Of a DNA stretch of 64,000 bases, positions 1 to 64,000 are shown piece after piece. Under the pieces are notes generated by a model. That model searched no databases and was not told the DNA's origin. It saw only the letters and a list, made by a program, of their open reading frames with translations. The stretch comes from a virus, in IMG/VR virus record IMGVR_UViG_3300042907_000878, positions 1 to 64,000 of that record. One strand, given 5' to 3'. The position numbers and the translations under genes were made by a program. The first letter of the stretch is position 1, and the number at the start of each line of letters is the position of its first letter.

Positions 1-1795
<1,795 letters not shown>

Positions 1796-1799
<4 letters not shown>

Positions 1800-2494
1800 G
1801 TTTTTCTATACCAACACTAAGAGCATATAGAATTACTACGGGCGGTATAACCCCAGCAGCCCCAACTTTTAGTGTTGGGGTATCATGCAATGGATCTTCT
1901 AGTGTATTAAATGGATTTTTTAGCACTGCAACTGCTGGATCTTCTTTAGTATATACGACAAATGGAAGCGATCCAGTTTATGGGTCTAATGGAACTACAA
2001 TTCCATGCGCAACTGGTTATTTTGTTACTACAACTCCTACATCATGTGAACAACAAAATATTGGGGCCGCTATATGCTCTTCTGGAACAACAACTATAAA
2101 AGCTATTGCATATTTAAGTGGACAATCAAGTAGTGTAGCTACTACTACAGCATGTAGAACTTGTCCGGGTAGTTTAACAGCTCCAACTTCTATTACATCG
2201 AGTTGTCCATTAGGTGGAGGAATGGGATGTAATGGTGGACAAATCTCATTTACAATTTCTGGAGGTGGAGGAGGATGTGCAGTGCTTAGATATACAATCG
2301 CAGAAGGATCTGCTCCTGCTGATCCAACAATAAGTAGCAATAGCGCAACAGAGGGAACTGCGTTTATTTACTACGGAACAACTCCAGCTACTTTCCCTCC
2401 AGTGCAAGTATACATAAAAGCAGCATGGTTTGATCCAAGTTGCAGTTTAGTATCGGCAATTACATCTGCTCAGAATGGATATGTTTATCCTTAA
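1796..2494 (+). CDS. Small virion protein with chitobiase C-terminal-like repeats
   Basis: This 232-residue protein starts at an ATG overlapping the stop of the upstream fibre (ATGA). Residues 51-60 read LVYTTNGSDP, the signature of the CHB_HEX_C domain of chitobiase/beta-hexosaminidase, which packs against carbohydrate-active domains. A second, weaker copy is near residue 164 (RYTIAEGSAP). It is Cys-rich and Gly/Ser/Thr-rich, with no signal peptide. Lying between a fibre and three lectin-like proteins, it is likely part of the host-recognition apparatus. The domain call rests on the short motif, and its exact role is unknown. Confidence 0.55.
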
Positions 2495-2512
2495 TTAAAA
2501 AAGGCGAAGCTC

Positions 2513-3787
2513 ATGGGAACCTCATATAATCCTAAAATAGTAACAGATGGACTAGTCCTTAACTTAGATCCCGCTAATGTTAAAAGTTATCCAGCGGGTC
2601 AAGACCCTTTTGTTAATAATGTGAGTTTAATGCTTGATGGCGAAAGTCTAATTGACAAAAGCGCAAATGCAAGAACTTTCACTGCCTCGGCAGGAGCGTC
2701 GATTAGCACCGCAAATAAGAAATATGGAAATTCTAGTATATATTGTAATGGAAGTGATAGTTATATTTATAACAGTTCATTTAATAGCTCTTTTAGTGGT
2801 GATTTTACAATTGAATTTTGGGCATATCATAATTCTTTTGGATCTGATAAGGCTTTAATTGCCATAGGAAATGAATCAAGCGGAAGACGTTTAATGTTTA
2901 CAAATAGCAGTGGAAAAGTTGCAGTTGATTTATACGGATTTGGTGTTGTGGGAGTTTTTAATACCACCATATCGACTGGAACTTGGAATCACTATGTATT
3001 AACAAGAAGCGGCACAACGGTAAGATTATTTGTAAATGGAACTTTAGATTCTACTACTATATCAATATCTGGCACTTTTGGTAATGGTAACGGAGTTTAT
3101 ATTGGAGCAGTTTCTACCGCCGCAGTCTCAAGTGATGCGTATTTTGATGATATAAGAATAACTTCGGGAATTTCAAGATATACGGCAAACTTCACGCCTC
3201 CAACAGCTCCGCTATCTTTACCCGGAGTGGTAACTGATTTGACTAAGAATAGATCAATTGCAACGCTTACAAGTGGACCAACCTATAGCAGCGGCGCAAT
3301 AAATCTTGGTGGCACTCCTCAATATCTAGCAATAAATGGTGGAATGCCATCGGGGGCTAGCACTGGATTTACATTTGAGTGTTGGGTTAGAGTGACAGAT
3401 TTATCTAGCTACAGGGCTATTACACGAACCGCTAGTGGGTTAGATATTGGAGTGGATGCAACAACAGGAGTCGTTGGATGTGATCAAACCGGAGTTACAA
3501 GAATATGCGGCACGTCAAGTGGAACTATTGTTGCTGGAGTTTGGACCCATATAGCTGTTACTAGAACCACTGCTAATCTATATACTATATATATTAATGG
3601 AGTATCTAGAGCTACCGGAACTAATTCATTCTCAGTGACTGCTGCTACAACAATAGGGTTTAGCGCATTTAGCACTGCTCACTTTTTTAATGGCAGTATG
3701 AGTATTATTAAGAATTACAATAGGAGCTTATCAGCTAACGAAATCTTACAGAATTTCAATGCGACAAAAGGAAGGTTTGGTCTATGA
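2513..3787 (+). CDS. LamG/concanavalin-like virion protein with nested second LamG domain
   Basis: This 424-residue protein contains two LamG (concanavalin A-like jelly-roll) domains. The outer domain begins at residues 9-29 (DGLVLNLDPANVKSYPAG) and resumes near 240 (VTDLTKNRSIATL) to the end (NATKGRFGL). Between them, residues about 30-238 form a complete second LamG domain (DFTIEFWAY, GTWNHYVLTR, LFVNGTLDS, YFDDIRI). The neighbour at 3784-4521 has the outer domain uninterrupted. LamG domains in phages usually bind surface glycans, so a decoration or receptor-binding role is inferred. The stop overlaps the next ATG (ATGA). Confidence 0.8.
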   Translation: MGTSYNPKIVTDGLVLNLDPANVKSYPAGQDPFVNNVSLMLDGESLIDKSANARTFTASAGASISTANKKYGNSSIYCNGSDSYIYNSSFNSSFSGDFTIEFWAYHNSFGSDKALIAIGNESSGRRLMFTNSSGKVAVDLYGFGVVGVFNTTISTGTWNHYVLTRSGTTVRLFVNGTLDSTTISISGTFGNGNGVYIGAVSTAAVSSDAYFDDIRITSGISRYTANFTPPTAPLSLPGVVTDLTKNRSIATLTSGPTYSSGAINLGGTPQYLAINGGMPSGASTGFTFECWVRVTDLSSYRAITRTASGLDIGVDATTGVVGCDQTGVTRICGTSSGTIVAGVWTHIAVTRTTANLYTIYINGVSRATGTNSFSVTAATTIGFSAFSTAHFFNGSMSIIKNYNRSLSANEILQNFNATKGRFGL

Positions 3788-4521
3788 GTTTATCACATCA
3801 CCCTAGTATAGTTAAGAATGGATTAGTTGCATATTTTGATGCGGCGAATAAGAAAAGTTATCTGGGAACTGGAACAGTTTGGACTGATTTAACTAAGAAT
3901 AGAGTAGTTGGCACTCTTACCAATACTCCTACTTATAATTCTAGCGGTGGTGGTAGTATAGTATTTACAAGGGCTAGCAATAACTATGTTAGTGTGGGAG
4001 CTTTATCTGGATCTTTTGCTTCATTTTCAGTAATCGTATGGTTTTATGCAACGAATATTGCAAATTATGAAAATGTCTTAGATTGTAATTATGCATATAA
4101 TGGCACTACTGGAAATATTGGTCCAAGACTTGAAATGACTGCTGCTGGAAATTTAGCTTGGGTATATTCAAATATTACAAATAATAATGACTCGTACTAT
4201 TCGCATCCGGTTATTGATAGTGGGATGACTGCAAATTCTTGGCGTTGTGTCGGAATTAGTTATAATAGCAATGGTAATTCTTCTGTCACTTATTTAAATG
4301 GTTTAAATGCTGGAAAATCTAGAGTAACCAGTGGTTCCGCTACCGGATTTATAGCGACCATGAACAATCTAAGAATTGGTCAGGGGTTTAGTTTAAATCC
4401 CCAGACTACTGAAAGAGGATTTGATGGTAGAGTATCTATGGTTCAAATTTACAACAGAGCTTTAACAGCAACTGAAATCCTTCAGAACTACAACGCCACA
4501 AAAGGAAGGTTTGGTTATTAA
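3784..4521 (+). CDS. Single-domain LamG/concanavalin-like virion protein
   Basis: This 245-residue protein is one LamG-type jelly roll: NGLVAYFDAANKKSY at the start, WTDLTKN near residue 35, a central strand FSVIVWFYA, SWRCVGISYN, and the closing FDGRVSMVQIYNRALTATE followed by NYNATKGRFGY. The closing motif is shared with both flanking genes, so the three are paralogues from local duplication. This copy is the plain, uninterrupted form. It probably binds a carbohydrate on the host surface or decorates the virion. Confidence 0.8.
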   Translation: MSLSHHPSIVKNGLVAYFDAANKKSYLGTGTVWTDLTKNRVVGTLTNTPTYNSSGGGSIVFTRASNNYVSVGALSGSFASFSVIVWFYATNIANYENVLDCNYAYNGTTGNIGPRLEMTAAGNLAWVYSNITNNNDSYYSHPVIDSGMTANSWRCVGISYNSNGNSSVTYLNGLNAGKSRVTSGSATGFIATMNNLRIGQGFSLNPQTTERGFDGRVSMVQIYNRALTATEILQNYNATKGRFGY

Positions 4522-4540
4522 ACGATGAACGGAGTGAATC

Positions 4541-5896
4541 ATGGGTAATTCTGCTGGACCTAAAATAACTAAAGATGGATTAGTGCTTGACTTTGATGCA
4601 GCAAATCCCAAGAGCTATAATTTCTACGCTGACTCTTATGCTAGTAATGTTAGCTTGCATCTTAAAATGGATGGGGCTAATGGGTCAACTACTTTTACTG
4701 ATTCCAGCCCAAATGCATTGGCAGTGACAGCGGCTGGGAATGCTCAAATTAGCACAACTCAAAGTAAGTATAATGGCACAAGCGCTTATTTTAATGGGTC
4801 TACAGGATATCTGTCGCTAACGGGAAACAGTTCTTTTCAATTTGGGACGGGTGATTTTACAGTTGAAGCGTGGGTCTATATCGCTGCAAATGCAAGTAGC
4901 CAACAGACTTTCTTGGACACTAGAGGTGCAGCTACAGTAGCGCCTTTTACATTTGGGATATATCAGTCAAAATTATTTTTTTATGATGGAACGGTAATTC
5001 AGTCTTCTGCAACAATCACAAGTGGCCAGTGGTATCATTTTGCAGCTTGCAGATCTGCTGGAAACTTGCAGTTATTTATCAATGGAATAAGCTACTATAA
5101 CGCCTCTAACACGACAAATATTACGACTGGCGCGAATAGCATTTATATTGGCAGGGGATTTGATGTAGCGGCGTACTATACAAACGGCTACATTGATGAA
5201 TTGAAAGTCACAAAAGGCGTAGCTCGCTATACATCAGCATTCACATCTCCTCCCATTCCTTCTACTTGTACAGATTTAACTAGAAGTAAAAATGTAGGAA
5301 CTTTAACTGGTGGAGTTGATTATAATTTTTCTAATGGTGGGAGCTTAGCTTTTGCAACCTCTTATGTGTCATCGCCAAGCGCAAACGCATATCAGCTAGG
5401 GGCAAATAATTTTACAATGGAGTCATGGATATATTTAAATGCATATCCACTAGCTAGTAATGGTTTTTATACCGCTATGATCATGTGTAAAGATCAATTG
5501 GGTTCTAGAGGATTTAATTTTTCAATAACAGGAAGTAGTTCAGCTAATACAGCATTACTTTTTGGTGGATTTAGTGATAATTCAACAGCTCAGAGTGCTG
5601 CTCCATCTTTTCCATTCCAATTAAATACTTGGTATCACGTAGCAGCTTCTAGAATTGGAAATCTTTTATATATGTATGTAAATGGTAATTTACTAAATGC
5701 TGGAGGAACTTCTTTTACAACAACAATACAAAGCACAACTTCTGAAGTTAGAATAGGCGCTCAAGTATATAGCGGTGGATATAACTACTATGTTAATGGT
5801 AGAATAGCAATAATGAAATTATATAATGGTAAAGGATTAACTTCCGCAGAAGTATATAATAACTTCGTAGCTAATCGTGGTCGATTTGGTGTATAA
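4541..5896 (+). CDS. LamG/concanavalin-like virion protein with nested second LamG domain
   Basis: This 451-residue paralogue of the protein at 2513-3787 has the same architecture. The outer LamG begins DGLVLDFDAANPKSY (residues 12-26), is interrupted at about 27-240 by a complete LamG domain (DFTVEAWVYI, GQWYHFAACR, LFINGISYY, GYIDELKVTKGVARYT), and resumes with CTDLTRSKNVGTL, FTMESWIYL and NGRIAIMKLYN, ending in NRGRFGV. A ribosome site (GGAG) precedes the start. Bases 5892-5897 (TATAAT) overlap its stop and might act as a promoter element for the next gene. A glycan-binding role is inferred. Confidence 0.8.
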   Translation: MGNSAGPKITKDGLVLDFDAANPKSYNFYADSYASNVSLHLKMDGANGSTTFTDSSPNALAVTAAGNAQISTTQSKYNGTSAYFNGSTGYLSLTGNSSFQFGTGDFTVEAWVYIAANASSQQTFLDTRGAATVAPFTFGIYQSKLFFYDGTVIQSSATITSGQWYHFAACRSAGNLQLFINGISYYNASNTTNITTGANSIYIGRGFDVAAYYTNGYIDELKVTKGVARYTSAFTSPPIPSTCTDLTRSKNVGTLTGGVDYNFSNGGSLAFATSYVSSPSANAYQLGANNFTMESWIYLNAYPLASNGFYTAMIMCKDQLGSRGFNFSITGSSSANTALLFGGFSDNSTAQSAAPSFPFQLNTWYHVAASRIGNLLYMYVNGNLLNAGGTSFTTTIQSTTSEVRIGAQVYSGGYNYYVNGRIAIMKLYNGKGLTSAEVYNNFVANRGRFGV

Positions 5897-5923
5897 TATA
5901 ATAGAAAAGAGGTGTAAAAACAC

Positions 5924-6886
5924 ATGGCTATACTTTCAATTTACATTCCTGACGATAGCGCGACTCGCGTATTTGATGCTATCGCGGCGAATTATCGTTA
6001 TCAACCAACTGTGTCCAATCCAGTTGCAGGACAAAATATAATCACATGGGCGAGTGATACGGGCGTTTTGTTATCGCTTGCGAGCGGGGTTGGTTATGTG
6101 GGCGATCTGCCCGGAACTAAAGCTCCAGATTACACAATATACCCAGACTCTGGGAATTTACTTGGTGTTGGTCAAAGTGTTGGGTATGCTGGAAGCGGAT
6201 TGCCTGATCCTATTGAGCTACCATTTGTTTATAATTCAGAAACATCTACTACGGGCGTTATCATTCCGGGGCCAATTACACCAGTAGTTAATCCTTTTAC
6301 ATTGCAATATGGGCCAAGCGGACAAATCGTTGGAACTGGTGTTATCACTGGCCAGCATCCACAAATGATATCAAATCCCGAAACTAAAGCAATGTTCGCA
6401 AATGGGATAGTTCGTGGATTCCTAGCAGAGCATACACAAGTTTATGAGTTAGACTTAGCTCGTAAAGCCGCAGAAGCAGTTGCAAATGGAACAACTTCAG
6501 TGTCAGTAGATGATGGGGCAACAGCAACCGTTTATGATTACCTTATGGTTTGTTTACAGCCAGCCAAGGCCCAATACGATGGCCTCGCTTCTATTATCTC
6601 GCCGGGCAACTCATTTAGTATTCCTTTGTCTGCAACTGGATCTTCTCCAGCTACCCACTACGGTTTAGCGGCTGGTATCACAGAAACTGCTCGTCAACAA
6701 CTATTAGTTCTTGAATTAGCTGGTGGCACAACTACTGGTGGCGTTCAAACAATGTTCTATGTTAGATGTCATCCACAAACTCATGTCGCCCAAGCAACCA
6801 ATATATCGGGTTTTGATATAGTTGGCAAGAATTGTACATTCTCTGGTCTATTAGCCCATCTTGGACTTACAGAAATATCGGAGTAA
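5924..6886 (+). CDS. Phage structural protein of unknown function
   Basis: This 320-residue protein is preceded by a good ribosome site (agaggtg). The N-terminus (LSIYIPDDSATRVFDAIAAN, residues 4-23) and a middle part (NPETKAMFANGIVRGFLAEH, then a helix ELDLARKAAEAVAN) resemble, from memory, a family of small phage proteins in which these two parts are adjacent. Here about 110 Gly/Pro/Thr-rich residues lie between them, and about 120 residues follow. No enzymatic motif is seen. Its place between lectin-like genes and a fibre suggests a virion protein. Confidence 0.5.
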   Translation: MAILSIYIPDDSATRVFDAIAANYRYQPTVSNPVAGQNIITWASDTGVLLSLASGVGYVGDLPGTKAPDYTIYPDSGNLLGVGQSVGYAGSGLPDPIELPFVYNSETSTTGVIIPGPITPVVNPFTLQYGPSGQIVGTGVITGQHPQMISNPETKAMFANGIVRGFLAEHTQVYELDLARKAAEAVANGTTSVSVDDGATATVYDYLMVCLQPAKAQYDGLASIISPGNSFSIPLSATGSSPATHYGLAAGITETARQQLLVLELAGGTTTGGVQTMFYVRCHPQTHVAQATNISGFDIVGKNCTFSGLLAHLGLTEISE

Positions 6887-11274
<4,388 letters not shown>

Positions 11275-11293
11275 TAATATAGAATTAAATTAA

Positions 11294-11683
11294 ATGCTAT
11301 CATTCCTACCACTCTCAACAACCCCATTATCATCATTAGGTGGAATTAGCCCACTTTATGTGTCTGCGATATTCAATGCCGAAGGCAATTTAGACCTGTC
11401 GCCAACTATAAGACTCTACGAATCAGCGAGTTTTGACTGTTTTGCAAATTTCGAAGCTAGTTTATACGCAGTACGTCAGATAAATGTGTATTATACTGTA
11501 TACGTAACTACAGATAAAAATCACATAATGACATTAAATACAAACGATCTTGAAGTTTTATACAGAGCCTCTGATTACACTTCAAATTTCTATGTAAGTA
11601 CAGATTTAAATTACCAACTCGCATTAACTCAATCACTAGATTTACTACTATATGCAGTAAAGGAAACTCAAGATGGCTTCTGA
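11294..11683 (+). CDS. Hypothetical protein of the neck region
   Basis: This 129-residue protein overlaps the next gene by 11 bases. It is rich in beta-forming residues and aromatic Tyr, with no motif I recognise. It sits between the lectin-like gene and a run of small connector-type proteins, so a structural role is likely. The start at 11294 has only a weak ribosome site. Confidence 0.5.
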   Translation: MLSFLPLSTTPLSSLGGISPLYVSAIFNAEGNLDLSPTIRLYESASFDCFANFEASLYAVRQINVYYTVYVTTDKNHIMTLNTNDLEVLYRASDYTSNFYVSTDLNYQLALTQSLDLLLYAVKETQDGF

Positions 11684-11978
11684 AATACACTATGGTGATA
11701 TTGGAGTTAACTTTAATATAACGGTTATGAATGATACGGTTCCATTAGACGTTTCTAATGCTGATGATATATACATTATATTTCAAAAACCCGATAGTAG
11801 CGATCTTACCAAGACAGCCTCTCTTACCACAAATGGCACAGATGGCAAAATAAAATACACTACAGTCGCGGGCGATCTCGATCAAATTGGGACTTGGCAA
11901 ATCCAAGCTAGAGTAGACTTCGGGGCCAGCGTCTTTTCTACAGATATTCAAAAATTTAAAGTCTATAGGAATATATAA
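11673..11978 (+). CDS. Small Ig-like/BppU-type virion protein
   Basis: This 101-residue protein has the pattern YGDIGVNFNITVMND, then VSNADDIYIIFQKPD, GKIKYTTVAGDLDQIGTWQI and a closing FKVYRNI. This resembles the short beta-sandwich proteins similar to the N-terminus of baseplate upper protein BppU, which are common in phage head-tail and tail regions. It is probably a virion component. The assignment rests on overall pattern rather than a diagnostic residue. Confidence 0.55.
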   Translation: MASEIHYGDIGVNFNITVMNDTVPLDVSNADDIYIIFQKPDSSDLTKTASLTTNGTDGKIKYTTVAGDLDQIGTWQIQARVDFGASVFSTDIQKFKVYRNI

Positions 11979-11979
11979 T

Positions 11980-12504
11980 ATGGCATGGGAAAATGAAATG
12001 GTAATTATAGTTAGACACATTATTGACGATCTAGATTCAACAGCTTATCAATTTTCAGATAGTAGAATTGAAGAAGCTATTCTAGTTGCAGCTCAATTAA
12101 TACATAACGAGATGGAATTCAATGTAGATTATAATATAGAAGTTGATAACGGTTCTTTAACTCCTGATCCAACAACCACAGCAGTTGGTTCAAGTAATAA
12201 AGATGATGATTTTATTGCGCTTTGCTGTTTAAGATGCGGCCTATTATTTACTGGCAGTCAGCTAAAAACTTATTCACTTAAGGCGATTGCTATTCGTGAT
12301 GGGGCTTCATCATTAGACATGCGTGGCGTTATTGTTGGATTAAAAGCTTTACACGATGATCTAACTAAAAAATACGAAGCTGTTAAACTAGATTATCAAA
12401 CTGCAAAACTTGGACTTGGAAAAGTTATTCTTTCACCATATTCACCGGGTTCAGATTCTGCAAACCGTGGCTATATCGATTACCGCGCTGGCTACTTTAT
12501 GTAA
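11980..12504 (+). CDS. Putative head-tail connector/neck protein
   Basis: This 174-residue, mostly helical protein begins with helices typical of head-tail adaptor proteins (DSTAYQFSDSRIEEAILVAA, residues about 19-38). It continues through a conserved-looking core (TPDPTTT, FIALCCLRCGLLF) and a long C-terminal helix (LKALHDDLTKKYEAVKLDYQ). Adaptors of this type attach to the portal ring and create the tail docking site. Position directly ahead of other small neck-like genes and the tail tube supports the call. Confidence 0.55.
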   Translation: MAWENEMVIIVRHIIDDLDSTAYQFSDSRIEEAILVAAQLIHNEMEFNVDYNIEVDNGSLTPDPTTTAVGSSNKDDDFIALCCLRCGLLFTGSQLKTYSLKAIAIRDGASSLDMRGVIVGLKALHDDLTKKYEAVKLDYQTAKLGLGKVILSPYSPGSDSANRGYIDYRAGYFM

Positions 12505-12515
12505 TAGGAGAAAAA

Positions 12516-12728
12516 ATGGCAGACGTTACACAAAAAATTATTTCGGGCAATGCCCAACCTACAGATGGTAGAATAGTTTTACAATCATATTTAGCAAATC
12601 CGTCCGGTATCAAGTTAAATCCAATTATAACAAGAGGATTAACAGTCGCCCAGATGGAAACTAGTTATACCGATAGATTCGACCATCCTCGCTACTATAC
12701 TTCAACACCTTCTGGATTAGCAGAATAA
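12516..12728 (+). CDS. Small conserved-looking virion protein
   Basis: This 70-residue protein has a clear ribosome site (taggag) eight bases before the start. The sequence is Gly/Pro/Thr-rich without cysteines or membrane segments. It is flanked by connector-type genes with spacings of 11 and 1 bases, so it probably belongs to the neck or head-completion set. I do not recognise a family. Confidence 0.5.
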   Translation: MADVTQKIISGNAQPTDGRIVLQSYLANPSGIKLNPIITRGLTVAQMETSYTDRFDHPRYYTSTPSGLAE

Positions 12729-12729
12729 C

Positions 12730-13233
12730 ATGGCACTATCTATTCCATCTGATATATTTAGCATTTACAATGAAGCCGTAGATAATATTTGGGCTAAATC
12801 TGTAACTTTTGTATATCCAGAGGTTAGACAAGAGTGTCCAAATTGCTCATTTAATGGATATAAATCCAATGGTGTTTATAAAAACGGTGGGCCATACCCT
12901 TTTGATAATGGATCTCTGTGTCCATATTGTAATGGAGATGGATACAAAATGATTGAGGCAACGGAAAGCACAACGGCCCGCATTTACTACAGTAGAAAAG
13001 ACTGGACTGATGTTGGGTTTCCCGTTAACATTTCTAATGCCAGCGCCCAAATAGTATTCAAAATGACAGATTTGCCAAAAGTACAAAAGGCTAAGTATAT
13101 TATTCCTGAATATTACACAGGTATAAATTCATATCAAAATCAAGCATTAGTTAGAGTTGGCGAATATTATCCACAAGGATTTACTCAAAATCCTACAAAG
13201 TATGTTATTACCTTTTGGGCTGCAAATGTCTAA
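12730..13233 (+). CDS. Zinc-finger neck/head-completion protein
   Basis: This 167-residue protein carries two CxxC knuckles: C36-P-N-C39 and C64-P-Y-C67, separated by a Gly-rich loop (GGPYPFDNGSL). They form a likely zinc site similar to the DnaJ-type CxxC-G motif. Proteins with this arrangement recur in phage neck regions ahead of the tail genes. The C-terminal half is beta-rich (ARIYYSRKDW, TKYVITFWAANV). Its final bases overlap the next start by eight bases. Head closure is a plausible role but is inferred from position. Confidence 0.6.
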   Translation: MALSIPSDIFSIYNEAVDNIWAKSVTFVYPEVRQECPNCSFNGYKSNGVYKNGGPYPFDNGSLCPYCNGDGYKMIEATESTTARIYYSRKDWTDVGFPVNISNASAQIVFKMTDLPKVQKAKYIIPEYYTGINSYQNQALVRVGEYYPQGFTQNPTKYVITFWAANV

Positions 13234-13849
13234 TTTAAAATTAAAAATAATTGATTCAAATTCAAAAATTGAAAAATCTATTTTAGGAGCTTCTGAGACT
13301 GAAATAAAAAATATATTTCAAAAAGCAAAAACTAAAATACATGCAGAAATTATTAATTTAATGATTAAAGCGCTTTCAGATTCGCCCGAAATACTGTCAC
13401 TCCAGTCTGGATCTTTAAAATACGATTTCGGCTTAAACTTTGATCCTACCCAAGAGATTATTTACGCAGTTGCTAATTCTACATACGTATATTTTAAAAA
13501 TTTTAGATTTAATAAAAATAGCGTAACTAATATTTTGAGTGTTTATATTCAACCAGAAGACTTTAGAAATTTATTAAATTCTGGATCTGCTCAGGTTATT
13601 ACATCAGACGGCGTTGTTATACCTTGGTTATATTGGTTATTAACTGCTGGCGATGCAGTTGTAGTAACACAATATCATGTTGATTATGGTTCATATAACG
13701 CTAGTAGATCTGGTGGAGCCATTATGAAACCGGGCGGTGTTTTTAAAGTGGATTCAGAGTTCTCTGGTACTGTTGATGATAATTTTATTACTCGCGCAAT
13801 AAAAGGATATGAAAGTCAAATCACAGATATTATAAGGACTAGTTTATGA
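13226..13849 (+). CDS. Putative neck/tail-completion protein
   Basis: I choose the ATG at 13226 (207 residues), which overlaps the upstream stop by only eight bases; an earlier ATG at 13157 would overlap by 77. The sequence has a helical N-terminus, a LQSGSLKYDFGLNFDP segment, then IPWLYWLLTAGDAVVV and SRSGGAIMKPGGVFKV, ending with DDNFITRAIKGYE. This order (PWL-WLL, SR-GG-IM, NFITRA) is familiar from phage neck or tail-terminator-region proteins. The specific function is not determinable. It overlaps the next gene by four bases (ATGA). Confidence 0.6.
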   Translation: MSNLKLKIIDSNSKIEKSILGASETEIKNIFQKAKTKIHAEIINLMIKALSDSPEILSLQSGSLKYDFGLNFDPTQEIIYAVANSTYVYFKNFRFNKNSVTNILSVYIQPEDFRNLLNSGSAQVITSDGVVIPWLYWLLTAGDAVVVTQYHVDYGSYNASRSGGAIMKPGGVFKVDSEFSGTVDDNFITRAIKGYESQITDIIRTSL

Positions 13850-14814
13850 GTTATGACGCCGGATTAAGAGGAGTTACAAACACCCAAGATGCTGCCTTAT
13901 CTAATATATTACTGGATAATTTTATTCAGTTTTATGATTGGGGATTTTTAGATAAAGGTGGTTATATAAATATAAACACTCCTGCATCTGGAATGTATGG
14001 CGGCAATAAACACTTATTAAAGTCTGTAGATGACCCAAATTACGCAGCTAATCAAGTATGGCAATCCTATCGTGAAAACTGGGTTTGGGAAACTGGAGTC
14101 AGTAGAAGCACTCAACCGATCTCCATATCTGGTATAACAAGAAATGGAACTTTTCTTCCTTTTGCATATAATCCAACTTCTGGATATTATGTTGGGAGTG
14201 GCTATAGAGTAGAGTATCCAAATGGGCGAGTTGTATTCAATTCCCCAATCCCAGCAACATCTGTTGTCTCGGCTAATTATTCTCATAAATGGGTCAGAGT
14301 TGATAGAGCTGAGGGTGTTCCATTTTTTAGACAAATACAACAAGCTTCATTTAGACTAGATCAGAATTTCTTTACAGGATCTGGTGAATATGTTCAGTTA
14401 GGCCAGACTCGCGTTCAATTACCCGCAGTATTTATAGAAACACCAACTCGCAGAAACTATAGCCCATTTCAACTTGGCGGGGGGCAATGGGCGCATACAG
14501 ACATGGTAGTTTATGTCATTGCAGAAAATTCTTCAACATGCGCAGATATATTAGATATGATATCTTATCAGAATGATAGAGATATTAAGCTTTTTGATTT
14601 AAACGGTGTATATAAGAGTGGAGATTTTGCAATTAATTATCGCGGAGACTTAGTAAATAAAAGTAAAAATTACCCAGCTCTGTTAAATGATCACTTTTTT
14701 AGCAATTGTCGAATACACAACACGCAGATAAATAATGTTGTACAATTAACTTACTCATTATACCTCGGCACTGCTAAATTTTCAACTCAATTAGAAATGT
14801 CTAGTTTACCTTAA
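13846..14814 (+). CDS. Virion structural protein (neck/tail)
   Basis: This 322-residue protein is dominated by beta strands and aromatic residues (NWVWETGVSR, YSHKWVRVDR, GQWAHTDMVVYVIAEN). No enzymatic motif is present. It is coupled to the upstream gene by ATGA and lies immediately before the tail-tube candidate, a position often held by tail-completion proteins. The function is inferred from position only. Confidence 0.55.
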   Translation: MSYDAGLRGVTNTQDAALSNILLDNFIQFYDWGFLDKGGYININTPASGMYGGNKHLLKSVDDPNYAANQVWQSYRENWVWETGVSRSTQPISISGITRNGTFLPFAYNPTSGYYVGSGYRVEYPNGRVVFNSPIPATSVVSANYSHKWVRVDRAEGVPFFRQIQQASFRLDQNFFTGSGEYVQLGQTRVQLPAVFIETPTRRNYSPFQLGGGQWAHTDMVVYVIAENSSTCADILDMISYQNDRDIKLFDLNGVYKSGDFAINYRGDLVNKSKNYPALLNDHFFSNCRIHNTQINNVVQLTYSLYLGTAKFSTQLEMSSLP

Positions 14815-14825
14815 GGAGATTTTAA

Positions 14826-15884
14826 ATGCCTAATAATCGTATTTTTTATGCAGTTCAAGCCGTGGGTATCGGTCAGTCACCCACAGCTTCTGGTAGTATC
14901 GCCTCTGAAGGCAGTGGCTTTCGCTGGATGAAGGGTGTTCAAAGTGTTGGTATTACTACAAACTTCAATCTAGAACAAGCCTTTGAACTTGGTCAGCTTG
15001 AAATTTATCAAAATATCGAAAACGTACCTGAAATTGAAGTCACAATTGAAAAAGTTATTGACGGTCGTCACCTTCTATATCTTCAATCAGTTGGACATCA
15101 AGGCACGGGAAATATCGTAGCTGCCGCTGCTAATACAGCGGACGTATGGTTAACAATTTTTCCAGATACAAGCTCAGCAGTTAGTGGCTCAAGTCCAGAG
15201 GCACTTGTTTATTGCTCAGGTATGTATATCAGTAATGTGGCCTATACATTCCCAGTTGATGGCAATTCAACAGAAAGTATTACGCTTGTTGGCAACGACA
15301 AGATATTCTATGCTGGTTCTGCTTATGGTGGCAGTTTAAATACCGGATTTGCTACAATTACGCAAACTCCACACGCCCCAAATACAAACGTAGCTAGAAG
15401 ACAACACTTTAACTCAAGTTTAAGTTCGATTCCATCAACAGTAGCCGGGGCTATTCGTGGTGGAGTTGGCAATATCCAAAACATTAATATCTCCGCTGAC
15501 TTTGGTCGTGAAAATATTTTTGAACTTGGAAGTTTTAGACCATACTACAAATTTGCCACATATCCAATTTCAGTTACTTGTGATTTTGAAGTTGTGTCAA
15601 TTTCTGGAGACAAGGTATCTGCAAGTGGTGACGCTCAAAACTTAACAGACGAAACAATCAAAGTTGTTTATGATGTTAATGGAACCTCTGTAACTGGTGG
15701 TCAACTAACAATTGATCTTGGATCTAAAGCCAAATTGACCAGTGTAAATTATACTGGCGGCGATACTGGAGGAGGAAATGCCAGTGTTACATATTCATAC
15801 CAAACCTTTAATAAGTTATTAATTTCTGATAGCTATGCTGGTAATGGTAGTAACCATGGTGGTAGTGGTCAGTACTGGTTATAA
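14826..15884 (+). CDS. Putative major tail tube protein
   Basis: This 352-residue protein has one of the best ribosome sites in the window (aaggag, 7 bases before ATG) and a Gln/Gly/Ala-rich composition that differs from its AT-rich neighbours, both consistent with high expression. The beta-rich sequence (SVGITTNFNLEQAFELGQLE, NVPEIEVTIEKVIDGRHLL, PVDGNSTESITLVGND) fits tail-tube proteins, in which a cation of long strands lines the tube. It lies before the chaperone-like genes and the tape measure, where the tube gene is expected. A second, sheath-like gene is absent. Confidence 0.65.
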   Translation: MPNNRIFYAVQAVGIGQSPTASGSIASEGSGFRWMKGVQSVGITTNFNLEQAFELGQLEIYQNIENVPEIEVTIEKVIDGRHLLYLQSVGHQGTGNIVAAAANTADVWLTIFPDTSSAVSGSSPEALVYCSGMYISNVAYTFPVDGNSTESITLVGNDKIFYAGSAYGGSLNTGFATITQTPHAPNTNVARRQHFNSSLSSIPSTVAGAIRGGVGNIQNINISADFGRENIFELGSFRPYYKFATYPISVTCDFEVVSISGDKVSASGDAQNLTDETIKVVYDVNGTSVTGGQLTIDLGSKAKLTSVNYTGGDTGGGNASVTYSYQTFNKLLISDSYAGNGSNHGGSGQYWL

Positions 15885-15910
15885 GCATAAATTATGATTA
15901 GGATTATAGG

Positions 15911-16942
15911 ATGGAATTTATACTGTTAAGAATCTTGAAGGGTCGTCTTCCGTTTAGGCGGGGCGACCTTTCGCTATATATACAAGAACCCGATCAGGAT
16001 CTTATGTATGCCTCTATGGAAATTTATGATAAAATTTACGAACAGGCATATGCTAATGAAGTTATGATCAAAGAAGAGCTTGAAGAATTTTTATTCACTA
16101 ATGAATTCTGGTCTCCCTTTGATGATGCTGAATTAGAAAAAATTAAAAAACAGAACGAAGAATTAAAACTTCAAGCTTTTAAAAATTTTTTTAGAAAAAG
16201 AGAACTGTCTGGGATAAAATATTTGCTTCGTCAAAATGAAAGTAAATATTCAAAATTAGCAAGTAAAAAATATCAATTTGATCACTTAACTTGTGATGGG
16301 GTTGCTTCATACGCCCGGTGGAATTGGATTATAGAACAAAGTGTGTATAAATCAAACGGGGAAAAATATAACTGGGAAGTGTATGATGTCTCTTCGTTAA
16401 TGTCATATTATGAGAGTTCTGCTATATCGACAAAGAACTTCCGCGCGGTTGCAAGGTCTGATGAATGGAGACCTATGTGGAATTTAGGAAAAAAAACTGG
16501 AGATGTGTTTGGTAAGCCTTCATACTTGCTAACAAGAGATCAATTATTACTTTGCTCATTTTCAACCATGTACGATAATGTATATGAAAATCCAGAATCG
16601 CCAGATGAAAAAATTATTGATGACGACGATTGTTTAGACGGGTGGTTTGTGGACCAGAAGAGAAAAAATGAAAAGATGAAAAAGGAACAACAGGCAAACT
16701 CAATGGTATCTAATGCAAAAATTTCTAATGCCGGAGAAGTTTTTGTTATGGCATCATCTCCTGAAGAAGCTGAGAGTATACATAATTTAAATTCATTCCA
16801 AAGCGAAATGATAAGAAAGAACCGGATAAATACAATTAAGGATAAAGGAGTAGTAGATAGTGATTTACACTTTGCGGATGTAAGACAGGAAATAACTATA
16901 CAACAAAACCAAGCATTTGCTGATCATGCGAAAGGAACGTAA
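15911..16942 (+). CDS. Putative tail assembly protein
   Basis: This 343-residue protein is charged and helical, with an N-terminal basic stretch (ILKGRLPFRRGDLSLYIQEP), Trp/Tyr-rich central segments (YARWNWIIEQSVYKSNGEKY) and a Glu/Lys/Gln-rich C-terminal third. It sits between the tube and the tape measure, the usual place of tail assembly chaperones. I do not recognise its family, so the name is positional. Confidence 0.5.
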   Translation: MEFILLRILKGRLPFRRGDLSLYIQEPDQDLMYASMEIYDKIYEQAYANEVMIKEELEEFLFTNEFWSPFDDAELEKIKKQNEELKLQAFKNFFRKRELSGIKYLLRQNESKYSKLASKKYQFDHLTCDGVASYARWNWIIEQSVYKSNGEKYNWEVYDVSSLMSYYESSAISTKNFRAVARSDEWRPMWNLGKKTGDVFGKPSYLLTRDQLLLCSFSTMYDNVYENPESPDEKIIDDDDCLDGWFVDQKRKNEKMKKEQQANSMVSNAKISNAGEVFVMASSPEEAESIHNLNSFQSEMIRKNRINTIKDKGVVDSDLHFADVRQEITIQQNQAFADHAKGT

Positions 16943-16944
16943 TT

Positions 16945-17295
16945 ATGGATGATTTTCAAGGGTACTTGAAAAAACATTTTGATTTTAAACAAAAACGGGA
17001 CGACAGACAAAAAGATATTTCAAAGGAAAAGCTATTAAAAGTCACTAAGAAAAAAGTTCAAACTACAATGATTGGGGCTTTACATAGCGTAGAACAACAT
17101 CTGGGTTTTTTGTGGAATGTAGATAATCCGGGACCAGAAGAAGTTCAATTAAAAGAAATCTTTGAAGACTTGAGGTCTGAAATCTTAGATCGTGGTAATA
17201 ATCAAATAAGGAATCTCGAAAGTGAATTTGCAAATTACGAGATTATCTGGAAGAAATATAGTATGAAACTACCATTTGTGGACAAAGGAGATTAA
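16945..17295 (+). CDS. Small helical protein, possible tail assembly factor
   Basis: This 116-residue protein is highly charged and probably helical (HFDFKQKRDDRQKDISKEKL). It follows the previous gene by two bases. Its stop precedes the next start by four bases, with its own terminal codons supplying the next ribosome site (aaaggag). No domain is recognised. Operon position suggests a role in tail assembly. Confidence 0.45.
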   Translation: MDDFQGYLKKHFDFKQKRDDRQKDISKEKLLKVTKKKVQTTMIGALHSVEQHLGFLWNVDNPGPEEVQLKEIFEDLRSEILDRGNNQIRNLESEFANYEIIWKKYSMKLPFVDKGD

Positions 17296-17299
17296 GGTT

Positions 17300-18151
17300 A
17301 TGGCAGAAAATTTACGCACAGTTGTTGAAGGTGATATTACAGTTCTTGTTAAGAAACCTTCACGAAAAGATAAAGACCAAGCTCAAATTGTTTATAGCAA
17401 AGCTTGGAGAAAAGCTCTAGATGATGGGCTGATTACTCGCGCTAAATTAAATGTATACTTGGAAGAACAAGGAATTTGGAGCGATAAGAAACAAAAGCAG
17501 TATGAAGATTTTATTAATAAAATCAATAATAATGAACTATCTCTTAAAAGAGGCGGCATCGCTTTAAAACAAGCTAAAAAACTTGCCCTTGAATTGAAAA
17601 AAACGCGAGTTGAATTTAGAGACTTGATTGCAGAAAGATCTGTGCAGGACAATAACACCGCAGAAGGCTTTGCTGAAAATGCTAAATTTGATTACTTGGT
17701 TAGGACTTGCATTTTAGATCCAAGCACGAAAACTCCTGTTTTTAAAGATGAAAACGATTATGATGAAAGAGGAACTGAAGCTTGGGCAATTAAGGCAGCT
17801 AGCGAGCTTGCTAACTTGCTATATGATTTAGATCCTAATTATGAAAAAAATCTTCCTGAAAATGAATTTCTAGTAAAGTTTAATTTTACTAATGCAGATG
17901 GCAGACTCATTAATAAAGCTAAGCATCTAATTTCAATTGACGAGGATGGCACAGAACGCCTTATTGACGACGAAGGTTATTTTATTGAATATGATGAAGA
18001 GGGTAATCCTCATCGTATTAATCGCAAGGGTGAAAGAACACAAGATCTTACATCCCAACCATTCCTTGATGATGATGGCAATCCAGTTATTTTAGAAGTA
18101 GAAAATACTACTGAAGAAGCTAAAAAAATTAAGAAAAAGAAAGCTGACTAA
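17300..18151 (+). CDS. Putative tail assembly chaperone
   Basis: I place the start at the ATG at 17300 (283 residues), which has aaggag upstream; an ATG at 17276 would overlap the previous gene. The protein is rich in Lys, Glu and Asp, with long helices (KLALELKKTRVEFRDLIAER) and an acidic C-terminal part with repeated DEDG/DDEG/DEEG turns, ending in a poly-Lys tail. This fits tail assembly chaperones that bind the tape measure. The A-rich 3' end was checked for a programmed frameshift: the -1 frame stops at once and the +1 frame after nine codons, so no fusion product is supported. Confidence 0.55.
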   Translation: MAENLRTVVEGDITVLVKKPSRKDKDQAQIVYSKAWRKALDDGLITRAKLNVYLEEQGIWSDKKQKQYEDFINKINNNELSLKRGGIALKQAKKLALELKKTRVEFRDLIAERSVQDNNTAEGFAENAKFDYLVRTCILDPSTKTPVFKDENDYDERGTEAWAIKAASELANLLYDLDPNYEKNLPENEFLVKFNFTNADGRLINKAKHLISIDEDGTERLIDDEGYFIEYDEEGNPHRINRKGERTQDLTSQPFLDDDGNPVILEVENTTEEAKKIKKKKAD

Positions 18152-18179
18152 ACCTGTTATTTGTGTATAAATAACTAGG

Positions 18180-18263
18180 ATGGAAATTAGCGACATGCTG
18201 GATAGTATCCCCAATAAAGAGTGCTTACCCAGCATGTTTTGTTTTTATAAGGAAAACATATAA
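18180..18263 (+). CDS. Possible 27-codon leader ORF ahead of the tape measure gene
   Basis: An ATG at 18180, preceded by aactagg, opens a 27-residue frame (MEISDMLDSIPNKECLPSMF, then seven more residues). Its TAA overlaps the tape-measure ATG by one base (TAATG). It spans the whole hairpin described at 18193-18237, so its translation would open the hairpin and deliver ribosomes to the tape-measure start. It could also be a chance reading frame; it is too short to judge by composition. Confidence 0.3.
   Translation: MEISDMLDSIPNKECLPSMFCFYKENI
18193..18237 (+). promoter_or_regulatory. Hairpin with T-rich tail upstream of tape measure
   Basis: ACATGCTGG (18193-18201) pairs exactly with CCAGCATGT (18229-18237), enclosing a 27-base loop and followed by tttgttttt. 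The ribosome site of the tape-measure gene (aagga, 18249-18253) follows directly. It may be a weak terminator that reduces tape-measure mRNA relative to the tube gene, or a translational control hairpin. The loop is long for a classical intrinsic terminator. Confidence 0.5.
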
Positions 18264-21200
18264 TGGCATCAAAGTTTACTATTACTGCTGAATTAAACCT
18301 ACAAACTAAAAACTTAAATCAGGTAGTAAACAACCTAAGACAACAGTTTCAAGGTGCAAATCTTAATATTAATATTAAAGATCTTGCGCAGGCGCAATCA
18401 CAGATTAATAAAATATCTTCCAGCGCCCAAAACGCTCAAAAATCTGTTGGATTATTAGGTAGTAGCTTTAGCCAAGCTTTTAAAAAGTTTACTATTGTTA
18501 CCGCAGTAACTGGAACAATTGTTGGCTTTACAAGAGCGGTGAAAAACGCAGTTGGCGATGCTATTGAGTTTGAACGCGAAGTTGTTAAGATCGCACAGGC
18601 GACTGGAAAAACAACCTCTCAATTAAAAGGTTTGACAAATGAGATAAGTAGCGTATCAACTTCTTTTGGCGTTTCTTCTAAAGAGCTTATTTTAGCTGCT
18701 CGTAGTTTAACACAAGCTGGTTTCGCTGCTGATAAAGTTACAGGCGCATTAAAGATATTGGCCCAAACAGAATTGGCCGCTACGTTTGATTCAATTCAAG
18801 ATACAACAGAAGGCGCTATTGCGCTTTTAAATCAATTTGGCAAGCAAGCTCAAAGAACTGGAAGTGAAGTTGCGTTCCTAGAGAAATCATTCTCCGCTAT
18901 CAATCAAGTGTCTAAAGAGTTTGCCGTAGAGTCAAGTGACTTAGTTACAGCCGTTCGTACAACGGGATCTGCATTTGAGAGTGCTGGTGGTAGTTTAGAT
19001 GAACTCCTAGCATTATTCACATCTGTTAGAGCTACTACTCGCGAATCTGCCGAGAGTATTGCTACTGGCTTTCGTACAATTTTTACTCGCGTACAGCGCG
19101 TCGATACAATCAATAACCTTAAAGCTCTTGGAATCGAATTACAAGACGCCGAAGGTAAGTTCATTGGCCCAATTGAAGCTACTAAAAAACTTAGCGCAGC
19201 CCTTAACTCTATTGATCCTAGAGATTTTCGTTTTAATCTTGTTGTTGAAGAGTTAGGTGGATTCCGTCAAGTTTCTAAAGTTATTCCATTAATTCAACAA
19301 TTTGCAGTAACTCAAAAAGCCCTTAATGTGGCCCAAGGATCTAGCGGATCACTAGCCAAAGACGCTCAAACCGCTCAACAGTCATTAGCAGTCCAAATAG
19401 CTAAAACTAGAGAAGAGTTTTCTAGATTTATTAGAGATCTAACTGGCACAGACTCATTCCAAAGCACTGTAAGATTTCTTCTTGACCTTGCTAATGCTTT
19501 CGTTAGAGTCGCCGACAGTATTAAACCTCTTGTGCCTCTTATTGCTGGGTTTGCTACGCTTAAAGCTGGGACCGCAGTCAAAGGCGCATTTGATCAACTT
19601 GCTGGTCCTAGAAGAAAGGCCCAAGGTGGAAAGATTCACGCCTTTGCTAGTGGAGGTCTTGTTCCCGGCCAAGGCAATGGCGACACTGTTCCTGCTATGT
19701 TAACTCCGGGCGAATTTGTTATTAAGAAAAGCTCTGTTAAAAGCTTGGGTGTTGAGAATTTAGCTAGAGCTAACAAATATGCCGATGGTGGATATGTTAT
19801 TAGACCACAGCCGGGTAAGTTTGCTGGATTTTTTATGCAGCCAGAAGGTGTAAAAGATTCATCTCTTGTTAGTCAGGGGCAAGCAGTCACTAATGATGCT
19901 ACAAGAGAAGGTTTATTAAATCAAGTTAATAAGAATTTTAAACTATATAAAAGTGGAAAATTAAGCAATAAAGAAACTAATTTAATTTCTTCACAAGCAA
20001 TTAATGATTATCAACCAAGCACAGACACGCTTAAAAAAGCGATATCGGGTAATATTTTTTCTAGAGAAGATTTTAAAAATTATCTTTCTATGGGAAAAGG
20101 CACTCCAGAAGATTTAATAAAACAAGCTGTAACTGATAACAAAATAGATAAAAACTCTGCTGGCTTATTAAAAACGGGCTTGTCTAATGAAAAGGCGAAG
20201 TACGATAAATTTGTTCAATCAAAAATAAACTCATCAACTCCACAAGGTTTAAATGCATTATCTAAAGGCAAAGGAATTAAAATTGCGGCAGAAGAAAATG
20301 ATGTTCCCGCGTTTTATATTGGAGAAGATGATGGCCCCAGATCACAAGCAATGCGTGGAGCTATCGCCAAGAAAACAAAAGATGGATTTTCAAGTATTCT
20401 TTCTGGAATAGGCACTGATCCTGCTTTTAAAGACATTGGACTTCCTCCGTTGGATGTAAAAGGCGACGCTATTAAAAAAGCCATAGAGCCGCTGTTCAAT
20501 AGCCAAGATCCAAAATCAGCCCGTGTAACTATTGAAGGATATGTTTTAGAAGGTATTACTGCTGCATTAACTGGTATAACATTAGGTGGCAGTGATACCA
20601 CATGGGATTTTCCACAAGTTGCAAGTAGTGCTGAAAAACTAGGAAAATTATTTGGTCAAACTTCTCGTATATCACAAGTAGAAAGTGGCGACGCAAAAAG
20701 ATCAAATACCGACAAAGCTAAAAATAGTATTTTAACTAAAAAAATAGCATCTACACTATTAAAACGTCCAGAACTTATTGGTAATGTAAAAGAATTTGCC
20801 AATGGTGGATTCGCATCTGGTTCAGATACAGTGCCAGCCATGCTTACTCCGGGCGAATATGTCATAAATAAAAAATCCGCTCAGGCAATTGGCTATGGTA
20901 GTCTTAACAGAATGAATAAGGTTGGTAAATTTGCTGAGGGTGGCCCAGTTCAGATGTACCAGACTGGCACTCCTACAGGTGGCGCTAGTTCTCCAAGAGT
21001 TTTCCAAACTACATCTACCGGAGTTACAACAGTAACTAATCAAGCCGCTATAAATGCCCAAGCTCAACAACAAAGTTTTATAGAGAGACTAAAAGAATCT
21101 TCTGATAAATTATTATTATTGGGCGCTGTAGCTGGATCTGTCACTAGCCAACTTGGTGGACTTGATCAAGCAACTGCTGATATTGTTTCCAGTTTTGGCG

Positions 21201-24200
21201 CAACCTTTGCAACCATCAAAGGAATTGGTGGAAATTTAATAGATCTTGGATCTAACATAAAAGGTGTAAATCCTAAAGTATTAAGTGGGGTATTGACTGG
21301 ACTTTCGGCTGGATTAACAGGTTTTGCAACTGCACAAGCTGTTGCGGCTGCAAGGATTACATATCTTGGACAAACAGCAGAAGAGAGCGGCAAGAAGTTT
21401 AATTCTTTTATTGAAGCCTTGTCTAAAGGAGAAGGTACTACTCAAGGTCAATTGACTGATGCATTAACTAAGCAATTCCAAGCTGCATCTGACGCTCAGG
21501 CTAGAGGCTCAGGTGCTGCTAAGGCTGCTGGAGGAGTTGCATCTTTAGTTGCTGGAGGCGGGGCTATAGCTTTAGGAGCGGGCGCTTTTGCGCCTATAAT
21601 TGCTGCTGTAGCTGGCCCACTTACAGAAGAAATTTTATATTCAATCGGAGCATTTTCAGATTCAACAGGAAAAGCAAAAGTTCAAGCCGAAGCCTTATCT
21701 GCGGCTATGTTTTCTGCCACAACATCAAATCGCGATTTTCAAAAATTCTTTCAAAATATTGAAAAGCAAACTCCACAAGATGTCGCACAGCAAGCTCAGT
21801 CTTTAGCTCAAGCGTATAAAGAACAGCAAGCCCAAATCGCAAAACTGGGTGATTTGAGTAACGCGAGTGAAGCTGTAAAACAACAATTTCAAGCAGTTTC
21901 AGAATCAGCTAAACAGACTGCCGCAAACTTACAAACGATCATCGGAATCCAATTACAAAATGCAGTAAAACGATCTTCCGATCTTCTAAATAAAGGATTT
22001 ATTCCTGATATAGATAAATTATTGAAACCAATATTTGATTCTATACGTTCTGCTGCTGTAACAAGATATTCTGGACGAATAGAAACTGCTGGTGGAGAAC
22101 AAACTGCTCAAGGAATGAATCTTGTTGGTCAACGTGAAAACGAAATAGCAAGAGATCAGGAAAATGCCCGTAAGACTTTAAACCAAGCAACAAAACAGCA
22201 ATTAGAAATGATTGCCGTTTTAAATATTGAAAATAACATTAGAAAAGAGCTTATTGGATCTCTTCAAAAACAATCTGCGATTAGTGCAAGCATAGAAAGA
22301 CTGTCTTATGAATTAGACTTAGCTTCTAAGTCTGTATCCAATATAGATGCTGCCTTTTCAGGTTCTATAACTGGACTTAAATCTTCGTTTGATACCGATA
22401 TATTAAAATTAAAATCTCCAGATCAGGGTGCTTTAGATAAAGCCTTAGATCCTGTTAGAGCGGTTGGGCCAATTGGTAGAGACTTAGCTGATAATTTGGT
22501 TAATATAAATCAAGTTATGCCAACTCTTGAAGCGAAATTAATTGAGTTTTCCAATGCTACAGACACTGCTAGCGGGGCTTTATTTGATGTAAAAAAATTC
22601 GTAGAAGAGTCTTTTAATATTAAAGCCGACAGTATCGTCGGAAGAACTTTAGTTAAAATAATAGAAGGTACGACTACAGGAACTGGCGGTGAAAAAGCCG
22701 TTACTGCTGCTAAAACGTCTCTTAGACAAGAAGACGTTAGAAAGAAAATTGTTGAATCATTCCAAAAATTTGGCGAAGAATTCCGCACTCAAGCTGGTGG
22801 AATTTTAGATAATTTAGCTAGAGCAGAGCAAGAAGGTCGCGCTGTTGCAGAAAAAATCAATGAATCCAGACAAAAACAATTAGATCTACAACTACAAAGC
22901 GTTGATACATTCTCAAACTATATAGATGCCTTAGCTAAAGCCAGAGGCCGCGATTTAAGTTTGATTGAGAAGAACACTATTCGCACAATGAAGCAATATA
23001 CACTTGCTGGAAACATGGCGAATAATGTAGGAGCAATATCGACTGAACTTTCTGGTATATATAAAAAATTAAATGAAGGTGGATTAAATTTAGATGAACA
23101 AAAGAATCTTTCATTCTCTGCAACTAAATTAAGATCTGCACTTGAGGATCTTGCTGATCAATCTGGAAAAACTTCTGATATTCTTGCTGAAATTGAAAAG
23201 CAAAGAGCAAAGAGAGAGTCGGCTAGAGACTTTGGTAAAGAGTTTACTTTTGGCTCAAATGAACAAAGACAAAGTATAGCAAATTCTATTCAAGGACTCC
23301 AAAGAGTTTTGAATACTGGAAATATTAATGATGTTCCAGAAGAACTGAGATCTGGGGTTTCTTCATTACTAGACCGTTTCAAGGACGTTCCGGTATTTAA
23401 TGGAAGAACCGGAAGACAAGTTGAAAATAGACTTATTGCCAATCAATTTAGAGCAATGGGTGGCGGTGCATTTGCTAATATGATCGAGGCTGACACGTCA
23501 ACCCCTGAGCAGATATTAATTGGGGAACTGCAAAGAACATTCGCGATCCAAATACAAGCTCAACAAGCCCTGTCTCTGTTGGAGCAACAGAAGCAAGAAC
23601 TATTACAGGGTGCATTAAATGAATATACTACTGCAATTGGTAGTTATACAGCTAAATTAGAAAGTCTTGTGCAAGAGTTTCAAAGAAAAGCAGAAGAAAA
23701 AGCAATTCCAACCGTAACGCCGTCTGTGATTGCTAGCCCAAAAACTACATTACCCGCAGCTCCTTTTTCTGGTGGATCTATGGGTGTTTTAAATACATTA
23801 GTTGAAAATCCAAATCCAAATCTTCCACCCGATGCTAAAGCTAAAATTGATCTTGAAAATATTCAGGAAACAAATAGCGCAATTGAAAATTTTGGACAGG
23901 CTATTACTACTTCAGATCAAAAAATATATGAGTTTACCGCAAGATTAGAAAATCTTGTTAAGGTAATGGAAAACACTAAAAAGGAATGGCAACCAGCTAC
24001 AAAGCAAGAGATTGAAAATGCAAATAATCAACCCGGCACAGGTCAGAGTTTTGGAAGTTATGCTATTGGCGGGTTGGTATATCGCGCCGGTGGTGGTTCT
24101 ATATTTCAACCTAAAGGCACAGACACAGTTCCAGCAATGCTCACTCCGGGCGAGTTTGTTATCAAGAAAAGCTCAGTCGATAAGATTGGGGCTGATAATT

Positions 24201-27181
24201 TAAGCGCATTAAATAACGGATACGCCAGTGGGGGTCTAGTATCTTATTTAGCTGGTGGCGGTGGAGCTTCTGGAACTAACGCCTTTAACGACCTTGCTAA
24301 AAGAGTTACTAAGCTTGAAGAAGAAGTTAAAAAACTAGAAAAAGAAAATAAAATATTAAAAGGTAGTCTAGGCAAAATTTCCCCGATGAATCAAATTGCG
24401 GGTGGAATGCAAAACATGCAGCAGATGATGAGTGGAATGCAAAACCCTCAGCAGATGATGGGTGGAATGTCTTATGGTAATATGATGAACCAAAGATATT
24501 CTAGCGGCAGAGGTGCTACAAGAAGTCAATTAAGAGCTAGAGAAAATGCAGACAAGAGAAGTGCTGACGAGGCATTTGTAGATATAATGGGGCCACAATT
24601 TGAAGAAAATGCAGCTGATAGAGCTGAAAATGTCCCATCCGTTCTTAATATGGGTGGCACTAGAAGACAAGTTAGAGCTAGACAAGAGTCTTTAAAAAGA
24701 AGAGACGAGAAAGCCTTGGCAAACGAGCTAGGACTGGGCGAAGAAGCACAAGCCGAGCAAGCGGCAGCAGCAGAAAAGATGACCCTTATAGAATCCGCAG
24801 CAGGAGCAAGACGAACAGATAATACTGATGATATGAGTCAGGACGTACGCCTTAAGTTTTACACTCATTTTCTAGACACAAATCCTAATGGTCTGATGGC
24901 TTACATGATAAACGATAAGAATGCTAGGCATAGGGAACAGACAGGAAAATCAGCTCCCGGTGATTATTATACTCCAGACGCTGTGCCTACACGCGCAGGA
25001 GGTCCACTGAACAGAGCAAAAGGCGATGGATCGACAACACTCGGCAATACTAAAGAAGAGCAGGCATTTGTAGCAGGAGAAAGGGAGGCAGCAACCACTG
25101 CTACGGCAGCAACGGCAACAGCTACTCCACCGACTTCTCCTGTCCCGACCATGGACTCGCTTGCCCTAGCCGCCCTAGCCCGCCAAGAGGCAGCAACCAC
25201 TGCTACGGCAGCAACGGCAACAGCTACTCCACCTCCAGAAACAGCACCTACGCCTCCCTCCACGCTATCGAAGTTGATGGATCGGGCAGGGGATCTAGTA
25301 GATGTTCCACCACAGCAAGAAGCAGCAACTACTGCTACAGCAGCAGCAGCCACTTCACCTCCACCTAATGAATCTGAGCCTGAAGAAAGACCTCTGTCAT
25401 TTGCGGAACAATCGGCTAATGCAAATCAAAGAAGGCGTGAGGTTACGTCCATCCCAAAAATAGCTACATCTTACGCATCGCAAATATTGGGACCAAAACA
25501 ATCTACAGCAGAAGAAAAAGGAGGCAAAGCAGGATTAGACCATGTGAATTCGATGCTGGCGATAGCTTATGGCGTGCAAAAGCACAGAGCGCCGATTGGA
25601 CTACAGGGACTTCCTAGAGACACCAACTATAATACAAGTCTTGACCCCAACATGGGTGAAAGTGTTACCAATTGGGATCACAGAAAAGTTCCTTTGGGTG
25701 ATTTAGGTTTACCACCTGAAAAAGAAGCAGCAACTGCTGCTACAGCTCAAACTCCTGAACAAAAATTAAGAGAAGTTAACGCTAAAATAGATTTAATGAC
25801 TGGAACTAAAGAATCATTACCTACTACCAAAAATCCTAATGCTCCAATAGGTACGGTTTCAACTGGAAAGGGCGAAACTGGCCCAAGAGGGCTGGAGGGT
25901 GCTAATCAATTACAAGCATTAGATCAAGAACGCCAACAGTTAATGGCTAGCAGAGAATCAGCAAAAACTGGTCCACAGCCAGTATCTGAATTTAAAAAAA
26001 ATGCGCAAGCCGAAATTGATAAAAAATATCAAGAAGCATTAGCTAAAAATGAAGCAGAGTATTTGGCAATTGCCGATCCTTCACATGTGAATAGCCCAGA
26101 CGTTCAAAAAAATATACAAGAAATATCAGAAAAAAGAAGTCGAGTTAACGCACAAAAAGAAGCTATGGATTTATATTTTGGACCTGAAATGTCTTATGCT
26201 CCTGTAGATATTCCGGGCTTATCTGATAGAAAAATTCAATCTTTTGACAAGCCTAAAGAAAACCCTACAGTACAAGAAAATTTTAGAAAATCTAGAGAAC
26301 TTTTGTTTGACGACAAACAAGCCAAAGAAGATGCAAAAAATTCGCCTTTATCAAATATACTCGACACTGCTAGAACTGCAAGCAATGCTATTTTTGATCA
26401 AAACAGTATTTCTACTGTTGGGCATGAAGCAATTGCAACGATTCAAGATTCAGTACTAGCTGAAGAAGGAAGAACTTTTAAATCAAATATCAAGAAGAAT
26501 ATGAATCTACGACAACAATTACAAGGATATGCTAGTGGTGGATTAATCTCTTATCTTGCGAGCGGTGGATCTCCTAAAGGTTCAGACACAGTTCCTGCAA
26601 TGCTTACTCCCGGCGAATTTGTTATGAAGAAAGACTCCGTATCTAAATATGGTAAATCTTTTATGGAGAAAATGAACAAAGGGGGAGTTGTTCCGGGGTT
26701 TGCTGATGGCGGCTATGTCGGGTACTATGCTGAAGGTGGAAATGCTACAATACGTAATAGAAGAGCTAGAGGCATGTATGATGGTCAGATGGCGACAACT
26801 GCACAGGCTATGCAAAGAAGCGTTGGAATGCGTCAAAACATGATGTCAAATCAATTTGCTAACAATCCTGCGGTACAGCAAGGTGTAATGGCCAACCCAA
26901 TGCAAAAGCCAGCAACTGGGGGCGGGAACACTACAGGGGCAGTTGGTGGTGGAATGTCCGATGCAGCCCAACAGTTTTCACAGTTTGTTACTCAATTCTC
27001 AGACGCTGCCAAGATGATGACAGGAATGACTATGACTCATAAAGTTACAGTTGATGGACAATTAAATATAGGTGGAATAGACGGAAATGCCGTAGCTGAA
27101 CAAATTAAAATTGCTATAGGAAATTATGTTGGAAAAATAGTAGAAGATAAAATGAGCAAGAAAATGGGAGAAGCAACCTAA
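18263..27181 (+). CDS. Tail tape measure protein
   Basis: This 2972-residue protein is the length ruler of the tail and is ejected through the tube at infection. Residues about 95-330 carry a TP901-type tape-measure core (FEREVVKIAQATGKT, GFAADKVTGALKILA, TEGAIALLNQFG). Four copies of DTVPAMLTPGE(F/Y)V lie at about 474, 854, 1953 and 2773, each preceded by Gly-rich turns. This motif is common in tape measures. A hydrophobic stretch at about 1091-1118 (VASLVAGGGAIALGAGAF) could insert in a membrane. A coiled coil is near 2010-2038 (LEEEVKKLEKENKILKG), and Ala/Thr-rich repeats are near 2275-2360. No lysozyme or peptidase motif was found. Long helical stretches are Gln/Ala/Lys-rich. The stop overlaps the next start by one base. 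Confidence 0.93.
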   Translation: MASKFTITAELNLQTKNLNQVVNNLRQQFQGANLNINIKDLAQAQSQINKISSSAQNAQKSVGLLGSSFSQAFKKFTIVTAVTGTIVGFTRAVKNAVGDAIEFEREVVKIAQATGKTTSQLKGLTNEISSVSTSFGVSSKELILAARSLTQAGFAADKVTGALKILAQTELAATFDSIQDTTEGAIALLNQFGKQAQRTGSEVAFLEKSFSAINQVSKEFAVESSDLVTAVRTTGSAFESAGGSLDELLALFTSVRATTRESAESIATGFRTIFTRVQRVDTINNLKALGIELQDAEGKFIGPIEATKKLSAALNSIDPRDFRFNLVVEELGGFRQVSKVIPLIQQFAVTQKALNVAQGSSGSLAKDAQTAQQSLAVQIAKTREEFSRFIRDLTGTDSFQSTVRFLLDLANAFVRVADSIKPLVPLIAGFATLKAGTAVKGAFDQLAGPRRKAQGGKIHAFASGGLVPGQGNGDTVPAMLTPGEFVIKKSSVKSLGVENLARANKYADGGYVIRPQPGKFAGFFMQPEGVKDSSLVSQGQAVTNDATREGLLNQVNKNFKLYKSGKLSNKETNLISSQAINDYQPSTDTLKKAISGNIFSREDFKNYLSMGKGTPEDLIKQAVTDNKIDKNSAGLLKTGLSNEKAKYDKFVQSKINSSTPQGLNALSKGKGIKIAAEENDVPAFYIGEDDGPRSQAMRGAIAKKTKDGFSSILSGIGTDPAFKDIGLPPLDVKGDAIKKAIEPLFNSQDPKSARVTIEGYVLEGITAALTGITLGGSDTTWDFPQVASSAEKLGKLFGQTSRISQVESGDAKRSNTDKAKNSILTKKIASTLLKRPELIGNVKEFANGGFASGSDTVPAMLTPGEYVINKKSAQAIGYGSLNRMNKVGKFAEGGPVQMYQTGTPTGGASSPRVFQTTSTGVTTVTNQAAINAQAQQQSFIERLKESSDKLLLLGAVAGSVTSQLGGLDQATADIVSSFGATFATIKGIGGNLIDLGSNIKGVNPKVLSGVLTGLSAGLTGFATAQAVAAARITYLGQTAEESGKKFNSFIEALSKGEGTTQGQLTDALTKQFQAASDAQARGSGAAKAAGGVASLVAGGGAIALGAGAFAPIIAAVAGPLTEEILYSIGAFSDSTGKAKVQAEALSAAMFSATTSNRDFQKFFQNIEKQTPQDVAQQAQSLAQAYKEQQAQIAKLGDLSNASEAVKQQFQAVSESAKQTAANLQTIIGIQLQNAVKRSSDLLNKGFIPDIDKLLKPIFDSIRSAAVTRYSGRIETAGGEQTAQGMNLVGQRENEIARDQENARKTLNQATKQQLEMIAVLNIENNIRKELIGSLQKQSAISASIERLSYELDLASKSVSNIDAAFSGSITGLKSSFDTDILKLKSPDQGALDKALDPVRAVGPIGRDLADNLVNINQVMPTLEAKLIEFSNATDTASGALFDVKKFVEESFNIKADSIVGRTLVKIIEGTTTGTGGEKAVTAAKTSLRQEDVRKKIVESFQKFGEEFRTQAGGILDNLARAEQEGRAVAEKINESRQKQLDLQLQSVDTFSNYIDALAKARGRDLSLIEKNTIRTMKQYTLAGNMANNVGAISTELSGIYKKLNEGGLNLDEQKNLSFSATKLRSALEDLADQSGKTSDILAEIEKQRAKRESARDFGKEFTFGSNEQRQSIANSIQGLQRVLNTGNINDVPEELRSGVSSLLDRFKDVPVFNGRTGRQVENRLIANQFRAMGGGAFANMIEADTSTPEQILIGELQRTFAIQIQAQQALSLLEQQKQELLQGALNEYTTAIGSYTAKLESLVQEFQRKAEEKAIPTVTPSVIASPKTTLPAAPFSGGSMGVLNTLVENPNPNLPPDAKAKIDLENIQETNSAIENFGQAITTSDQKIYEFTARLENLVKVMENTKKEWQPATKQEIENANNQPGTGQSFGSYAIGGLVYRAGGGSIFQPKGTDTVPAMLTPGEFVIKKSSVDKIGADNLSALNNGYASGGLVSYLAGGGGASGTNAFNDLAKRVTKLEEEVKKLEKENKILKGSLGKISPMNQIAGGMQNMQQMMSGMQNPQQMMGGMSYGNMMNQRYSSGRGATRSQLRARENADKRSADEAFVDIMGPQFEENAADRAENVPSVLNMGGTRRQVRARQESLKRRDEKALANELGLGEEAQAEQAAAAEKMTLIESAAGARRTDNTDDMSQDVRLKFYTHFLDTNPNGLMAYMINDKNARHREQTGKSAPGDYYTPDAVPTRAGGPLNRAKGDGSTTLGNTKEEQAFVAGEREAATTATAATATATPPTSPVPTMDSLALAALARQEAATTATAATATATPPPETAPTPPSTLSKLMDRAGDLVDVPPQQEAATTATAAAATSPPPNESEPEERPLSFAEQSANANQRRREVTSIPKIATSYASQILGPKQSTAEEKGGKAGLDHVNSMLAIAYGVQKHRAPIGLQGLPRDTNYNTSLDPNMGESVTNWDHRKVPLGDLGLPPEKEAATAATAQTPEQKLREVNAKIDLMTGTKESLPTTKNPNAPIGTVSTGKGETGPRGLEGANQLQALDQERQQLMASRESAKTGPQPVSEFKKNAQAEIDKKYQEALAKNEAEYLAIADPSHVNSPDVQKNIQEISEKRSRVNAQKEAMDLYFGPEMSYAPVDIPGLSDRKIQSFDKPKENPTVQENFRKSRELLFDDKQAKEDAKNSPLSNILDTARTASNAIFDQNSISTVGHEAIATIQDSVLAEEGRTFKSNIKKNMNLRQQLQGYASGGLISYLASGGSPKGSDTVPAMLTPGEFVMKKDSVSKYGKSFMEKMNKGGVVPGFADGGYVGYYAEGGNATIRNRRARGMYDGQMATTAQAMQRSVGMRQNMMSNQFANNPAVQQGVMANPMQKPATGGGNTTGAVGGGMSDAAQQFSQFVTQFSDAAKMMTGMTMTHKVTVDGQLNIGGIDGNAVAEQIKIAIGNYVGKIVEDKMSKKMGEAT
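25085..25233 (+). repeat. 47-bp perfect direct repeat inside tape measure gene
   Basis: The 47 bases at 25085-25131 are repeated exactly at 25187-25233, offset by 102 bases (34 codons). A degenerate third copy begins at 25319 and a fourth, shorter one at 25723. Each encodes EAATTATAA-type Ala/Thr runs followed by Pro-rich linkers. Confidence 0.85.
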
Positions 27182-30100
27182 TGTCGTCATCATCAAAAAA
27201 TAATTTAGTCCCATTAACAATAATTGGCGCTAGTGGTTATAACAGTATACTGTCCACTAGATCACTATATATGCAGTCTAATTTGTCTAGCGGAGAGCTT
27301 CCATTATATTTAAAACAAACCCCAAATAGGAGCGGCATTTTAAAAGCCGAGACTAACTGGGACTTGTCTCTTAATTCAAATTCTCATATTAATCATTTTT
27401 CTAATGGCGATATTGAATATGAACAACGAGACTTTTCATCAAATAAATATGACTCATATTATGGAAATAATCGTGGGCAAGAAGCAATTAAATATACACT
27501 ATCTCATGACTGGTCGATAACAGATATTGCCGCCGAAAAGGATGTTATGGCAGTGTCTACAAAAGGCTGGACCAGCTTTGAAAAGTACACTACTGATATA
27601 TCTGACAATGATATTTTTTCAACATATATTAGTCCAGTATTTTACTATCCTTTGCCACAACCAATTACACAAACTATTACCGTATATACATTTACAATAG
27701 TATGGGATTCAAAAACTGGATGTCGCATCAATACTCCCGGAAATATAGTTGTTAACTATATATATAATGGTGAATATTTAACTGAAACACAATATGTTAT
27801 AGATGATGACGCTGATACTATTGGGCCACTCCAAGCTACCTCATGGCCTCCAATCATTAGTTGGACAGGAGATCCGAGTGATGAACCATGCATAGAGCCA
27901 CCCGTCTATACAACTTCAACAGTCACAACAACTACATATCCAGATTTGCCCAGCGATGCAATTGTACTTGAAAATAGTTATATTAGAACATCGGAGTTAT
28001 CTCCTAAAATATCAAGATATATTATACCAGAAGTTTCAAACATATTTAAAGATCAAAATTTTAATTGGATGAATATAAATTCACCAAACTTTGAAGTTCC
28101 TGATTATAGTGATATTTATATTAGAGTAGTTTATGACTCCGCTGCAATAAATCCAATTCAAACAAAATATTTACAACCAGTGGTTACAGTTGGAAATGAA
28201 GAAAAAATCTATAAATTTGGTGGATTTTTAAATATTGATAATTTTTATAATGGTTTATATGATAATGCTATATTAACATCAAAGCCAACACTTGACGATG
28301 ACTATGATGAGCTTTGGTATATTGTTACTAAAGACGATGGGACTTATTGTTTTGTTGGATTGTCAAGTTATACAACATGGGAATACTCTCTTGATTTTAA
28401 TTTTCCATTCGACCAAACTAATTTAATAACGGCAGATCATTTAATTGTAGGCTGGAAAAAGCCGAGCTTTCGTAGTTTTGAAATTATAAAAGTTGCAGGA
28501 TTTCCAAACTGTGGCAAAGTTGATATTTATTTTCCAAAAGTGGGTGTTATTAACACATTTGCAAGTGGTACAAATGAGGTGACATCCTCTAATCACGGGC
28601 TTTCAACAGGCGACCGTATCAAGATCACAGAAGCTCTTGGTAGTGGAAATACAATGAACGGAGTTAGATATGTATCCACTATAGATCCAAATAAATTTGC
28701 ATTGTATTATGATAGTTCTTTATCTTATGGAGCTGCTATATATAATACCACAACAGCTTCGGGCGTTAGGTGGTCTGCAATTGATGGTAATACTTGGGGT
28801 TATAATTTAACTCTGTATTCTCCAATGGGTAAAAATGGCTATTCCACAACGTCCCAATTAAGAACTTCTATCGAGCAACCACAGGGCGAAACCCCATATG
28901 AAAGAGCTGTTGAGAGCAGCGACACAAACAAGCCCCAAGCAAATTTAACTGGTCAAAGATCTTGGAATAATTATTATCCATACGAAAGATTTGATTCGGG
29001 CGATAATATTATATTTGGCGTCGTCAATGGTAATAAATTTGGTGCTGACATATCGCTTAAAAAATATGGCGATAATTATATTCTTATGGTTGCCGAAGAA
29101 GGCGCTAGTGAATCTTTTCAGTTAGTAAGCTCATACGCAACAAAAATAACTGAAACAGTGCCACAAAATAAAAAAGTAATACCTTCGTTTTTTCCATATG
29201 GGCGAATCCATTTTTATACAATTAATCCATCTGCAAGATCTATAGATTATTTAACAACATATTCTCCATCAGACAACCCTTGGGCTGCTTACGAAACAAT
29301 TAATCGTCAAGAAAAATTATTGAATCAATTGAGTTTATATGAAAATAAAAAATTACAGATTTCAGATATAAATTTATACAACACAACAACAAATAATTTT
29401 TGGAATGGGGCTAGATTTCTTCAGTGGAGTAAAAATTATATTTATAATTCAGATCTAGATTTTAATCTTCCTGATCAAAATGGTAATCAGTACGATTACG
29501 GTTTTGTAGATAGACTTAAAACTGCGGATTTTGAAATTTCTAACGACACTATATATTGTTCAGCAATATCTAATGTAAAAAATGCAGACTTTAATAATTA
29601 TTTAAGACTTAAAAATATAGATAGATATATTAAATTAATATATTTTGATATCGCCACTCCATTTGTCAAATCTACAGATCTTATAAATTTAAATAATTCA
29701 TCATATGCAACAGTGGATGTTAGCATTCAGAAGGAAGAGATGGATTTATTTGGAAATAAACTTTACGCATTTGATAATAGAGTCGTAACTGGATGGGCAT
29801 CTGACTATAGACAATCTGAATATATTTATAACTATATAAGAAATGGCAATATATTAACATTGTCTGATACAATATCAAGCGATGGAAATAGAGGGTTTGG
29901 TAATTATTTAGTTACACAAGGTACAATTTTAATAACTAATAAATATAATATTTATGATGAAAATGAAAATGTTACAACAAATCCACTGCAATCGCTAGAA
30001 GTTTATAGATATGATAGAATTGCTAATAGATATTATTATGTTAGCTCTTTAAGTCCAACAATTAATTTAAATAATTCTATATATTCTGATATAAATAGTG

Positions 30101-31326
30101 ACACTTATGAGTTAACAACAAATCTCGCCTACGATGGAACTTCGGATAACTCTGCCACATATATTATTAATTTAGATGGCAAGTACGATCTTAAGAATGA
30201 CTGTTTAGTGATGAGAGACTGGAACGAGTGCGTTGGTTTTCAGTTTGATTATTCTTCAAACACTTTTAAAAATAAATTTCATAATTTTTCAACAAAGTCT
30301 TCTCAAAATTCAATCATTAGATTGGCAGAAGGAAAACAAAGTTCATTATTTGACACTTCCATAGAATATGACACTGGCGATTATCACCAGTCTCTTCAGA
30401 TTTTTGACGCTGTTCAAATTGATGAAAACTCATTAAATAATTATGTTATAATAATGGATACTCATTATCCAAACTATGTGCCTTTATTTATGAAGACAAT
30501 TGAAGGCTATTCATCAGGCAACCCAATTTTATATACAGCTGGTCATGCGCCATATGCAACGGGCGCGCCTTTGTATATGCAGCCCCCCATGCCTTTAGCT
30601 ACTGGAATGTCTCTTTTTGCAAAACAGATTGATATTGCAGATACGGGCTTGTCATTGTTTCATAAATCAACAAGTATATTGGAAACTGGTGTTGATTTAT
30701 TTATTAGAAATGGATTCGCTACTGGTGGGTTCCCATTAGTGTTCAGTTCTGTTGAAAAGATGAATTTTCCATTATATATTTCTAACATAGTTCCAACTGT
30801 ACTAATTGACAATGATATAAATTTATTTATCTATTCTGCATATAATGTAGCTCAATCACCAACTCCTTCATCCTATAATGATTATCCTGATTTGATAAAT
30901 AATCCAGTAGTTCCAAATAACTACTTTGTTATGCCATTATTTATCTCAACTATACAGTATGACGATAATGCAAATGGTTTAAATTTATATTTAGATGCTC
31001 CCGGATTTTCTTCGACTGGATCAATTAGTTTATACCAAAACGCAGGTAGCGCAAATGGTTTATCTGGACAAACATTTAAGAGTCCTTCTTTATATACTTA
31101 TGGATCAGGATATAAAGGCAACGAATTAAATGCAGGAGCAAATTTATTTATTAAATGTCCAATAACAACACAAGTTCCTCTATTTGTGTATAATACTACA
31201 TCAACAGGAAACATTCCACTGTATGTAAGTGGGGCAAACGTAGTAACAACTGGTGTAAGTTTATACTGTTCTGGTGTTCATTATCCAAACAGCACGGTAA
31301 CACTTATGATTGATGGGGACTTATAA
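27181..31326 (+). CDS. Large distal tail/baseplate protein with PLYL-type repeats
   Basis: This 1381-residue protein directly follows the tape measure. Residues 1-50 (STRSLYMQSNLSSGELPLYL) and the C-terminal 280 residues (from about 1099) share a repeat of 16-24 residues centred on PL(F/Y)(M/V/I) (APLYMQ, MSLFAK, LSLFHK, VDLFIR, IPLYVSG). I count about a dozen or more copies at the C-terminus. Near residues 456-512 there is a segment NEVTSSNHGLSTGDRIKITE...NKFALYYDSS that matches the small beta fold often annotated as an FCCH-like domain in phage tail proteins. The central part is Tyr/Asn/Ser-rich. Its position suggests a baseplate or tail-tip role. The family is not otherwise recognised. Confidence 0.6.
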   Translation: MSSSSKNNLVPLTIIGASGYNSILSTRSLYMQSNLSSGELPLYLKQTPNRSGILKAETNWDLSLNSNSHINHFSNGDIEYEQRDFSSNKYDSYYGNNRGQEAIKYTLSHDWSITDIAAEKDVMAVSTKGWTSFEKYTTDISDNDIFSTYISPVFYYPLPQPITQTITVYTFTIVWDSKTGCRINTPGNIVVNYIYNGEYLTETQYVIDDDADTIGPLQATSWPPIISWTGDPSDEPCIEPPVYTTSTVTTTTYPDLPSDAIVLENSYIRTSELSPKISRYIIPEVSNIFKDQNFNWMNINSPNFEVPDYSDIYIRVVYDSAAINPIQTKYLQPVVTVGNEEKIYKFGGFLNIDNFYNGLYDNAILTSKPTLDDDYDELWYIVTKDDGTYCFVGLSSYTTWEYSLDFNFPFDQTNLITADHLIVGWKKPSFRSFEIIKVAGFPNCGKVDIYFPKVGVINTFASGTNEVTSSNHGLSTGDRIKITEALGSGNTMNGVRYVSTIDPNKFALYYDSSLSYGAAIYNTTTASGVRWSAIDGNTWGYNLTLYSPMGKNGYSTTSQLRTSIEQPQGETPYERAVESSDTNKPQANLTGQRSWNNYYPYERFDSGDNIIFGVVNGNKFGADISLKKYGDNYILMVAEEGASESFQLVSSYATKITETVPQNKKVIPSFFPYGRIHFYTINPSARSIDYLTTYSPSDNPWAAYETINRQEKLLNQLSLYENKKLQISDINLYNTTTNNFWNGARFLQWSKNYIYNSDLDFNLPDQNGNQYDYGFVDRLKTADFEISNDTIYCSAISNVKNADFNNYLRLKNIDRYIKLIYFDIATPFVKSTDLINLNNSSYATVDVSIQKEEMDLFGNKLYAFDNRVVTGWASDYRQSEYIYNYIRNGNILTLSDTISSDGNRGFGNYLVTQGTILITNKYNIYDENENVTTNPLQSLEVYRYDRIANRYYYVSSLSPTINLNNSIYSDINSDTYELTTNLAYDGTSDNSATYIINLDGKYDLKNDCLVMRDWNECVGFQFDYSSNTFKNKFHNFSTKSSQNSIIRLAEGKQSSLFDTSIEYDTGDYHQSLQIFDAVQIDENSLNNYVIIMDTHYPNYVPLFMKTIEGYSSGNPILYTAGHAPYATGAPLYMQPPMPLATGMSLFAKQIDIADTGLSLFHKSTSILETGVDLFIRNGFATGGFPLVFSSVEKMNFPLYISNIVPTVLIDNDINLFIYSAYNVAQSPTPSSYNDYPDLINNPVVPNNYFVMPLFISTIQYDDNANGLNLYLDAPGFSSTGSISLYQNAGSANGLSGQTFKSPSLYTYGSGYKGNELNAGANLFIKCPITTQVPLFVYNTTSTGNIPLYVSGANVVTTGVSLYCSGVHYPNSTVTLMIDGDL

Positions 31327-32888
31327 TGGCAACAGTAACTTTGACTTGGACTGGCACTTCTATTTCTTTTGACTATGGGTTTTCAACATCTGTGCAAAAA
31401 GAATTTGGAAGAGCGGACGATGGCTCTATTTTAAATGAGAAACACACAATTAGTATCAGAGGGCAGATTGTTTCTAGTGGAGCAGAAGCAGATGCTAGAT
31501 ATTCTAATCTAGTTACTCAGATGTTTTCGCGAGCTAAAAAACTTGCGACTGGAGCTGGTAGAGTTGTAACTCTGCAAGCTGGACTATTAGTAATTACTGG
31601 GGATTCTGGAGAGATCGTAAGATATGATTCTGCATCGTTATTGAGTGTCAATGTTAGCGAAGCTCCAGAAGATACTGCTGGATTGCACTATCAAGAAGTG
31701 TCAATGACTTTTGAATCATACAATACTCCTTCAGATCCCGTAAGTGCATATAAACTAAGATCAGTTAGTGAAAATATAGAATATAAAAAAGAAGAAAATC
31801 AATTTTCTTATAAAGGTAACGAAATTGACACAGAAGATGAACCATATCACGCATTTACAGTAACTCATACTATATCCGCACAAGGATTTTTTAACAACGG
31901 ATCTTCAAAAAAAGAGGCATTTGAAGAGGCTTATACATATGTCACTTCTCGCAAAAAAAATAGTCTTGGAACTATAAATACAGATGCATTTGCTAAGAAT
32001 TATCTTGGCAGTTCAAAACTTGAAATGAAAGAGTATAAGATTGCAGGACAAGCTTCTGACGTTGTAACCTCTGCTGATATTTCAAATTATAGTGAATATA
32101 ATAAAGTACGTACATCGTCTACCGATGTTACATCTGGATCATACTCTTTAACTACTACATTTTTATTAGCCAGAGAATCTGCAAATATAGATATCACAGG
32201 AAATTATACCAGAGACGAGTCGGGCGATGCTTCAATTACTGTAGAAGGGACTATTCAGGGTTTATCTACAAAGAGTGCAGACGCTGCTCAGCATGATAAA
32301 ATAATTGAAGCTAAAAAAGCTTATGATGCAATTGCAGGAAATTTAAGAAGTGGATCTAAAATATATAAGTACGCAAATACTAAAATATACGATAAATTCC
32401 AAATAGATAAAGCTGGAGTTACTTTAAGAGATGTGCCATTAAATTATTCTTTTGGCGAGAATAAGAGCAATGGAACAATTACATTTAACGTAACTTATAA
32501 AGTTTGTCCGGGTGAATTAAAGTCTCTATTGGACAGTATAACGGGCGCTCTTGTTGCTCAAGCGACTATTGTAGATAACAACAGAAGTGGAGGGGGAAAT
32601 GACTATAATCAAATTGTAATCATTCCAATTATCGGAAGAGCTGATGGTCCAGTTATTCAAGATATGAATACAACAAAGGAAAGATCAAGAAATGTCACAG
32701 TCGATGTTACATTAGAACCCCAATATAGAACTTCAACCAATAGCTTAGTAAGAACTCAAACCTTAGCAAAAGTAAATAGTTATAAACCAACATCATATTC
32801 GGAACTTTATATTCAAAACTTTAATGAATCTTGGGATTGGATAGCAGGAAAATACAATGTGTCAATAGATTGGATTTATACAACATGA
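31326..32888 (+). CDS. Tail/baseplate structural protein
   Basis: This 520-residue protein starts in a TAATG overlap with the upstream stop. The beta-rich N-terminal half (VTLTWTGTSISFDYGFSTSV, KHTISIRGQIVSSG, LHYQEVSMTFESY) and similar C-terminal half (ITFNVTYKVCPGELKSLL, NVTVDVTLEPQYRT) suggest a tandem beta-sandwich. No enzymatic motif is seen. Its order after the tape measure is where distal-tail or hub proteins are found, so the role is inferred from position. Confidence 0.55.
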   Translation: MATVTLTWTGTSISFDYGFSTSVQKEFGRADDGSILNEKHTISIRGQIVSSGAEADARYSNLVTQMFSRAKKLATGAGRVVTLQAGLLVITGDSGEIVRYDSASLLSVNVSEAPEDTAGLHYQEVSMTFESYNTPSDPVSAYKLRSVSENIEYKKEENQFSYKGNEIDTEDEPYHAFTVTHTISAQGFFNNGSSKKEAFEEAYTYVTSRKKNSLGTINTDAFAKNYLGSSKLEMKEYKIAGQASDVVTSADISNYSEYNKVRTSSTDVTSGSYSLTTTFLLARESANIDITGNYTRDESGDASITVEGTIQGLSTKSADAAQHDKIIEAKKAYDAIAGNLRSGSKIYKYANTKIYDKFQIDKAGVTLRDVPLNYSFGENKSNGTITFNVTYKVCPGELKSLLDSITGALVAQATIVDNNRSGGGNDYNQIVIIPIIGRADGPVIQDMNTTKERSRNVTVDVTLEPQYRTSTNSLVRTQTLAKVNSYKPTSYSELYIQNFNESWDWIAGKYNVSIDWIYTT

Positions 32889-35635
32889 AAATAACTAAAC
32901 CTGTAGAATTTTTGGGCGCTTATGTAGTTAGTGCAGATCTTAGTATGGGTTGGGGTGGCGAATCAGGATATTGTAATTTAGAACTAGTAGAAGAACCCAA
33001 AGATGGTAAACTTTTTAAACCACCGTCACTAGGAACTGGATGTATATTTAATTTTGATAAATTAAGCTTTGGTGGAATTTTAAAAAGGTGGACGTATAGT
33101 GAAGATACCGGAAATGGAAGAAGATATTCGGTAGTGCTGGAGTCTCCGGCTTCAATTTTAGCAGGAACGCAAATCGTATTAAATCGTTTTCAAGGAACCA
33201 TATACACAGACGATAGTAATATTGACGCATTGCAAAATAAAGATGTAATGACATACGGAGGAAAATATCCTACAAATATTATTAATATCTTTGCATCTAA
33301 AGAAAATTATGAATATGGCGGTATTTTTGGCGCTGCCAATTTAAATGAACTTGGGTATCCAGCAGCTAATATTATTGGGGATATTAATAAAGCAATCTCA
33401 GATGGTGTATTTGGTGGCAAGATATTTTTTGCAGATACTGAATATGAGTTAGATTTATCAGAGTTATCAGAAGTTATATCATCTATTGCGGATTATAGAA
33501 TTGGTGGTGACTTTGTAGATTTATCTACGCTGATTAGTGATATATGTGATACAGCGGTCTATGACTATACATTAACACTAACAGGAACTACGAACACTTT
33601 GGGCGTAATCACCAAGGACGCTAAAATAAAAATAAAAGTGCTGTCAAGAAGAAGCGCCCCAAATCCAAATGTGATAAGCGAAACGATCCAAAATTTAAAA
33701 AATAAGCCGGATAAACAAAAAAATCTGATTAGTTACAATACTGGAAAAGAGTTTGCAGATAACATAACTCAAAAGGTTTTAATTGGTAGTCAAGCTAGTA
33801 GATATTGGCTTGCTGGTAGACCTTATATGCTTCCTATCTGGGGCCAATTGGGGCAAGGTCAATCTGCCGTTTATTTCTACGGCAATAGCGTTTACGAATA
33901 CGGAAATATGTTTGCCCCCATTAGAGTAACTATCGACGGGGCAAATCAATACGGCGAAGGAAGCTTTAGCTATGTTGATACAAATCTATTAGAGTTAAGA
34001 TGTGCAATGTCTGAAACAAAAGATACTTGGACAGCATATCATATTTTAATGGCTTTGAAAGAAGGCAGAGAAGGCTTAACATTTGGTAATTTTTCTATAA
34101 CAAAAGATGATTTTAAAAACTTGCTTCAGGGCAAGCTAGCCCCCGCTGATGTTATGGATACCGGACTTGACAATGCAGAAATGGCCGCAGCTTACTTGTA
34201 TGGTCCTGCGGTAGCAGCAAAAACTGCCGCCCAAAGACTTATGGATACAAGATATAATTCATTAAAAGCAGCCGCGAACACTTTTTATGGTAGGTCTTTC
34301 TTAGTTGCTATTCCTGCTGAAGTTGGTGGAGCAAGCAATAATTTTAGATGGATTGAACTAGATAAAAAAATTGAAAACTCTTGGGATATAGCTGGAAATT
34401 CTTGGGCTGGCGACAATGCTTCGGCTTATTTTCCAGATACTAAATTTTATGATGACAATGGAAAACTAGGAGCTGTTGCCGTTTTTCCAAACTATACTAA
34501 TATAGATTTTTCAGATTTTAAGAGCGACTATGGCAGATCTGTACTTGGTACAAATAATGGTGTAGTTGTTAATGTTACTGTTGATACATCTTGGGGGATA
34601 AGGTGGATTGACACTGCGACTTCGGATGTAGATAGTTCAGGCAATGCTAAAACTGATTCTGCGGGTAAGCGAATAAGCACTTCTCGTACAGTTGGATATG
34701 TTAAAGTTGATATACCATCCTGTGATATTTACGATGAATATACAACACAGGTTAATGGCTTTAATATGTTGTGCAAATTAATTATGGGTACAGATCTACT
34801 TCCGGGATATCATAATATGTTCGGCTTTGAAAATTTTGATTTCCCCCTTCCCCCGTCTAGGGTTGCTCCAGAATATATTGGCGTCCCACAACAAAGCAAC
34901 CGATATGTTTGGGGTCCGTGGTTTTCATTCAATAGTGATTCTGGACAGAAAGGTAAACTATCTATAGATCAAGACACTAGTCTAAATCCTGAAACTTTTG
35001 GGACTATTGCAAAAATGAATGAATATGCCAATAGTACTGTTAATATAGATATGAATATGCTTCTTGAAGCTGAAACTGGATCGGTCGAACTTGCTGAATC
35101 CCCGGCCTTTAGCTTAGCTGATAGATTCTTTGGCAGCGGACCTTATGTTACAAACATGTCAATTAGAATTGATGCAACTGCTGGATATAGAACTACTTAT
35201 TCATTTGCTAATTGGACTAAATCTTTTGGTAAACTATCAAGATATAATATAGATTCATTTAAAAAATCTAGGCAAAACGCTTTTAAATTTCAGAAGAATA
35301 TCAGAGACTTATTTCGCTATCCACCGGGAAGACCTATAAATACTAAATTATTAAAATTATTTGAGCCTAAGTTGCCCCGTATGCCAATGCAATCTACAAA
35401 TATGATAGTAGGAAATTTTTCAAATGCAATAGGATATGCTATTAATAATCCTAATAACTTATCGCCGGGAATTAATATGCAAGCGGCCCCAACAAATGCT
35501 GCTACAAGAGGAATGGGGCTTAATTACATGGAAAGCTTTGGCGCGGGATATGAACAAATATTTACACCAATTTTTGCCTACGATCAAAGAGATCCTGCAA
35601 GGGTAAAGAGAAACTTTAATTTAGGAAATTATTAA
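32885..35635 (+). CDS. Putative baseplate hub/tail-tip protein
   Basis: I use the ATG at 32885 in an ATGA overlap with the upstream stop (916 residues); the frame also has an ATG at 32831, which would overlap more. The N-terminus (PVEFLGAYVVSADLSMGWGG, GTGCIFNFDKLSFGGILKRW, GRRYSVVLESPASILAG) resembles the first domains of hub-type tail proteins, which begin with beta-barrels and a FGG-I--W strand. A long central and C-terminal part is unassigned. The end contains a basic segment (SRYNIDSFKKSRQNAFKFQK). No peptidoglycan hydrolase motif was found. Confidence 0.5.
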   Translation: MKITKPVEFLGAYVVSADLSMGWGGESGYCNLELVEEPKDGKLFKPPSLGTGCIFNFDKLSFGGILKRWTYSEDTGNGRRYSVVLESPASILAGTQIVLNRFQGTIYTDDSNIDALQNKDVMTYGGKYPTNIINIFASKENYEYGGIFGAANLNELGYPAANIIGDINKAISDGVFGGKIFFADTEYELDLSELSEVISSIADYRIGGDFVDLSTLISDICDTAVYDYTLTLTGTTNTLGVITKDAKIKIKVLSRRSAPNPNVISETIQNLKNKPDKQKNLISYNTGKEFADNITQKVLIGSQASRYWLAGRPYMLPIWGQLGQGQSAVYFYGNSVYEYGNMFAPIRVTIDGANQYGEGSFSYVDTNLLELRCAMSETKDTWTAYHILMALKEGREGLTFGNFSITKDDFKNLLQGKLAPADVMDTGLDNAEMAAAYLYGPAVAAKTAAQRLMDTRYNSLKAAANTFYGRSFLVAIPAEVGGASNNFRWIELDKKIENSWDIAGNSWAGDNASAYFPDTKFYDDNGKLGAVAVFPNYTNIDFSDFKSDYGRSVLGTNNGVVVNVTVDTSWGIRWIDTATSDVDSSGNAKTDSAGKRISTSRTVGYVKVDIPSCDIYDEYTTQVNGFNMLCKLIMGTDLLPGYHNMFGFENFDFPLPPSRVAPEYIGVPQQSNRYVWGPWFSFNSDSGQKGKLSIDQDTSLNPETFGTIAKMNEYANSTVNIDMNMLLEAETGSVELAESPAFSLADRFFGSGPYVTNMSIRIDATAGYRTTYSFANWTKSFGKLSRYNIDSFKKSRQNAFKFQKNIRDLFRYPPGRPINTKLLKLFEPKLPRMPMQSTNMIVGNFSNAIGYAINNPNNLSPGINMQAAPTNAATRGMGLNYMESFGAGYEQIFTPIFAYDQRDPARVKRNFNLGNY

Positions 35636-37380
35636 TGAGCGTTGTAGTATCAAAATTAACATTTTGCGGTGGATATATAGGCTCATTTACAGCTAGCACA
35701 TCTCCAGATGGTGGACAATTGATAGTTAGAGTATTTGACTCTAAGGCCGATGGAATTACTACAAGTCCACCAGCCACTGGCAGCTTAAAGATGTTTAACT
35801 ATGGCAACTTTGGATTTAGTTTTTTAGGAGCGGTTCAAACTGTAGTAACGAATCCTGAGACAGCAACCGAACCAAAATCATATACTTTAAACTTAACTTG
35901 TAATCAAAATATAAGTAATTTATCGGATACTATTGTTGGATTATATCCATATAATATTAATGTAGCATATATAGCTAAACTCCCTCAAGATGTTGTTGCT
36001 GTAGAAGCTTATGGCTATAGTGAAAATTCGCCAAACTCAAACTATGGTAGTTTTTTTGACTGGAATATATCTACAGGATCAGATGATTTTTCATTAAATG
36101 CTGTTTTGTACAAGTCATATATTAAACATCCTTACAATGCTCCAAATGGAAGTCCTCTATATAAAATTGATGGATCAATCACACCTAGCGCTGCTACGCA
36201 AAATATTGTTATATATTCCTCTTCTGAAAATCCACCAGCAGTGACAGATCCTAATGCCGACACTTCTCCTCCTATTACTATTATTACGCCACCAGCACAA
36301 GGTACGCCACCAGCACAAGGGTCTACGGGTGCTGTTGGCAGTTCAACTACAACACAGACAAATGACTACGGCGCTGGATCTGTTATAATTAAATATCCAA
36401 ATAACGGCACAGTTCCAGTTGGAACAACAGTGACTACATCGTCATCGGATGGACTCACTTCCACTAAGACAATCTATGCCGATTCTTCTGAAGTAACTGA
36501 AACTACATTAACGACATTTTCTCCTACTAGAAATGTTGCTTCACAAAATATTGCACAAAAACAACAAGCGTTTAATCAACCCGCATCCTTTCAGGGGTCA
36601 ATCGATCCAACAAAATTATTTCCCAGCACTGAAATTTACCCTTCTAGTACATATTCAGGAAAAGATTCTGGTGTTTTTTTTGGAAAAAGCGCTAGCCCAA
36701 CCTCCTTTGATTTAGATCCATACTTTTATTTTTCTAAAAATGACTATGGTTTAGTCGCGAAAGATGGAAAAAGTAATTCTAAAAATATTAATACAAAAAA
36801 GGAACCAGTCAAAGACCATGTTAGAACAATGGGCCTTAAGGGACCAATGTATTATTCTGGATGGGGCTATGATACCAGAGGACTGCCTGTTCCGAATGCA
36901 GCAAATCAAATTATTCAAACTGGAGTTGGAACTAATAAACAACCATTGTATGGAACCGATGTAAATGGATCTTATAAATTTCATGAAAAAACCCCCATAG
37001 AAAGAAAACTTTGGAAAACTGGTCCAGTGGATTTAAGATGGCATGATAAAAGAAAAACTTGGGTGGGTGGACATGAAATGCTTGAGGGGTATTTAATGTC
37101 TGACTTAGCAGCGCCAAAAAAACAGGGAGTAACAACTGCAAAAATGGCAGTATTAAGGATAGCCTCTCCATCGGGTCTTACGGGGCAAAATTTATTAGCA
37201 AGTCCTGCTGTAGACTTAAAAGATGAGACAGGAAAAGTGACTGGAGTTCGCCCTGCTGTTTACACTAATGAATTTATAAGTGTATCAAATCGTGACCCTT
37301 CACTATCTGCGTCTTCGGGCGCATATTGCATGGTTGCAGACATTAATTATGAATGGAGGCCGATTTATATCGGATGTTAA
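35635..37380 (+). CDS. Tail structural protein with Pro/Thr-rich linker
   Basis: This 581-residue protein starts at an ATG overlapping the upstream stop by one base. A beta-rich N-terminal domain (SKLTFCGGYIGSFTAS, GNFGFSFLGAVQTVV) is joined by a Pro/Thr/Ser-rich linker at about residues 200-300 (ITPPAQGTPPAQGSTG) to a C-terminal domain rich in aromatics and Lys (YYSGWGYDTRGLPVPN, MVADINYEWRPIYIGC). The linker suggests a flexible appendage of the tail tip. The family is unknown. Confidence 0.5.
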   Translation: MSVVVSKLTFCGGYIGSFTASTSPDGGQLIVRVFDSKADGITTSPPATGSLKMFNYGNFGFSFLGAVQTVVTNPETATEPKSYTLNLTCNQNISNLSDTIVGLYPYNINVAYIAKLPQDVVAVEAYGYSENSPNSNYGSFFDWNISTGSDDFSLNAVLYKSYIKHPYNAPNGSPLYKIDGSITPSAATQNIVIYSSSENPPAVTDPNADTSPPITIITPPAQGTPPAQGSTGAVGSSTTTQTNDYGAGSVIIKYPNNGTVPVGTTVTTSSSDGLTSTKTIYADSSEVTETTLTTFSPTRNVASQNIAQKQQAFNQPASFQGSIDPTKLFPSTEIYPSSTYSGKDSGVFFGKSASPTSFDLDPYFYFSKNDYGLVAKDGKSNSKNINTKKEPVKDHVRTMGLKGPMYYSGWGYDTRGLPVPNAANQIIQTGVGTNKQPLYGTDVNGSYKFHEKTPIERKLWKTGPVDLRWHDKRKTWVGGHEMLEGYLMSDLAAPKKQGVTTAKMAVLRIASPSGLTGQNLLASPAVDLKDETGKVTGVRPAVYTNEFISVSNRDPSLSASSGAYCMVADINYEWRPIYIGC

Positions 37381-37381
37381 T

Positions 37382-39250
37382 ATGGGACGAGGATGTGGCT
37401 GTTGTAAAACTTTAAATAATTATAATATTTTTGTAAAATTTGTTCCATATGTGGCAACATCATATTCTGTACCCTTTCCCCCGCCACCTTCTGGTGACGG
37501 TTGTAATGATTTAGAATATATAAATAAATATTTTTATGATTTATCTTTAACTGGATGTGGTGGCGCTCCACCATTACCCGCTATCCAAGATTCTATAAAT
37601 ATACCTTCATGTGTTTCTGAAGTTAAAAAAAATACACTAAAAAGAAATTATGATAGTAATAAATTATATATATCTCCATTAATAGAAGATTTTAATTTAT
37701 ATATAAATGATAATTTAGAATTATCTGATGAATTTTCTTATTTATTACCAAGACAAGTAACTTATAATGAATATAATCCCGGTGGCGAAAAGTATAACTA
37801 CTGGAGAGGTAATGCAATAAATTATATATATAATTATGATTTAGGTGTAATAAATCCAGAAGATAAAAAATTATCTACTTCCACCCAAATAAATGGATAT
37901 AAAGGCTTTAATTATACTCCACTTTCAACATTATGCACAGTACTATTAGGAAAAGTAAGATATATCTCTAATAGAGATTGTTTAATCAAAGCTGATGCTG
38001 ATTTTTATAATAGTTCTGATGTCTACACTCAGTATGGATTTGTACCATGTGGTGACGGAGCGATCTTAAAAGGATCATATATTATAGATGAAGGTATTGT
38101 TTATGATATAAATGAATATATATCTAAAATTGAAGTGCCTTCTACTAGTTATCAAAGTGTAACTATAACTTATCCGATAATAATTACATATTCTGGAAAT
38201 AAAGCTAATGTTACAGGAAGTAATTCTGGATCAGCAACATATAAAACTACACTTTCATTTACTTCAGTTAATAGTGCCAGTACTAATATTCAACCTCAAG
38301 TTGAATATGTTCGAGACTCTTTTAGAATTATAGGTAATACAGAAGTATCTTCAAACGCTTCGGAATCATATGAAAATTGCGCAACTACTGAACGATTTAA
38401 AAAATATCCTTTTAATCCTGTGAATCCTTGTGGACTTCCAATTATTAAAGATCAATATATTTGCGGTAGACATATCGAAAACTCCGGTCCAAAAAGACTA
38501 GTAATATCAATGGCTCCAAAATTTACATTTGGCTCAGCTTTTGTTAGATTAAAATATATAAATAATGGTGAATTTGCAGTTAAATTTATAGATTTACCTA
38601 TAATATCACTTTCTTCATCATATGCATCAATATATTCTTCAGCCCGTATAGAGGCTTATGCTTTACTAAAAGGTTCTATATCTAAAAATGGAGAATATAT
38701 TTATACAAATAATTTTCAAATAACTATTTGTGAAGACAATGCAGATGTGACTTCGGAAGATGGGGAGGTTTTGATTGAATATTCTGGATACGAAAGACCA
38801 GTAATTACTGATTCATTGCAAGCTATACCAAATGGAATTGGCGCTAATGCCGCAATAACTAGTTATAATTGTGGAGTAGACTTTAAAGTTGATAAGGTTC
38901 CAGCTAAAACAATTGGTATTTATTATGCATATTCTCCTTTTGCCTTGTCTAACTTAGGAGTTCCTTTTTTGGGAGGCTTTATAAGTAAAATAGTAAATGA
39001 TCCATGCGAAGAGCCACAACCCAATGTATCGGACCCTCCTTTATTTACGCAATGGAATACTAGATTTGCTTATGAAACAAGATATGAGTTTGGAGAAGGC
39101 GCTGGAACGCCTATAAATTCAAGACCAGTAGGAGCGGAAATAAATATAGATGGAAAAATATTTCCAGTAGATGGATTGACTGACGCTTTGTATCTATATT
39201 TTAGAGATTTTAATTATGACCTTATATATATAAATCAGGAAATTAACTAA
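37382..39250 (+). CDS. Virion protein with Cys-rich N-terminus
   Basis: I start at the ATG at 37382, two bases after the upstream stop (622 residues). The first residues, MGRGCGCCK, give a Cys cluster, followed by a Pro run (VPFPPPPSGDG) and further Cys pairs (LTGCGGAPPLPA). The body is Tyr/Asn/Ser-rich and probably beta (TYNEYNPGGEKYNYWRGNAI). Cys pairs recur in the second half (YENCATTERF, CGLPIIKDQYICG). It lacks a signal peptide. It is likely a tail-tip component by position. Confidence 0.45.
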   Translation: MGRGCGCCKTLNNYNIFVKFVPYVATSYSVPFPPPPSGDGCNDLEYINKYFYDLSLTGCGGAPPLPAIQDSINIPSCVSEVKKNTLKRNYDSNKLYISPLIEDFNLYINDNLELSDEFSYLLPRQVTYNEYNPGGEKYNYWRGNAINYIYNYDLGVINPEDKKLSTSTQINGYKGFNYTPLSTLCTVLLGKVRYISNRDCLIKADADFYNSSDVYTQYGFVPCGDGAILKGSYIIDEGIVYDINEYISKIEVPSTSYQSVTITYPIIITYSGNKANVTGSNSGSATYKTTLSFTSVNSASTNIQPQVEYVRDSFRIIGNTEVSSNASESYENCATTERFKKYPFNPVNPCGLPIIKDQYICGRHIENSGPKRLVISMAPKFTFGSAFVRLKYINNGEFAVKFIDLPIISLSSSYASIYSSARIEAYALLKGSISKNGEYIYTNNFQITICEDNADVTSEDGEVLIEYSGYERPVITDSLQAIPNGIGANAAITSYNCGVDFKVDKVPAKTIGIYYAYSPFALSNLGVPFLGGFISKIVNDPCEEPQPNVSDPPLFTQWNTRFAYETRYEFGEGAGTPINSRPVGAEINIDGKIFPVDGLTDALYLYFRDFNYDLIYINQEIN

Positions 39251-39525
39251 TGTTACTAGATTCTATTAAAAATTATATTATCAGTGGATTTTCAAATGTA
39301 AGTGACAACACAAAACAAAATAGATTAAATATATGTAAATCCTGCGAGCATTTTAATGAATCTTTACATCAATGCAAGCACTGCGGATGTTTTCTTCATA
39401 TAAAAACCTCTTGGGCAACTGAGAAATGCCCACTTGACAAATGGGTTGCTGAAATTGAACAAATCCAACATCCTCCAATCGACCAAAATACACCTTCTGG
39501 AGATTGCGGATGCAACAAAAAATAA
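39250..39525 (+). CDS. Small Cys-rich zinc-ribbon protein
   Basis: This 91-residue protein has cysteines at 29, 32, 42, 45, 47, 60, 86 and 88. The pattern C-x2-C-x9-C-x2-C-x-C is followed by KTSWATEKCPLDKW. That series is a familiar small phage zinc-ribbon protein next to tail genes, and its role there is not known. The start overlaps the upstream stop by one base. The tail CGCNKK adds a last Cys pair. Confidence 0.7.
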   Translation: MLLDSIKNYIISGFSNVSDNTKQNRLNICKSCEHFNESLHQCKHCGCFLHIKTSWATEKCPLDKWVAEIEQIQHPPIDQNTPSGDCGCNKK

Positions 39526-39528
39526 TGT

Positions 39529-39570
39529 GTATATTATAATGACATGTCAAAAAACCTTTAAAGGTAAAAT
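39529..39570 (+). promoter_or_regulatory. Possible promoter and palindromes upstream of 39591 gene
   Basis: The 65-base gap holds a perfect -10 hexamer TATAAT (39535-39540) with only a poor -35 match (about 3 of 6) at 17 bases. It also holds two adjacent palindromes: GACATGTC (39541-39548) and ACCTTTAAAGGT (39554-39565). This could be a separate late promoter with an operator, but the -35 weakness keeps confidence low. Confidence 0.3.
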
Positions 39571-39590
39571 AGTAACTTAGGAGATCTCTT

Positions 39591-40553
39591 ATGGCAAGTA
39601 TTAGTTTTGAAGTATTAGATAATAGCAATCCGGGCATCGGAAGCGGCATTAGCGCTTCGGGCCTCGGATTCTATGGAAGTGGAGGTTTTGGAACAAGTGT
39701 TCCTCTGCTTAATTATCAAGGTAAAACATTTGTAACAAGCTCTGATGGAACTAATCAAGGTCCAGAAGCAAGAAACGTACAATTTACAAGCGTATCTGGA
39801 TGTACAATTTCTGCTGGCACAGGATTATTATCCAAGATTAATTCTTCAGAAGCTACACTAGTTGTTAATTTTGACCATACAGCAAGTGTTAAAGTTCAAA
39901 ACGCACAGCTCCGTATTTATGACCGCGATAACATTGACAACCCTGCGAGTGGAGTTATCACTAAAATTGCAGAAGTTGCTAATTTTGGTGGTGGTACAAT
40001 TAGCTACAGCACATGGGTTGGCAATAATGGCAACGATATTTTAACCACTGTTGGTTCGGGCGATGCATTCTGGTGGGGCGCTCCTTGGCCAAATAATCAC
40101 TGCTATGTTCCATTCCAAGGGACAACAGTTAATCGTCCATACTATCAAAACTCTGTGGGTGTTAAATTCTATAATTTTACAGATGTTCAAGACGCTGCAA
40201 ATAGTGGTAATCCTCACCCAAGCCTTTCTGGATTATCAAGTCCCGGCAAGCAAACAGTTGGTGGAAGTGGATTAATTGTTCCCTTGTCAGACTCTCCGGG
40301 AAGTGGTGGTCGCGGCCTTGCCTCTCCATTACACACGGGCGCTCCAAAATATTGCCAATATATCAATGCAACTTCTCAGGGGACTTTACTGGGAGCCAAT
40401 ACAACATTTGATAGTGGCAGTTTGTTAGCTAGTATGTATGGTGGAACTGGTGCTGATACACGCCACACTTGGAGGGTTGCGATTTCTTCCGCTCCTCTAA
40501 GCATTGGAAGTAAAACCCAGTTTGGTATGTATATCAGTCTAGAATATCTATAA
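39591..40553 (+). CDS. Virion structural protein, likely abundant
   Basis: This 320-residue protein has a strong ribosome site (taggag) and codon use richer in G and C than its neighbours, resembling the tail-tube gene. This suggests high expression. The sequence is Gly/Ser-rich and beta (SASGLGFYGSGGFGTSVPLL, VKVQNAQLRIYDRDNIDNPA, KTQFGMYISLEYL). It is the last gene of the plus-strand module and is preceded by its own spacer with a possible promoter. It might be a head decoration, tail-tip or major appendage protein. I do not recognise the family. Confidence 0.55.
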   Translation: MASISFEVLDNSNPGIGSGISASGLGFYGSGGFGTSVPLLNYQGKTFVTSSDGTNQGPEARNVQFTSVSGCTISAGTGLLSKINSSEATLVVNFDHTASVKVQNAQLRIYDRDNIDNPASGVITKIAEVANFGGGTISYSTWVGNNGNDILTTVGSGDAFWWGAPWPNNHCYVPFQGTTVNRPYYQNSVGVKFYNFTDVQDAANSGNPHPSLSGLSSPGKQTVGGSGLIVPLSDSPGSGGRGLASPLHTGAPKYCQYINATSQGTLLGANTTFDSGSLLASMYGGTGADTRHTWRVAISSAPLSIGSKTQFGMYISLEYL

Positions 40554-40559
40554 TTATAA

Positions 40560-40658
40560 ATTACCGAGAGATTAGCTGGCGATCTTTTTATCGTTTCGAA
40601 TCGCGACTCATTCTCGTAATATAACTGAAGACGAACGATTGCAAGTTATATCGGTAAT
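40560..40658 (+). ncRNA. Candidate structured RNA between convergent modules
   Basis: ATTACCGA (40560-40567) pairs exactly with TCGGTAAT (40651-40658). ATATAACT (40619-40626) pairs with AGTTATAT (40644-40651), leaving a 17-base loop. ATTAC-C-GAGA (40560-40569) can instead pair with TCTCGTAAT (40612-40620) with one bulged C. The two larger pairings exclude one another. A TTCGAAT at 40595-40601 recalls a tRNA T-loop, but no tRNA stems fit. It lies just before the terminator, so it could be the 3' end of the tail mRNA or a small RNA. Confidence 0.35.
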
Positions 40659-40662
40659 AAAT

Positions 40663-40692
40663 AAAAAAGCCCCGTTTTACCGGGGCTTTTTT
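40663..40692. terminator. Bidirectional rho-independent terminator
   Basis: AAAAAAGCCCCG (40663-40674) and CGGGGCTTTTTT (40681-40692) form a perfect 12-base inverted repeat around a 6-base loop. Both strands read a GC stem followed by a run of six T. It separates the plus-strand tail genes from the minus-strand replication genes, which end at 40697, and can stop transcription from both sides. Confidence 0.95.
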
Positions 40693-40696
40693 GTCT

Positions 40697-41041
40697 TTAC
40701 ACTTCTTTATTTTGTGACTTGTCCCATCTCATCCAGCCACCATCAGGTAGCCACTTATCGTCCTTGTCTTTTCGTCTTGGAAATAAACCTCCACCTTTTT
40801 TATGAACACCGAAAGCGAGTTTAGCTCGACACTCTCTGCTTGTACATCTAAGTTCATAATATTCATTTTCTTCTGCATCTTTACGAACAACGTGACTCAA
40901 TCCATCATATCCGCACTTTCCGCAAATTGAAATAGCAAAAACTTCTTCAAGGTCTGCTAATTGCTTAAAAGCGTCTGTCATCTTATCTGCTTCAACACTA
41001 ATTGTAGAATTGCCAACCTTTTGTGAAATCGTAAAACTCAT
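40697..41041 (-). CDS. Zinc-ribbon protein paired with annealing protein
   Basis: This 114-residue protein has an N-terminal part (MSFTISQKVGNSTISVEADK), a four-Cys ribbon (C40-x2-C43...C66-x4-C71) and a C-terminal FGVHKKGGGLFPRRKDKD segment ending near Trp residues. I know this type from phages as a small partner encoded next to a single-strand annealing protein. Here the two genes overlap by four bases, which supports a joint role in recombination. It is the last gene of the minus-strand module. The function is not proven. Confidence 0.6.
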   Translation of the reverse strand: MSFTISQKVGNSTISVEADKMTDAFKQLADLEEVFAISICGKCGYDGLSHVVRKDAEENEYYELRCTSRECRAKLAFGVHKKGGGLFPRRKDKDDKWLPDGGWMRWDKSQNKEV

Positions 41042-41793
41042 TCAGCACTCTCCTTTAAAATTTCTACCGGAATTGATTTGCTATTGTTTTGATAGTCATT
41101 CAATAGCTTAATCATATTAATTGCAGTCTTCTTACTCACACTCTCAAGTTTATCATAATTCTTTTCTCCAATATTAATATACTTGAGGACATCAATATTA
41201 AGCTCTCTACATTTATTAGTTAATAGACGAATTTGAGCATCGCTAATAGGATCTTCTTCTCTATAACTACCATCCGTAGGAGATGTTTTCATAACTTCTC
41301 GCACTGCCTTAGCAACATCTCTATTTCTGGTAAGCTCTTCAGCAGCAACACAGTTAAGCATTAGTAGCTTTCTTAAGCATCTGCCTTCTGCTCTTGTTGC
41401 AGCAGTTTCATCTGGATATCCTAAGAATAAGTCGTCAGTATTAACTGCCGATACACCAGCCATATCGCCAATTGTAACCAACTGTCCGCTATCAGTTTCT
41501 ATAGTTACTTCATATCGAACAACTGTTCTTGGAGTCGGGCTTTGCACGTTGATAACCTCTACGGGGCGACTAACAATAATCTCTCCCATTAAAAGTCGAG
41601 CAACTCTTCGCAGTCCATAACAGTTAGGATATTTTTTATCATTAATCTCAATTAGTTCGTTATCGGCGAATTTACTCATAACGAAATCATGCCACTCTGG
41701 AGATAGTGGGTCTGGGGTTTCTGGGTCTGTTACACCTTCAACAATATCTACAAGGCTCCGTTTGTCGAATACGCTATCGCTATCATCAATCAT
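41038..41793 (-). CDS. Putative single-strand annealing protein (Rad52/ERF-like)
   Basis: In this 251-residue protein, the N-terminal 170 residues include NCYGLRRVARLLMGEIIVS, a beta segment TVVRYEVTIETDSGQLVTIG, and DETAATRAEGRCLRKLL. The last resembles the conserved helix of phage Rad52/ERF-type annealing proteins. After a linker, residues about 180-235 (ISDAQIRLLTNKCRELNID) form a small helical domain often found at the end of such proteins. It would anneal complementary strands with the SSB and RecA encoded in the same module. No catalytic residues exist to confirm the family, so this is an inference from pattern and neighbours. Confidence 0.5.
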   Translation of the reverse strand: MIDDSDSVFDKRSLVDIVEGVTDPETPDPLSPEWHDFVMSKFADNELIEINDKKYPNCYGLRRVARLLMGEIIVSRPVEVINVQSPTPRTVVRYEVTIETDSGQLVTIGDMAGVSAVNTDDLFLGYPDETAATRAEGRCLRKLLMLNCVAAEELTRNRDVAKAVREVMKTSPTDGSYREEDPISDAQIRLLTNKCRELNIDVLKYINIGEKNYDKLESVSKKTAINMIKLLNDYQNNSKSIPVEILKESAE

Positions 41794-42562
41794 TTGATAA
41801 CTCCACTTCTATAAGTCTATGTGTTTTGTCGGGAAATTTGGATTCAATCTTTTGTAACTCAGATTTGATTAGCTGTAATAACTTATTGTTATTAAATGCA
41901 GAAACATGTTTGACTAGATACTTAACTCTGATAACGCAAAAACCTCTTGTTATCAATGCCCCACTTTTTATAGCATCATATTTGATTGCCCTTTGTAAAC
42001 TCTTTTCACCAAAAACTGGAATAAAGTGTTGTGGCCCATCAATTTCAATAGCAGTTAACAGATCTGGCAAGTACAAATCTATTTCATACTTTTCGCCGGG
42101 AATCAATCCGACCTTATGCATTATAACATTGTAACCAGCTTTTGTCAAGTGTTCATAGAGATATTTTTCAGCTTTTGATCCCTCGGTACTCGCCTTCCTG
42201 AGAGCCTCTCCTGCGAGCTGTTGTTTGTGACTTTTTTCTTCTGGGGTTTGCGAGTTCCACCTTTCTTGGGCGTTTTTCTTAAATTCTTCCACAGCATCTT
42301 CAGACATTAAAGCCCACTGCTTCGCCCTGCCAGCCCCAATTTTAGCTTTCTCCTCGTCTGTTCTAGTTTTGCCAAGCGTAGGAGGCTTTAACCTACCGCT
42401 TTCCACTGCCGCTTTTGCTGCATCTTCTTTGTTTCTTAATTCTTTGCCAGCTTTTTTTAAAGATCTAGCAATCTTATTAGGATAAGTACTAAATATCTTG
42501 GCGATATCTCTTATACTTTTCCCTTCGTCATACATTTTAATGATTTCATTTATTTCAAGCAT
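41786..42562 (-). CDS. EDxHD/Vsr-like homing endonuclease with HTH and NUMOD-type motif
   Basis: This 258-residue protein starts with an HTH segment (residues 3-36: EIIKMYDEGKSIRDIAKIFS) and a NUMOD3-like DNA-binding motif at 62-84 (TLGKTRTDEEKAKIGAGRA). The C-terminal nuclease domain has E132, E160-I-D162, E173-I-D-G-P-Q-H179 and D196. This spacing fits the Vsr-related EDxHD family, whose known members include the recA-associated homing enzyme I-Bth0305I. It overlaps both neighbours by 8-13 bases and is probably a free-standing selfish gene. No interrupted host gene is visible around it. Confidence 0.75.
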   Translation of the reverse strand: MLEINEIIKMYDEGKSIRDIAKIFSTYPNKIARSLKKAGKELRNKEDAAKAAVESGRLKPPTLGKTRTDEEKAKIGAGRAKQWALMSEDAVEEFKKNAQERWNSQTPEEKSHKQQLAGEALRKASTEGSKAEKYLYEHLTKAGYNVIMHKVGLIPGEKYEIDLYLPDLLTAIEIDGPQHFIPVFGEKSLQRAIKYDAIKSGALITRGFCVIRVKYLVKHVSAFNNNKLLQLIKSELQKIESKFPDKTHRLIEVELSND

Positions 42563-42981
42563 TCTATCAATCCTTTAATAGACTTAGCTACTTTAACTTC
42601 TTGGCCACAGTAATTTTCAATAATTTTTTTATGACTTTCGCTTCTTGCAAAGATAGTAAAATTTTTAAGTAATTCTATAGCTGCTTGATAATTAATTGAG
42701 GCGTATAACCATTCAATATTATATAAGTATAAATAATTTTTAGTCTTGCAATTTGTTTGACTAATAATAGACGCACTTTGTAGGTCAAATGCCACTGCCA
42801 CACCTTTAAAGTTTGACAATCCATAAACGCCCATAGTTAAGCATTCTGGAATTAGAATTGACGGCATGTGATTTTGAAAAAATATGCATTGTGATATTTC
42901 TGGCCTTGAGTTGATTTCTTTTAACAAATCATAGTTCAATTCCGAATTTCCCAAATTGTTTACAACAAATCCTAAATTCAT
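42550..42981 (-). CDS. Hypothetical protein of glycosylation cluster
   Basis: This 143-residue protein has an alpha/beta look: N-terminal strand MNLGFVVNNLG, then PSILIPECLTMGVYGLSNF, AVAFDLQSASII and a C-terminal helix-strand-helix (NFTIFARSESHKKIIENYCG). It overlaps the neighbours by 4 and 13 bases. It could be a shortened Rossmann-type domain related to glycosyltransferases, but no diagnostic motif is present. Confidence 0.4.
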   Translation of the reverse strand: MNLGFVVNNLGNSELNYDLLKEINSRPEISQCIFFQNHMPSILIPECLTMGVYGLSNFKGVAVAFDLQSASIISQTNCKTKNYLYLYNIEWLYASINYQAAIELLKNFTIFARSESHKKIIENYCGQEVKVAKSIKGLIECLK

Positions 42982-43733
42982 AATATTTCCTTTAGCTTTT
43001 CAAGAATAACTTTAGCTTCACGATCATATCCAAGATTTTTTACTACTGATGAGAGTGTATGGAAATTCGTGGAACCGCTTAAAATGCTCTCCTTCGCCTC
43101 TTTGATGTTAATGGTGTAATCTGTCTCGATTTCATTCCGAGCGTCACAGAGGCTTGTTATGGGCCAGCAATCGCATAGATAACAGTTTATACGGTTTTTC
43201 ATATCTACAATCGCGTAGGCTGAAGAGTTTAAAGCAGATGCTTTTAGCTGATCTGGTAAAACCCCGCAATAGTTATTGTGATTAATAATTCTTTTATCAG
43301 AAAAGATTTTATATCGCAAAGATGGTTTAAAATAAAAGGACTCGATATTTTCGATAAAGTCCTCTTCAATACAAACTAGATCACTTTTTAAAAAATCTAA
43401 TTTTGATTTTTTATAATATTTAATCACATCTGCATGAGCTGCATCATCAATAAGTAAAAATGAATTCCCAATTCTTTTGTTTAAATTAGAAATAGCTTCA
43501 TTATCTGATTCCTGTGACCTAACAAAACACGTTTTTAGAGCTGGCCTTTCTTCAATGTTTCTAATGATCGATTCGCTTATATTCCCTAGACTCCCGATAT
43601 ATATATCTGGATTTACAATATCGAATGAATCGTAAACAGGCATTAATTTTGGATCTAACAAACTAGCTGAAAACCCAGAAAAAACTCCGGGCGTTGCGTA
43701 ACTAACAATATTGCTATCTACTAGAATTTTCAT
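42978..43733 (-). CDS. Putative glycosyltransferase-like protein, family unknown
   Basis: This 251-residue protein has alternating strands and helices: MKILVDSNIVSYATPGVFSG, then PDIYIGSLGNISESIIRNIE, RPALKTCFVRSQESDNEA and SFLLIDDAAHADVIKYYKKS. The C-terminal part has Cys pairs (NCYLCDCWPITSLCDARNEI) and ends in helices. The Rossmann-like pattern and position in a run of sugar-transfer genes make a glycosyltransferase of the CgeB/DUF-type plausible. No catalytic residue can be named. It overlaps the next-upstream gene by 20 bases. Confidence 0.4.
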   Translation of the reverse strand: MKILVDSNIVSYATPGVFSGFSASLLDPKLMPVYDSFDIVNPDIYIGSLGNISESIIRNIEERPALKTCFVRSQESDNEAISNLNKRIGNSFLLIDDAAHADVIKYYKKSKLDFLKSDLVCIEEDFIENIESFYFKPSLRYKIFSDKRIINHNNYCGVLPDQLKASALNSSAYAIVDMKNRINCYLCDCWPITSLCDARNEIETDYTINIKEAKESILSGSTNFHTLSSVVKNLGYDREAKVILEKLKEIL

Positions 43734-44427
43734 TATTTATATCCTTTAAGCTATCTATCTCTTTTATAAAATTATTTTCAATATCTATACATTCAAATTC
43801 AGATCCAAATTCAATCATCTTATTAATAATTTCAAAAGTTAGCAAATGTCTAGTATCGAAATCACTTCTGACCAACAACCTTCGTAATAAATTTGTGTCA
43901 TTTGTATTTAAATATGCTATTTGACACCATTTCATTGGCAAGTTATAAGAAAGCATTGTAGCTTTACCATCAACAATAGTTATCCCAACTTCTTTTTCTT
44001 CAATTCTGTTAGCTTTATCAAATAGTAATGCAGATTTATCCATGTCAATCTTATCAAATATTTTACTCGAAAAAACTAAATCCCCGTGAAGGAATAATAT
44101 ATTATCTTGCATTGTATTGTTTACGGCTAATCTTAAGCTCTCACCACTATTGCTATCTTCGTGGACTTGATTTTCAACAAATCTGGCGGTTTTTCCTATT
44201 TTCTTTACAATTTTATGACCTTCTACCCCGCCTACCACTGTTATTTCTGATTTTGTAAATCTGTTTTGGACAATTTCCATTTGCAAATCTAAAATGATTT
44301 TTCCGTCATATTTTAACAAGCATCTTGGTTCATAAGATCTTGTTCTAGCTCCAGCGCCAGCGGCAAGTATGATAACTTGGACTGGCAACTGGGCCTTATT
44401 TTTAATTTTACGAGTAAATCTATTCAT
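43714..44427 (-). CDS. Sugar nucleotidyltransferase
   Basis: I choose the ATG at 44427 (237 residues) because it overlaps the upstream stop as ATGA. The signature VIILAAGAGARTRSYEPRCL (residues about 17-36), followed by LLKYDGKIILDLQ, is the NTP-binding loop of NTP_transferase enzymes that make NDP-sugars. DNILFLHGDLVFS supplies the metal-binding Asp. The length is near the usual 230-260. The enzyme would make the activated sugar (or choline-type donor) for the transferases encoded beside it. Its specificity cannot be read from the sequence. Confidence 0.8.
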   Translation of the reverse strand: MNRFTRKIKNKAQLPVQVIILAAGAGARTRSYEPRCLLKYDGKIILDLQMEIVQNRFTKSEITVVGGVEGHKIVKKIGKTARFVENQVHEDSNSGESLRLAVNNTMQDNILFLHGDLVFSSKIFDKIDMDKSALLFDKANRIEEKEVGITIVDGKATMLSYNLPMKWCQIAYLNTNDTNLLRRLLVRSDFDTRHLLTFEIINKMIEFGSEFECIDIENNFIKEIDSLKDINNENSSR

Positions 44428-45026
44428 ATTACATAAAGTTCTTCTGGAATATGGCAAATAATTGAAACGCTAAATAGATCCATTACAAAATCAAAGCTAT
44501 TGATCTTAAATAAATTTTCTAATAATAGAGTTTTTCTCACTGCAAATTCTTTGATATTGATTTGTGAAGACAGCATTGGTTGAATGTATTGCAAGTGTAC
44601 CGGGTGGCCATCTGAGATGTAATCAGAGTATACCAATCCAATTGAACTATCATTAAATTTCTCTATCACTCTTTCAATATAATTTTTACTATAAATAGAT
44701 CCTGAAGTTGCAGTAAATACAATCTCGGTATCTTCGGGTAAAATTGATTTTGCATAGTTCATTATATCAACATTGCTGGCCGTATTTTTTTCAACAACAA
44801 TAAAATTATTTTTAGTAGAAATTGTATAGCCCTGATCTTCTCGCGACACAGTTGTTTGTCCACAACAATTGCCACTTAATGATTTAGAAATACTTTGGTT
44901 TGCATCGCTTGTGTTTGAATTAACCAATATAATATAATTATCTGGCTTTACAGAATTTTCTTCTAGGCTAACAATTGTTTTTGCAAGGTATGGTTTTTCT
45001 GCCAATATTAAAAATGCTATTTTCAT
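44424..45026 (-). CDS. GT2-like glycosyltransferase (short)
   Basis: This 200-residue protein follows the GT-A fold pattern: MKIAFLILAEKPYLAKTIVS, NYIILVNSNTSD, NVDIMNYAKSILPEDTEIVF, and SIGLVYSDYISDGHPVHLQY. The last stands where GT2 enzymes hold an acidic acceptor region. The N-terminal DxD is not clear (NSNTSD) and the length is shorter than typical GT2 (about 230-300), so activity is uncertain. Coupled by ATGA to the nucleotidyltransferase gene downstream, it very likely acts in the same glycan pathway. Confidence 0.6.
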   Translation of the reverse strand: MKIAFLILAEKPYLAKTIVSLEENSVKPDNYIILVNSNTSDANQSISKSLSGNCCGQTTVSREDQGYTISTKNNFIVVEKNTASNVDIMNYAKSILPEDTEIVFTATSGSIYSKNYIERVIEKFNDSSIGLVYSDYISDGHPVHLQYIQPMLSSQINIKEFAVRKTLLLENLFKINSFDFVMDLFSVSIICHIPEELYVI

Positions 45027-45730
45027 AAATCACCCCATTTAACTATCATGTTTGGATCTTTTTCATACACCTTGTGGGCAAATGATTTTGTATAATAAGC
45101 TTTTTCTTCTTCATTTAATTCGGGTTTGTTGCCGTTCAAGTACTTATATATAAAATTAAAGTAACAAATACCATTAATTTCTATATCATCTGGGTTATCG
45201 CTATTTTTTAATATGGCAGCTTTTCTTCCATCTTTAAGAATAAACCACTCTAATTTATCTTTAGCTTCTGCGTCAAAATCTTGTCCTACTATATTTACTA
45301 GAGTCCAACCATTTTTATACACTTTTATAAATTGGTCAAGTTTGTAAATATCGTCTAATTGTCCATAGTTTGCAATAATGTCGTATTTACAGTTGGCAGA
45401 TTCAAGAATTTTTATTACCTGATAGTTTTTAGTTGGATCATTTGTACTAACTCCAATCCATAATGGATTACTGTCTTTTATTGCTAGTATATTAGATTCC
45501 AAAACTGGCAAGTCTTTAAAATCCTTTAATATGAATAGATATCCCAATTTGATATCTACATCTTCTGGAGTTTTATTTTTAACTAAACAAGTTCTATCTA
45601 AAATATAGAATTTGTCAAACTTTTGAGCGTTTAACATGCCTAATAAATTAAAAGCGCAGCCAGATTGTTCGGTTTCTACGATTGCGTGAACGCAACCCTC
45701 GCATGTTAAAGGTGATTCAGTTTTATCCAT
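45023..45730 (-). CDS. Unassigned protein of glycosylation cluster
   Basis: I prefer the ATG at 45730 (235 residues), which overlaps the upstream gene by eight bases. The N-terminus carries a Cys motif (LTCEGCVHAI...GCAFN) that could bind metal. The rest is alpha/beta (KFYILDRTCLV, NPLWIGVSTNDPTKNYQVIK, CKYDIIANYGQ, ICYFNFIYKYLNGN). The pattern of strands in a GT-A-like core is suggestive, but no catalytic motif is visible. It overlaps the GT2-like gene by four bases. Confidence 0.4.
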   Translation of the reverse strand: MDKTESPLTCEGCVHAIVETEQSGCAFNLLGMLNAQKFDKFYILDRTCLVKNKTPEDVDIKLGYLFILKDFKDLPVLESNILAIKDSNPLWIGVSTNDPTKNYQVIKILESANCKYDIIANYGQLDDIYKLDQFIKVYKNGWTLVNIVGQDFDAEAKDKLEWFILKDGRKAAILKNSDNPDDIEINGICYFNFIYKYLNGNKPELNEEEKAYYTKSFAHKVYEKDPNMIVKWGDL

Positions 45731-46142
45731 TGCGTTTGAACTCCGCATCAAATTCGATATTTTGAATGTTCATAGATTGTAAACTTAATTTTGGATATTG
45801 CTGGGTAATTTCTTTTAATAAATCTACACTAAGGAATGATCTAATTTCCGAAGGGGCAAATATCGCTTGATTTAGACTTGCTAAATTTTTAGATTTGCCA
45901 TAAACGTAAACGAGAAGATCAAAATCGATATCTACGATTTTTAATATTCCCCCAATCCTTAGTTTTTTATATGCTAATGCAATTGTTTGTGCAACTTGAT
46001 CGATGGGTAATTTTCTTAAAACCCCATCCAGAACAATTGCCGTGCATTCGGAATCTTCTGCAATATAATTCATAATCTGAGGTTCGCTAATATTTTTATA
46101 CGAACCGTTGTCAACAGCTCTACTACCAATATAAATTTTCAT
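45723..46142 (-). CDS. Methyltransferase-like protein, lacking SAM-binding loop
   Basis: In this 139-residue protein, TAIVLDGVLRKLPIDQVAQT then IALAYKKLRIGGILKIVDID (residues about 34-72) matches the second half of class I SAM-dependent methyltransferases, where a chain lkPGG-l-i precedes a strand. The N-terminal GxGxG SAM loop is absent: the protein begins MKIYIGSRAVDNGSYKNISE. It may be a shortened, inactive or partner subunit. It is flanked by glycosyltransferase genes and overlaps the upstream gene by four bases. Confidence 0.5.
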   Translation of the reverse strand: MKIYIGSRAVDNGSYKNISEPQIMNYIAEDSECTAIVLDGVLRKLPIDQVAQTIALAYKKLRIGGILKIVDIDFDLLVYVYGKSKNLASLNQAIFAPSEIRSFLSVDLLKEITQQYPKLSLQSMNIQNIEFDAEFKRNG

Positions 46143-47218
46143 ATCAATCCTTTCAAAATATCACTATTTCTGTAATCGTAGTATTTCATTTCCTCGACCT
46201 TTGCTTTTTTATTAGCAAGGTAATATTCTCTATTGTTTATAAAAGAATCGTATATTCCTCTCATTTTTTTCTGTAAGTGAAGTATGCTTGGCTCTAGCCA
46301 AAAATCTTCGCACGTATAAAGTCCTTCAATTGTATCAAGAACTCCGTAGCACCCTTCATGCATCGAAGGTATGGCATTTGATTCCTTTGAGTATTCTTCG
46401 ACGCCTGTTCCGGCAGTATAAATGACTGGCATTCCCATAGCGGAAGCTTCCATCGCTGGATAACACCAAGCGTCACCATAGCTTGGATTAACAAAACAAT
46501 GACATTGTATCATAGTTGACCACAGTATTTGGTCTGGCATATATGAATTAACGATTACTTCCTTTTTATATTTGCCATTTTTACGAAGTCTTTGCTTTAT
46601 TGCTTCGCAAAATTCTTCTACAACTTTTAGATCCTTTTCAACTTTGATATATAAACTTACTGGTTCTATGTATTCGAACTCAGCATGAAAAGCGCGAAGT
46701 AATCCTTCAAGATTTTTCTGTTTTGCAAATTCTCCAACGAACATAAAATTAAATGTATTATTTAATTCCATGATCTCTGCCGCTTTATTTAAATTAACTA
46801 TTTTATCGTAATTAAATAAGTGCGGAAAAATATCAATTGGAACTTTTATTCCAGAGTTTATTAGCGATTGTTTTGAAGCTTTATTTGGAACAAAAATTTG
46901 ATCCATCATAGACAATTTTTTAATCCAAAATGTATTTGATAAATTCAATGTATCAATTTCAAATACGCCTATATTCTTAGCGCTTGGATAATATTTGTAT
47001 TCGCTAGGAAGAACGTGTTGCATTATTATATCAAACTGATCAGATTTTTTATCTAATAGTTGACTGATTCTATCTTCTAATACAATGGAGACATTGTTAT
47101 ACTTAAGCTCTTCGCAATAAACATCGTATCCGGCATGGTCTAAAGCTAAAGCTTTGTATGTCGCAGCTTTAGCCCAGCCAGTACCATCGTTAAAATTTGC
47201 AATGTATTTTATTTTCAT
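46139..47218 (-). CDS. GT4-type glycosyltransferase
   Basis: This 359-residue protein has a two-domain GT-B fold. FVGEFAKQKNLEGLLRAFHA (residues 160-179) opens the C-terminal domain. SYGDAWCYPAMEASAMGMPV followed by IYTAGTG (246-271) is the nucleotide-sugar binding motif of GT4, in which E257 is expected to contact the donor. It is coupled to the upstream gene and the methyltransferase-like gene by four-base overlaps. It would transfer a sugar to a glycan, DNA base or virion protein; the acceptor is unknown. Confidence 0.88.
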   Translation of the reverse strand: MKIKYIANFNDGTGWAKAATYKALALDHAGYDVYCEELKYNNVSIVLEDRISQLLDKKSDQFDIIMQHVLPSEYKYYPSAKNIGVFEIDTLNLSNTFWIKKLSMMDQIFVPNKASKQSLINSGIKVPIDIFPHLFNYDKIVNLNKAAEIMELNNTFNFMFVGEFAKQKNLEGLLRAFHAEFEYIEPVSLYIKVEKDLKVVEEFCEAIKQRLRKNGKYKKEVIVNSYMPDQILWSTMIQCHCFVNPSYGDAWCYPAMEASAMGMPVIYTAGTGVEEYSKESNAIPSMHEGCYGVLDTIEGLYTCEDFWLEPSILHLQKKMRGIYDSFINNREYYLANKKAKVEEMKYYDYRNSDILKGLI

Positions 47219-48867
47219 TTATTAGTACCTATTTTTTGAATTCTCATTTGTTCCCATTGATTAAAAGCGTTTCTCATATATAAGCAGATATTAAAAGCTT
47301 TCTCAATATTAAATTCTTCGAATCTCTTTTCCACGTCTGGATGAGAGTAGTCATTATAATAATATCCGGGAATATTTAATGACATTGAAGCACGATATGT
47401 CATGTCTTTTATCATTCTTCTCCACATTGACTTGTTAATTAGATCTGGCATTCCTAAAACATTCGTAAACAACCAATTCACTTGGTCAGTTACTGGGATT
47501 TGGTTTATGTCTTGAGGTAATGACTGATGGGGATTAAAGAATCTAGGTGGTGATTTCCAAGTTCTTGAATGGTCTAAAGTTGGCGTTTCTAAAAAATACT
47601 TTAACCATTTATTTGCTGTATAGTCCCAATTGTAAATTTTTCTGGCGTTGGCATGGCATCGATTTGCTACGTCATCTCTAAAGGATTTATCATTTGCAAG
47701 TTTGCCTAATATCTTAGCCAATTCATTGTTATCAGGAACCGCTCTAAAGCAACCTGTTTCAAGTTCTTTATAATAACTAATAGGATCGACTGGAATACCT
47801 TCTATGCTTGCCACTAATGATTCCATCGCTGAATAGTTAATGGACACAACTGGTAATCCCGCATATGCAGCTTCTAGCTGAGGCATACCCCAACCTTCCG
47901 AATTTGCCCATTGGATATACACATCAAATATATTGTATATTTTATTCAAATCAGTATCGGCCATCTTATTAGATACGCCAACAATTGTAGATGAAAATAT
48001 TTTACAATCATTGCAAAATTTAACAGCCTCATTAAAGAATGAAACAGTAATCTTACCGCAGTTCTTACACTTATAAGTAATTAATACTTTATTGCTAAGA
48101 TTTGACTCTTTAATAAGATCTGGTATGTCCCAGCCAACATCTGGAAATCCTGTGTGGCAATACAAATAACAATTAGTTAATGATGGGTTATCATCTAGAA
48201 ATTTTCTAAACGCTTTAAATAAATCTGGATATAGTTTACGTCTTTGATTACGCATAACTGTTCCAAATATAATTGCGTTTTTATCTAGTCCAAACTCTTC
48301 TCTAAGCGATTTCTTATCTTCTATTTTAAAGAAGGTTTCGCTAGCACAAGGAGATGCGATGTCTACAAATTTAATGTTATTGGTTTGAGCTAGCATTGTA
48401 TCTCTACCAAACTCAGAATATGCAAAAACACCATCAGCAGATGAGTAAGTGTCGATCCATTGACTGTTTTGTGGTTCCGCATCAACTGTTGGCATGATCG
48501 CCCAATTAAAAAATTCTCTAAAAGGAGACCTTTCTTCAAATTCTAGCATCCACCAATCACGAATATCCATAACGAAATCTGGCTCAAAGTCTAATAAAAC
48601 GCTATTAAAAGCAAAGTCACCAAATTTATTCGACATTGACGAGTTATAATTATTCATCGCCTCTTGATTGGTTGCATCTGGAATATTTGGATATACTTTC
48701 CAAGGTATATTCTTTAGTTCTTCTGGTTCAGGACCAGTAAAACATGCCAATTCAGCAACTTCAATCTCTGGATTTTTATACAATCTACTAAGAACTTCTT
48801 TTGTATAAACCGAATAGCCAGTGGGGTGAAAGCTGGCTTCAGTCACAAATAAAACTTTTTTCTTCAT
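47215..48867 (-). CDS. GT4-type glycosyltransferase with zinc-knuckle insertion
   Basis: This 550-residue protein is longer than usual GT4 enzymes (about 360-400). It starts KKKVLFVTEASFHPTGYSVY. The C-terminal domain has FGTVMRNQRRKLYPDLFKAF (201-220), and ANSEGWGMPQLEAAYAGLPV (321-340) is the donor-binding motif. Between them sits an unusual four-Cys insertion (C267-x2-C270-x14-C285-x2-C288) that should bind zinc. A further 110 residues at the C-terminus (about 440-550) are unassigned and could bind the acceptor. The gene follows SSB in a run with the other transferases. Confidence 0.9.
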   Translation of the reverse strand: MKKKVLFVTEASFHPTGYSVYTKEVLSRLYKNPEIEVAELACFTGPEPEELKNIPWKVYPNIPDATNQEAMNNYNSSMSNKFGDFAFNSVLLDFEPDFVMDIRDWWMLEFEERSPFREFFNWAIMPTVDAEPQNSQWIDTYSSADGVFAYSEFGRDTMLAQTNNIKFVDIASPCASETFFKIEDKKSLREEFGLDKNAIIFGTVMRNQRRKLYPDLFKAFRKFLDDNPSLTNCYLYCHTGFPDVGWDIPDLIKESNLSNKVLITYKCKNCGKITVSFFNEAVKFCNDCKIFSSTIVGVSNKMADTDLNKIYNIFDVYIQWANSEGWGMPQLEAAYAGLPVVSINYSAMESLVASIEGIPVDPISYYKELETGCFRAVPDNNELAKILGKLANDKSFRDDVANRCHANARKIYNWDYTANKWLKYFLETPTLDHSRTWKSPPRFFNPHQSLPQDINQIPVTDQVNWLFTNVLGMPDLINKSMWRRMIKDMTYRASMSLNIPGYYYNDYSHPDVEKRFEEFNIEKAFNICLYMRNAFNQWEQMRIQKIGTNK

Positions 48868-48871
48868 GTTA

Positions 48872-49210
48872 TCAATTTTCCAATCGTTCGGTAGTTTTAC
48901 ATCCTATGGACTTAAATGTTTTAACTCTAAAAACAATTTTTTGTCTTTTTTGATCCCCAGAATTCCACTTATGCTGGCGAGCCTCTGCTTCAATCGCTAA
49001 AAGTTCGCCCTTTTTAAAGTGTTTTGCAATTGTAGTAGCACCAGTATCCCAAGCTTCAAAATCTAAATAATCCACTCTGCGATGTTTTTCGCCTTCTTTG
49101 TCTTTTCTGTAATCCTCTACAGCTAAGGAAAAGTTGACAACATACGTATTATTAGTTTCTTTAAGTTCAGGATCAGCAACTAATTTACCAACAAAGCAAC
49201 AAATATTCAT
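48872..49210 (-). CDS. ssb: Single-stranded DNA-binding protein
   Basis: This 112-residue OB-fold protein starts MNICCFVGKLVADPELKETN, with the core FSLAVEDYRK, YLDFEAWDTGATTIAKHFKK and GELLAIEAEARQHKWNSGDQ, as in bacterial SSB. The acidic C-terminal tail (DDDIPF type) used to recruit partners is missing; the protein ends KTTERLEN, so it may not recruit host partners. It lies directly downstream of the polymerase genes. A role in coating template strands during replication and recombination is well supported. Confidence 0.88.
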   Translation of the reverse strand: MNICCFVGKLVADPELKETNNTYVVNFSLAVEDYRKDKEGEKHRRVDYLDFEAWDTGATTIAKHFKKGELLAIEAEARQHKWNSGDQKRQKIVFRVKTFKSIGCKTTERLEN

Positions 49211-49223
49211 CTAGTTCTCCCAA

Positions 49224-50816
49224 TTATATCTGAGTCACAATTTTAACAATAAAAGAAAGATCATTTTCCTTTTGTTTGATCTCTCCATATAATAGTACCG
49301 TATTGCCTTCAAAAAGCAACTTCTTGTATCGAGAAAATTCTTCAGAAAAAACCGTAATAGAATCAAGTTCACCTGAGCTATCTTCGGCAATTACAAATGC
49401 CATAAATTCGCCCTCATGCTGACCTCTTTTAAGTTTATATTCTCTAACTTGATTTATCTTCACTGCTAATTTGGCATCTTGCATTTTTTTAACTTCACCA
49501 TTAGCAATTTCTTTGCATGTGACATTTACATCATCCAAAGCAAGGTTGTCTGACTGTGAACAAGTCAAAGAACATCCCATAAGCTTCTGTTCAATATCTG
49601 CAATCCACACATAATCATCCTCAAGTGAATAAGGTGGATCTTGCAAAGCTTGATAGATATCTAACACAGAAGTAATCCTGCGAGAATTAATCTTATCGTT
49701 GTTGTTAATCATGAGATTAACTAAATCAATAAATGGAGAATTAGACATTCTGGAGCTTTTCCAATGAGATATGATCCACCCTTGCTCTTTGATAGTCAGC
49801 TTATTCCAAATATCAAATTCAAAGACCATTCTATTCCTGTTTAGCTTATTGTTCTTTCCCGTTAAGCCACCAACACTAATAATAGAAATAAATGCATTCT
49901 TCTTGATCTCATTACCAATAAGAAATAAGCACTCCAACCAGTTAAACTCTTTAATTGATTTACCAGTGATATCCTCAGCTTCTTGCACAACTCTAGCTAG
50001 TGTTTCTTGCTCACCCTCTCCAACATTCTTGACATCGCTATATCCAAAGTATATGACGTTCTTAGCTCTATCCATTGTAAAGCGACGATAGAAGAAGTCA
50101 AGTCTAGGAGGAAGAACTTCAATTCCTTGAAGTTTAGCGTCCATAATCAACTCCTTAATCTCTCGCTGCTTATCTGGTTTACTAGATGCATTATTTAGAT
50201 ATACAGTATAGAACTTAATTGGATCGTGTGTTTTACAATAAGCTGAAGCAAATGAATTGATAGCATATGCAACAGCGTGAGATTTATTAAATGAATAGCG
50301 AGCAGATGCCGCAATCCATTCAAAAATCTTAGCTGCTGACACGTCATCTACTAATCCTTTAGTCTTAGACCCATTGATAAACTTCTCTTCAACTTCTTTC
50401 ATAAGTGCCGCATCTTTTTTACCCATAGCTTTTCTTAGTGAGTCAGCTTCTTCGGGTGTAAATCCAGCAATTTCTGTGGCAATACGCATAGCTTGCTCTT
50501 GATAAACGATAATTCCATAAGTTTTACCCAGCACTGTTTCCAATGCTGGGTGTAAATATTTGGTTTCGTCAATCTTAGCTTTGCGATCTGTGTAGTGCTT
50601 GGTCATAGATTTGCCGTCTAATTCGGCCTCTAACGTACCGGGGCGAATAATGGATACCAAGTCAGCTAACTCGTCAATAGAGCGAGGCTGCGCCCTTTTT
50701 GCCCAACTGGAACCCAATCTGGACTCCAATTGAAAAACTCCCTTGGTTCTTCCGCTGCAAATCAGATCCCAAGTCGCTTCGTCGTCAAAATTTTTGATAT
50801 CTTCAATATGAACCAT
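49224..50816 (-). CDS. dnaE: DNA polymerase III alpha subunit, C-terminal half
   Basis: This 530-residue protein begins where the N-terminal half ends. Residues 1-34 (MVHIEDIKNFDDEATWDLIC then GVFQLES) continue the DnaE palm/fingers region, which in intact DnaE follows the KFD-LG motif by only a few dozen residues. TYGIIVYQEQAMRIATEIAG (99-118) with EEADSLRKAMGKK and FNKSHAVAYAI (176-186) are fingers motifs that bind dNTP and template. Residues about 445-530 (AKLAVKINQVREYKLKRGQH) form the C-terminal OB-fold. The tau-binding region of host DnaE is shortened. It cannot polymerise alone since all three catalytic Asp are on the other polypeptide. Confidence 0.9.
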   Translation of the reverse strand: MVHIEDIKNFDDEATWDLICSGRTKGVFQLESRLGSSWAKRAQPRSIDELADLVSIIRPGTLEAELDGKSMTKHYTDRKAKIDETKYLHPALETVLGKTYGIIVYQEQAMRIATEIAGFTPEEADSLRKAMGKKDAALMKEVEEKFINGSKTKGLVDDVSAAKIFEWIAASARYSFNKSHAVAYAINSFASAYCKTHDPIKFYTVYLNNASSKPDKQREIKELIMDAKLQGIEVLPPRLDFFYRRFTMDRAKNVIYFGYSDVKNVGEGEQETLARVVQEAEDITGKSIKEFNWLECLFLIGNEIKKNAFISIISVGGLTGKNNKLNRNRMVFEFDIWNKLTIKEQGWIISHWKSSRMSNSPFIDLVNLMINNNDKINSRRITSVLDIYQALQDPPYSLEDDYVWIADIEQKLMGCSLTCSQSDNLALDDVNVTCKEIANGEVKKMQDAKLAVKINQVREYKLKRGQHEGEFMAFVIAEDSSGELDSITVFSEEFSRYKKLLFEGNTVLLYGEIKQKENDLSFIVKIVTQI

Positions 50817-50825
50817 TAGTTCCTC

Positions 50826-51533
50826 TTATATAGTAATATCCATAGGAGTATCTGCAAATGACTTCTCAAAATTAGTCTTAGAATTTAACTTACGCTGATA
50901 CTTCATAAATCTGACAAAGATATTTGCAGTGTCAACAACATCATAAATGGCATTGTGGGCATTTGCTTTACTCTCTTCGGGAAACCCAAAGAACTCTCTA
51001 AGATATCCCATGTTTAATTTCTTAACTGAGTCGTTATCTTCAAACCATCCAAACAATACATCCATCATGTCTACTTTATAAATTTGATGGACTAACTTTT
51101 GCTTTCCGGTTTTTTCTTCAGATGGTCCATACATTTGACAATACCTATTTAAGATTGGCATATCGTAGTTATTGATATTAAATCCTACAGGAATTGGGGC
51201 AAAGTATGGAGACCCCTTCATATTAAACTTAGTTACAAAGTTAGAGAACTGCTGCCAAGCAACTTTAGGCCCAACAGCTTTTTCCAATTGTTCGCGGGTT
51301 TTACGTGTTACATCAAGAGCTTCTTGTTCAACAGGATCAAATCCCGCTTTAATAGCTTTTTCATCATCAAACTCAGGTCGCACTTCAATGTCAAACACTC
51401 CACCCGGCTGAAGTGTTAACTTCTTACCATGCAATACGATTGCTGATATTTGAGTTAGCTGACACTTATTAGGGTTTTTACCTGTAGTCTCAAAATCGAA
51501 CACTAAAAAATCACGATTGCTGTTTAGTGACAT
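50826..51533 (-). CDS. DnaQ-like DEDDh 3'-5' exonuclease
   Basis: In this 235-residue protein, Exo I is FLVFDFETTGKNP with D13 and E15, Exo II is NINNYDMPIL with D124, and Exo III is NAHNAIYDVVDTA with H193 and D198. The DEDDh set is complete, as in the epsilon proofreading subunit. No obvious clamp-binding motif is seen. The gene lies between the two halves of the polymerase gene, and its product should supply proofreading. Its start overlaps the upstream small gene by 23 bases. Confidence 0.9.
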   Translation of the reverse strand: MSLNSNRDFLVFDFETTGKNPNKCQLTQISAIVLHGKKLTLQPGGVFDIEVRPEFDDEKAIKAGFDPVEQEALDVTRKTREQLEKAVGPKVAWQQFSNFVTKFNMKGSPYFAPIPVGFNINNYDMPILNRYCQMYGPSEEKTGKQKLVHQIYKVDMMDVLFGWFEDNDSVKKLNMGYLREFFGFPEESKANAHNAIYDVVDTANIFVRFMKYQRKLNSKTNFEKSFADTPMDITI

Positions 51534-51744
51534 AGGTTTTTCTCAATTCTAAAAATTTATCAATAGCTTCATTTAGGTCGTAAAATATTTGTGAATACTT
51601 ATTATTATGGACTTGGTATATTCCATTCTTCTTCTCTCTGTACCAAGGAACATGATTTCTTAGATCGGATAAGCTCAAATCTTTAAAGTCAATGTCATTA
51701 CCATCCCTGATAACAGTTGCGTAGTCTAGAAATTTTTCCTTCAT
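51511..51744 (-). CDS. Small hypothetical protein between polymerase halves
   Basis: This 77-residue charged protein (MKEKFLDYATVIRDGNDIDF, then NHVPWYREKKNGIYQVHNNK) has no known motif. It begins one base after the stop of the polymerase N-terminal half and overlaps the exonuclease start. Tight packing suggests co-translation. It could be a small bridging partner of the split enzyme, which is speculation. Confidence 0.45.
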   Translation of the reverse strand: MKEKFLDYATVIRDGNDIDFKDLSLSDLRNHVPWYREKKNGIYQVHNNKYSQIFYDLNEAIDKFLELRKTYVTKQQS

Positions 51745-51745
51745 G

Positions 51746-53248
51746 TTAATCCTTCTCTGTAATCTGCATAATTTTATCTAGTAAGTTAATCCCAAGCACA
51801 TCAAATTTAGTCAAACCAACCTTATCCAAGTCATGCATTTCAAATGCGACTAATCTATGACCATTCTTATCTGTGATAAGAGGTGCGTCATTGATTAGAT
51901 CTTCATTAGAAATAATCACTCCTGCCGGATGTTTTCCTTGAGATTTATAAGTTCCTTCTATTCTTATAGCAAGAGAGAAAAGATCTGACAACTCACCAGA
52001 CAAATTGCCCTCCTTATCAATTCTACACCACTTTTCAAGTTTCTTTGGATCATTTTCAAGAGTCCATCGAATAACTGATTTGATATCCATTTCTTCCAAT
52101 TCATCTGAGATGCTAGCTTCTTGTGGTAAACTCTCAGTGATCTCATTTAACTCACTAAAAGATAAGTCCCCATAAACTCTAGCAACATCCTTGACTGCTG
52201 ATCGACCTTGCAGACGCCCGAATGTAATCATCTGGTAAACTCTTTCATTGCCATACTTATTCTTGATATAGTCAATAATTTCATCGCGGTGAACAGATGG
52301 AACATCCATATCAATATCGGGTAAAGAGATATTATCTTTAGTAAATCGGCCAGCGTTTAAAAATCTAGAGAATAGTAAATCGTATTTCAAGGGATCAATA
52401 TCAATAATCCCAAGTAAATATGACACTAAACATCCACCAGCACTTCCACGTCCCGGTCCCGGTAGCCACTCATTCTTTCTTACGAAGTTAATAATGTCTT
52501 GCACAATTAAAAAGTATCCAGACAGTTCAAATCCATGAATAACAGACAACTCGTACTTAATACGATCAGTATATTCCTTCTTCTTATCATCTTTTAAATG
52601 CATAAGTTTTGCTCGCCAACCATTTCTACATAACTGTGTTAGATAATCATTCTCAGACATATCTGCACAATCTACGCGAGGTAGTTTAGGCTTAGAAAGA
52701 ATGCTATACTGTTGTAATTCAGAGTATAGTTGTTTAGTTCCAAAGTATTGCTTTTCGCTAGGTATAATCCTATGAACTGGATGAAAGAAGTAATGATCAG
52801 ACTCGAAGAACTTTTTATATTCTCCCATATCCACATCTTTAGCTCTCTTGAGTGTAGTTTTAAAGTTAAGACATAATACCATCCTATGAAGAATTGCGTC
52901 ATTTTGTTCAGCATAATAAACCGGCATAATTGCTAGTTGATCTTCTGTATAAAATTGCAAGTCTTCTTTGTCGTATTCTATCTTTTCTTTAGATGCTAAC
53001 TTAATTAAAGCTCTATATCCTTTTAGAGATTTAGCAATATAATACCCATTATCGGCTTGCATTCCAAGAATGGGTACGATCCCAGCTTTATTCATGGCAT
53101 TGAAGAAATCAACAACACCACTAATAGTTTCAATATCTGCAATTAAGCAATGTGTATAGCCTAATTCTTTACATTTTTTAGCGGCTTCATCGGGCTTGAT
53201 GAAACCTTTCAATAATGAATAGTGTGTTGTTATTACTGGCAATATCAT
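51746..53248 (-). CDS. dnaE: DNA polymerase III alpha subunit, N-terminal half
   Basis: This 500-residue protein holds the PHP and palm domains. Residues 262-290 (WLPGPGRGSAGGCLVSYLLG) hold the nucleotide-binding GRGS loop. LPDIDMD places catalytic D311 and D313, and LTKFDVLG places D483. The chain ends 17 residues later with DKIMQITEKD. The PHP domain (1-90) has lost its metal-binding HxH: TTHYSLLKG replaces the usual HSxYSLLDG, and IADIE replaces ADHG. It therefore cannot proofread by itself. The upstream nuclease gene overlaps by four bases. Confidence 0.93.
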   Translation of the reverse strand: MILPVITTHYSLLKGFIKPDEAAKKCKELGYTHCLIADIETISGVVDFFNAMNKAGIVPILGMQADNGYYIAKSLKGYRALIKLASKEKIEYDKEDLQFYTEDQLAIMPVYYAEQNDAILHRMVLCLNFKTTLKRAKDVDMGEYKKFFESDHYFFHPVHRIIPSEKQYFGTKQLYSELQQYSILSKPKLPRVDCADMSENDYLTQLCRNGWRAKLMHLKDDKKKEYTDRIKYELSVIHGFELSGYFLIVQDIINFVRKNEWLPGPGRGSAGGCLVSYLLGIIDIDPLKYDLLFSRFLNAGRFTKDNISLPDIDMDVPSVHRDEIIDYIKNKYGNERVYQMITFGRLQGRSAVKDVARVYGDLSFSELNEITESLPQEASISDELEEMDIKSVIRWTLENDPKKLEKWCRIDKEGNLSGELSDLFSLAIRIEGTYKSQGKHPAGVIISNEDLINDAPLITDKNGHRLVAFEMHDLDKVGLTKFDVLGINLLDKIMQITEKD

Positions 53249-54276
53249 TCAACCGCTCCCGGATCTTTATATTTCCCAATTGTGAATCCCGGTTTAGAAC
53301 AATTCTTGACCGTTTCTGTCATTCCAATAGTTTTTAGCTGGTCTTCAATATGATGACACATTGTACTATCTGTTCCGGGCCAATTAGTTTTATAATAATG
53401 ACAAAGTTTTTGACATTTAAAACTGGCTCTTTCTCTAGAAATTGGTTGTGGCGTTTGATTTGATACAATTTCTTTAAATGTACTTTTTAAATACTTTATA
53501 AAGTCGGCATCATCATCTTTATCAAACGCTAGCGAAAATGGGCCACCATCTCTACAAAAGAAAATAGTCATAATGGAATGTCTATGCTTAGGATACATTT
53601 TGCCAATAGCATAGTGGTACAGCAATAGTTGGGTGTCCTTCATAAGTTTATCATAATCTTTCTTTTCTCCGGTAGCCCAATCAAGCCTTTGCCCAGTCTT
53701 CCAATCGATTACTTCTATTGTACCATCTTCCATCTCAGTTACAAGATCAATTGTTCCTTTGATCGCAAGATTTCCAGAAATTTTTTCCCCATTTGGCCCA
53801 TCAAACTCAAACTTTGCCCAATCTTCTAAGATAGGAATGTCAAAGTGGGGTTCCGTATCAATAACTTTACGGTTTCGTGGATCAAACTGACCATTGTTAT
53901 ATCCTAAAGTATCCCAAACCATTTTATAACAGAATTCATAATCTTTTTGATTAAATTCATTATGTGGTGAATTTTTTTTGTAGAAATCAAAACTTCTACC
54001 AAGTATATAATTTACAAAATCATCTGTGTGTAATTGATCATTGGTGAAAGAAAAATCACCCAAGGGATCTTGAGTGACTTTCATTGTACTTCTTTTATTG
54101 AACTGCGTCCGTTTTTTACAGATTGCTAATGTTTCAAGTACTGCGTGAGTAATTGTTCCCAAATCAGCCTTTTTCCCGGAAGGAGAATAGTGGCCTAAAA
54201 CATAAGTCATAAAATATTGCAACTGACAATATTTCCAGTTGTTCAATGAGGAACTTCGAAAATATGTAGTTATCAT
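53245..54276 (-). CDS. PD-(D/E)XK exonuclease, Cas4/RecB-like
   Basis: This 343-residue protein has motif order as in Cas4/AddB nucleases: H44 (GTITHAVLE), D177 (TIDLVTEM), E188-V-I-D191-W-K193 and Q216 (TQLLLYHYA). Four Cys are placed like an iron-sulfur clasp: C17 near the N-terminus (KYCQLQYF), and C288, C292 and C307 near the C-terminus, with spacing x3 and x14 rather than the usual x2 and x5. It overlaps the polymerase start by four bases, so a role in end resection or processing during replication and recombination is likely. Confidence 0.85.
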   Translation of the reverse strand: MITTYFRSSSLNNWKYCQLQYFMTYVLGHYSPSGKKADLGTITHAVLETLAICKKRTQFNKRSTMKVTQDPLGDFSFTNDQLHTDDFVNYILGRSFDFYKKNSPHNEFNQKDYEFCYKMVWDTLGYNNGQFDPRNRKVIDTEPHFDIPILEDWAKFEFDGPNGEKISGNLAIKGTIDLVTEMEDGTIEVIDWKTGQRLDWATGEKKDYDKLMKDTQLLLYHYAIGKMYPKHRHSIMTIFFCRDGGPFSLAFDKDDDADFIKYLKSTFKEIVSNQTPQPISRERASFKCQKLCHYYKTNWPGTDSTMCHHIEDQLKTIGMTETVKNCSKPGFTIGKYKDPGAVE

Positions 54277-55097
54277 CGGATTTTTGTGAATCTTTCTTTT
54301 TTAACTGCCGGTTCAAGATCTTGCGGAGTTCCAATTACAATTTCTTTTGGTATCCAGTTCCATTCGTATAAAATCTCAAATAATTGTTTGCAAGACTCAT
54401 GAATGGTAAGATTTGCATTGTCAATCACAGCATCGTATTCATTAAATGAGTCTAAATCGACTTCACTTGCGTGACTATCGTGCGTTTCGCCGCGAGTTAG
54501 CCTAATGACTTTTCCTCCAGCAGCTTGAATTGCCTTGACTTCGTTTTCAAATCTTGCATCTGAAATTACCGCAAGTGCCGATTCTTCATTTTTGATATCT
54601 GAAATTGTTCTATTTGTCCAGACATCGGAATATATTTTTCGACAAACATCTGTTCCAAAATATTGAAGTAACTCTCTTCCACTCATATAGCCTGTTTTAC
54701 CCTTGACTTTTGTAGGCATATCTTCCCATTTATATTGTGTTGGAGCATTCTTTTCTTCTTCAGTACCATATACAGACTCTTTTGGAACATTAAATAGCCC
54801 AACAAGAATATCTTTTAATGGTGTTGCAAAAGCGTAGTGCTTAACAAAAGGCCAAACATTGTCTATTGCCCACATTGCAAATGGTACGTCTGTACGAGTA
54901 ACATCAATAATCCCTTTTCCTCTTTTTTCTTCTCCTGTTTCATCTCGCACCAAAGTGTCAATAATTAAGTCGCCTTCATCTATAATTTCAAAACCATCAA
55001 TAATACCAAATGATTTCAAAAAGTATCCATGTAGAAAATTACACATGGTGTTTTTACCGGCTTGCTTTTTACCAGAGAATGCTAAAATCTTACTCAT
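54273..55097 (-). CDS. Deoxynucleoside monophosphate kinase
   Basis: This 274-residue enzyme of the T4 gp1 type phosphorylates dNMPs (and in T4 also a modified dCMP). The P-loop is SGKKQAGKNTMCNFLHG (residues 8-24). Further typical segments are HYAFATPLKDILVGLFNV, GRELLQYFGTDVCRKI and ALAVISDARFENEVKAIQAA. The length is close to the T4 enzyme (about 240). It overlaps the exonuclease gene by four bases. It supplies dNTP precursors. Confidence 0.9.
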   Translation of the reverse strand: MSKILAFSGKKQAGKNTMCNFLHGYFLKSFGIIDGFEIIDEGDLIIDTLVRDETGEEKRGKGIIDVTRTDVPFAMWAIDNVWPFVKHYAFATPLKDILVGLFNVPKESVYGTEEEKNAPTQYKWEDMPTKVKGKTGYMSGRELLQYFGTDVCRKIYSDVWTNRTISDIKNEESALAVISDARFENEVKAIQAAGGKVIRLTRGETHDSHASEVDLDSFNEYDAVIDNANLTIHESCKQLFEILYEWNWIPKEIVIGTPQDLEPAVKKERFTKIR

Positions 55098-56170
55098 TAA
55101 AATAATCCTTTGATTTGTGGTTTAAGTTCGTTATTTATATCTTCAATAGACATTTCTCCAATGTCTTTTTTAGATATCTTAGGTGTAAAGTAATTAAATC
55201 TTCTGTCGCCCTTTTTTATAATACCCTCTGCTGCCTTTTGTCCCGCCTCGTCATTGTCAGTTAATATAACAATATTCATTACTCCAAGCTCTTCAAGATT
55301 GATTAATTGGTCTTCGCTAAGGTCAGATCCAAATATACCTGCACAATTTTTAATGCCCGATTCGTATAATCTCCAAACATCACCTTGACCTTCAACCAAT
55401 ACAATCGTTGACGACTTTTGAATATAAGGTTTAGTAACCCATAATCCATACAAAAAGAAAGATTTTTTAAAACCTTTGCTATTGAGCCATTTTGGTTTGG
55501 TCTGTTCGTCTGTTGCTCTCCCAACACATCCAATATATTGAGAGGTTTCATTATAGACAGGAACTACTGCTCGATTGAACATTTGCCTATTAGAATTATA
55601 ACACTCTCCAACATCAAAAGCTATTAAAGTTTCTGGTAAAAATCCTCTATTTATATAGTATTTTGAAGGAATGTCAAGAGTTGATACTACTTGCTCTCTA
55701 GATATGTTTAATTCTATCTTTTCAGATTTACGAGTTAATATTTCATTAATCTTATTAATCTCATATATACTTTCGCTAATCTTTTCTTCTGGTATATCTA
55801 TGATTTTTTTATTTAAAAATGATAGTGAAAAATTAATAGCTTGGTAGAAATTAACTTCTTTACCTTCTCTTTGTGAAAGAACTCCTCTCACAAAGCCTAT
55901 CATATTTTTACCATAATCTTTTTCACATGAATGCGTCCAGCAAACCCAATTTCCTTTAGTTTTAGAGCCATCAGTAAATATACACGACCCCTCACAGTTA
56001 TCTCCTCCATGCACTGGGCATGGGAATGCTAGTCTATTGGGAAATTCTATGTATTCAATTTTTAAAGCGTTAAGTAGAGATGGTGCTTTTTCTGATAATT
56101 CGTTACATATCGAATAAATCTTCTCCCGACTCACTTTCTCGAATTTCGAAGGAGTTGTCTTGACTTGCAT
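55097..56170 (-). CDS. dnaG: DnaG-type primase
   Basis: I choose the ATG at 56170 (357 residues) because GGAG stands six bases ahead of it; earlier in-frame ATGs at 56182 and 56194 lack this, and any start here overlaps the helicase gene by about 68 bases. An N-terminal zinc domain (FPCPVHGGDNCEGSCIF, WVCWTHSCEKDYGKN) binds template, and the Toprim core has ILVEGQGDVWRLYE with its Glu and VILTDNDEAGQKAAEG with the paired Asp. The usual C-terminal helicase-binding domain is short. It makes RNA primers with the DnaB helicase encoded upstream. Confidence 0.9.
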   Translation of the reverse strand: MQVKTTPSKFEKVSREKIYSICNELSEKAPSLLNALKIEYIEFPNRLAFPCPVHGGDNCEGSCIFTDGSKTKGNWVCWTHSCEKDYGKNMIGFVRGVLSQREGKEVNFYQAINFSLSFLNKKIIDIPEEKISESIYEINKINEILTRKSEKIELNISREQVVSTLDIPSKYYINRGFLPETLIAFDVGECYNSNRQMFNRAVVPVYNETSQYIGCVGRATDEQTKPKWLNSKGFKKSFFLYGLWVTKPYIQKSSTIVLVEGQGDVWRLYESGIKNCAGIFGSDLSEDQLINLEELGVMNIVILTDNDEAGQKAAEGIIKKGDRRFNYFTPKISKKDIGEMSIEDINNELKPQIKGLF

Positions 56171-57551
56171 TTGCCGCTCCATTCTTAATTTCATCTCTAG
56201 TATACCATTCAGTAAGTTTAGCAATTGCACCATTCATTTTAACATTGATATAGTTACCATATTCAAGTCCAGATCCATGCCTAGCTTTAATAATAACAAG
56301 TTTACGATTTCCATTCTCATCACCATCATCTGCCACTTCTTCATCACTTTTCATTTGAAACTTAGCAACAGTGGATGCAAGCCACTGAAGTCTATCAGAT
56401 TGTGCGATTTCCTCTTCTCGATTAAGCTGCACAAAAGATAAACATGGTAAGTCGTATTTAATACAGAAATCATTCATCTTTGTAATCTGAAAGCCTAAAG
56501 CCTGATATTCTTGCATAGCAGCTGTTAGCCCAGCTGAACTCATCAACTTGAAATAATCGTATATGATTAAGCAGTCTTTAGTTCTACCGTTCTCATCAAA
56601 TCCAACATATTGATGGACCCATCTTTTAATAATGTTAAGGATATTATCAAATGGTTGGCCAGCAATTGATATATAGTGATACGGTATCTTTTCAATCAGC
56701 TTAGCTGCGGCAATCACCTTTTCTTTAGAGTTAAAACTCTTAGCAAAAACCCCTTTTGCAATGTCATTGATCTTAATTCCGCTAATGTTTGCTAGCATAC
56801 GGTTTCTTTGGTCTCCAAGATCCATTTCTGTATCTAAATACAGCACTGGAATATTATAAACCTCTGAAACATATTTTGCAACATTAGTAGAGATAACACT
56901 TTTACCAACCCCAGTTCTAGCACCTATTAGAGTGACCGACTTTCTTCTAAGACCACCTCCGATAGCTTCGTCAAATCTAGGAAAACCCGTAGGAATGCCA
57001 AGATAATCAGAGGGATTATTAATAAGATACTCAACATACTCATCAATGTCTTCGCCAAGAAGAACAGTCTTATTATTTTGCTCTTTATATGCAAGTGAAG
57101 TGATCTCCATGATTGGGGTTTCAACCATGCCAATAATATCTTCTACACTTTCATCGCCTGTAACTTTAGCCATAGACTTGTCACAGATAGATAATGTTTT
57201 CTTAATATCTCTAGCTAATTTAAGCTTAGTTAATTTAGCTGCAAATTTAGGAATGTTATCTTTGTTTATGGGGAAATTAAAAAGCGACCGGATGAAACTC
57301 ATCTCGGTCGATTTATTAATTAATTCATATACACCCAACTTTTGAGCTGTTGAAAATATAGAGAGATATTCAATATTCTGATTATTGTTGATAACATCCT
57401 GCAAGCATGTAAATATAACCTGATTTAATTCGTGGCTAAAGTACTCTGCTTGCAAGAAATCGAGTTCAACATAAACCTCTAGCCCGAACTGGCAGATGCC
57501 AGCGAGGACGGCACGTTCAACTGGAAGGTTCTGCAATTCGGACTGGCTCAT
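56103..57551 (-). CDS. dnaB: DnaB-type replicative helicase
   Basis: This 482-residue protein has an N-terminal helical domain (1-150), then a RecA-type motor domain. GIPTGFPRFDEAIGGGLRRK (185-204) precedes Walker A (GARTGVGKS, 210-218). Walker B is CLIIYDYFKLM (327-337). FVQLNRE (373-379) is the sensor motif of DnaB. The length matches typical DnaB (about 450-480). It unwinds the fork and partners the primase whose start lies inside its 3' end. Confidence 0.95.
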   Translation of the reverse strand: MSQSELQNLPVERAVLAGICQFGLEVYVELDFLQAEYFSHELNQVIFTCLQDVINNNQNIEYLSIFSTAQKLGVYELINKSTEMSFIRSLFNFPINKDNIPKFAAKLTKLKLARDIKKTLSICDKSMAKVTGDESVEDIIGMVETPIMEITSLAYKEQNNKTVLLGEDIDEYVEYLINNPSDYLGIPTGFPRFDEAIGGGLRRKSVTLIGARTGVGKSVISTNVAKYVSEVYNIPVLYLDTEMDLGDQRNRMLANISGIKINDIAKGVFAKSFNSKEKVIAAAKLIEKIPYHYISIAGQPFDNILNIIKRWVHQYVGFDENGRTKDCLIIYDYFKLMSSAGLTAAMQEYQALGFQITKMNDFCIKYDLPCLSFVQLNREEEIAQSDRLQWLASTVAKFQMKSDEEVADDGDENGNRKLVIIKARHGSGLEYGNYINVKMNGAIAKLTEWYTRDEIKNGAANASQDNSFEIRESESGEDLFDM

Positions 57552-57552
57552 A

Positions 57553-57933
57553 TTAATTTACTCCATAAAACTTCTTCACAAGTCGAGGCAATTTCTTATA
57601 CGCAGAAATTATTTTATCTGCCTGATCTTGTGTCAGTTGGCGATTTTCTAAGGCTAGATTCTTTTCGGAGATAAGTTGATTATTTGCTTCAAGTAATCTC
57701 TTGTTTGAGTCTAATATACTGTCAATATAAGATTGCGAGTCTGCAAGTTGCAATTCATACTCAAGAATTTGTTTATCTAACTCGTCGATTCGCACCTTTA
57801 GCTCTTCTTCTGTTGAAGTTCCAAATTGGCGATTGGCAAGTTCATATACATGAATTGTTTCAATCTGGTCAACAGCATTTTTAATAATCTCTAGTTGATT
57901 ATAAACATTTAATGGATTCTTTTCTTCACTCAT
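57553..57933 (-). CDS. Coiled-coil protein ahead of helicase
   Basis: In this 126-residue protein, residues about 40-100 form a long heptad-type helix (VRIDELDKQILEYELQLADS, then LLEANNQLISEKNLALENRQ). It ends one base before the helicase start. It could be a helicase loader or scaffold by position, but there is no AAA motif, so this is only a guess. Confidence 0.5.
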   Translation of the reverse strand: MSEEKNPLNVYNQLEIIKNAVDQIETIHVYELANRQFGTSTEEELKVRIDELDKQILEYELQLADSQSYIDSILDSNKRLLEANNQLISEKNLALENRQLTQDQADKIISAYKKLPRLVKKFYGVN

Positions 57934-57943
57934 TGTATTCTCC

Positions 57944-58171
57944 TTAAGGGTAAATTCTATAGATTGGATATGGGTAGTACACAGGTTGATATGTTTGAAC
58001 CTGTACTGGCATATAAATTACTCTAGGTACGATTATGTACTGTGGTTGTTGTACTACATACTGATATTGGACTACGATTGGTTGAGGTTGCTGAACCACA
58101 ACTGGAATTTGTGGATTAACCACAAACAATTGACCTAACGACATTGCTGCTAGTGCTACTAGTGTATTCAT
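57944..58171 (-). CDS. Exported Pro/Gln/Tyr/Val-rich small protein
   Basis: This 75-residue protein begins with a short hydrophobic segment (MNTLVALAAMSLGQLFVV) like a signal peptide, although the usual basic N-region is missing. The rest is a repeat of VVQQPQ, QYQYVVQQPQYIIVP and YQPVYYPYPIYRIYP, with no charge until the end. It is the first gene after the strong promoter at 58272-58244, and its start follows gggtgacaa. The composition recalls periplasmic or surface Pro-rich proteins. Its function, perhaps envelope-related, is unknown. Confidence 0.55.
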   Translation of the reverse strand: MNTLVALAAMSLGQLFVVNPQIPVVVQQPQPIVVQYQYVVQQPQYIIVPRVIYMPVQVQTYQPVYYPYPIYRIYP

Positions 58172-58243
58172 TTGTCACCCATTTCTCCTATGATTGTACT
58201 GCTAATTATTCTATATGATACTATACAGTAAAACGCTATGAAT

Positions 58244-58272
58244 AGTATAAAACCTATTTTGAAATATGTCAA
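58244..58272 (-). promoter_or_regulatory. Sigma70-type promoter
   Basis: On the minus strand TTGACA (58272-58267, perfect) and TATACT (58249-58244, five of six) are separated by exactly 17 bases. The -35 overlaps the stop of the dUTPase gene. It drives the leftward operon beginning with the exported peptide and continuing through helicase, primase, polymerase and transferases. It implies host RNA polymerase transcription of early/middle genes. Confidence 0.85.
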
Positions 58273-58715
58273 GACCCCGAACTCCCAAATCCATTTTCTC
58301 CGCGAGAAGTTTCATTCAAATTATCAACTGACACAGGGGTGAAATCTGGAGCTTGCTGAATAATAATCTGAGCAATTTTATCTCCGGGTGAGTAGACTTG
58401 ATAATCCTCATCATGATTTACTAACAAGACTTTTACCTCTCCACGATATGGGGAATCAATAACTCCAGCCATTGTGTCTAATCCCTTTTTTACTGCATGT
58501 CCAGATCTCGGCCAGATCAATCCTACGAAACCCCTTGGTATTGCCATAGAAATGCCCGTGGAGAAGAGTTTGCGTTGTCCCGGTGCTAATGTGACCACTT
58601 CTTTTTCATCGCAATACAGGTCAAGTCCTGCGTCAAATAGATTTGCCTTATCTGGTAGTTTTGCTGTATTTGTAAGTAATTTGACTGGCAGCTCATGACT
58701 AATAAATGTACTCAT
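58269..58715 (-). CDS. dut: dUTPase
   Basis: I use the ATG at 58715 in an ATGA overlap with the upstream stop (148 residues, the usual length); an earlier in-frame ATG at 58811 would overlap the neighbour by about 100 bases. All five dUTPase motifs are present: AGLDLYCDEK (1), PRSGHAVKKG (2), GVIDSPYRGEVKVLL (3), GDKIAQIIIQ (4) and RGENGFGSSG (5). The enzyme cleaves dUTP to dUMP, keeping uracil out of DNA and feeding dTMP synthesis. Trimeric enzyme in the cytoplasm. Confidence 0.95.
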   Translation of the reverse strand: MSTFISHELPVKLLTNTAKLPDKANLFDAGLDLYCDEKEVVTLAPGQRKLFSTGISMAIPRGFVGLIWPRSGHAVKKGLDTMAGVIDSPYRGEVKVLLVNHDEDYQVYSPGDKIAQIIIQQAPDFTPVSVDNLNETSRGENGFGSSGS

Positions 58716-59203
58716 CTGGCCTTTCCTTTCATTATGCAATCGTCGCAACGATATGCTTCTGTATACAATAGATCTTTCAATACTTTTTTTTGCTTTCCGC
58801 ATACTGTACAAGTCATTTCAACCTTATTGACTTTACGTATGATTTTTGGTTTTGCTGGTGGAGTTTTACCTTTTAGATCAGCAGCTTCTACTCCATCGTC
58901 GAGAAATTTATTACTTCTTTCCCCAACTGCTAATGCAATCTTTTTACCGTATTTAAGATCAATTGGGGCTTTATTTTCGACTCTAAATTGTTCTGTTATA
59001 TCAGAATTTCTAATTGAAGAAGAAATCTGTTTCATTAGTTCGACTTTTGGCTTTGCCGATTGTTCTACAGCAGTTAATTCTAAATCAACTTCATAGCTTG
59101 GCAAAGCCTCAAGCATATCAAGTCCCATATTGATCAATTCAACATCGTTTAATAGTTTGCCTTTGGCAATTATTTTTTTTGCCTGTTCCTTAAGATCGCT
59201 CAT
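58712..59203 (-). CDS. Zinc-ribbon protein of unknown function
   Basis: I start at the ATG at 59203 (163 residues; ATG at 59230 also possible). A helical N-terminal half (MSDLKEQAKKIIAKGKLLND) and a linker are followed by a C-terminal four-Cys ribbon (C132-x2-C135...C153-x2-C156: MTCTVCGKQKK, YRCDDCIMKG). It may bind nucleic acid. It is coupled by ATGA to the dUTPase and overlaps the upstream gene by 14 bases. Confidence 0.5.
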   Translation of the reverse strand: MSDLKEQAKKIIAKGKLLNDVELINMGLDMLEALPSYEVDLELTAVEQSAKPKVELMKQISSSIRNSDITEQFRVENKAPIDLKYGKKIALAVGERSNKFLDDGVEAADLKGKTPPAKPKIIRKVNKVEMTCTVCGKQKKVLKDLLYTEAYRCDDCIMKGKAR

Positions 59204-59672
59204 AACTTTTATTTCTCCCCATATTTTCAAAAACCTTCATAGCAGTTTCCACTGATCCAATTGTTGCTTCCCCCGCTAATATTCTAGCCTCAGCTGTTGT
59301 TTTAAGCACTTGCAATTTTAATCCTAGTTTATGATTTCTAATAGCTGAATGATACTTCTCTTCCCATTTTGCATATTTGTCATGACTAACGCCTGTAACA
59401 ATATACCATATACCTTGTTCTGCCCAAGCTTTAACAGCTTTTTCCCTTGCTATAATGCTTTTAAGATGCATAAGGTATTGGTTGAGCAAGAAGATCGAGG
59501 CTTGATAATCTGGAAATGTCATGGATTTTAATTCTTCGCGAGAGTAGTGTAGTATCTTTCCCACCTCATCTGCCTTGTCTCCAAAATCAGTGCCATAATC
59601 TATTTTACTCTCTTTAATCCAATTGTCAATGTTTTCATGAAACTTTTTTATCTTATCTTCTAATTCCTCCAT
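59190..59672 (-). CDS. Helical hypothetical protein
   Basis: The ATG at 59672 (160 residues) has GGAG about ten bases upstream and is preferred over a GTG at 59687. The sequence is helical and charged (MEELEDKIKKFHENIDNWIK, LLNQYLMHLKSIIAREKAVK) with Trp/Tyr near the middle. No motif is recognised. It overlaps the nuclease stop by 13 bases. Confidence 0.45.
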   Translation of the reverse strand: MEELEDKIKKFHENIDNWIKESKIDYGTDFGDKADEVGKILHYSREELKSMTFPDYQASIFLLNQYLMHLKSIIAREKAVKAWAEQGIWYIVTGVSHDKYAKWEEKYHSAIRNHKLGLKLQVLKTTAEARILAGEATIGSVETAMKVFENMGRNKSYERS

Positions 59673-60073
59673 ATCTTGCCTCTCCACTCTTCAATAGATT
59701 CGTTATGAAACAGTTCTATTAACTCTAAATTATTTATTTCACACCACTGCTTCTTATCTCTATCTCTAGCTTGAGCCTTGTAAAAATCCATTTTACTCTT
59801 GAAAAAGAAGTTATTAAACTCTGTGTGCTGTTCACCATGAACTTCAACAATAAGTTTTCTCATAGGAATGAAAAAATCCGCCTTGAGGGTGGATTTTCTA
59901 GTTGATGTCTTTGTCCCCGGTAACACTAGCTCTTCTAAAATTCTATCATTAGGATATTTTTCCTTTAATAGTTCTTTAGCTTTATTATGTAGTCCAGATC
60001 TTTTTTCTGTGTCAACAATATTATTACTTGGAATCCATGAATATTCTTGCTGATCCAATCCTATGATTTTCAA
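59660..60073 (-). CDS. Vsr-like/DUF559-type small nuclease
   Basis: This 137-residue protein has a probable TTG start at 60073 overlapping the recA stop (TTGA), with aagga about 10 bases before. A single nuclease-type domain includes the sequence TLKADFFIPMRKLIVEVHGE followed by QHTEF, giving D66, E77, H79 and H83; D104 and K107 follow (RDRDKKQW). This is the arrangement of Vsr/EDxHD-type nucleases. No DNA-binding arm is present, so it may be a nicking or repair enzyme or a reduced homing endonuclease. Position directly after recA is notable because such enzymes are known from recA loci. Confidence 0.6.
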   Translation of the reverse strand: MKIIGLDQQEYSWIPSNNIVDTEKRSGLHNKAKELLKEKYPNDRILEELVLPGTKTSTRKSTLKADFFIPMRKLIVEVHGEQHTEFNNFFFKSKMDFYKAQARDRDKKQWCEINNLELIELFHNESIEEWRGKIWRN

Positions 60074-61077
60074 TATAACATTTCCTTAACTTTAAGTTCA
60101 AGCAAAGCATAAAATTCTGGATGTTCGCCAAGATAATTATATACTTTTTCCTGCCCCTGAAGTTTAACCTTTTCACTCTCGATAAAATCTAGATTATACC
60201 ATGATCCAGCAACTGAAATTAAACCAAGGTCAATAGCAATCATAAGAATTTCTTGAACTTTATCAATGCCATGACCAAACCTAATCCAACTGTCACAGGT
60301 TTTATATGGCGATCCGATAGAAGAACACAACACATCCCATGTTACCTTAAGGCCGATGACATTCTTATTCTCTTTAGAAGACCCCGCTGCTTCCCAAGGT
60401 ACTACTGTCTTGACTTCCATGCGAGTATCTGCTTGGAATTGGATCTTAACACCACCATCGGCCATTTTTGACTTGCCATAACCACTCGTATTAGTAATCA
60501 TGTGCGTAATAAGAATAATTAAACACTTTTGATTAGGAACTGTTTGCCCCAACTTCTTAACAAAGTCAGAAAGAATCTTAGGTAGCCCCGGCCTTGTCAT
60601 TCCACTAATATCCTCATCAAGATCTCGCAAAGGAATAAGTGATGAGATGGAATCAATTACTAGAACACAACCTTCATTTTCTTTCGCAGCTACTAGTTTT
60701 CTTGCAATGTCAAGAAATGTTTCTGCTGCCAGTGGCTCATCACCAGAACGAATGACCTGAACTTTAGATGGGTCGATTCCCGGAACTTCAAAGTTCATTT
60801 CTTTTAAACGACCCTCAACATCAAGATAGATGATCTTACGACCAAGGGCTTGACAGTTGGCGATAATCTGCATAGTTGTTGTAGTTTTTCCGACCTTTGG
60901 GGGGCCGGACAAGATCATCCAAGAACCCTCTTTAACACCACCACCGAGAGCCAAATCAATAGCAGGACTAATTGATATGGTTTTGTAATTTCTCTTTGTC
61001 TCAAGGACTTTATCTCCTGTAGTAACGTAGTCGCCATACTTTTTTATAAATTCTTTATCCATCACAGTATCAGCCAT
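60070..61077 (-). CDS. recA: RecA-like recombinase
   Basis: I use the ATG at 61077 (335 residues), preceded by aagga; a TTG at 61083 would overlap more. Walker A is GPPKVGKTT (58-66) instead of the usual GPESSGKTT. Other RecA segments are KIIYLDVEGRL, ETFLDIARKLV, VLVIDSISSLIPLRDLD (Walker B) and LIILITHM. The C-terminal domain (VTWDVLCSSIGSPYKTCDSW) fits DNA binding. It promotes strand exchange during phage recombination with the SSB and probably the annealing protein at 41038-41793. Confidence 0.9.
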   Translation of the reverse strand: MADTVMDKEFIKKYGDYVTTGDKVLETKRNYKTISISPAIDLALGGGVKEGSWMILSGPPKVGKTTTTMQIIANCQALGRKIIYLDVEGRLKEMNFEVPGIDPSKVQVIRSGDEPLAAETFLDIARKLVAAKENEGCVLVIDSISSLIPLRDLDEDISGMTRPGLPKILSDFVKKLGQTVPNQKCLIILITHMITNTSGYGKSKMADGGVKIQFQADTRMEVKTVVPWEAAGSSKENKNVIGLKVTWDVLCSSIGSPYKTCDSWIRFGHGIDKVQEILMIAIDLGLISVAGSWYNLDFIESEKVKLQGQEKVYNYLGEHPEFYALLELKVKEMLY

Positions 61078-61513
61078 TTTCAATTTCCTTTAGTCTCTGC
61101 AATAGTGTCTTGTTTCCAAAAGATTGTCTAGGTGTATAAATAGACTCCTTGACTTCTATTATTTCAATTGTATCATGTTTTGGGGCGTTGTCAAGTTCAA
61201 TTCTAATTCTTTGTAAGGAATTTTTGACATTTCTAGCTCCCAGAGAAATAGTCCTGATGCCTTCCTTAGAATTAACAAATTTCATCATAGCATCTTCGCC
61301 AAACTCTTTGATTAGTTTATTTGCTAATCCAATTTGACGAATGTATATACTTTTCCATTTACCTTTATTCCAAAACTTATAAGGTAATGTCCCAGCTTTT
61401 TCATGCTTTGCCTGTCTTTGGCAAATAATCTCAGCAACGTATTGAGCAGGAGTGCAAAAATCCCCGGTAGACGGGGATTTATATTTGCTTAGATCTGTTC
61501 GTCTTTTTGACAT
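61070..61513 (-). CDS. Hypothetical DNA-associated protein
   Basis: I place the start at 61513 (147 residues) rather than 61531. The basic N-terminus (MSKRRTDLSKYKSPSTGDFC) and helices (FGEDAMMKFVNSKEGIRTIS) suggest nucleic-acid binding, but no domain is recognised. Near its beginning the coding sequence holds a strong terminator-like hairpin (61456-61480). It is upstream of recA, overlapping it by eight bases. Confidence 0.45.
   Translation of the reverse strand: MSKRRTDLSKYKSPSTGDFCTPAQYVAEIICQRQAKHEKAGTLPYKFWNKGKWKSIYIRQIGLANKLIKEFGEDAMMKFVNSKEGIRTISLGARNVKNSLQRIRIELDNAPKHDTIEIIEVKESIYTPRQSFGNKTLLQRLKEIENG
61456..61480 (-). promoter_or_regulatory. Intragenic terminator-like hairpin upstream of recA
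   Basis: On the minus strand AAATCCCCG (61480-61472) and CGGGGATTT (61466-61458) form a perfect nine-base stem around a five-base loop, followed by TTTTT extending to 61456. It has the full shape of an intrinsic terminator, yet sits about 33 bases inside the gene at 61070-61513. It could act as an attenuator that is cleared when ribosomes translate the gene. Confidence 0.5.
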
Positions 61514-61980
61514 GAACAATTTTCTCCACAAAGATTTATTCTACGATAAATCAAGTTTTCATTTTCTGGCGTAATCTCTCTGATTTCTTCAGATGTTCCA
61601 AACGCGCACTCAGGCCAATAAAATCTACGGACATGAATTAATCCGTCATCTTCTATTTTTCCAAATGTTATAAAAGAATAAATGGTTTCGCCTAAATCAC
61701 TTACATCTTTTGCAGTTCCGCGAACGATTAGAAGACCGTCTAGTCCAAGATCATTTCTAAACACTTGAACTTCTGGTTGTCCCGGAACAATAACTTTCAC
61801 TTCAACAATATCTTTTGTGTTATTATTGCAGTATTGCCTAGCCCTTGTCCAAGGGTCTTTTTTATCTGGAACGTCGAAATCTGACCAAATTTCAGTTCCA
61901 TCATTTAAAATAAGTTTCCATAGGACTTGTTGTTGCATTAACAGTCCTGTAATGTGAGCGTTATATCCTGTACAAATCAT
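61489..61980 (-). CDS. Hypothetical protein with C-terminal Cys cluster
   Basis: This 163-residue protein starts in a TAATG overlap with the upstream gene. It has a strand-rich body (VLWKLILNDGTEIWSDFDVP, GQPEVQVFRNDLGLDGLLIV), and the end holds a Cys cluster (INLCGENCSCQKDEQI) that might bind metal. No family is recognised. It sits in a string of small unknown genes between phoH and recA. Confidence 0.45.
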   Translation of the reverse strand: MICTGYNAHITGLLMQQQVLWKLILNDGTEIWSDFDVPDKKDPWTRARQYCNNNTKDIVEVKVIVPGQPEVQVFRNDLGLDGLLIVRGTAKDVSDLGETIYSFITFGKIEDDGLIHVRRFYWPECAFGTSEEIREITPENENLIYRRINLCGENCSCQKDEQI

Positions 61981-62246
61981 TAGTCTTCCTTGATTTTATG
62001 AATGCAAGAGGTGACTCTAGATGGTAATACAATGCCATTCGCTCGCCTTTGTTGCGCCGATTCATCAGCCCTCATAGATGCTTGCTCTGTCATTGCTACA
62101 AATCCACGATCTTTTTTACGAGCGAACATAGTGTGCGTATTTGGCAAAGGTGGTGGATCAACTGGGCCATCGGTTTTAACTTCTTCTGGTTTTATCTTAT
62201 TGATATCTGTAGGCTTAGCATTAAGGTCTACTTTTTTCTTTGCCAT
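61980..62246 (-). CDS. Small basic hypothetical protein
   Basis: This 88-residue protein begins MAKKKVDLNAKPTDINKIKP and continues with a Pro-rich linker (DGPVDPPPLPNTHTMFA). It looks largely disordered and shows no motif. It is placed by short gaps and overlaps within the phoH-to-recA gene string. Confidence 0.4.
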   Translation of the reverse strand: MAKKKVDLNAKPTDINKIKPEEVKTDGPVDPPPLPNTHTMFARKKDRGFVAMTEQASMRADESAQQRRANGIVLPSRVTSCIHKIKED

Positions 62247-62248
62247 TA

Positions 62249-62611
62249 TTAATATCCTTTCCTAATAAATTCTCTTTTAGCTTCAAGTAAAAATGTTTCG
62301 CGTCTAGTCTTTAGATAATCGTTATATTTATTAAAAATATATTCATCTACTTTTTTATATCTTGTATCTTGTGCATTTGCTTTTAAAGCATCTACCCCAT
62401 ATGGATCAAAAAGCTGGCCTCTACGATGCTTTATATAATAATAAAGACTTGTTTTTTCATCATTGTTTTCTTTGGCAAACTGAACTACTTTGGCAACACC
62501 GTCTCGTTCTTCACAGTCTTTGCCCGTTTTATCCTTAAAATATATAGAATCCTTTTCTTGAGATATTCCAATTTCGTTTAATTCTTCGGGACTTGAATTT
62601 TTAGCAACCAT
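62249..62611 (-). CDS. Hypothetical charged protein
   Basis: This 120-residue, helix-rich, charged protein has ISQEKDSIYFKDKTGKDCEE near the start and a basic C-terminus (NKYNDYLKTRRETFLLEAKR). Its start overlaps the upstream stop by one base. No family is recognised. Confidence 0.4.
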   Translation of the reverse strand: MVAKNSSPEELNEIGISQEKDSIYFKDKTGKDCEERDGVAKVVQFAKENNDEKTSLYYYIKHRRGQLFDPYGVDALKANAQDTRYKKVDEYIFNKYNDYLKTRRETFLLEAKREFIRKGY

Positions 62612-62841
62612 TATTTACCTAAGCTTTCTAATTTTTCTTTTACCTTTTTTGCACAATCCCATTTGTCAAATCCAGTTACATGGAACTCTCCAGCTTGAGT
62701 CATGCTATGATCTTTAAATAGATCTGAACAATCAACTACCTCTGGGTCTAGGCTTCCATCTGGCAGCATTCTATGTATAAAAATATTAAATCTTACGATT
62801 CCAATATGTGGACCAATATTTCGTTTTGTTCGTTCAATCAT
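62611..62841 (-). CDS. Small hypothetical protein
   Basis: This 76-residue protein (RTKRNIGPHIGIVRFNIFIH, then HVTGFDKWDCAKKVKEKLES) resembles a short alpha/beta domain. It starts in a four-base overlap with the upstream gene. The function is unknown. Confidence 0.4.
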   Translation of the reverse strand: MIERTKRNIGPHIGIVRFNIFIHRMLPDGSLDPEVVDCSDLFKDHSMTQAGEFHVTGFDKWDCAKKVKEKLESLGK

Positions 62842-63179
62842 AATTTACCCGTTTCGATGTATTTTATTTTCTTATCAGGTGATAGACTAGCGATTTTTCG
62901 GTATTCGCTCATTTTTGCCTGATCTTGCATTTTCTTCAAAGATCCGTCCTCTTCCATTCGACGCTGAAGCTGTTCTTTGCCCATTGCCTTGGCGTTCGCC
63001 TCTGCTAATTGGCCAATGGTTTTGACTTCCTTATTCATTATATCAGGTGCGCCGTCTAAGACAACCGAAAGATTTTCGGTTTTACAAGAAGGACAAACCT
63101 TCCATAAGGATTCCTTTATACTGTGAAAGGTTTCAAAATCAGTTGGGCAATTTGAGCATTTGTAGTGATAAATTGGCAT
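62838..63179 (-). CDS. FmdB-like zinc-ribbon protein
   Basis: This 113-residue protein has an N-terminal ribbon with C8-x2-C11 and C29-x2-C32 (MPIYHYKCSNCPTDFETFHS, WKVCPSCKTE), typical of FmdB/CxxC_CxxC_SSSS-type small regulators. After it comes a helical tail (GQLAEANAKAMGKEQLQRRM). It probably binds zinc; the regulatory role often quoted for this family is uncertain. It overlaps the downstream gene by four bases. Confidence 0.7.
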   Translation of the reverse strand: MPIYHYKCSNCPTDFETFHSIKESLWKVCPSCKTENLSVVLDGAPDIMNKEVKTIGQLAEANAKAMGKEQLQRRMEEDGSLKKMQDQAKMSEYRKIASLSPDKKIKYIETGKL

Positions 63180-63180
63180 A

Positions 63181-63444
63181 TTATTCCTCTAATAAATATT
63201 CGTTTGGGTCGTATTCTCTATATTCTTCACCACTCCATATTAAGAATGTTCTATAGCTTTCTCTATATGCAGTTCTTTCCTCTTCTGATAATTTAGATTC
63301 ATCTAATAGCATTTCATAAAATTGAATAAAATCTTCATTGATATATAAGGACTCTTGTTTTATATCTTGAGTTTCTGATTCATAATATACTATGGAGCCA
63401 ATTAAGGCTCCACAGATTAGTATAACAGGTATGATCTTCTTCAC
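63181..63444 (-). CDS. Small membrane-anchored acidic protein
   Basis: This 87-residue protein begins with a Lys pair followed by a hydrophobic stretch (MKKIIPVILICGALIGSIVY), a membrane anchor or uncleaved signal. The remaining 65 residues are strongly acidic with Tyr and Glu (LIWSGEEYREYDPNEYLLEE) and would face the periplasm or outside. It starts in a four-base overlap with the PhoH gene. The function is unknown, perhaps an envelope effect. Confidence 0.5.
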   Translation of the reverse strand: MKKIIPVILICGALIGSIVYYESETQDIKQESLYINEDFIQFYEMLLDESKLSEEERTAYRESYRTFLIWSGEEYREYDPNEYLLEE

Positions 63445-64000
63445 TTTAATCTTTCTAATATTCTACCAATAATTTTATTTCTAACGATGTCGCTAGCTTC
63501 TAATTCGCATATGCCTACACCATCTAGATTTTCTAGTTTGTGGCTGACGCTTTCTAATCCTCCTCTGATACTCATTGGAAGATCCGATTGGTCTGCATCT
63601 CCATTAATCACTGCACGCGAATGTATGCCAATTCTCGTTATAAACATTTTTATTTGCTCAAATGTAGCATTTTGAGCTTCGTCAAGTATCATAAAACAAT
63701 CGTGAAAATTTCTTCCTCTCATATATTCAAGCGGACACATTTCAATAATATCACCATCTCTAAGTTTTTTAACCATATCTCTACCGAGATAAGCATTCAT
63801 CTCCTCGATGATTGGTACTAGATAAGGTTGGATTTTTTCGTCTTTATTTCCCGGTAAAAATCCTAGCCCTCTTCCCGCTTCAACTGTAGGACGTGTAATA
63901 ATTATCTTTGAAATTTTTCCATCTAAAAGCCAACTACAAGCTAAACCGACCGCAACAGATGATTTACCAGATCCTGCTGGTCCGGTACATATAGTCACAT
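63441..64000 (-). CDS. phoH: PhoH-like ATPase, 5' partial
   Basis: The gene runs off the window end; the GTG at 63998 is in frame but sits within the conserved core, so the true start lies beyond 64000. The remaining 185 residues hold Walker A (CTGPAGSGKSSVAVG), then ITRPTVEAGRGLGFLPGNKD, the Walker B motif (CFMILDEAQNATFEQIKMFI) and VINGDADQSDLP. PhoH-family proteins are ATPases with an uncertain, RNA-linked role and are frequent in phages. Confidence 0.9.
   Translation of the reverse strand, partial: VTICTGPAGSGKSSVAVGLACSWLLDGKISKIIITRPTVEAGRGLGFLPGNKDEKIQPYLVPIIEEMNAYLGRDMVKKLRDGDIIEMCPLEYMRGRNFHDCFMILDEAQNATFEQIKMFITRIGIHSRAVINGDADQSDLPMSIRGGLESVSHKLENLDGVGICELEASDIVRNKIIGRILERLK

Follow-up and report, generated by a model that had tools for sequence, protein, structure and literature searches.

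Two-gene DNA polymerases

In the Pol III core of Escherichia coli the polymerase subunit alpha is a single chain and the gene for epsilon lies elsewhere. The cyanobacterial DnaE is encoded in two parts, where the break falls further on than the one considered here, inside the region of the C-terminal half, and is healed by a split intein. Among phages, the T4-like Aeromonas phages 25 and 44RR have gene 43, for a family B polymerase, split into 43A and 43B, and the 43A and 43B proteins of phage 25 co-purify and are active as a polymerase (PMC2988022). Split DNA polymerases with a small ORF of unknown function between the parts have also been described in OM43 phages (PMC10580990).

How, then, does a locus in which the two parts of a DnaE flank an exonuclease gene fit among these systems? 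The window, which is a 64,000-nucleotide stretch of virus record IMGVR_UViG_3300042907_000878, contains such a locus, and it very probably encodes a replicative family C (DnaE type) polymerase that consists of two chains and belongs to a large group of uncultivated phages.

The locus and its replication operon

The four ORFs of the locus are all on the minus strand, at the positions assigned to them in the initial annotation. The first, polN (51746-53248; 500 aa), encodes the N-terminal chain of DnaE with the PHP domain, palm and thumb. This is followed by p77 (51511-51744; 77 aa), by exo (50826-51533; 235 aa), whose product is a DEDDh exonuclease and candidate proofreader assigned to phrog_192, DNA polymerase exonuclease subunit, and by polC (49224-50816; 530 aa), which encodes the C-terminal chain with the fingers, a helical region and the OB fold. 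On this strand the order is polN, p77, exo, polC and then the gene for a single-strand DNA-binding protein (SSB; 48872-49210). Directly upstream of polN, and also on the minus strand, is a gene for a PD-(D/E)XK (Cas4/RecB-like) nuclease (53245-54276), the stop of which shares 4 nt with the polN start, and beyond it are genes for a deoxynucleoside monophosphate (dNMP) kinase (54273-55097), a DnaG-type primase with a Toprim domain (55097-56233) and a DnaB-like replicative helicase (56103-57551). Read from right to left, the replication operon therefore runs from the helicase through primase, dNMP kinase, nuclease, polN, p77, exo, polC and SSB to a glycosyltransferase.

Each of polN, exo and polC is an ORF with its own start and stop, and polC has its own ATG together with a Shine-Dalgarno-like AGAGGA at 50821-50826. 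In most of the 102 distinct pairs of split genes described below, polC starts either inside exo or within 20 nt of its end, an overlapping or abutting arrangement that suggests coupled translation.

The dNMP kinase is mostly only about 60-68% identical in relatives (L004-L018) whose polN is 96-99% identical to that of the window, and this much greater divergence suggests local gene exchange. Elsewhere in the window there is an HNH endonuclease gene (41786-42562, minus strand) and an ORF of 2972 aa (18263-27181, plus strand), with the direction of the genes changing near 40.5 kb.

The two chains and the position of the break

The polN product matches the Pfam PHP and DNA_pol3_alpha families (PF07733, E=3.5e-74) and contains a GRGS motif (G266, R267, G268, S269), a PDID motif with D311 and D313, and the third aspartate, D483, only 17 residues before its end. 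The GRGS motif and the three aspartates, the latter being on this chain as initially placed, are invariant in all 102 distinct split pairs. The polC product begins about 27 residues ahead of the FQLES motif, matches DNA_pol3_finger (PF17657, E=3.7e-45) and ends with an OB fold, the region of which aligns to E. coli residues 949-1055, with OB folds also matched by Foldseek; the fingers-to-OB-fold portion is thus where it was first placed. The fingers motif residues are likewise intact in 102 of 102 pairs, and the region that follows the OB fold in bacterial alpha is absent here. Modelled alone, both chains give structures of moderate confidence (pLDDT 74 for polN and 82 for polC) whose best PDB matches are bacterial Pol III alpha. 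The final 16 residues of the polN model are disordered, as expected for a linker that has been cut.

The PHP domain (polN residues 1-150) is shortened in the subclade of the window and lacks two His residues that many relatives keep, one preceding the conserved THY and one following D38. For this reason the PHP metal site of the subclade, as judged from its sequence, is probably dead. In the other main clade (L030, L031, L040, L050) the N-terminus of polC carries a conserved extension of about 30 residues with a CGC motif, which is possibly metal-binding.

On alignment to the NCBIfam DnaE model, which has 1146 positions, polN accounts for 202-568 and polC for 584-1061, with the PHP part of polN matching as a separate stretch and about 15 linker positions between the two chains unmatched. 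As polN and polC jointly span the model, almost nothing is missing at the break. When profiles are compared with PDB chains the break is located just before E. coli residue 584, and between residues 626 and 641 of the Thermus enzyme, where the catalytic palm meets the fingers.

Conservation of the split

Relatives were collected by scanning viral metagenome contigs, from which 224 loci were fetched with identities ranging from 100% down to about 40-50%. The initial annotation had proposed that the same break be sought in related phages, and the polN-exo-polC order is present in about 180 of these 224 loci, with most of the others ending at a contig edge. Removal of duplicates leaves 102 distinct sequence pairs with this order, and the recurrence of the layout is far beyond chance. 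All three genes, polN, exo and polC, are under purifying selection, as dN/dS is about 0.03-0.12 when the window is compared with near relatives at unsaturated dS. In a scan of cellular genomes for relatives the hits were all bacterial DnaE, at about 31% along the full length.

That the two genes might be a polymerase gene broken by decay or by assembly error, with the phage relying on the polymerase of its host, is the least likely of the explanations considered. Several named phages do have DnaE interrupted at various points, but here 102 distinct pairs, drawn from many assemblies, share the one break, no catalytic motif has been lost and both halves are strongly constrained, and decay and misassembly were rejected on this basis. 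Being old and stable as well as subject to selection, the break most likely marks an authentic enzyme in two pieces, as opposed to a damaged gene, so that the original view of two working halves with retained motifs appears sound. Three loci (L008 at 12012-12735, L062 and L149) seemed to offer a second, unsplit DnaE, and this candidate was also set aside: in each, the start of a phage glycosyltransferase ORF runs into a bacterial-type DnaE at the contig end, most likely as a chimeric contig.

It is also very improbable that the two chains have diverged in function and no longer act as one polymerase. The genes are separable, and exo is closer to polC than polN is, both of which would suit such a divergence; against this, the palm and fingers motifs, which are jointly catalytic, are invariant in all 102 pairs, and a search of ten virus records turned up no further DNA polymerase, whether of family A, B or C. 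These records, of 91-210 kb and perhaps incomplete, each have one PF07733 (palm) and one PF17657 (fingers) match, with no PolA or PolB and no bacterial-type beta clamp detected within them.

The exonuclease and the gap beside it

The exo product matches the Pfam family RNase_T, and its active site (D13, E15, D124, H193, D198) fits the DEDDh class and is present in 148-150 of 150 homologues, in agreement with the first reading of the gene. The small protein encoded next to it has fared differently. The 77-residue protein, which the initial annotation had included in a proposed complex prediction with the halves, has no family match in Pfam and is kept beside exo only in the clade of the window and its unsplit sister, being absent or replaced elsewhere. 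The other main clade has an unrelated ORF of about 58 aa in its place and some twelve loci have no room for one, and p77 was accordingly rejected as a conserved subunit. The small ORF between polN and exo would instead be cargo at an open site. In other loci the gap holds varied contents (L005:7773-8570, L020:7712-8542, L153:3343-3891 and L249:8065-10614), which include a uracil-DNA glycosylase and two types of ORF recognised by eye: an HNH-like one that no Pfam family matches, and one of 849 aa with RCC1-like repeats.

Unsplit relatives and the history of the break

Two close relatives, L152 and L158, lack the palm-fingers break and are nested within the split clade. In L152, of which L233 is a longer version, the operon is the same, p77 and exo are upstream and the polymerase is one ORF of 1144 aa. 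In trees of the N half, the C half and both halves, the split loci of the clade group with L152 and L158, far from other phage DnaE, and the two unbroken loci join the clade of the window with bootstrap values of 100, 99 and 91. A topology that keeps all split forms together is rejected at an AU p of 0.047, which is borderline. Either the ancestor was split and the L152/L158 lineage has re-fused, or there have been two splits of the same layout. It is quite possible, if a little short of probable, that the ancestor had an obligate two-chain enzyme with the proofreader gene between its halves, that this arrangement was clade-wide and was re-fused in L152/L158, and that split, re-fused and intein-fractured forms now coexist. 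The unbroken loci imply that the split is not required for function, and a nested unsplit lineage makes gene fission versus re-fusion testable.

Probable joining of the two chains

Covalent joining, whether through trans-splicing of the proteins or through excision of p77 and exo in an RNA intron, has some precedent within the group, since split inteins cut the same gene at other sites in relatives, mostly with endonuclease genes between the parts. These sites are GRG/S in the palm (L158, L173, L175, L203) and FNK/SH in the fingers (L054:8712-11659, L117:3530-6443), where the slash marks the cut. Endonuclease genes also occur near the palm-fingers break itself in some relatives, for instance an endonuclease VII ORF in L080. 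At that break, however, there is neither an IntN nor an IntC sequence, and no room for an intein, since only 17 residues follow D483 in polN and only about 27 precede FQLES in polC. The polN and polC of the window match no intein model, whereas L054 and L173, as positive controls, score above the cut-off of TIGR01445, and a split intein at this position was consequently rejected. A search of the window region and eight relatives against Rfam gave no intron, every ORF has a start and a stop of its own, and exo, which lies between, is itself conserved. Covalent joining is therefore improbable, with a small chance left for a joining element of a kind outside the Rfam and intein models.

Several of these interrupted relatives have details of their own. 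The GRG/S parts of L158 (1843-3306 and 4209-6563) are separated by a 282-aa ORF with a weak match to TnsA-like endonucleases, and the ORF between the FNK/SH parts is LAGLIDADG-like in L054 and contains NUMOD3 in L117. In L193 (1021-4014) and L213 the N half is interrupted by a LAGLIDADG ORF just ahead of the PDID motif, and the second part bears an unrelated 89-aa N-terminal extension with no recognisable intein.

The best explanation, as far as sequence can indicate, would be noncovalent reassembly. The first chain would contribute the PHP domain, palm, thumb and three catalytic aspartates and the second chain everything from the fingers through the OB fold; the two would fold separately and come together where palm meets fingers, at a linker tolerant of cutting, and the exonuclease would bind the PHP domain by analogy with epsilon in E. 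coli. If this is correct, the locus represents, as far as has been found, the first replicative polymerase of family C to be made as two chains across a whole clade without an intein. The cut separates the part that holds the catalytic metals from the part that grips the incoming nucleotide, and the halves could thus provide a natural tool for studying assembly of the DnaE core. These replication genes would be missed or misnamed by gene finders and polymerase surveys that assume a single-chain DnaE.

Comparison with known systems

The initial annotation had suggested that the arrangement may be undescribed, and this holds in part. Nothing on this clade, on a family C split in phages or on a conserved split of this type with an exonuclease gene inside was found in the literature, in a search that mostly lay outside subscription papers, but split phage polymerases as such are known and the same break has a counterpart. 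In Rossellomorea phage phiT1 (gp20/gp18; PV767480) DnaE is likewise in two genes and cut at the same palm-fingers linker, which implies that this linker can be cut independently. The phiT1 proteins, though, belong to a distant lineage in the trees and have a 49-aa ORF and not an exonuclease between them; the case is known from annotation, with no study of it found in the literature. DnaE also lies in several ORFs in Bacillus phage KLEB27-3, Alicyclobacillus phages MMB025 and KKP_3916, Lactobacillus phage Satyr and Microbacterium phage Kate, where the breaks are mostly located elsewhere, contain homing endonucleases or ORFs of unknown function and are apparently sporadic. One of the KKP_3916 breaks does fall in the palm-fingers linker, and a hypothetical ORF separates the parts there.

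The 43A/43B genes resemble the locus in that a phage replicative polymerase is in two genes with another element between, and the window shares with them halves that are encoded apart and that carry no signal for covalent rejoining. They differ in family, fold and break, the window being family C and 43A/43B family B, and in what is inserted, which is a Seg endonuclease gene or untranslated sequence between 43A and 43B and a proofreading exonuclease gene in the window. The cyanobacterial split DnaE (Ssp/Npu DnaE; NCBIfam PRK09532, PRK07373) is likewise a family C enzyme in two genes. In PRK09532, a model of 876 aa, the break in the window falls between positions 577 and 618 and the match continues into polC; the N part does not end in an IntN, nor does the C part begin with an IntC. 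With the E. coli alpha-epsilon core the locus shares a DnaE polymerase with a separate DEDDh proofreading subunit. The palm motifs with the third aspartate, the fingers domain and the C-terminal OB fold place the pair among DnaE-type family C polymerases, while the single polypeptide that is usual for alpha, and not strictly defining, is replaced by two separate ORFs with p77 and exo between. What these genes would most likely encode, on the evidence of their sequences, is a conserved and working two-chain DnaE, a genes-in-pieces variant of a known enzyme and not a new kind of enzyme.
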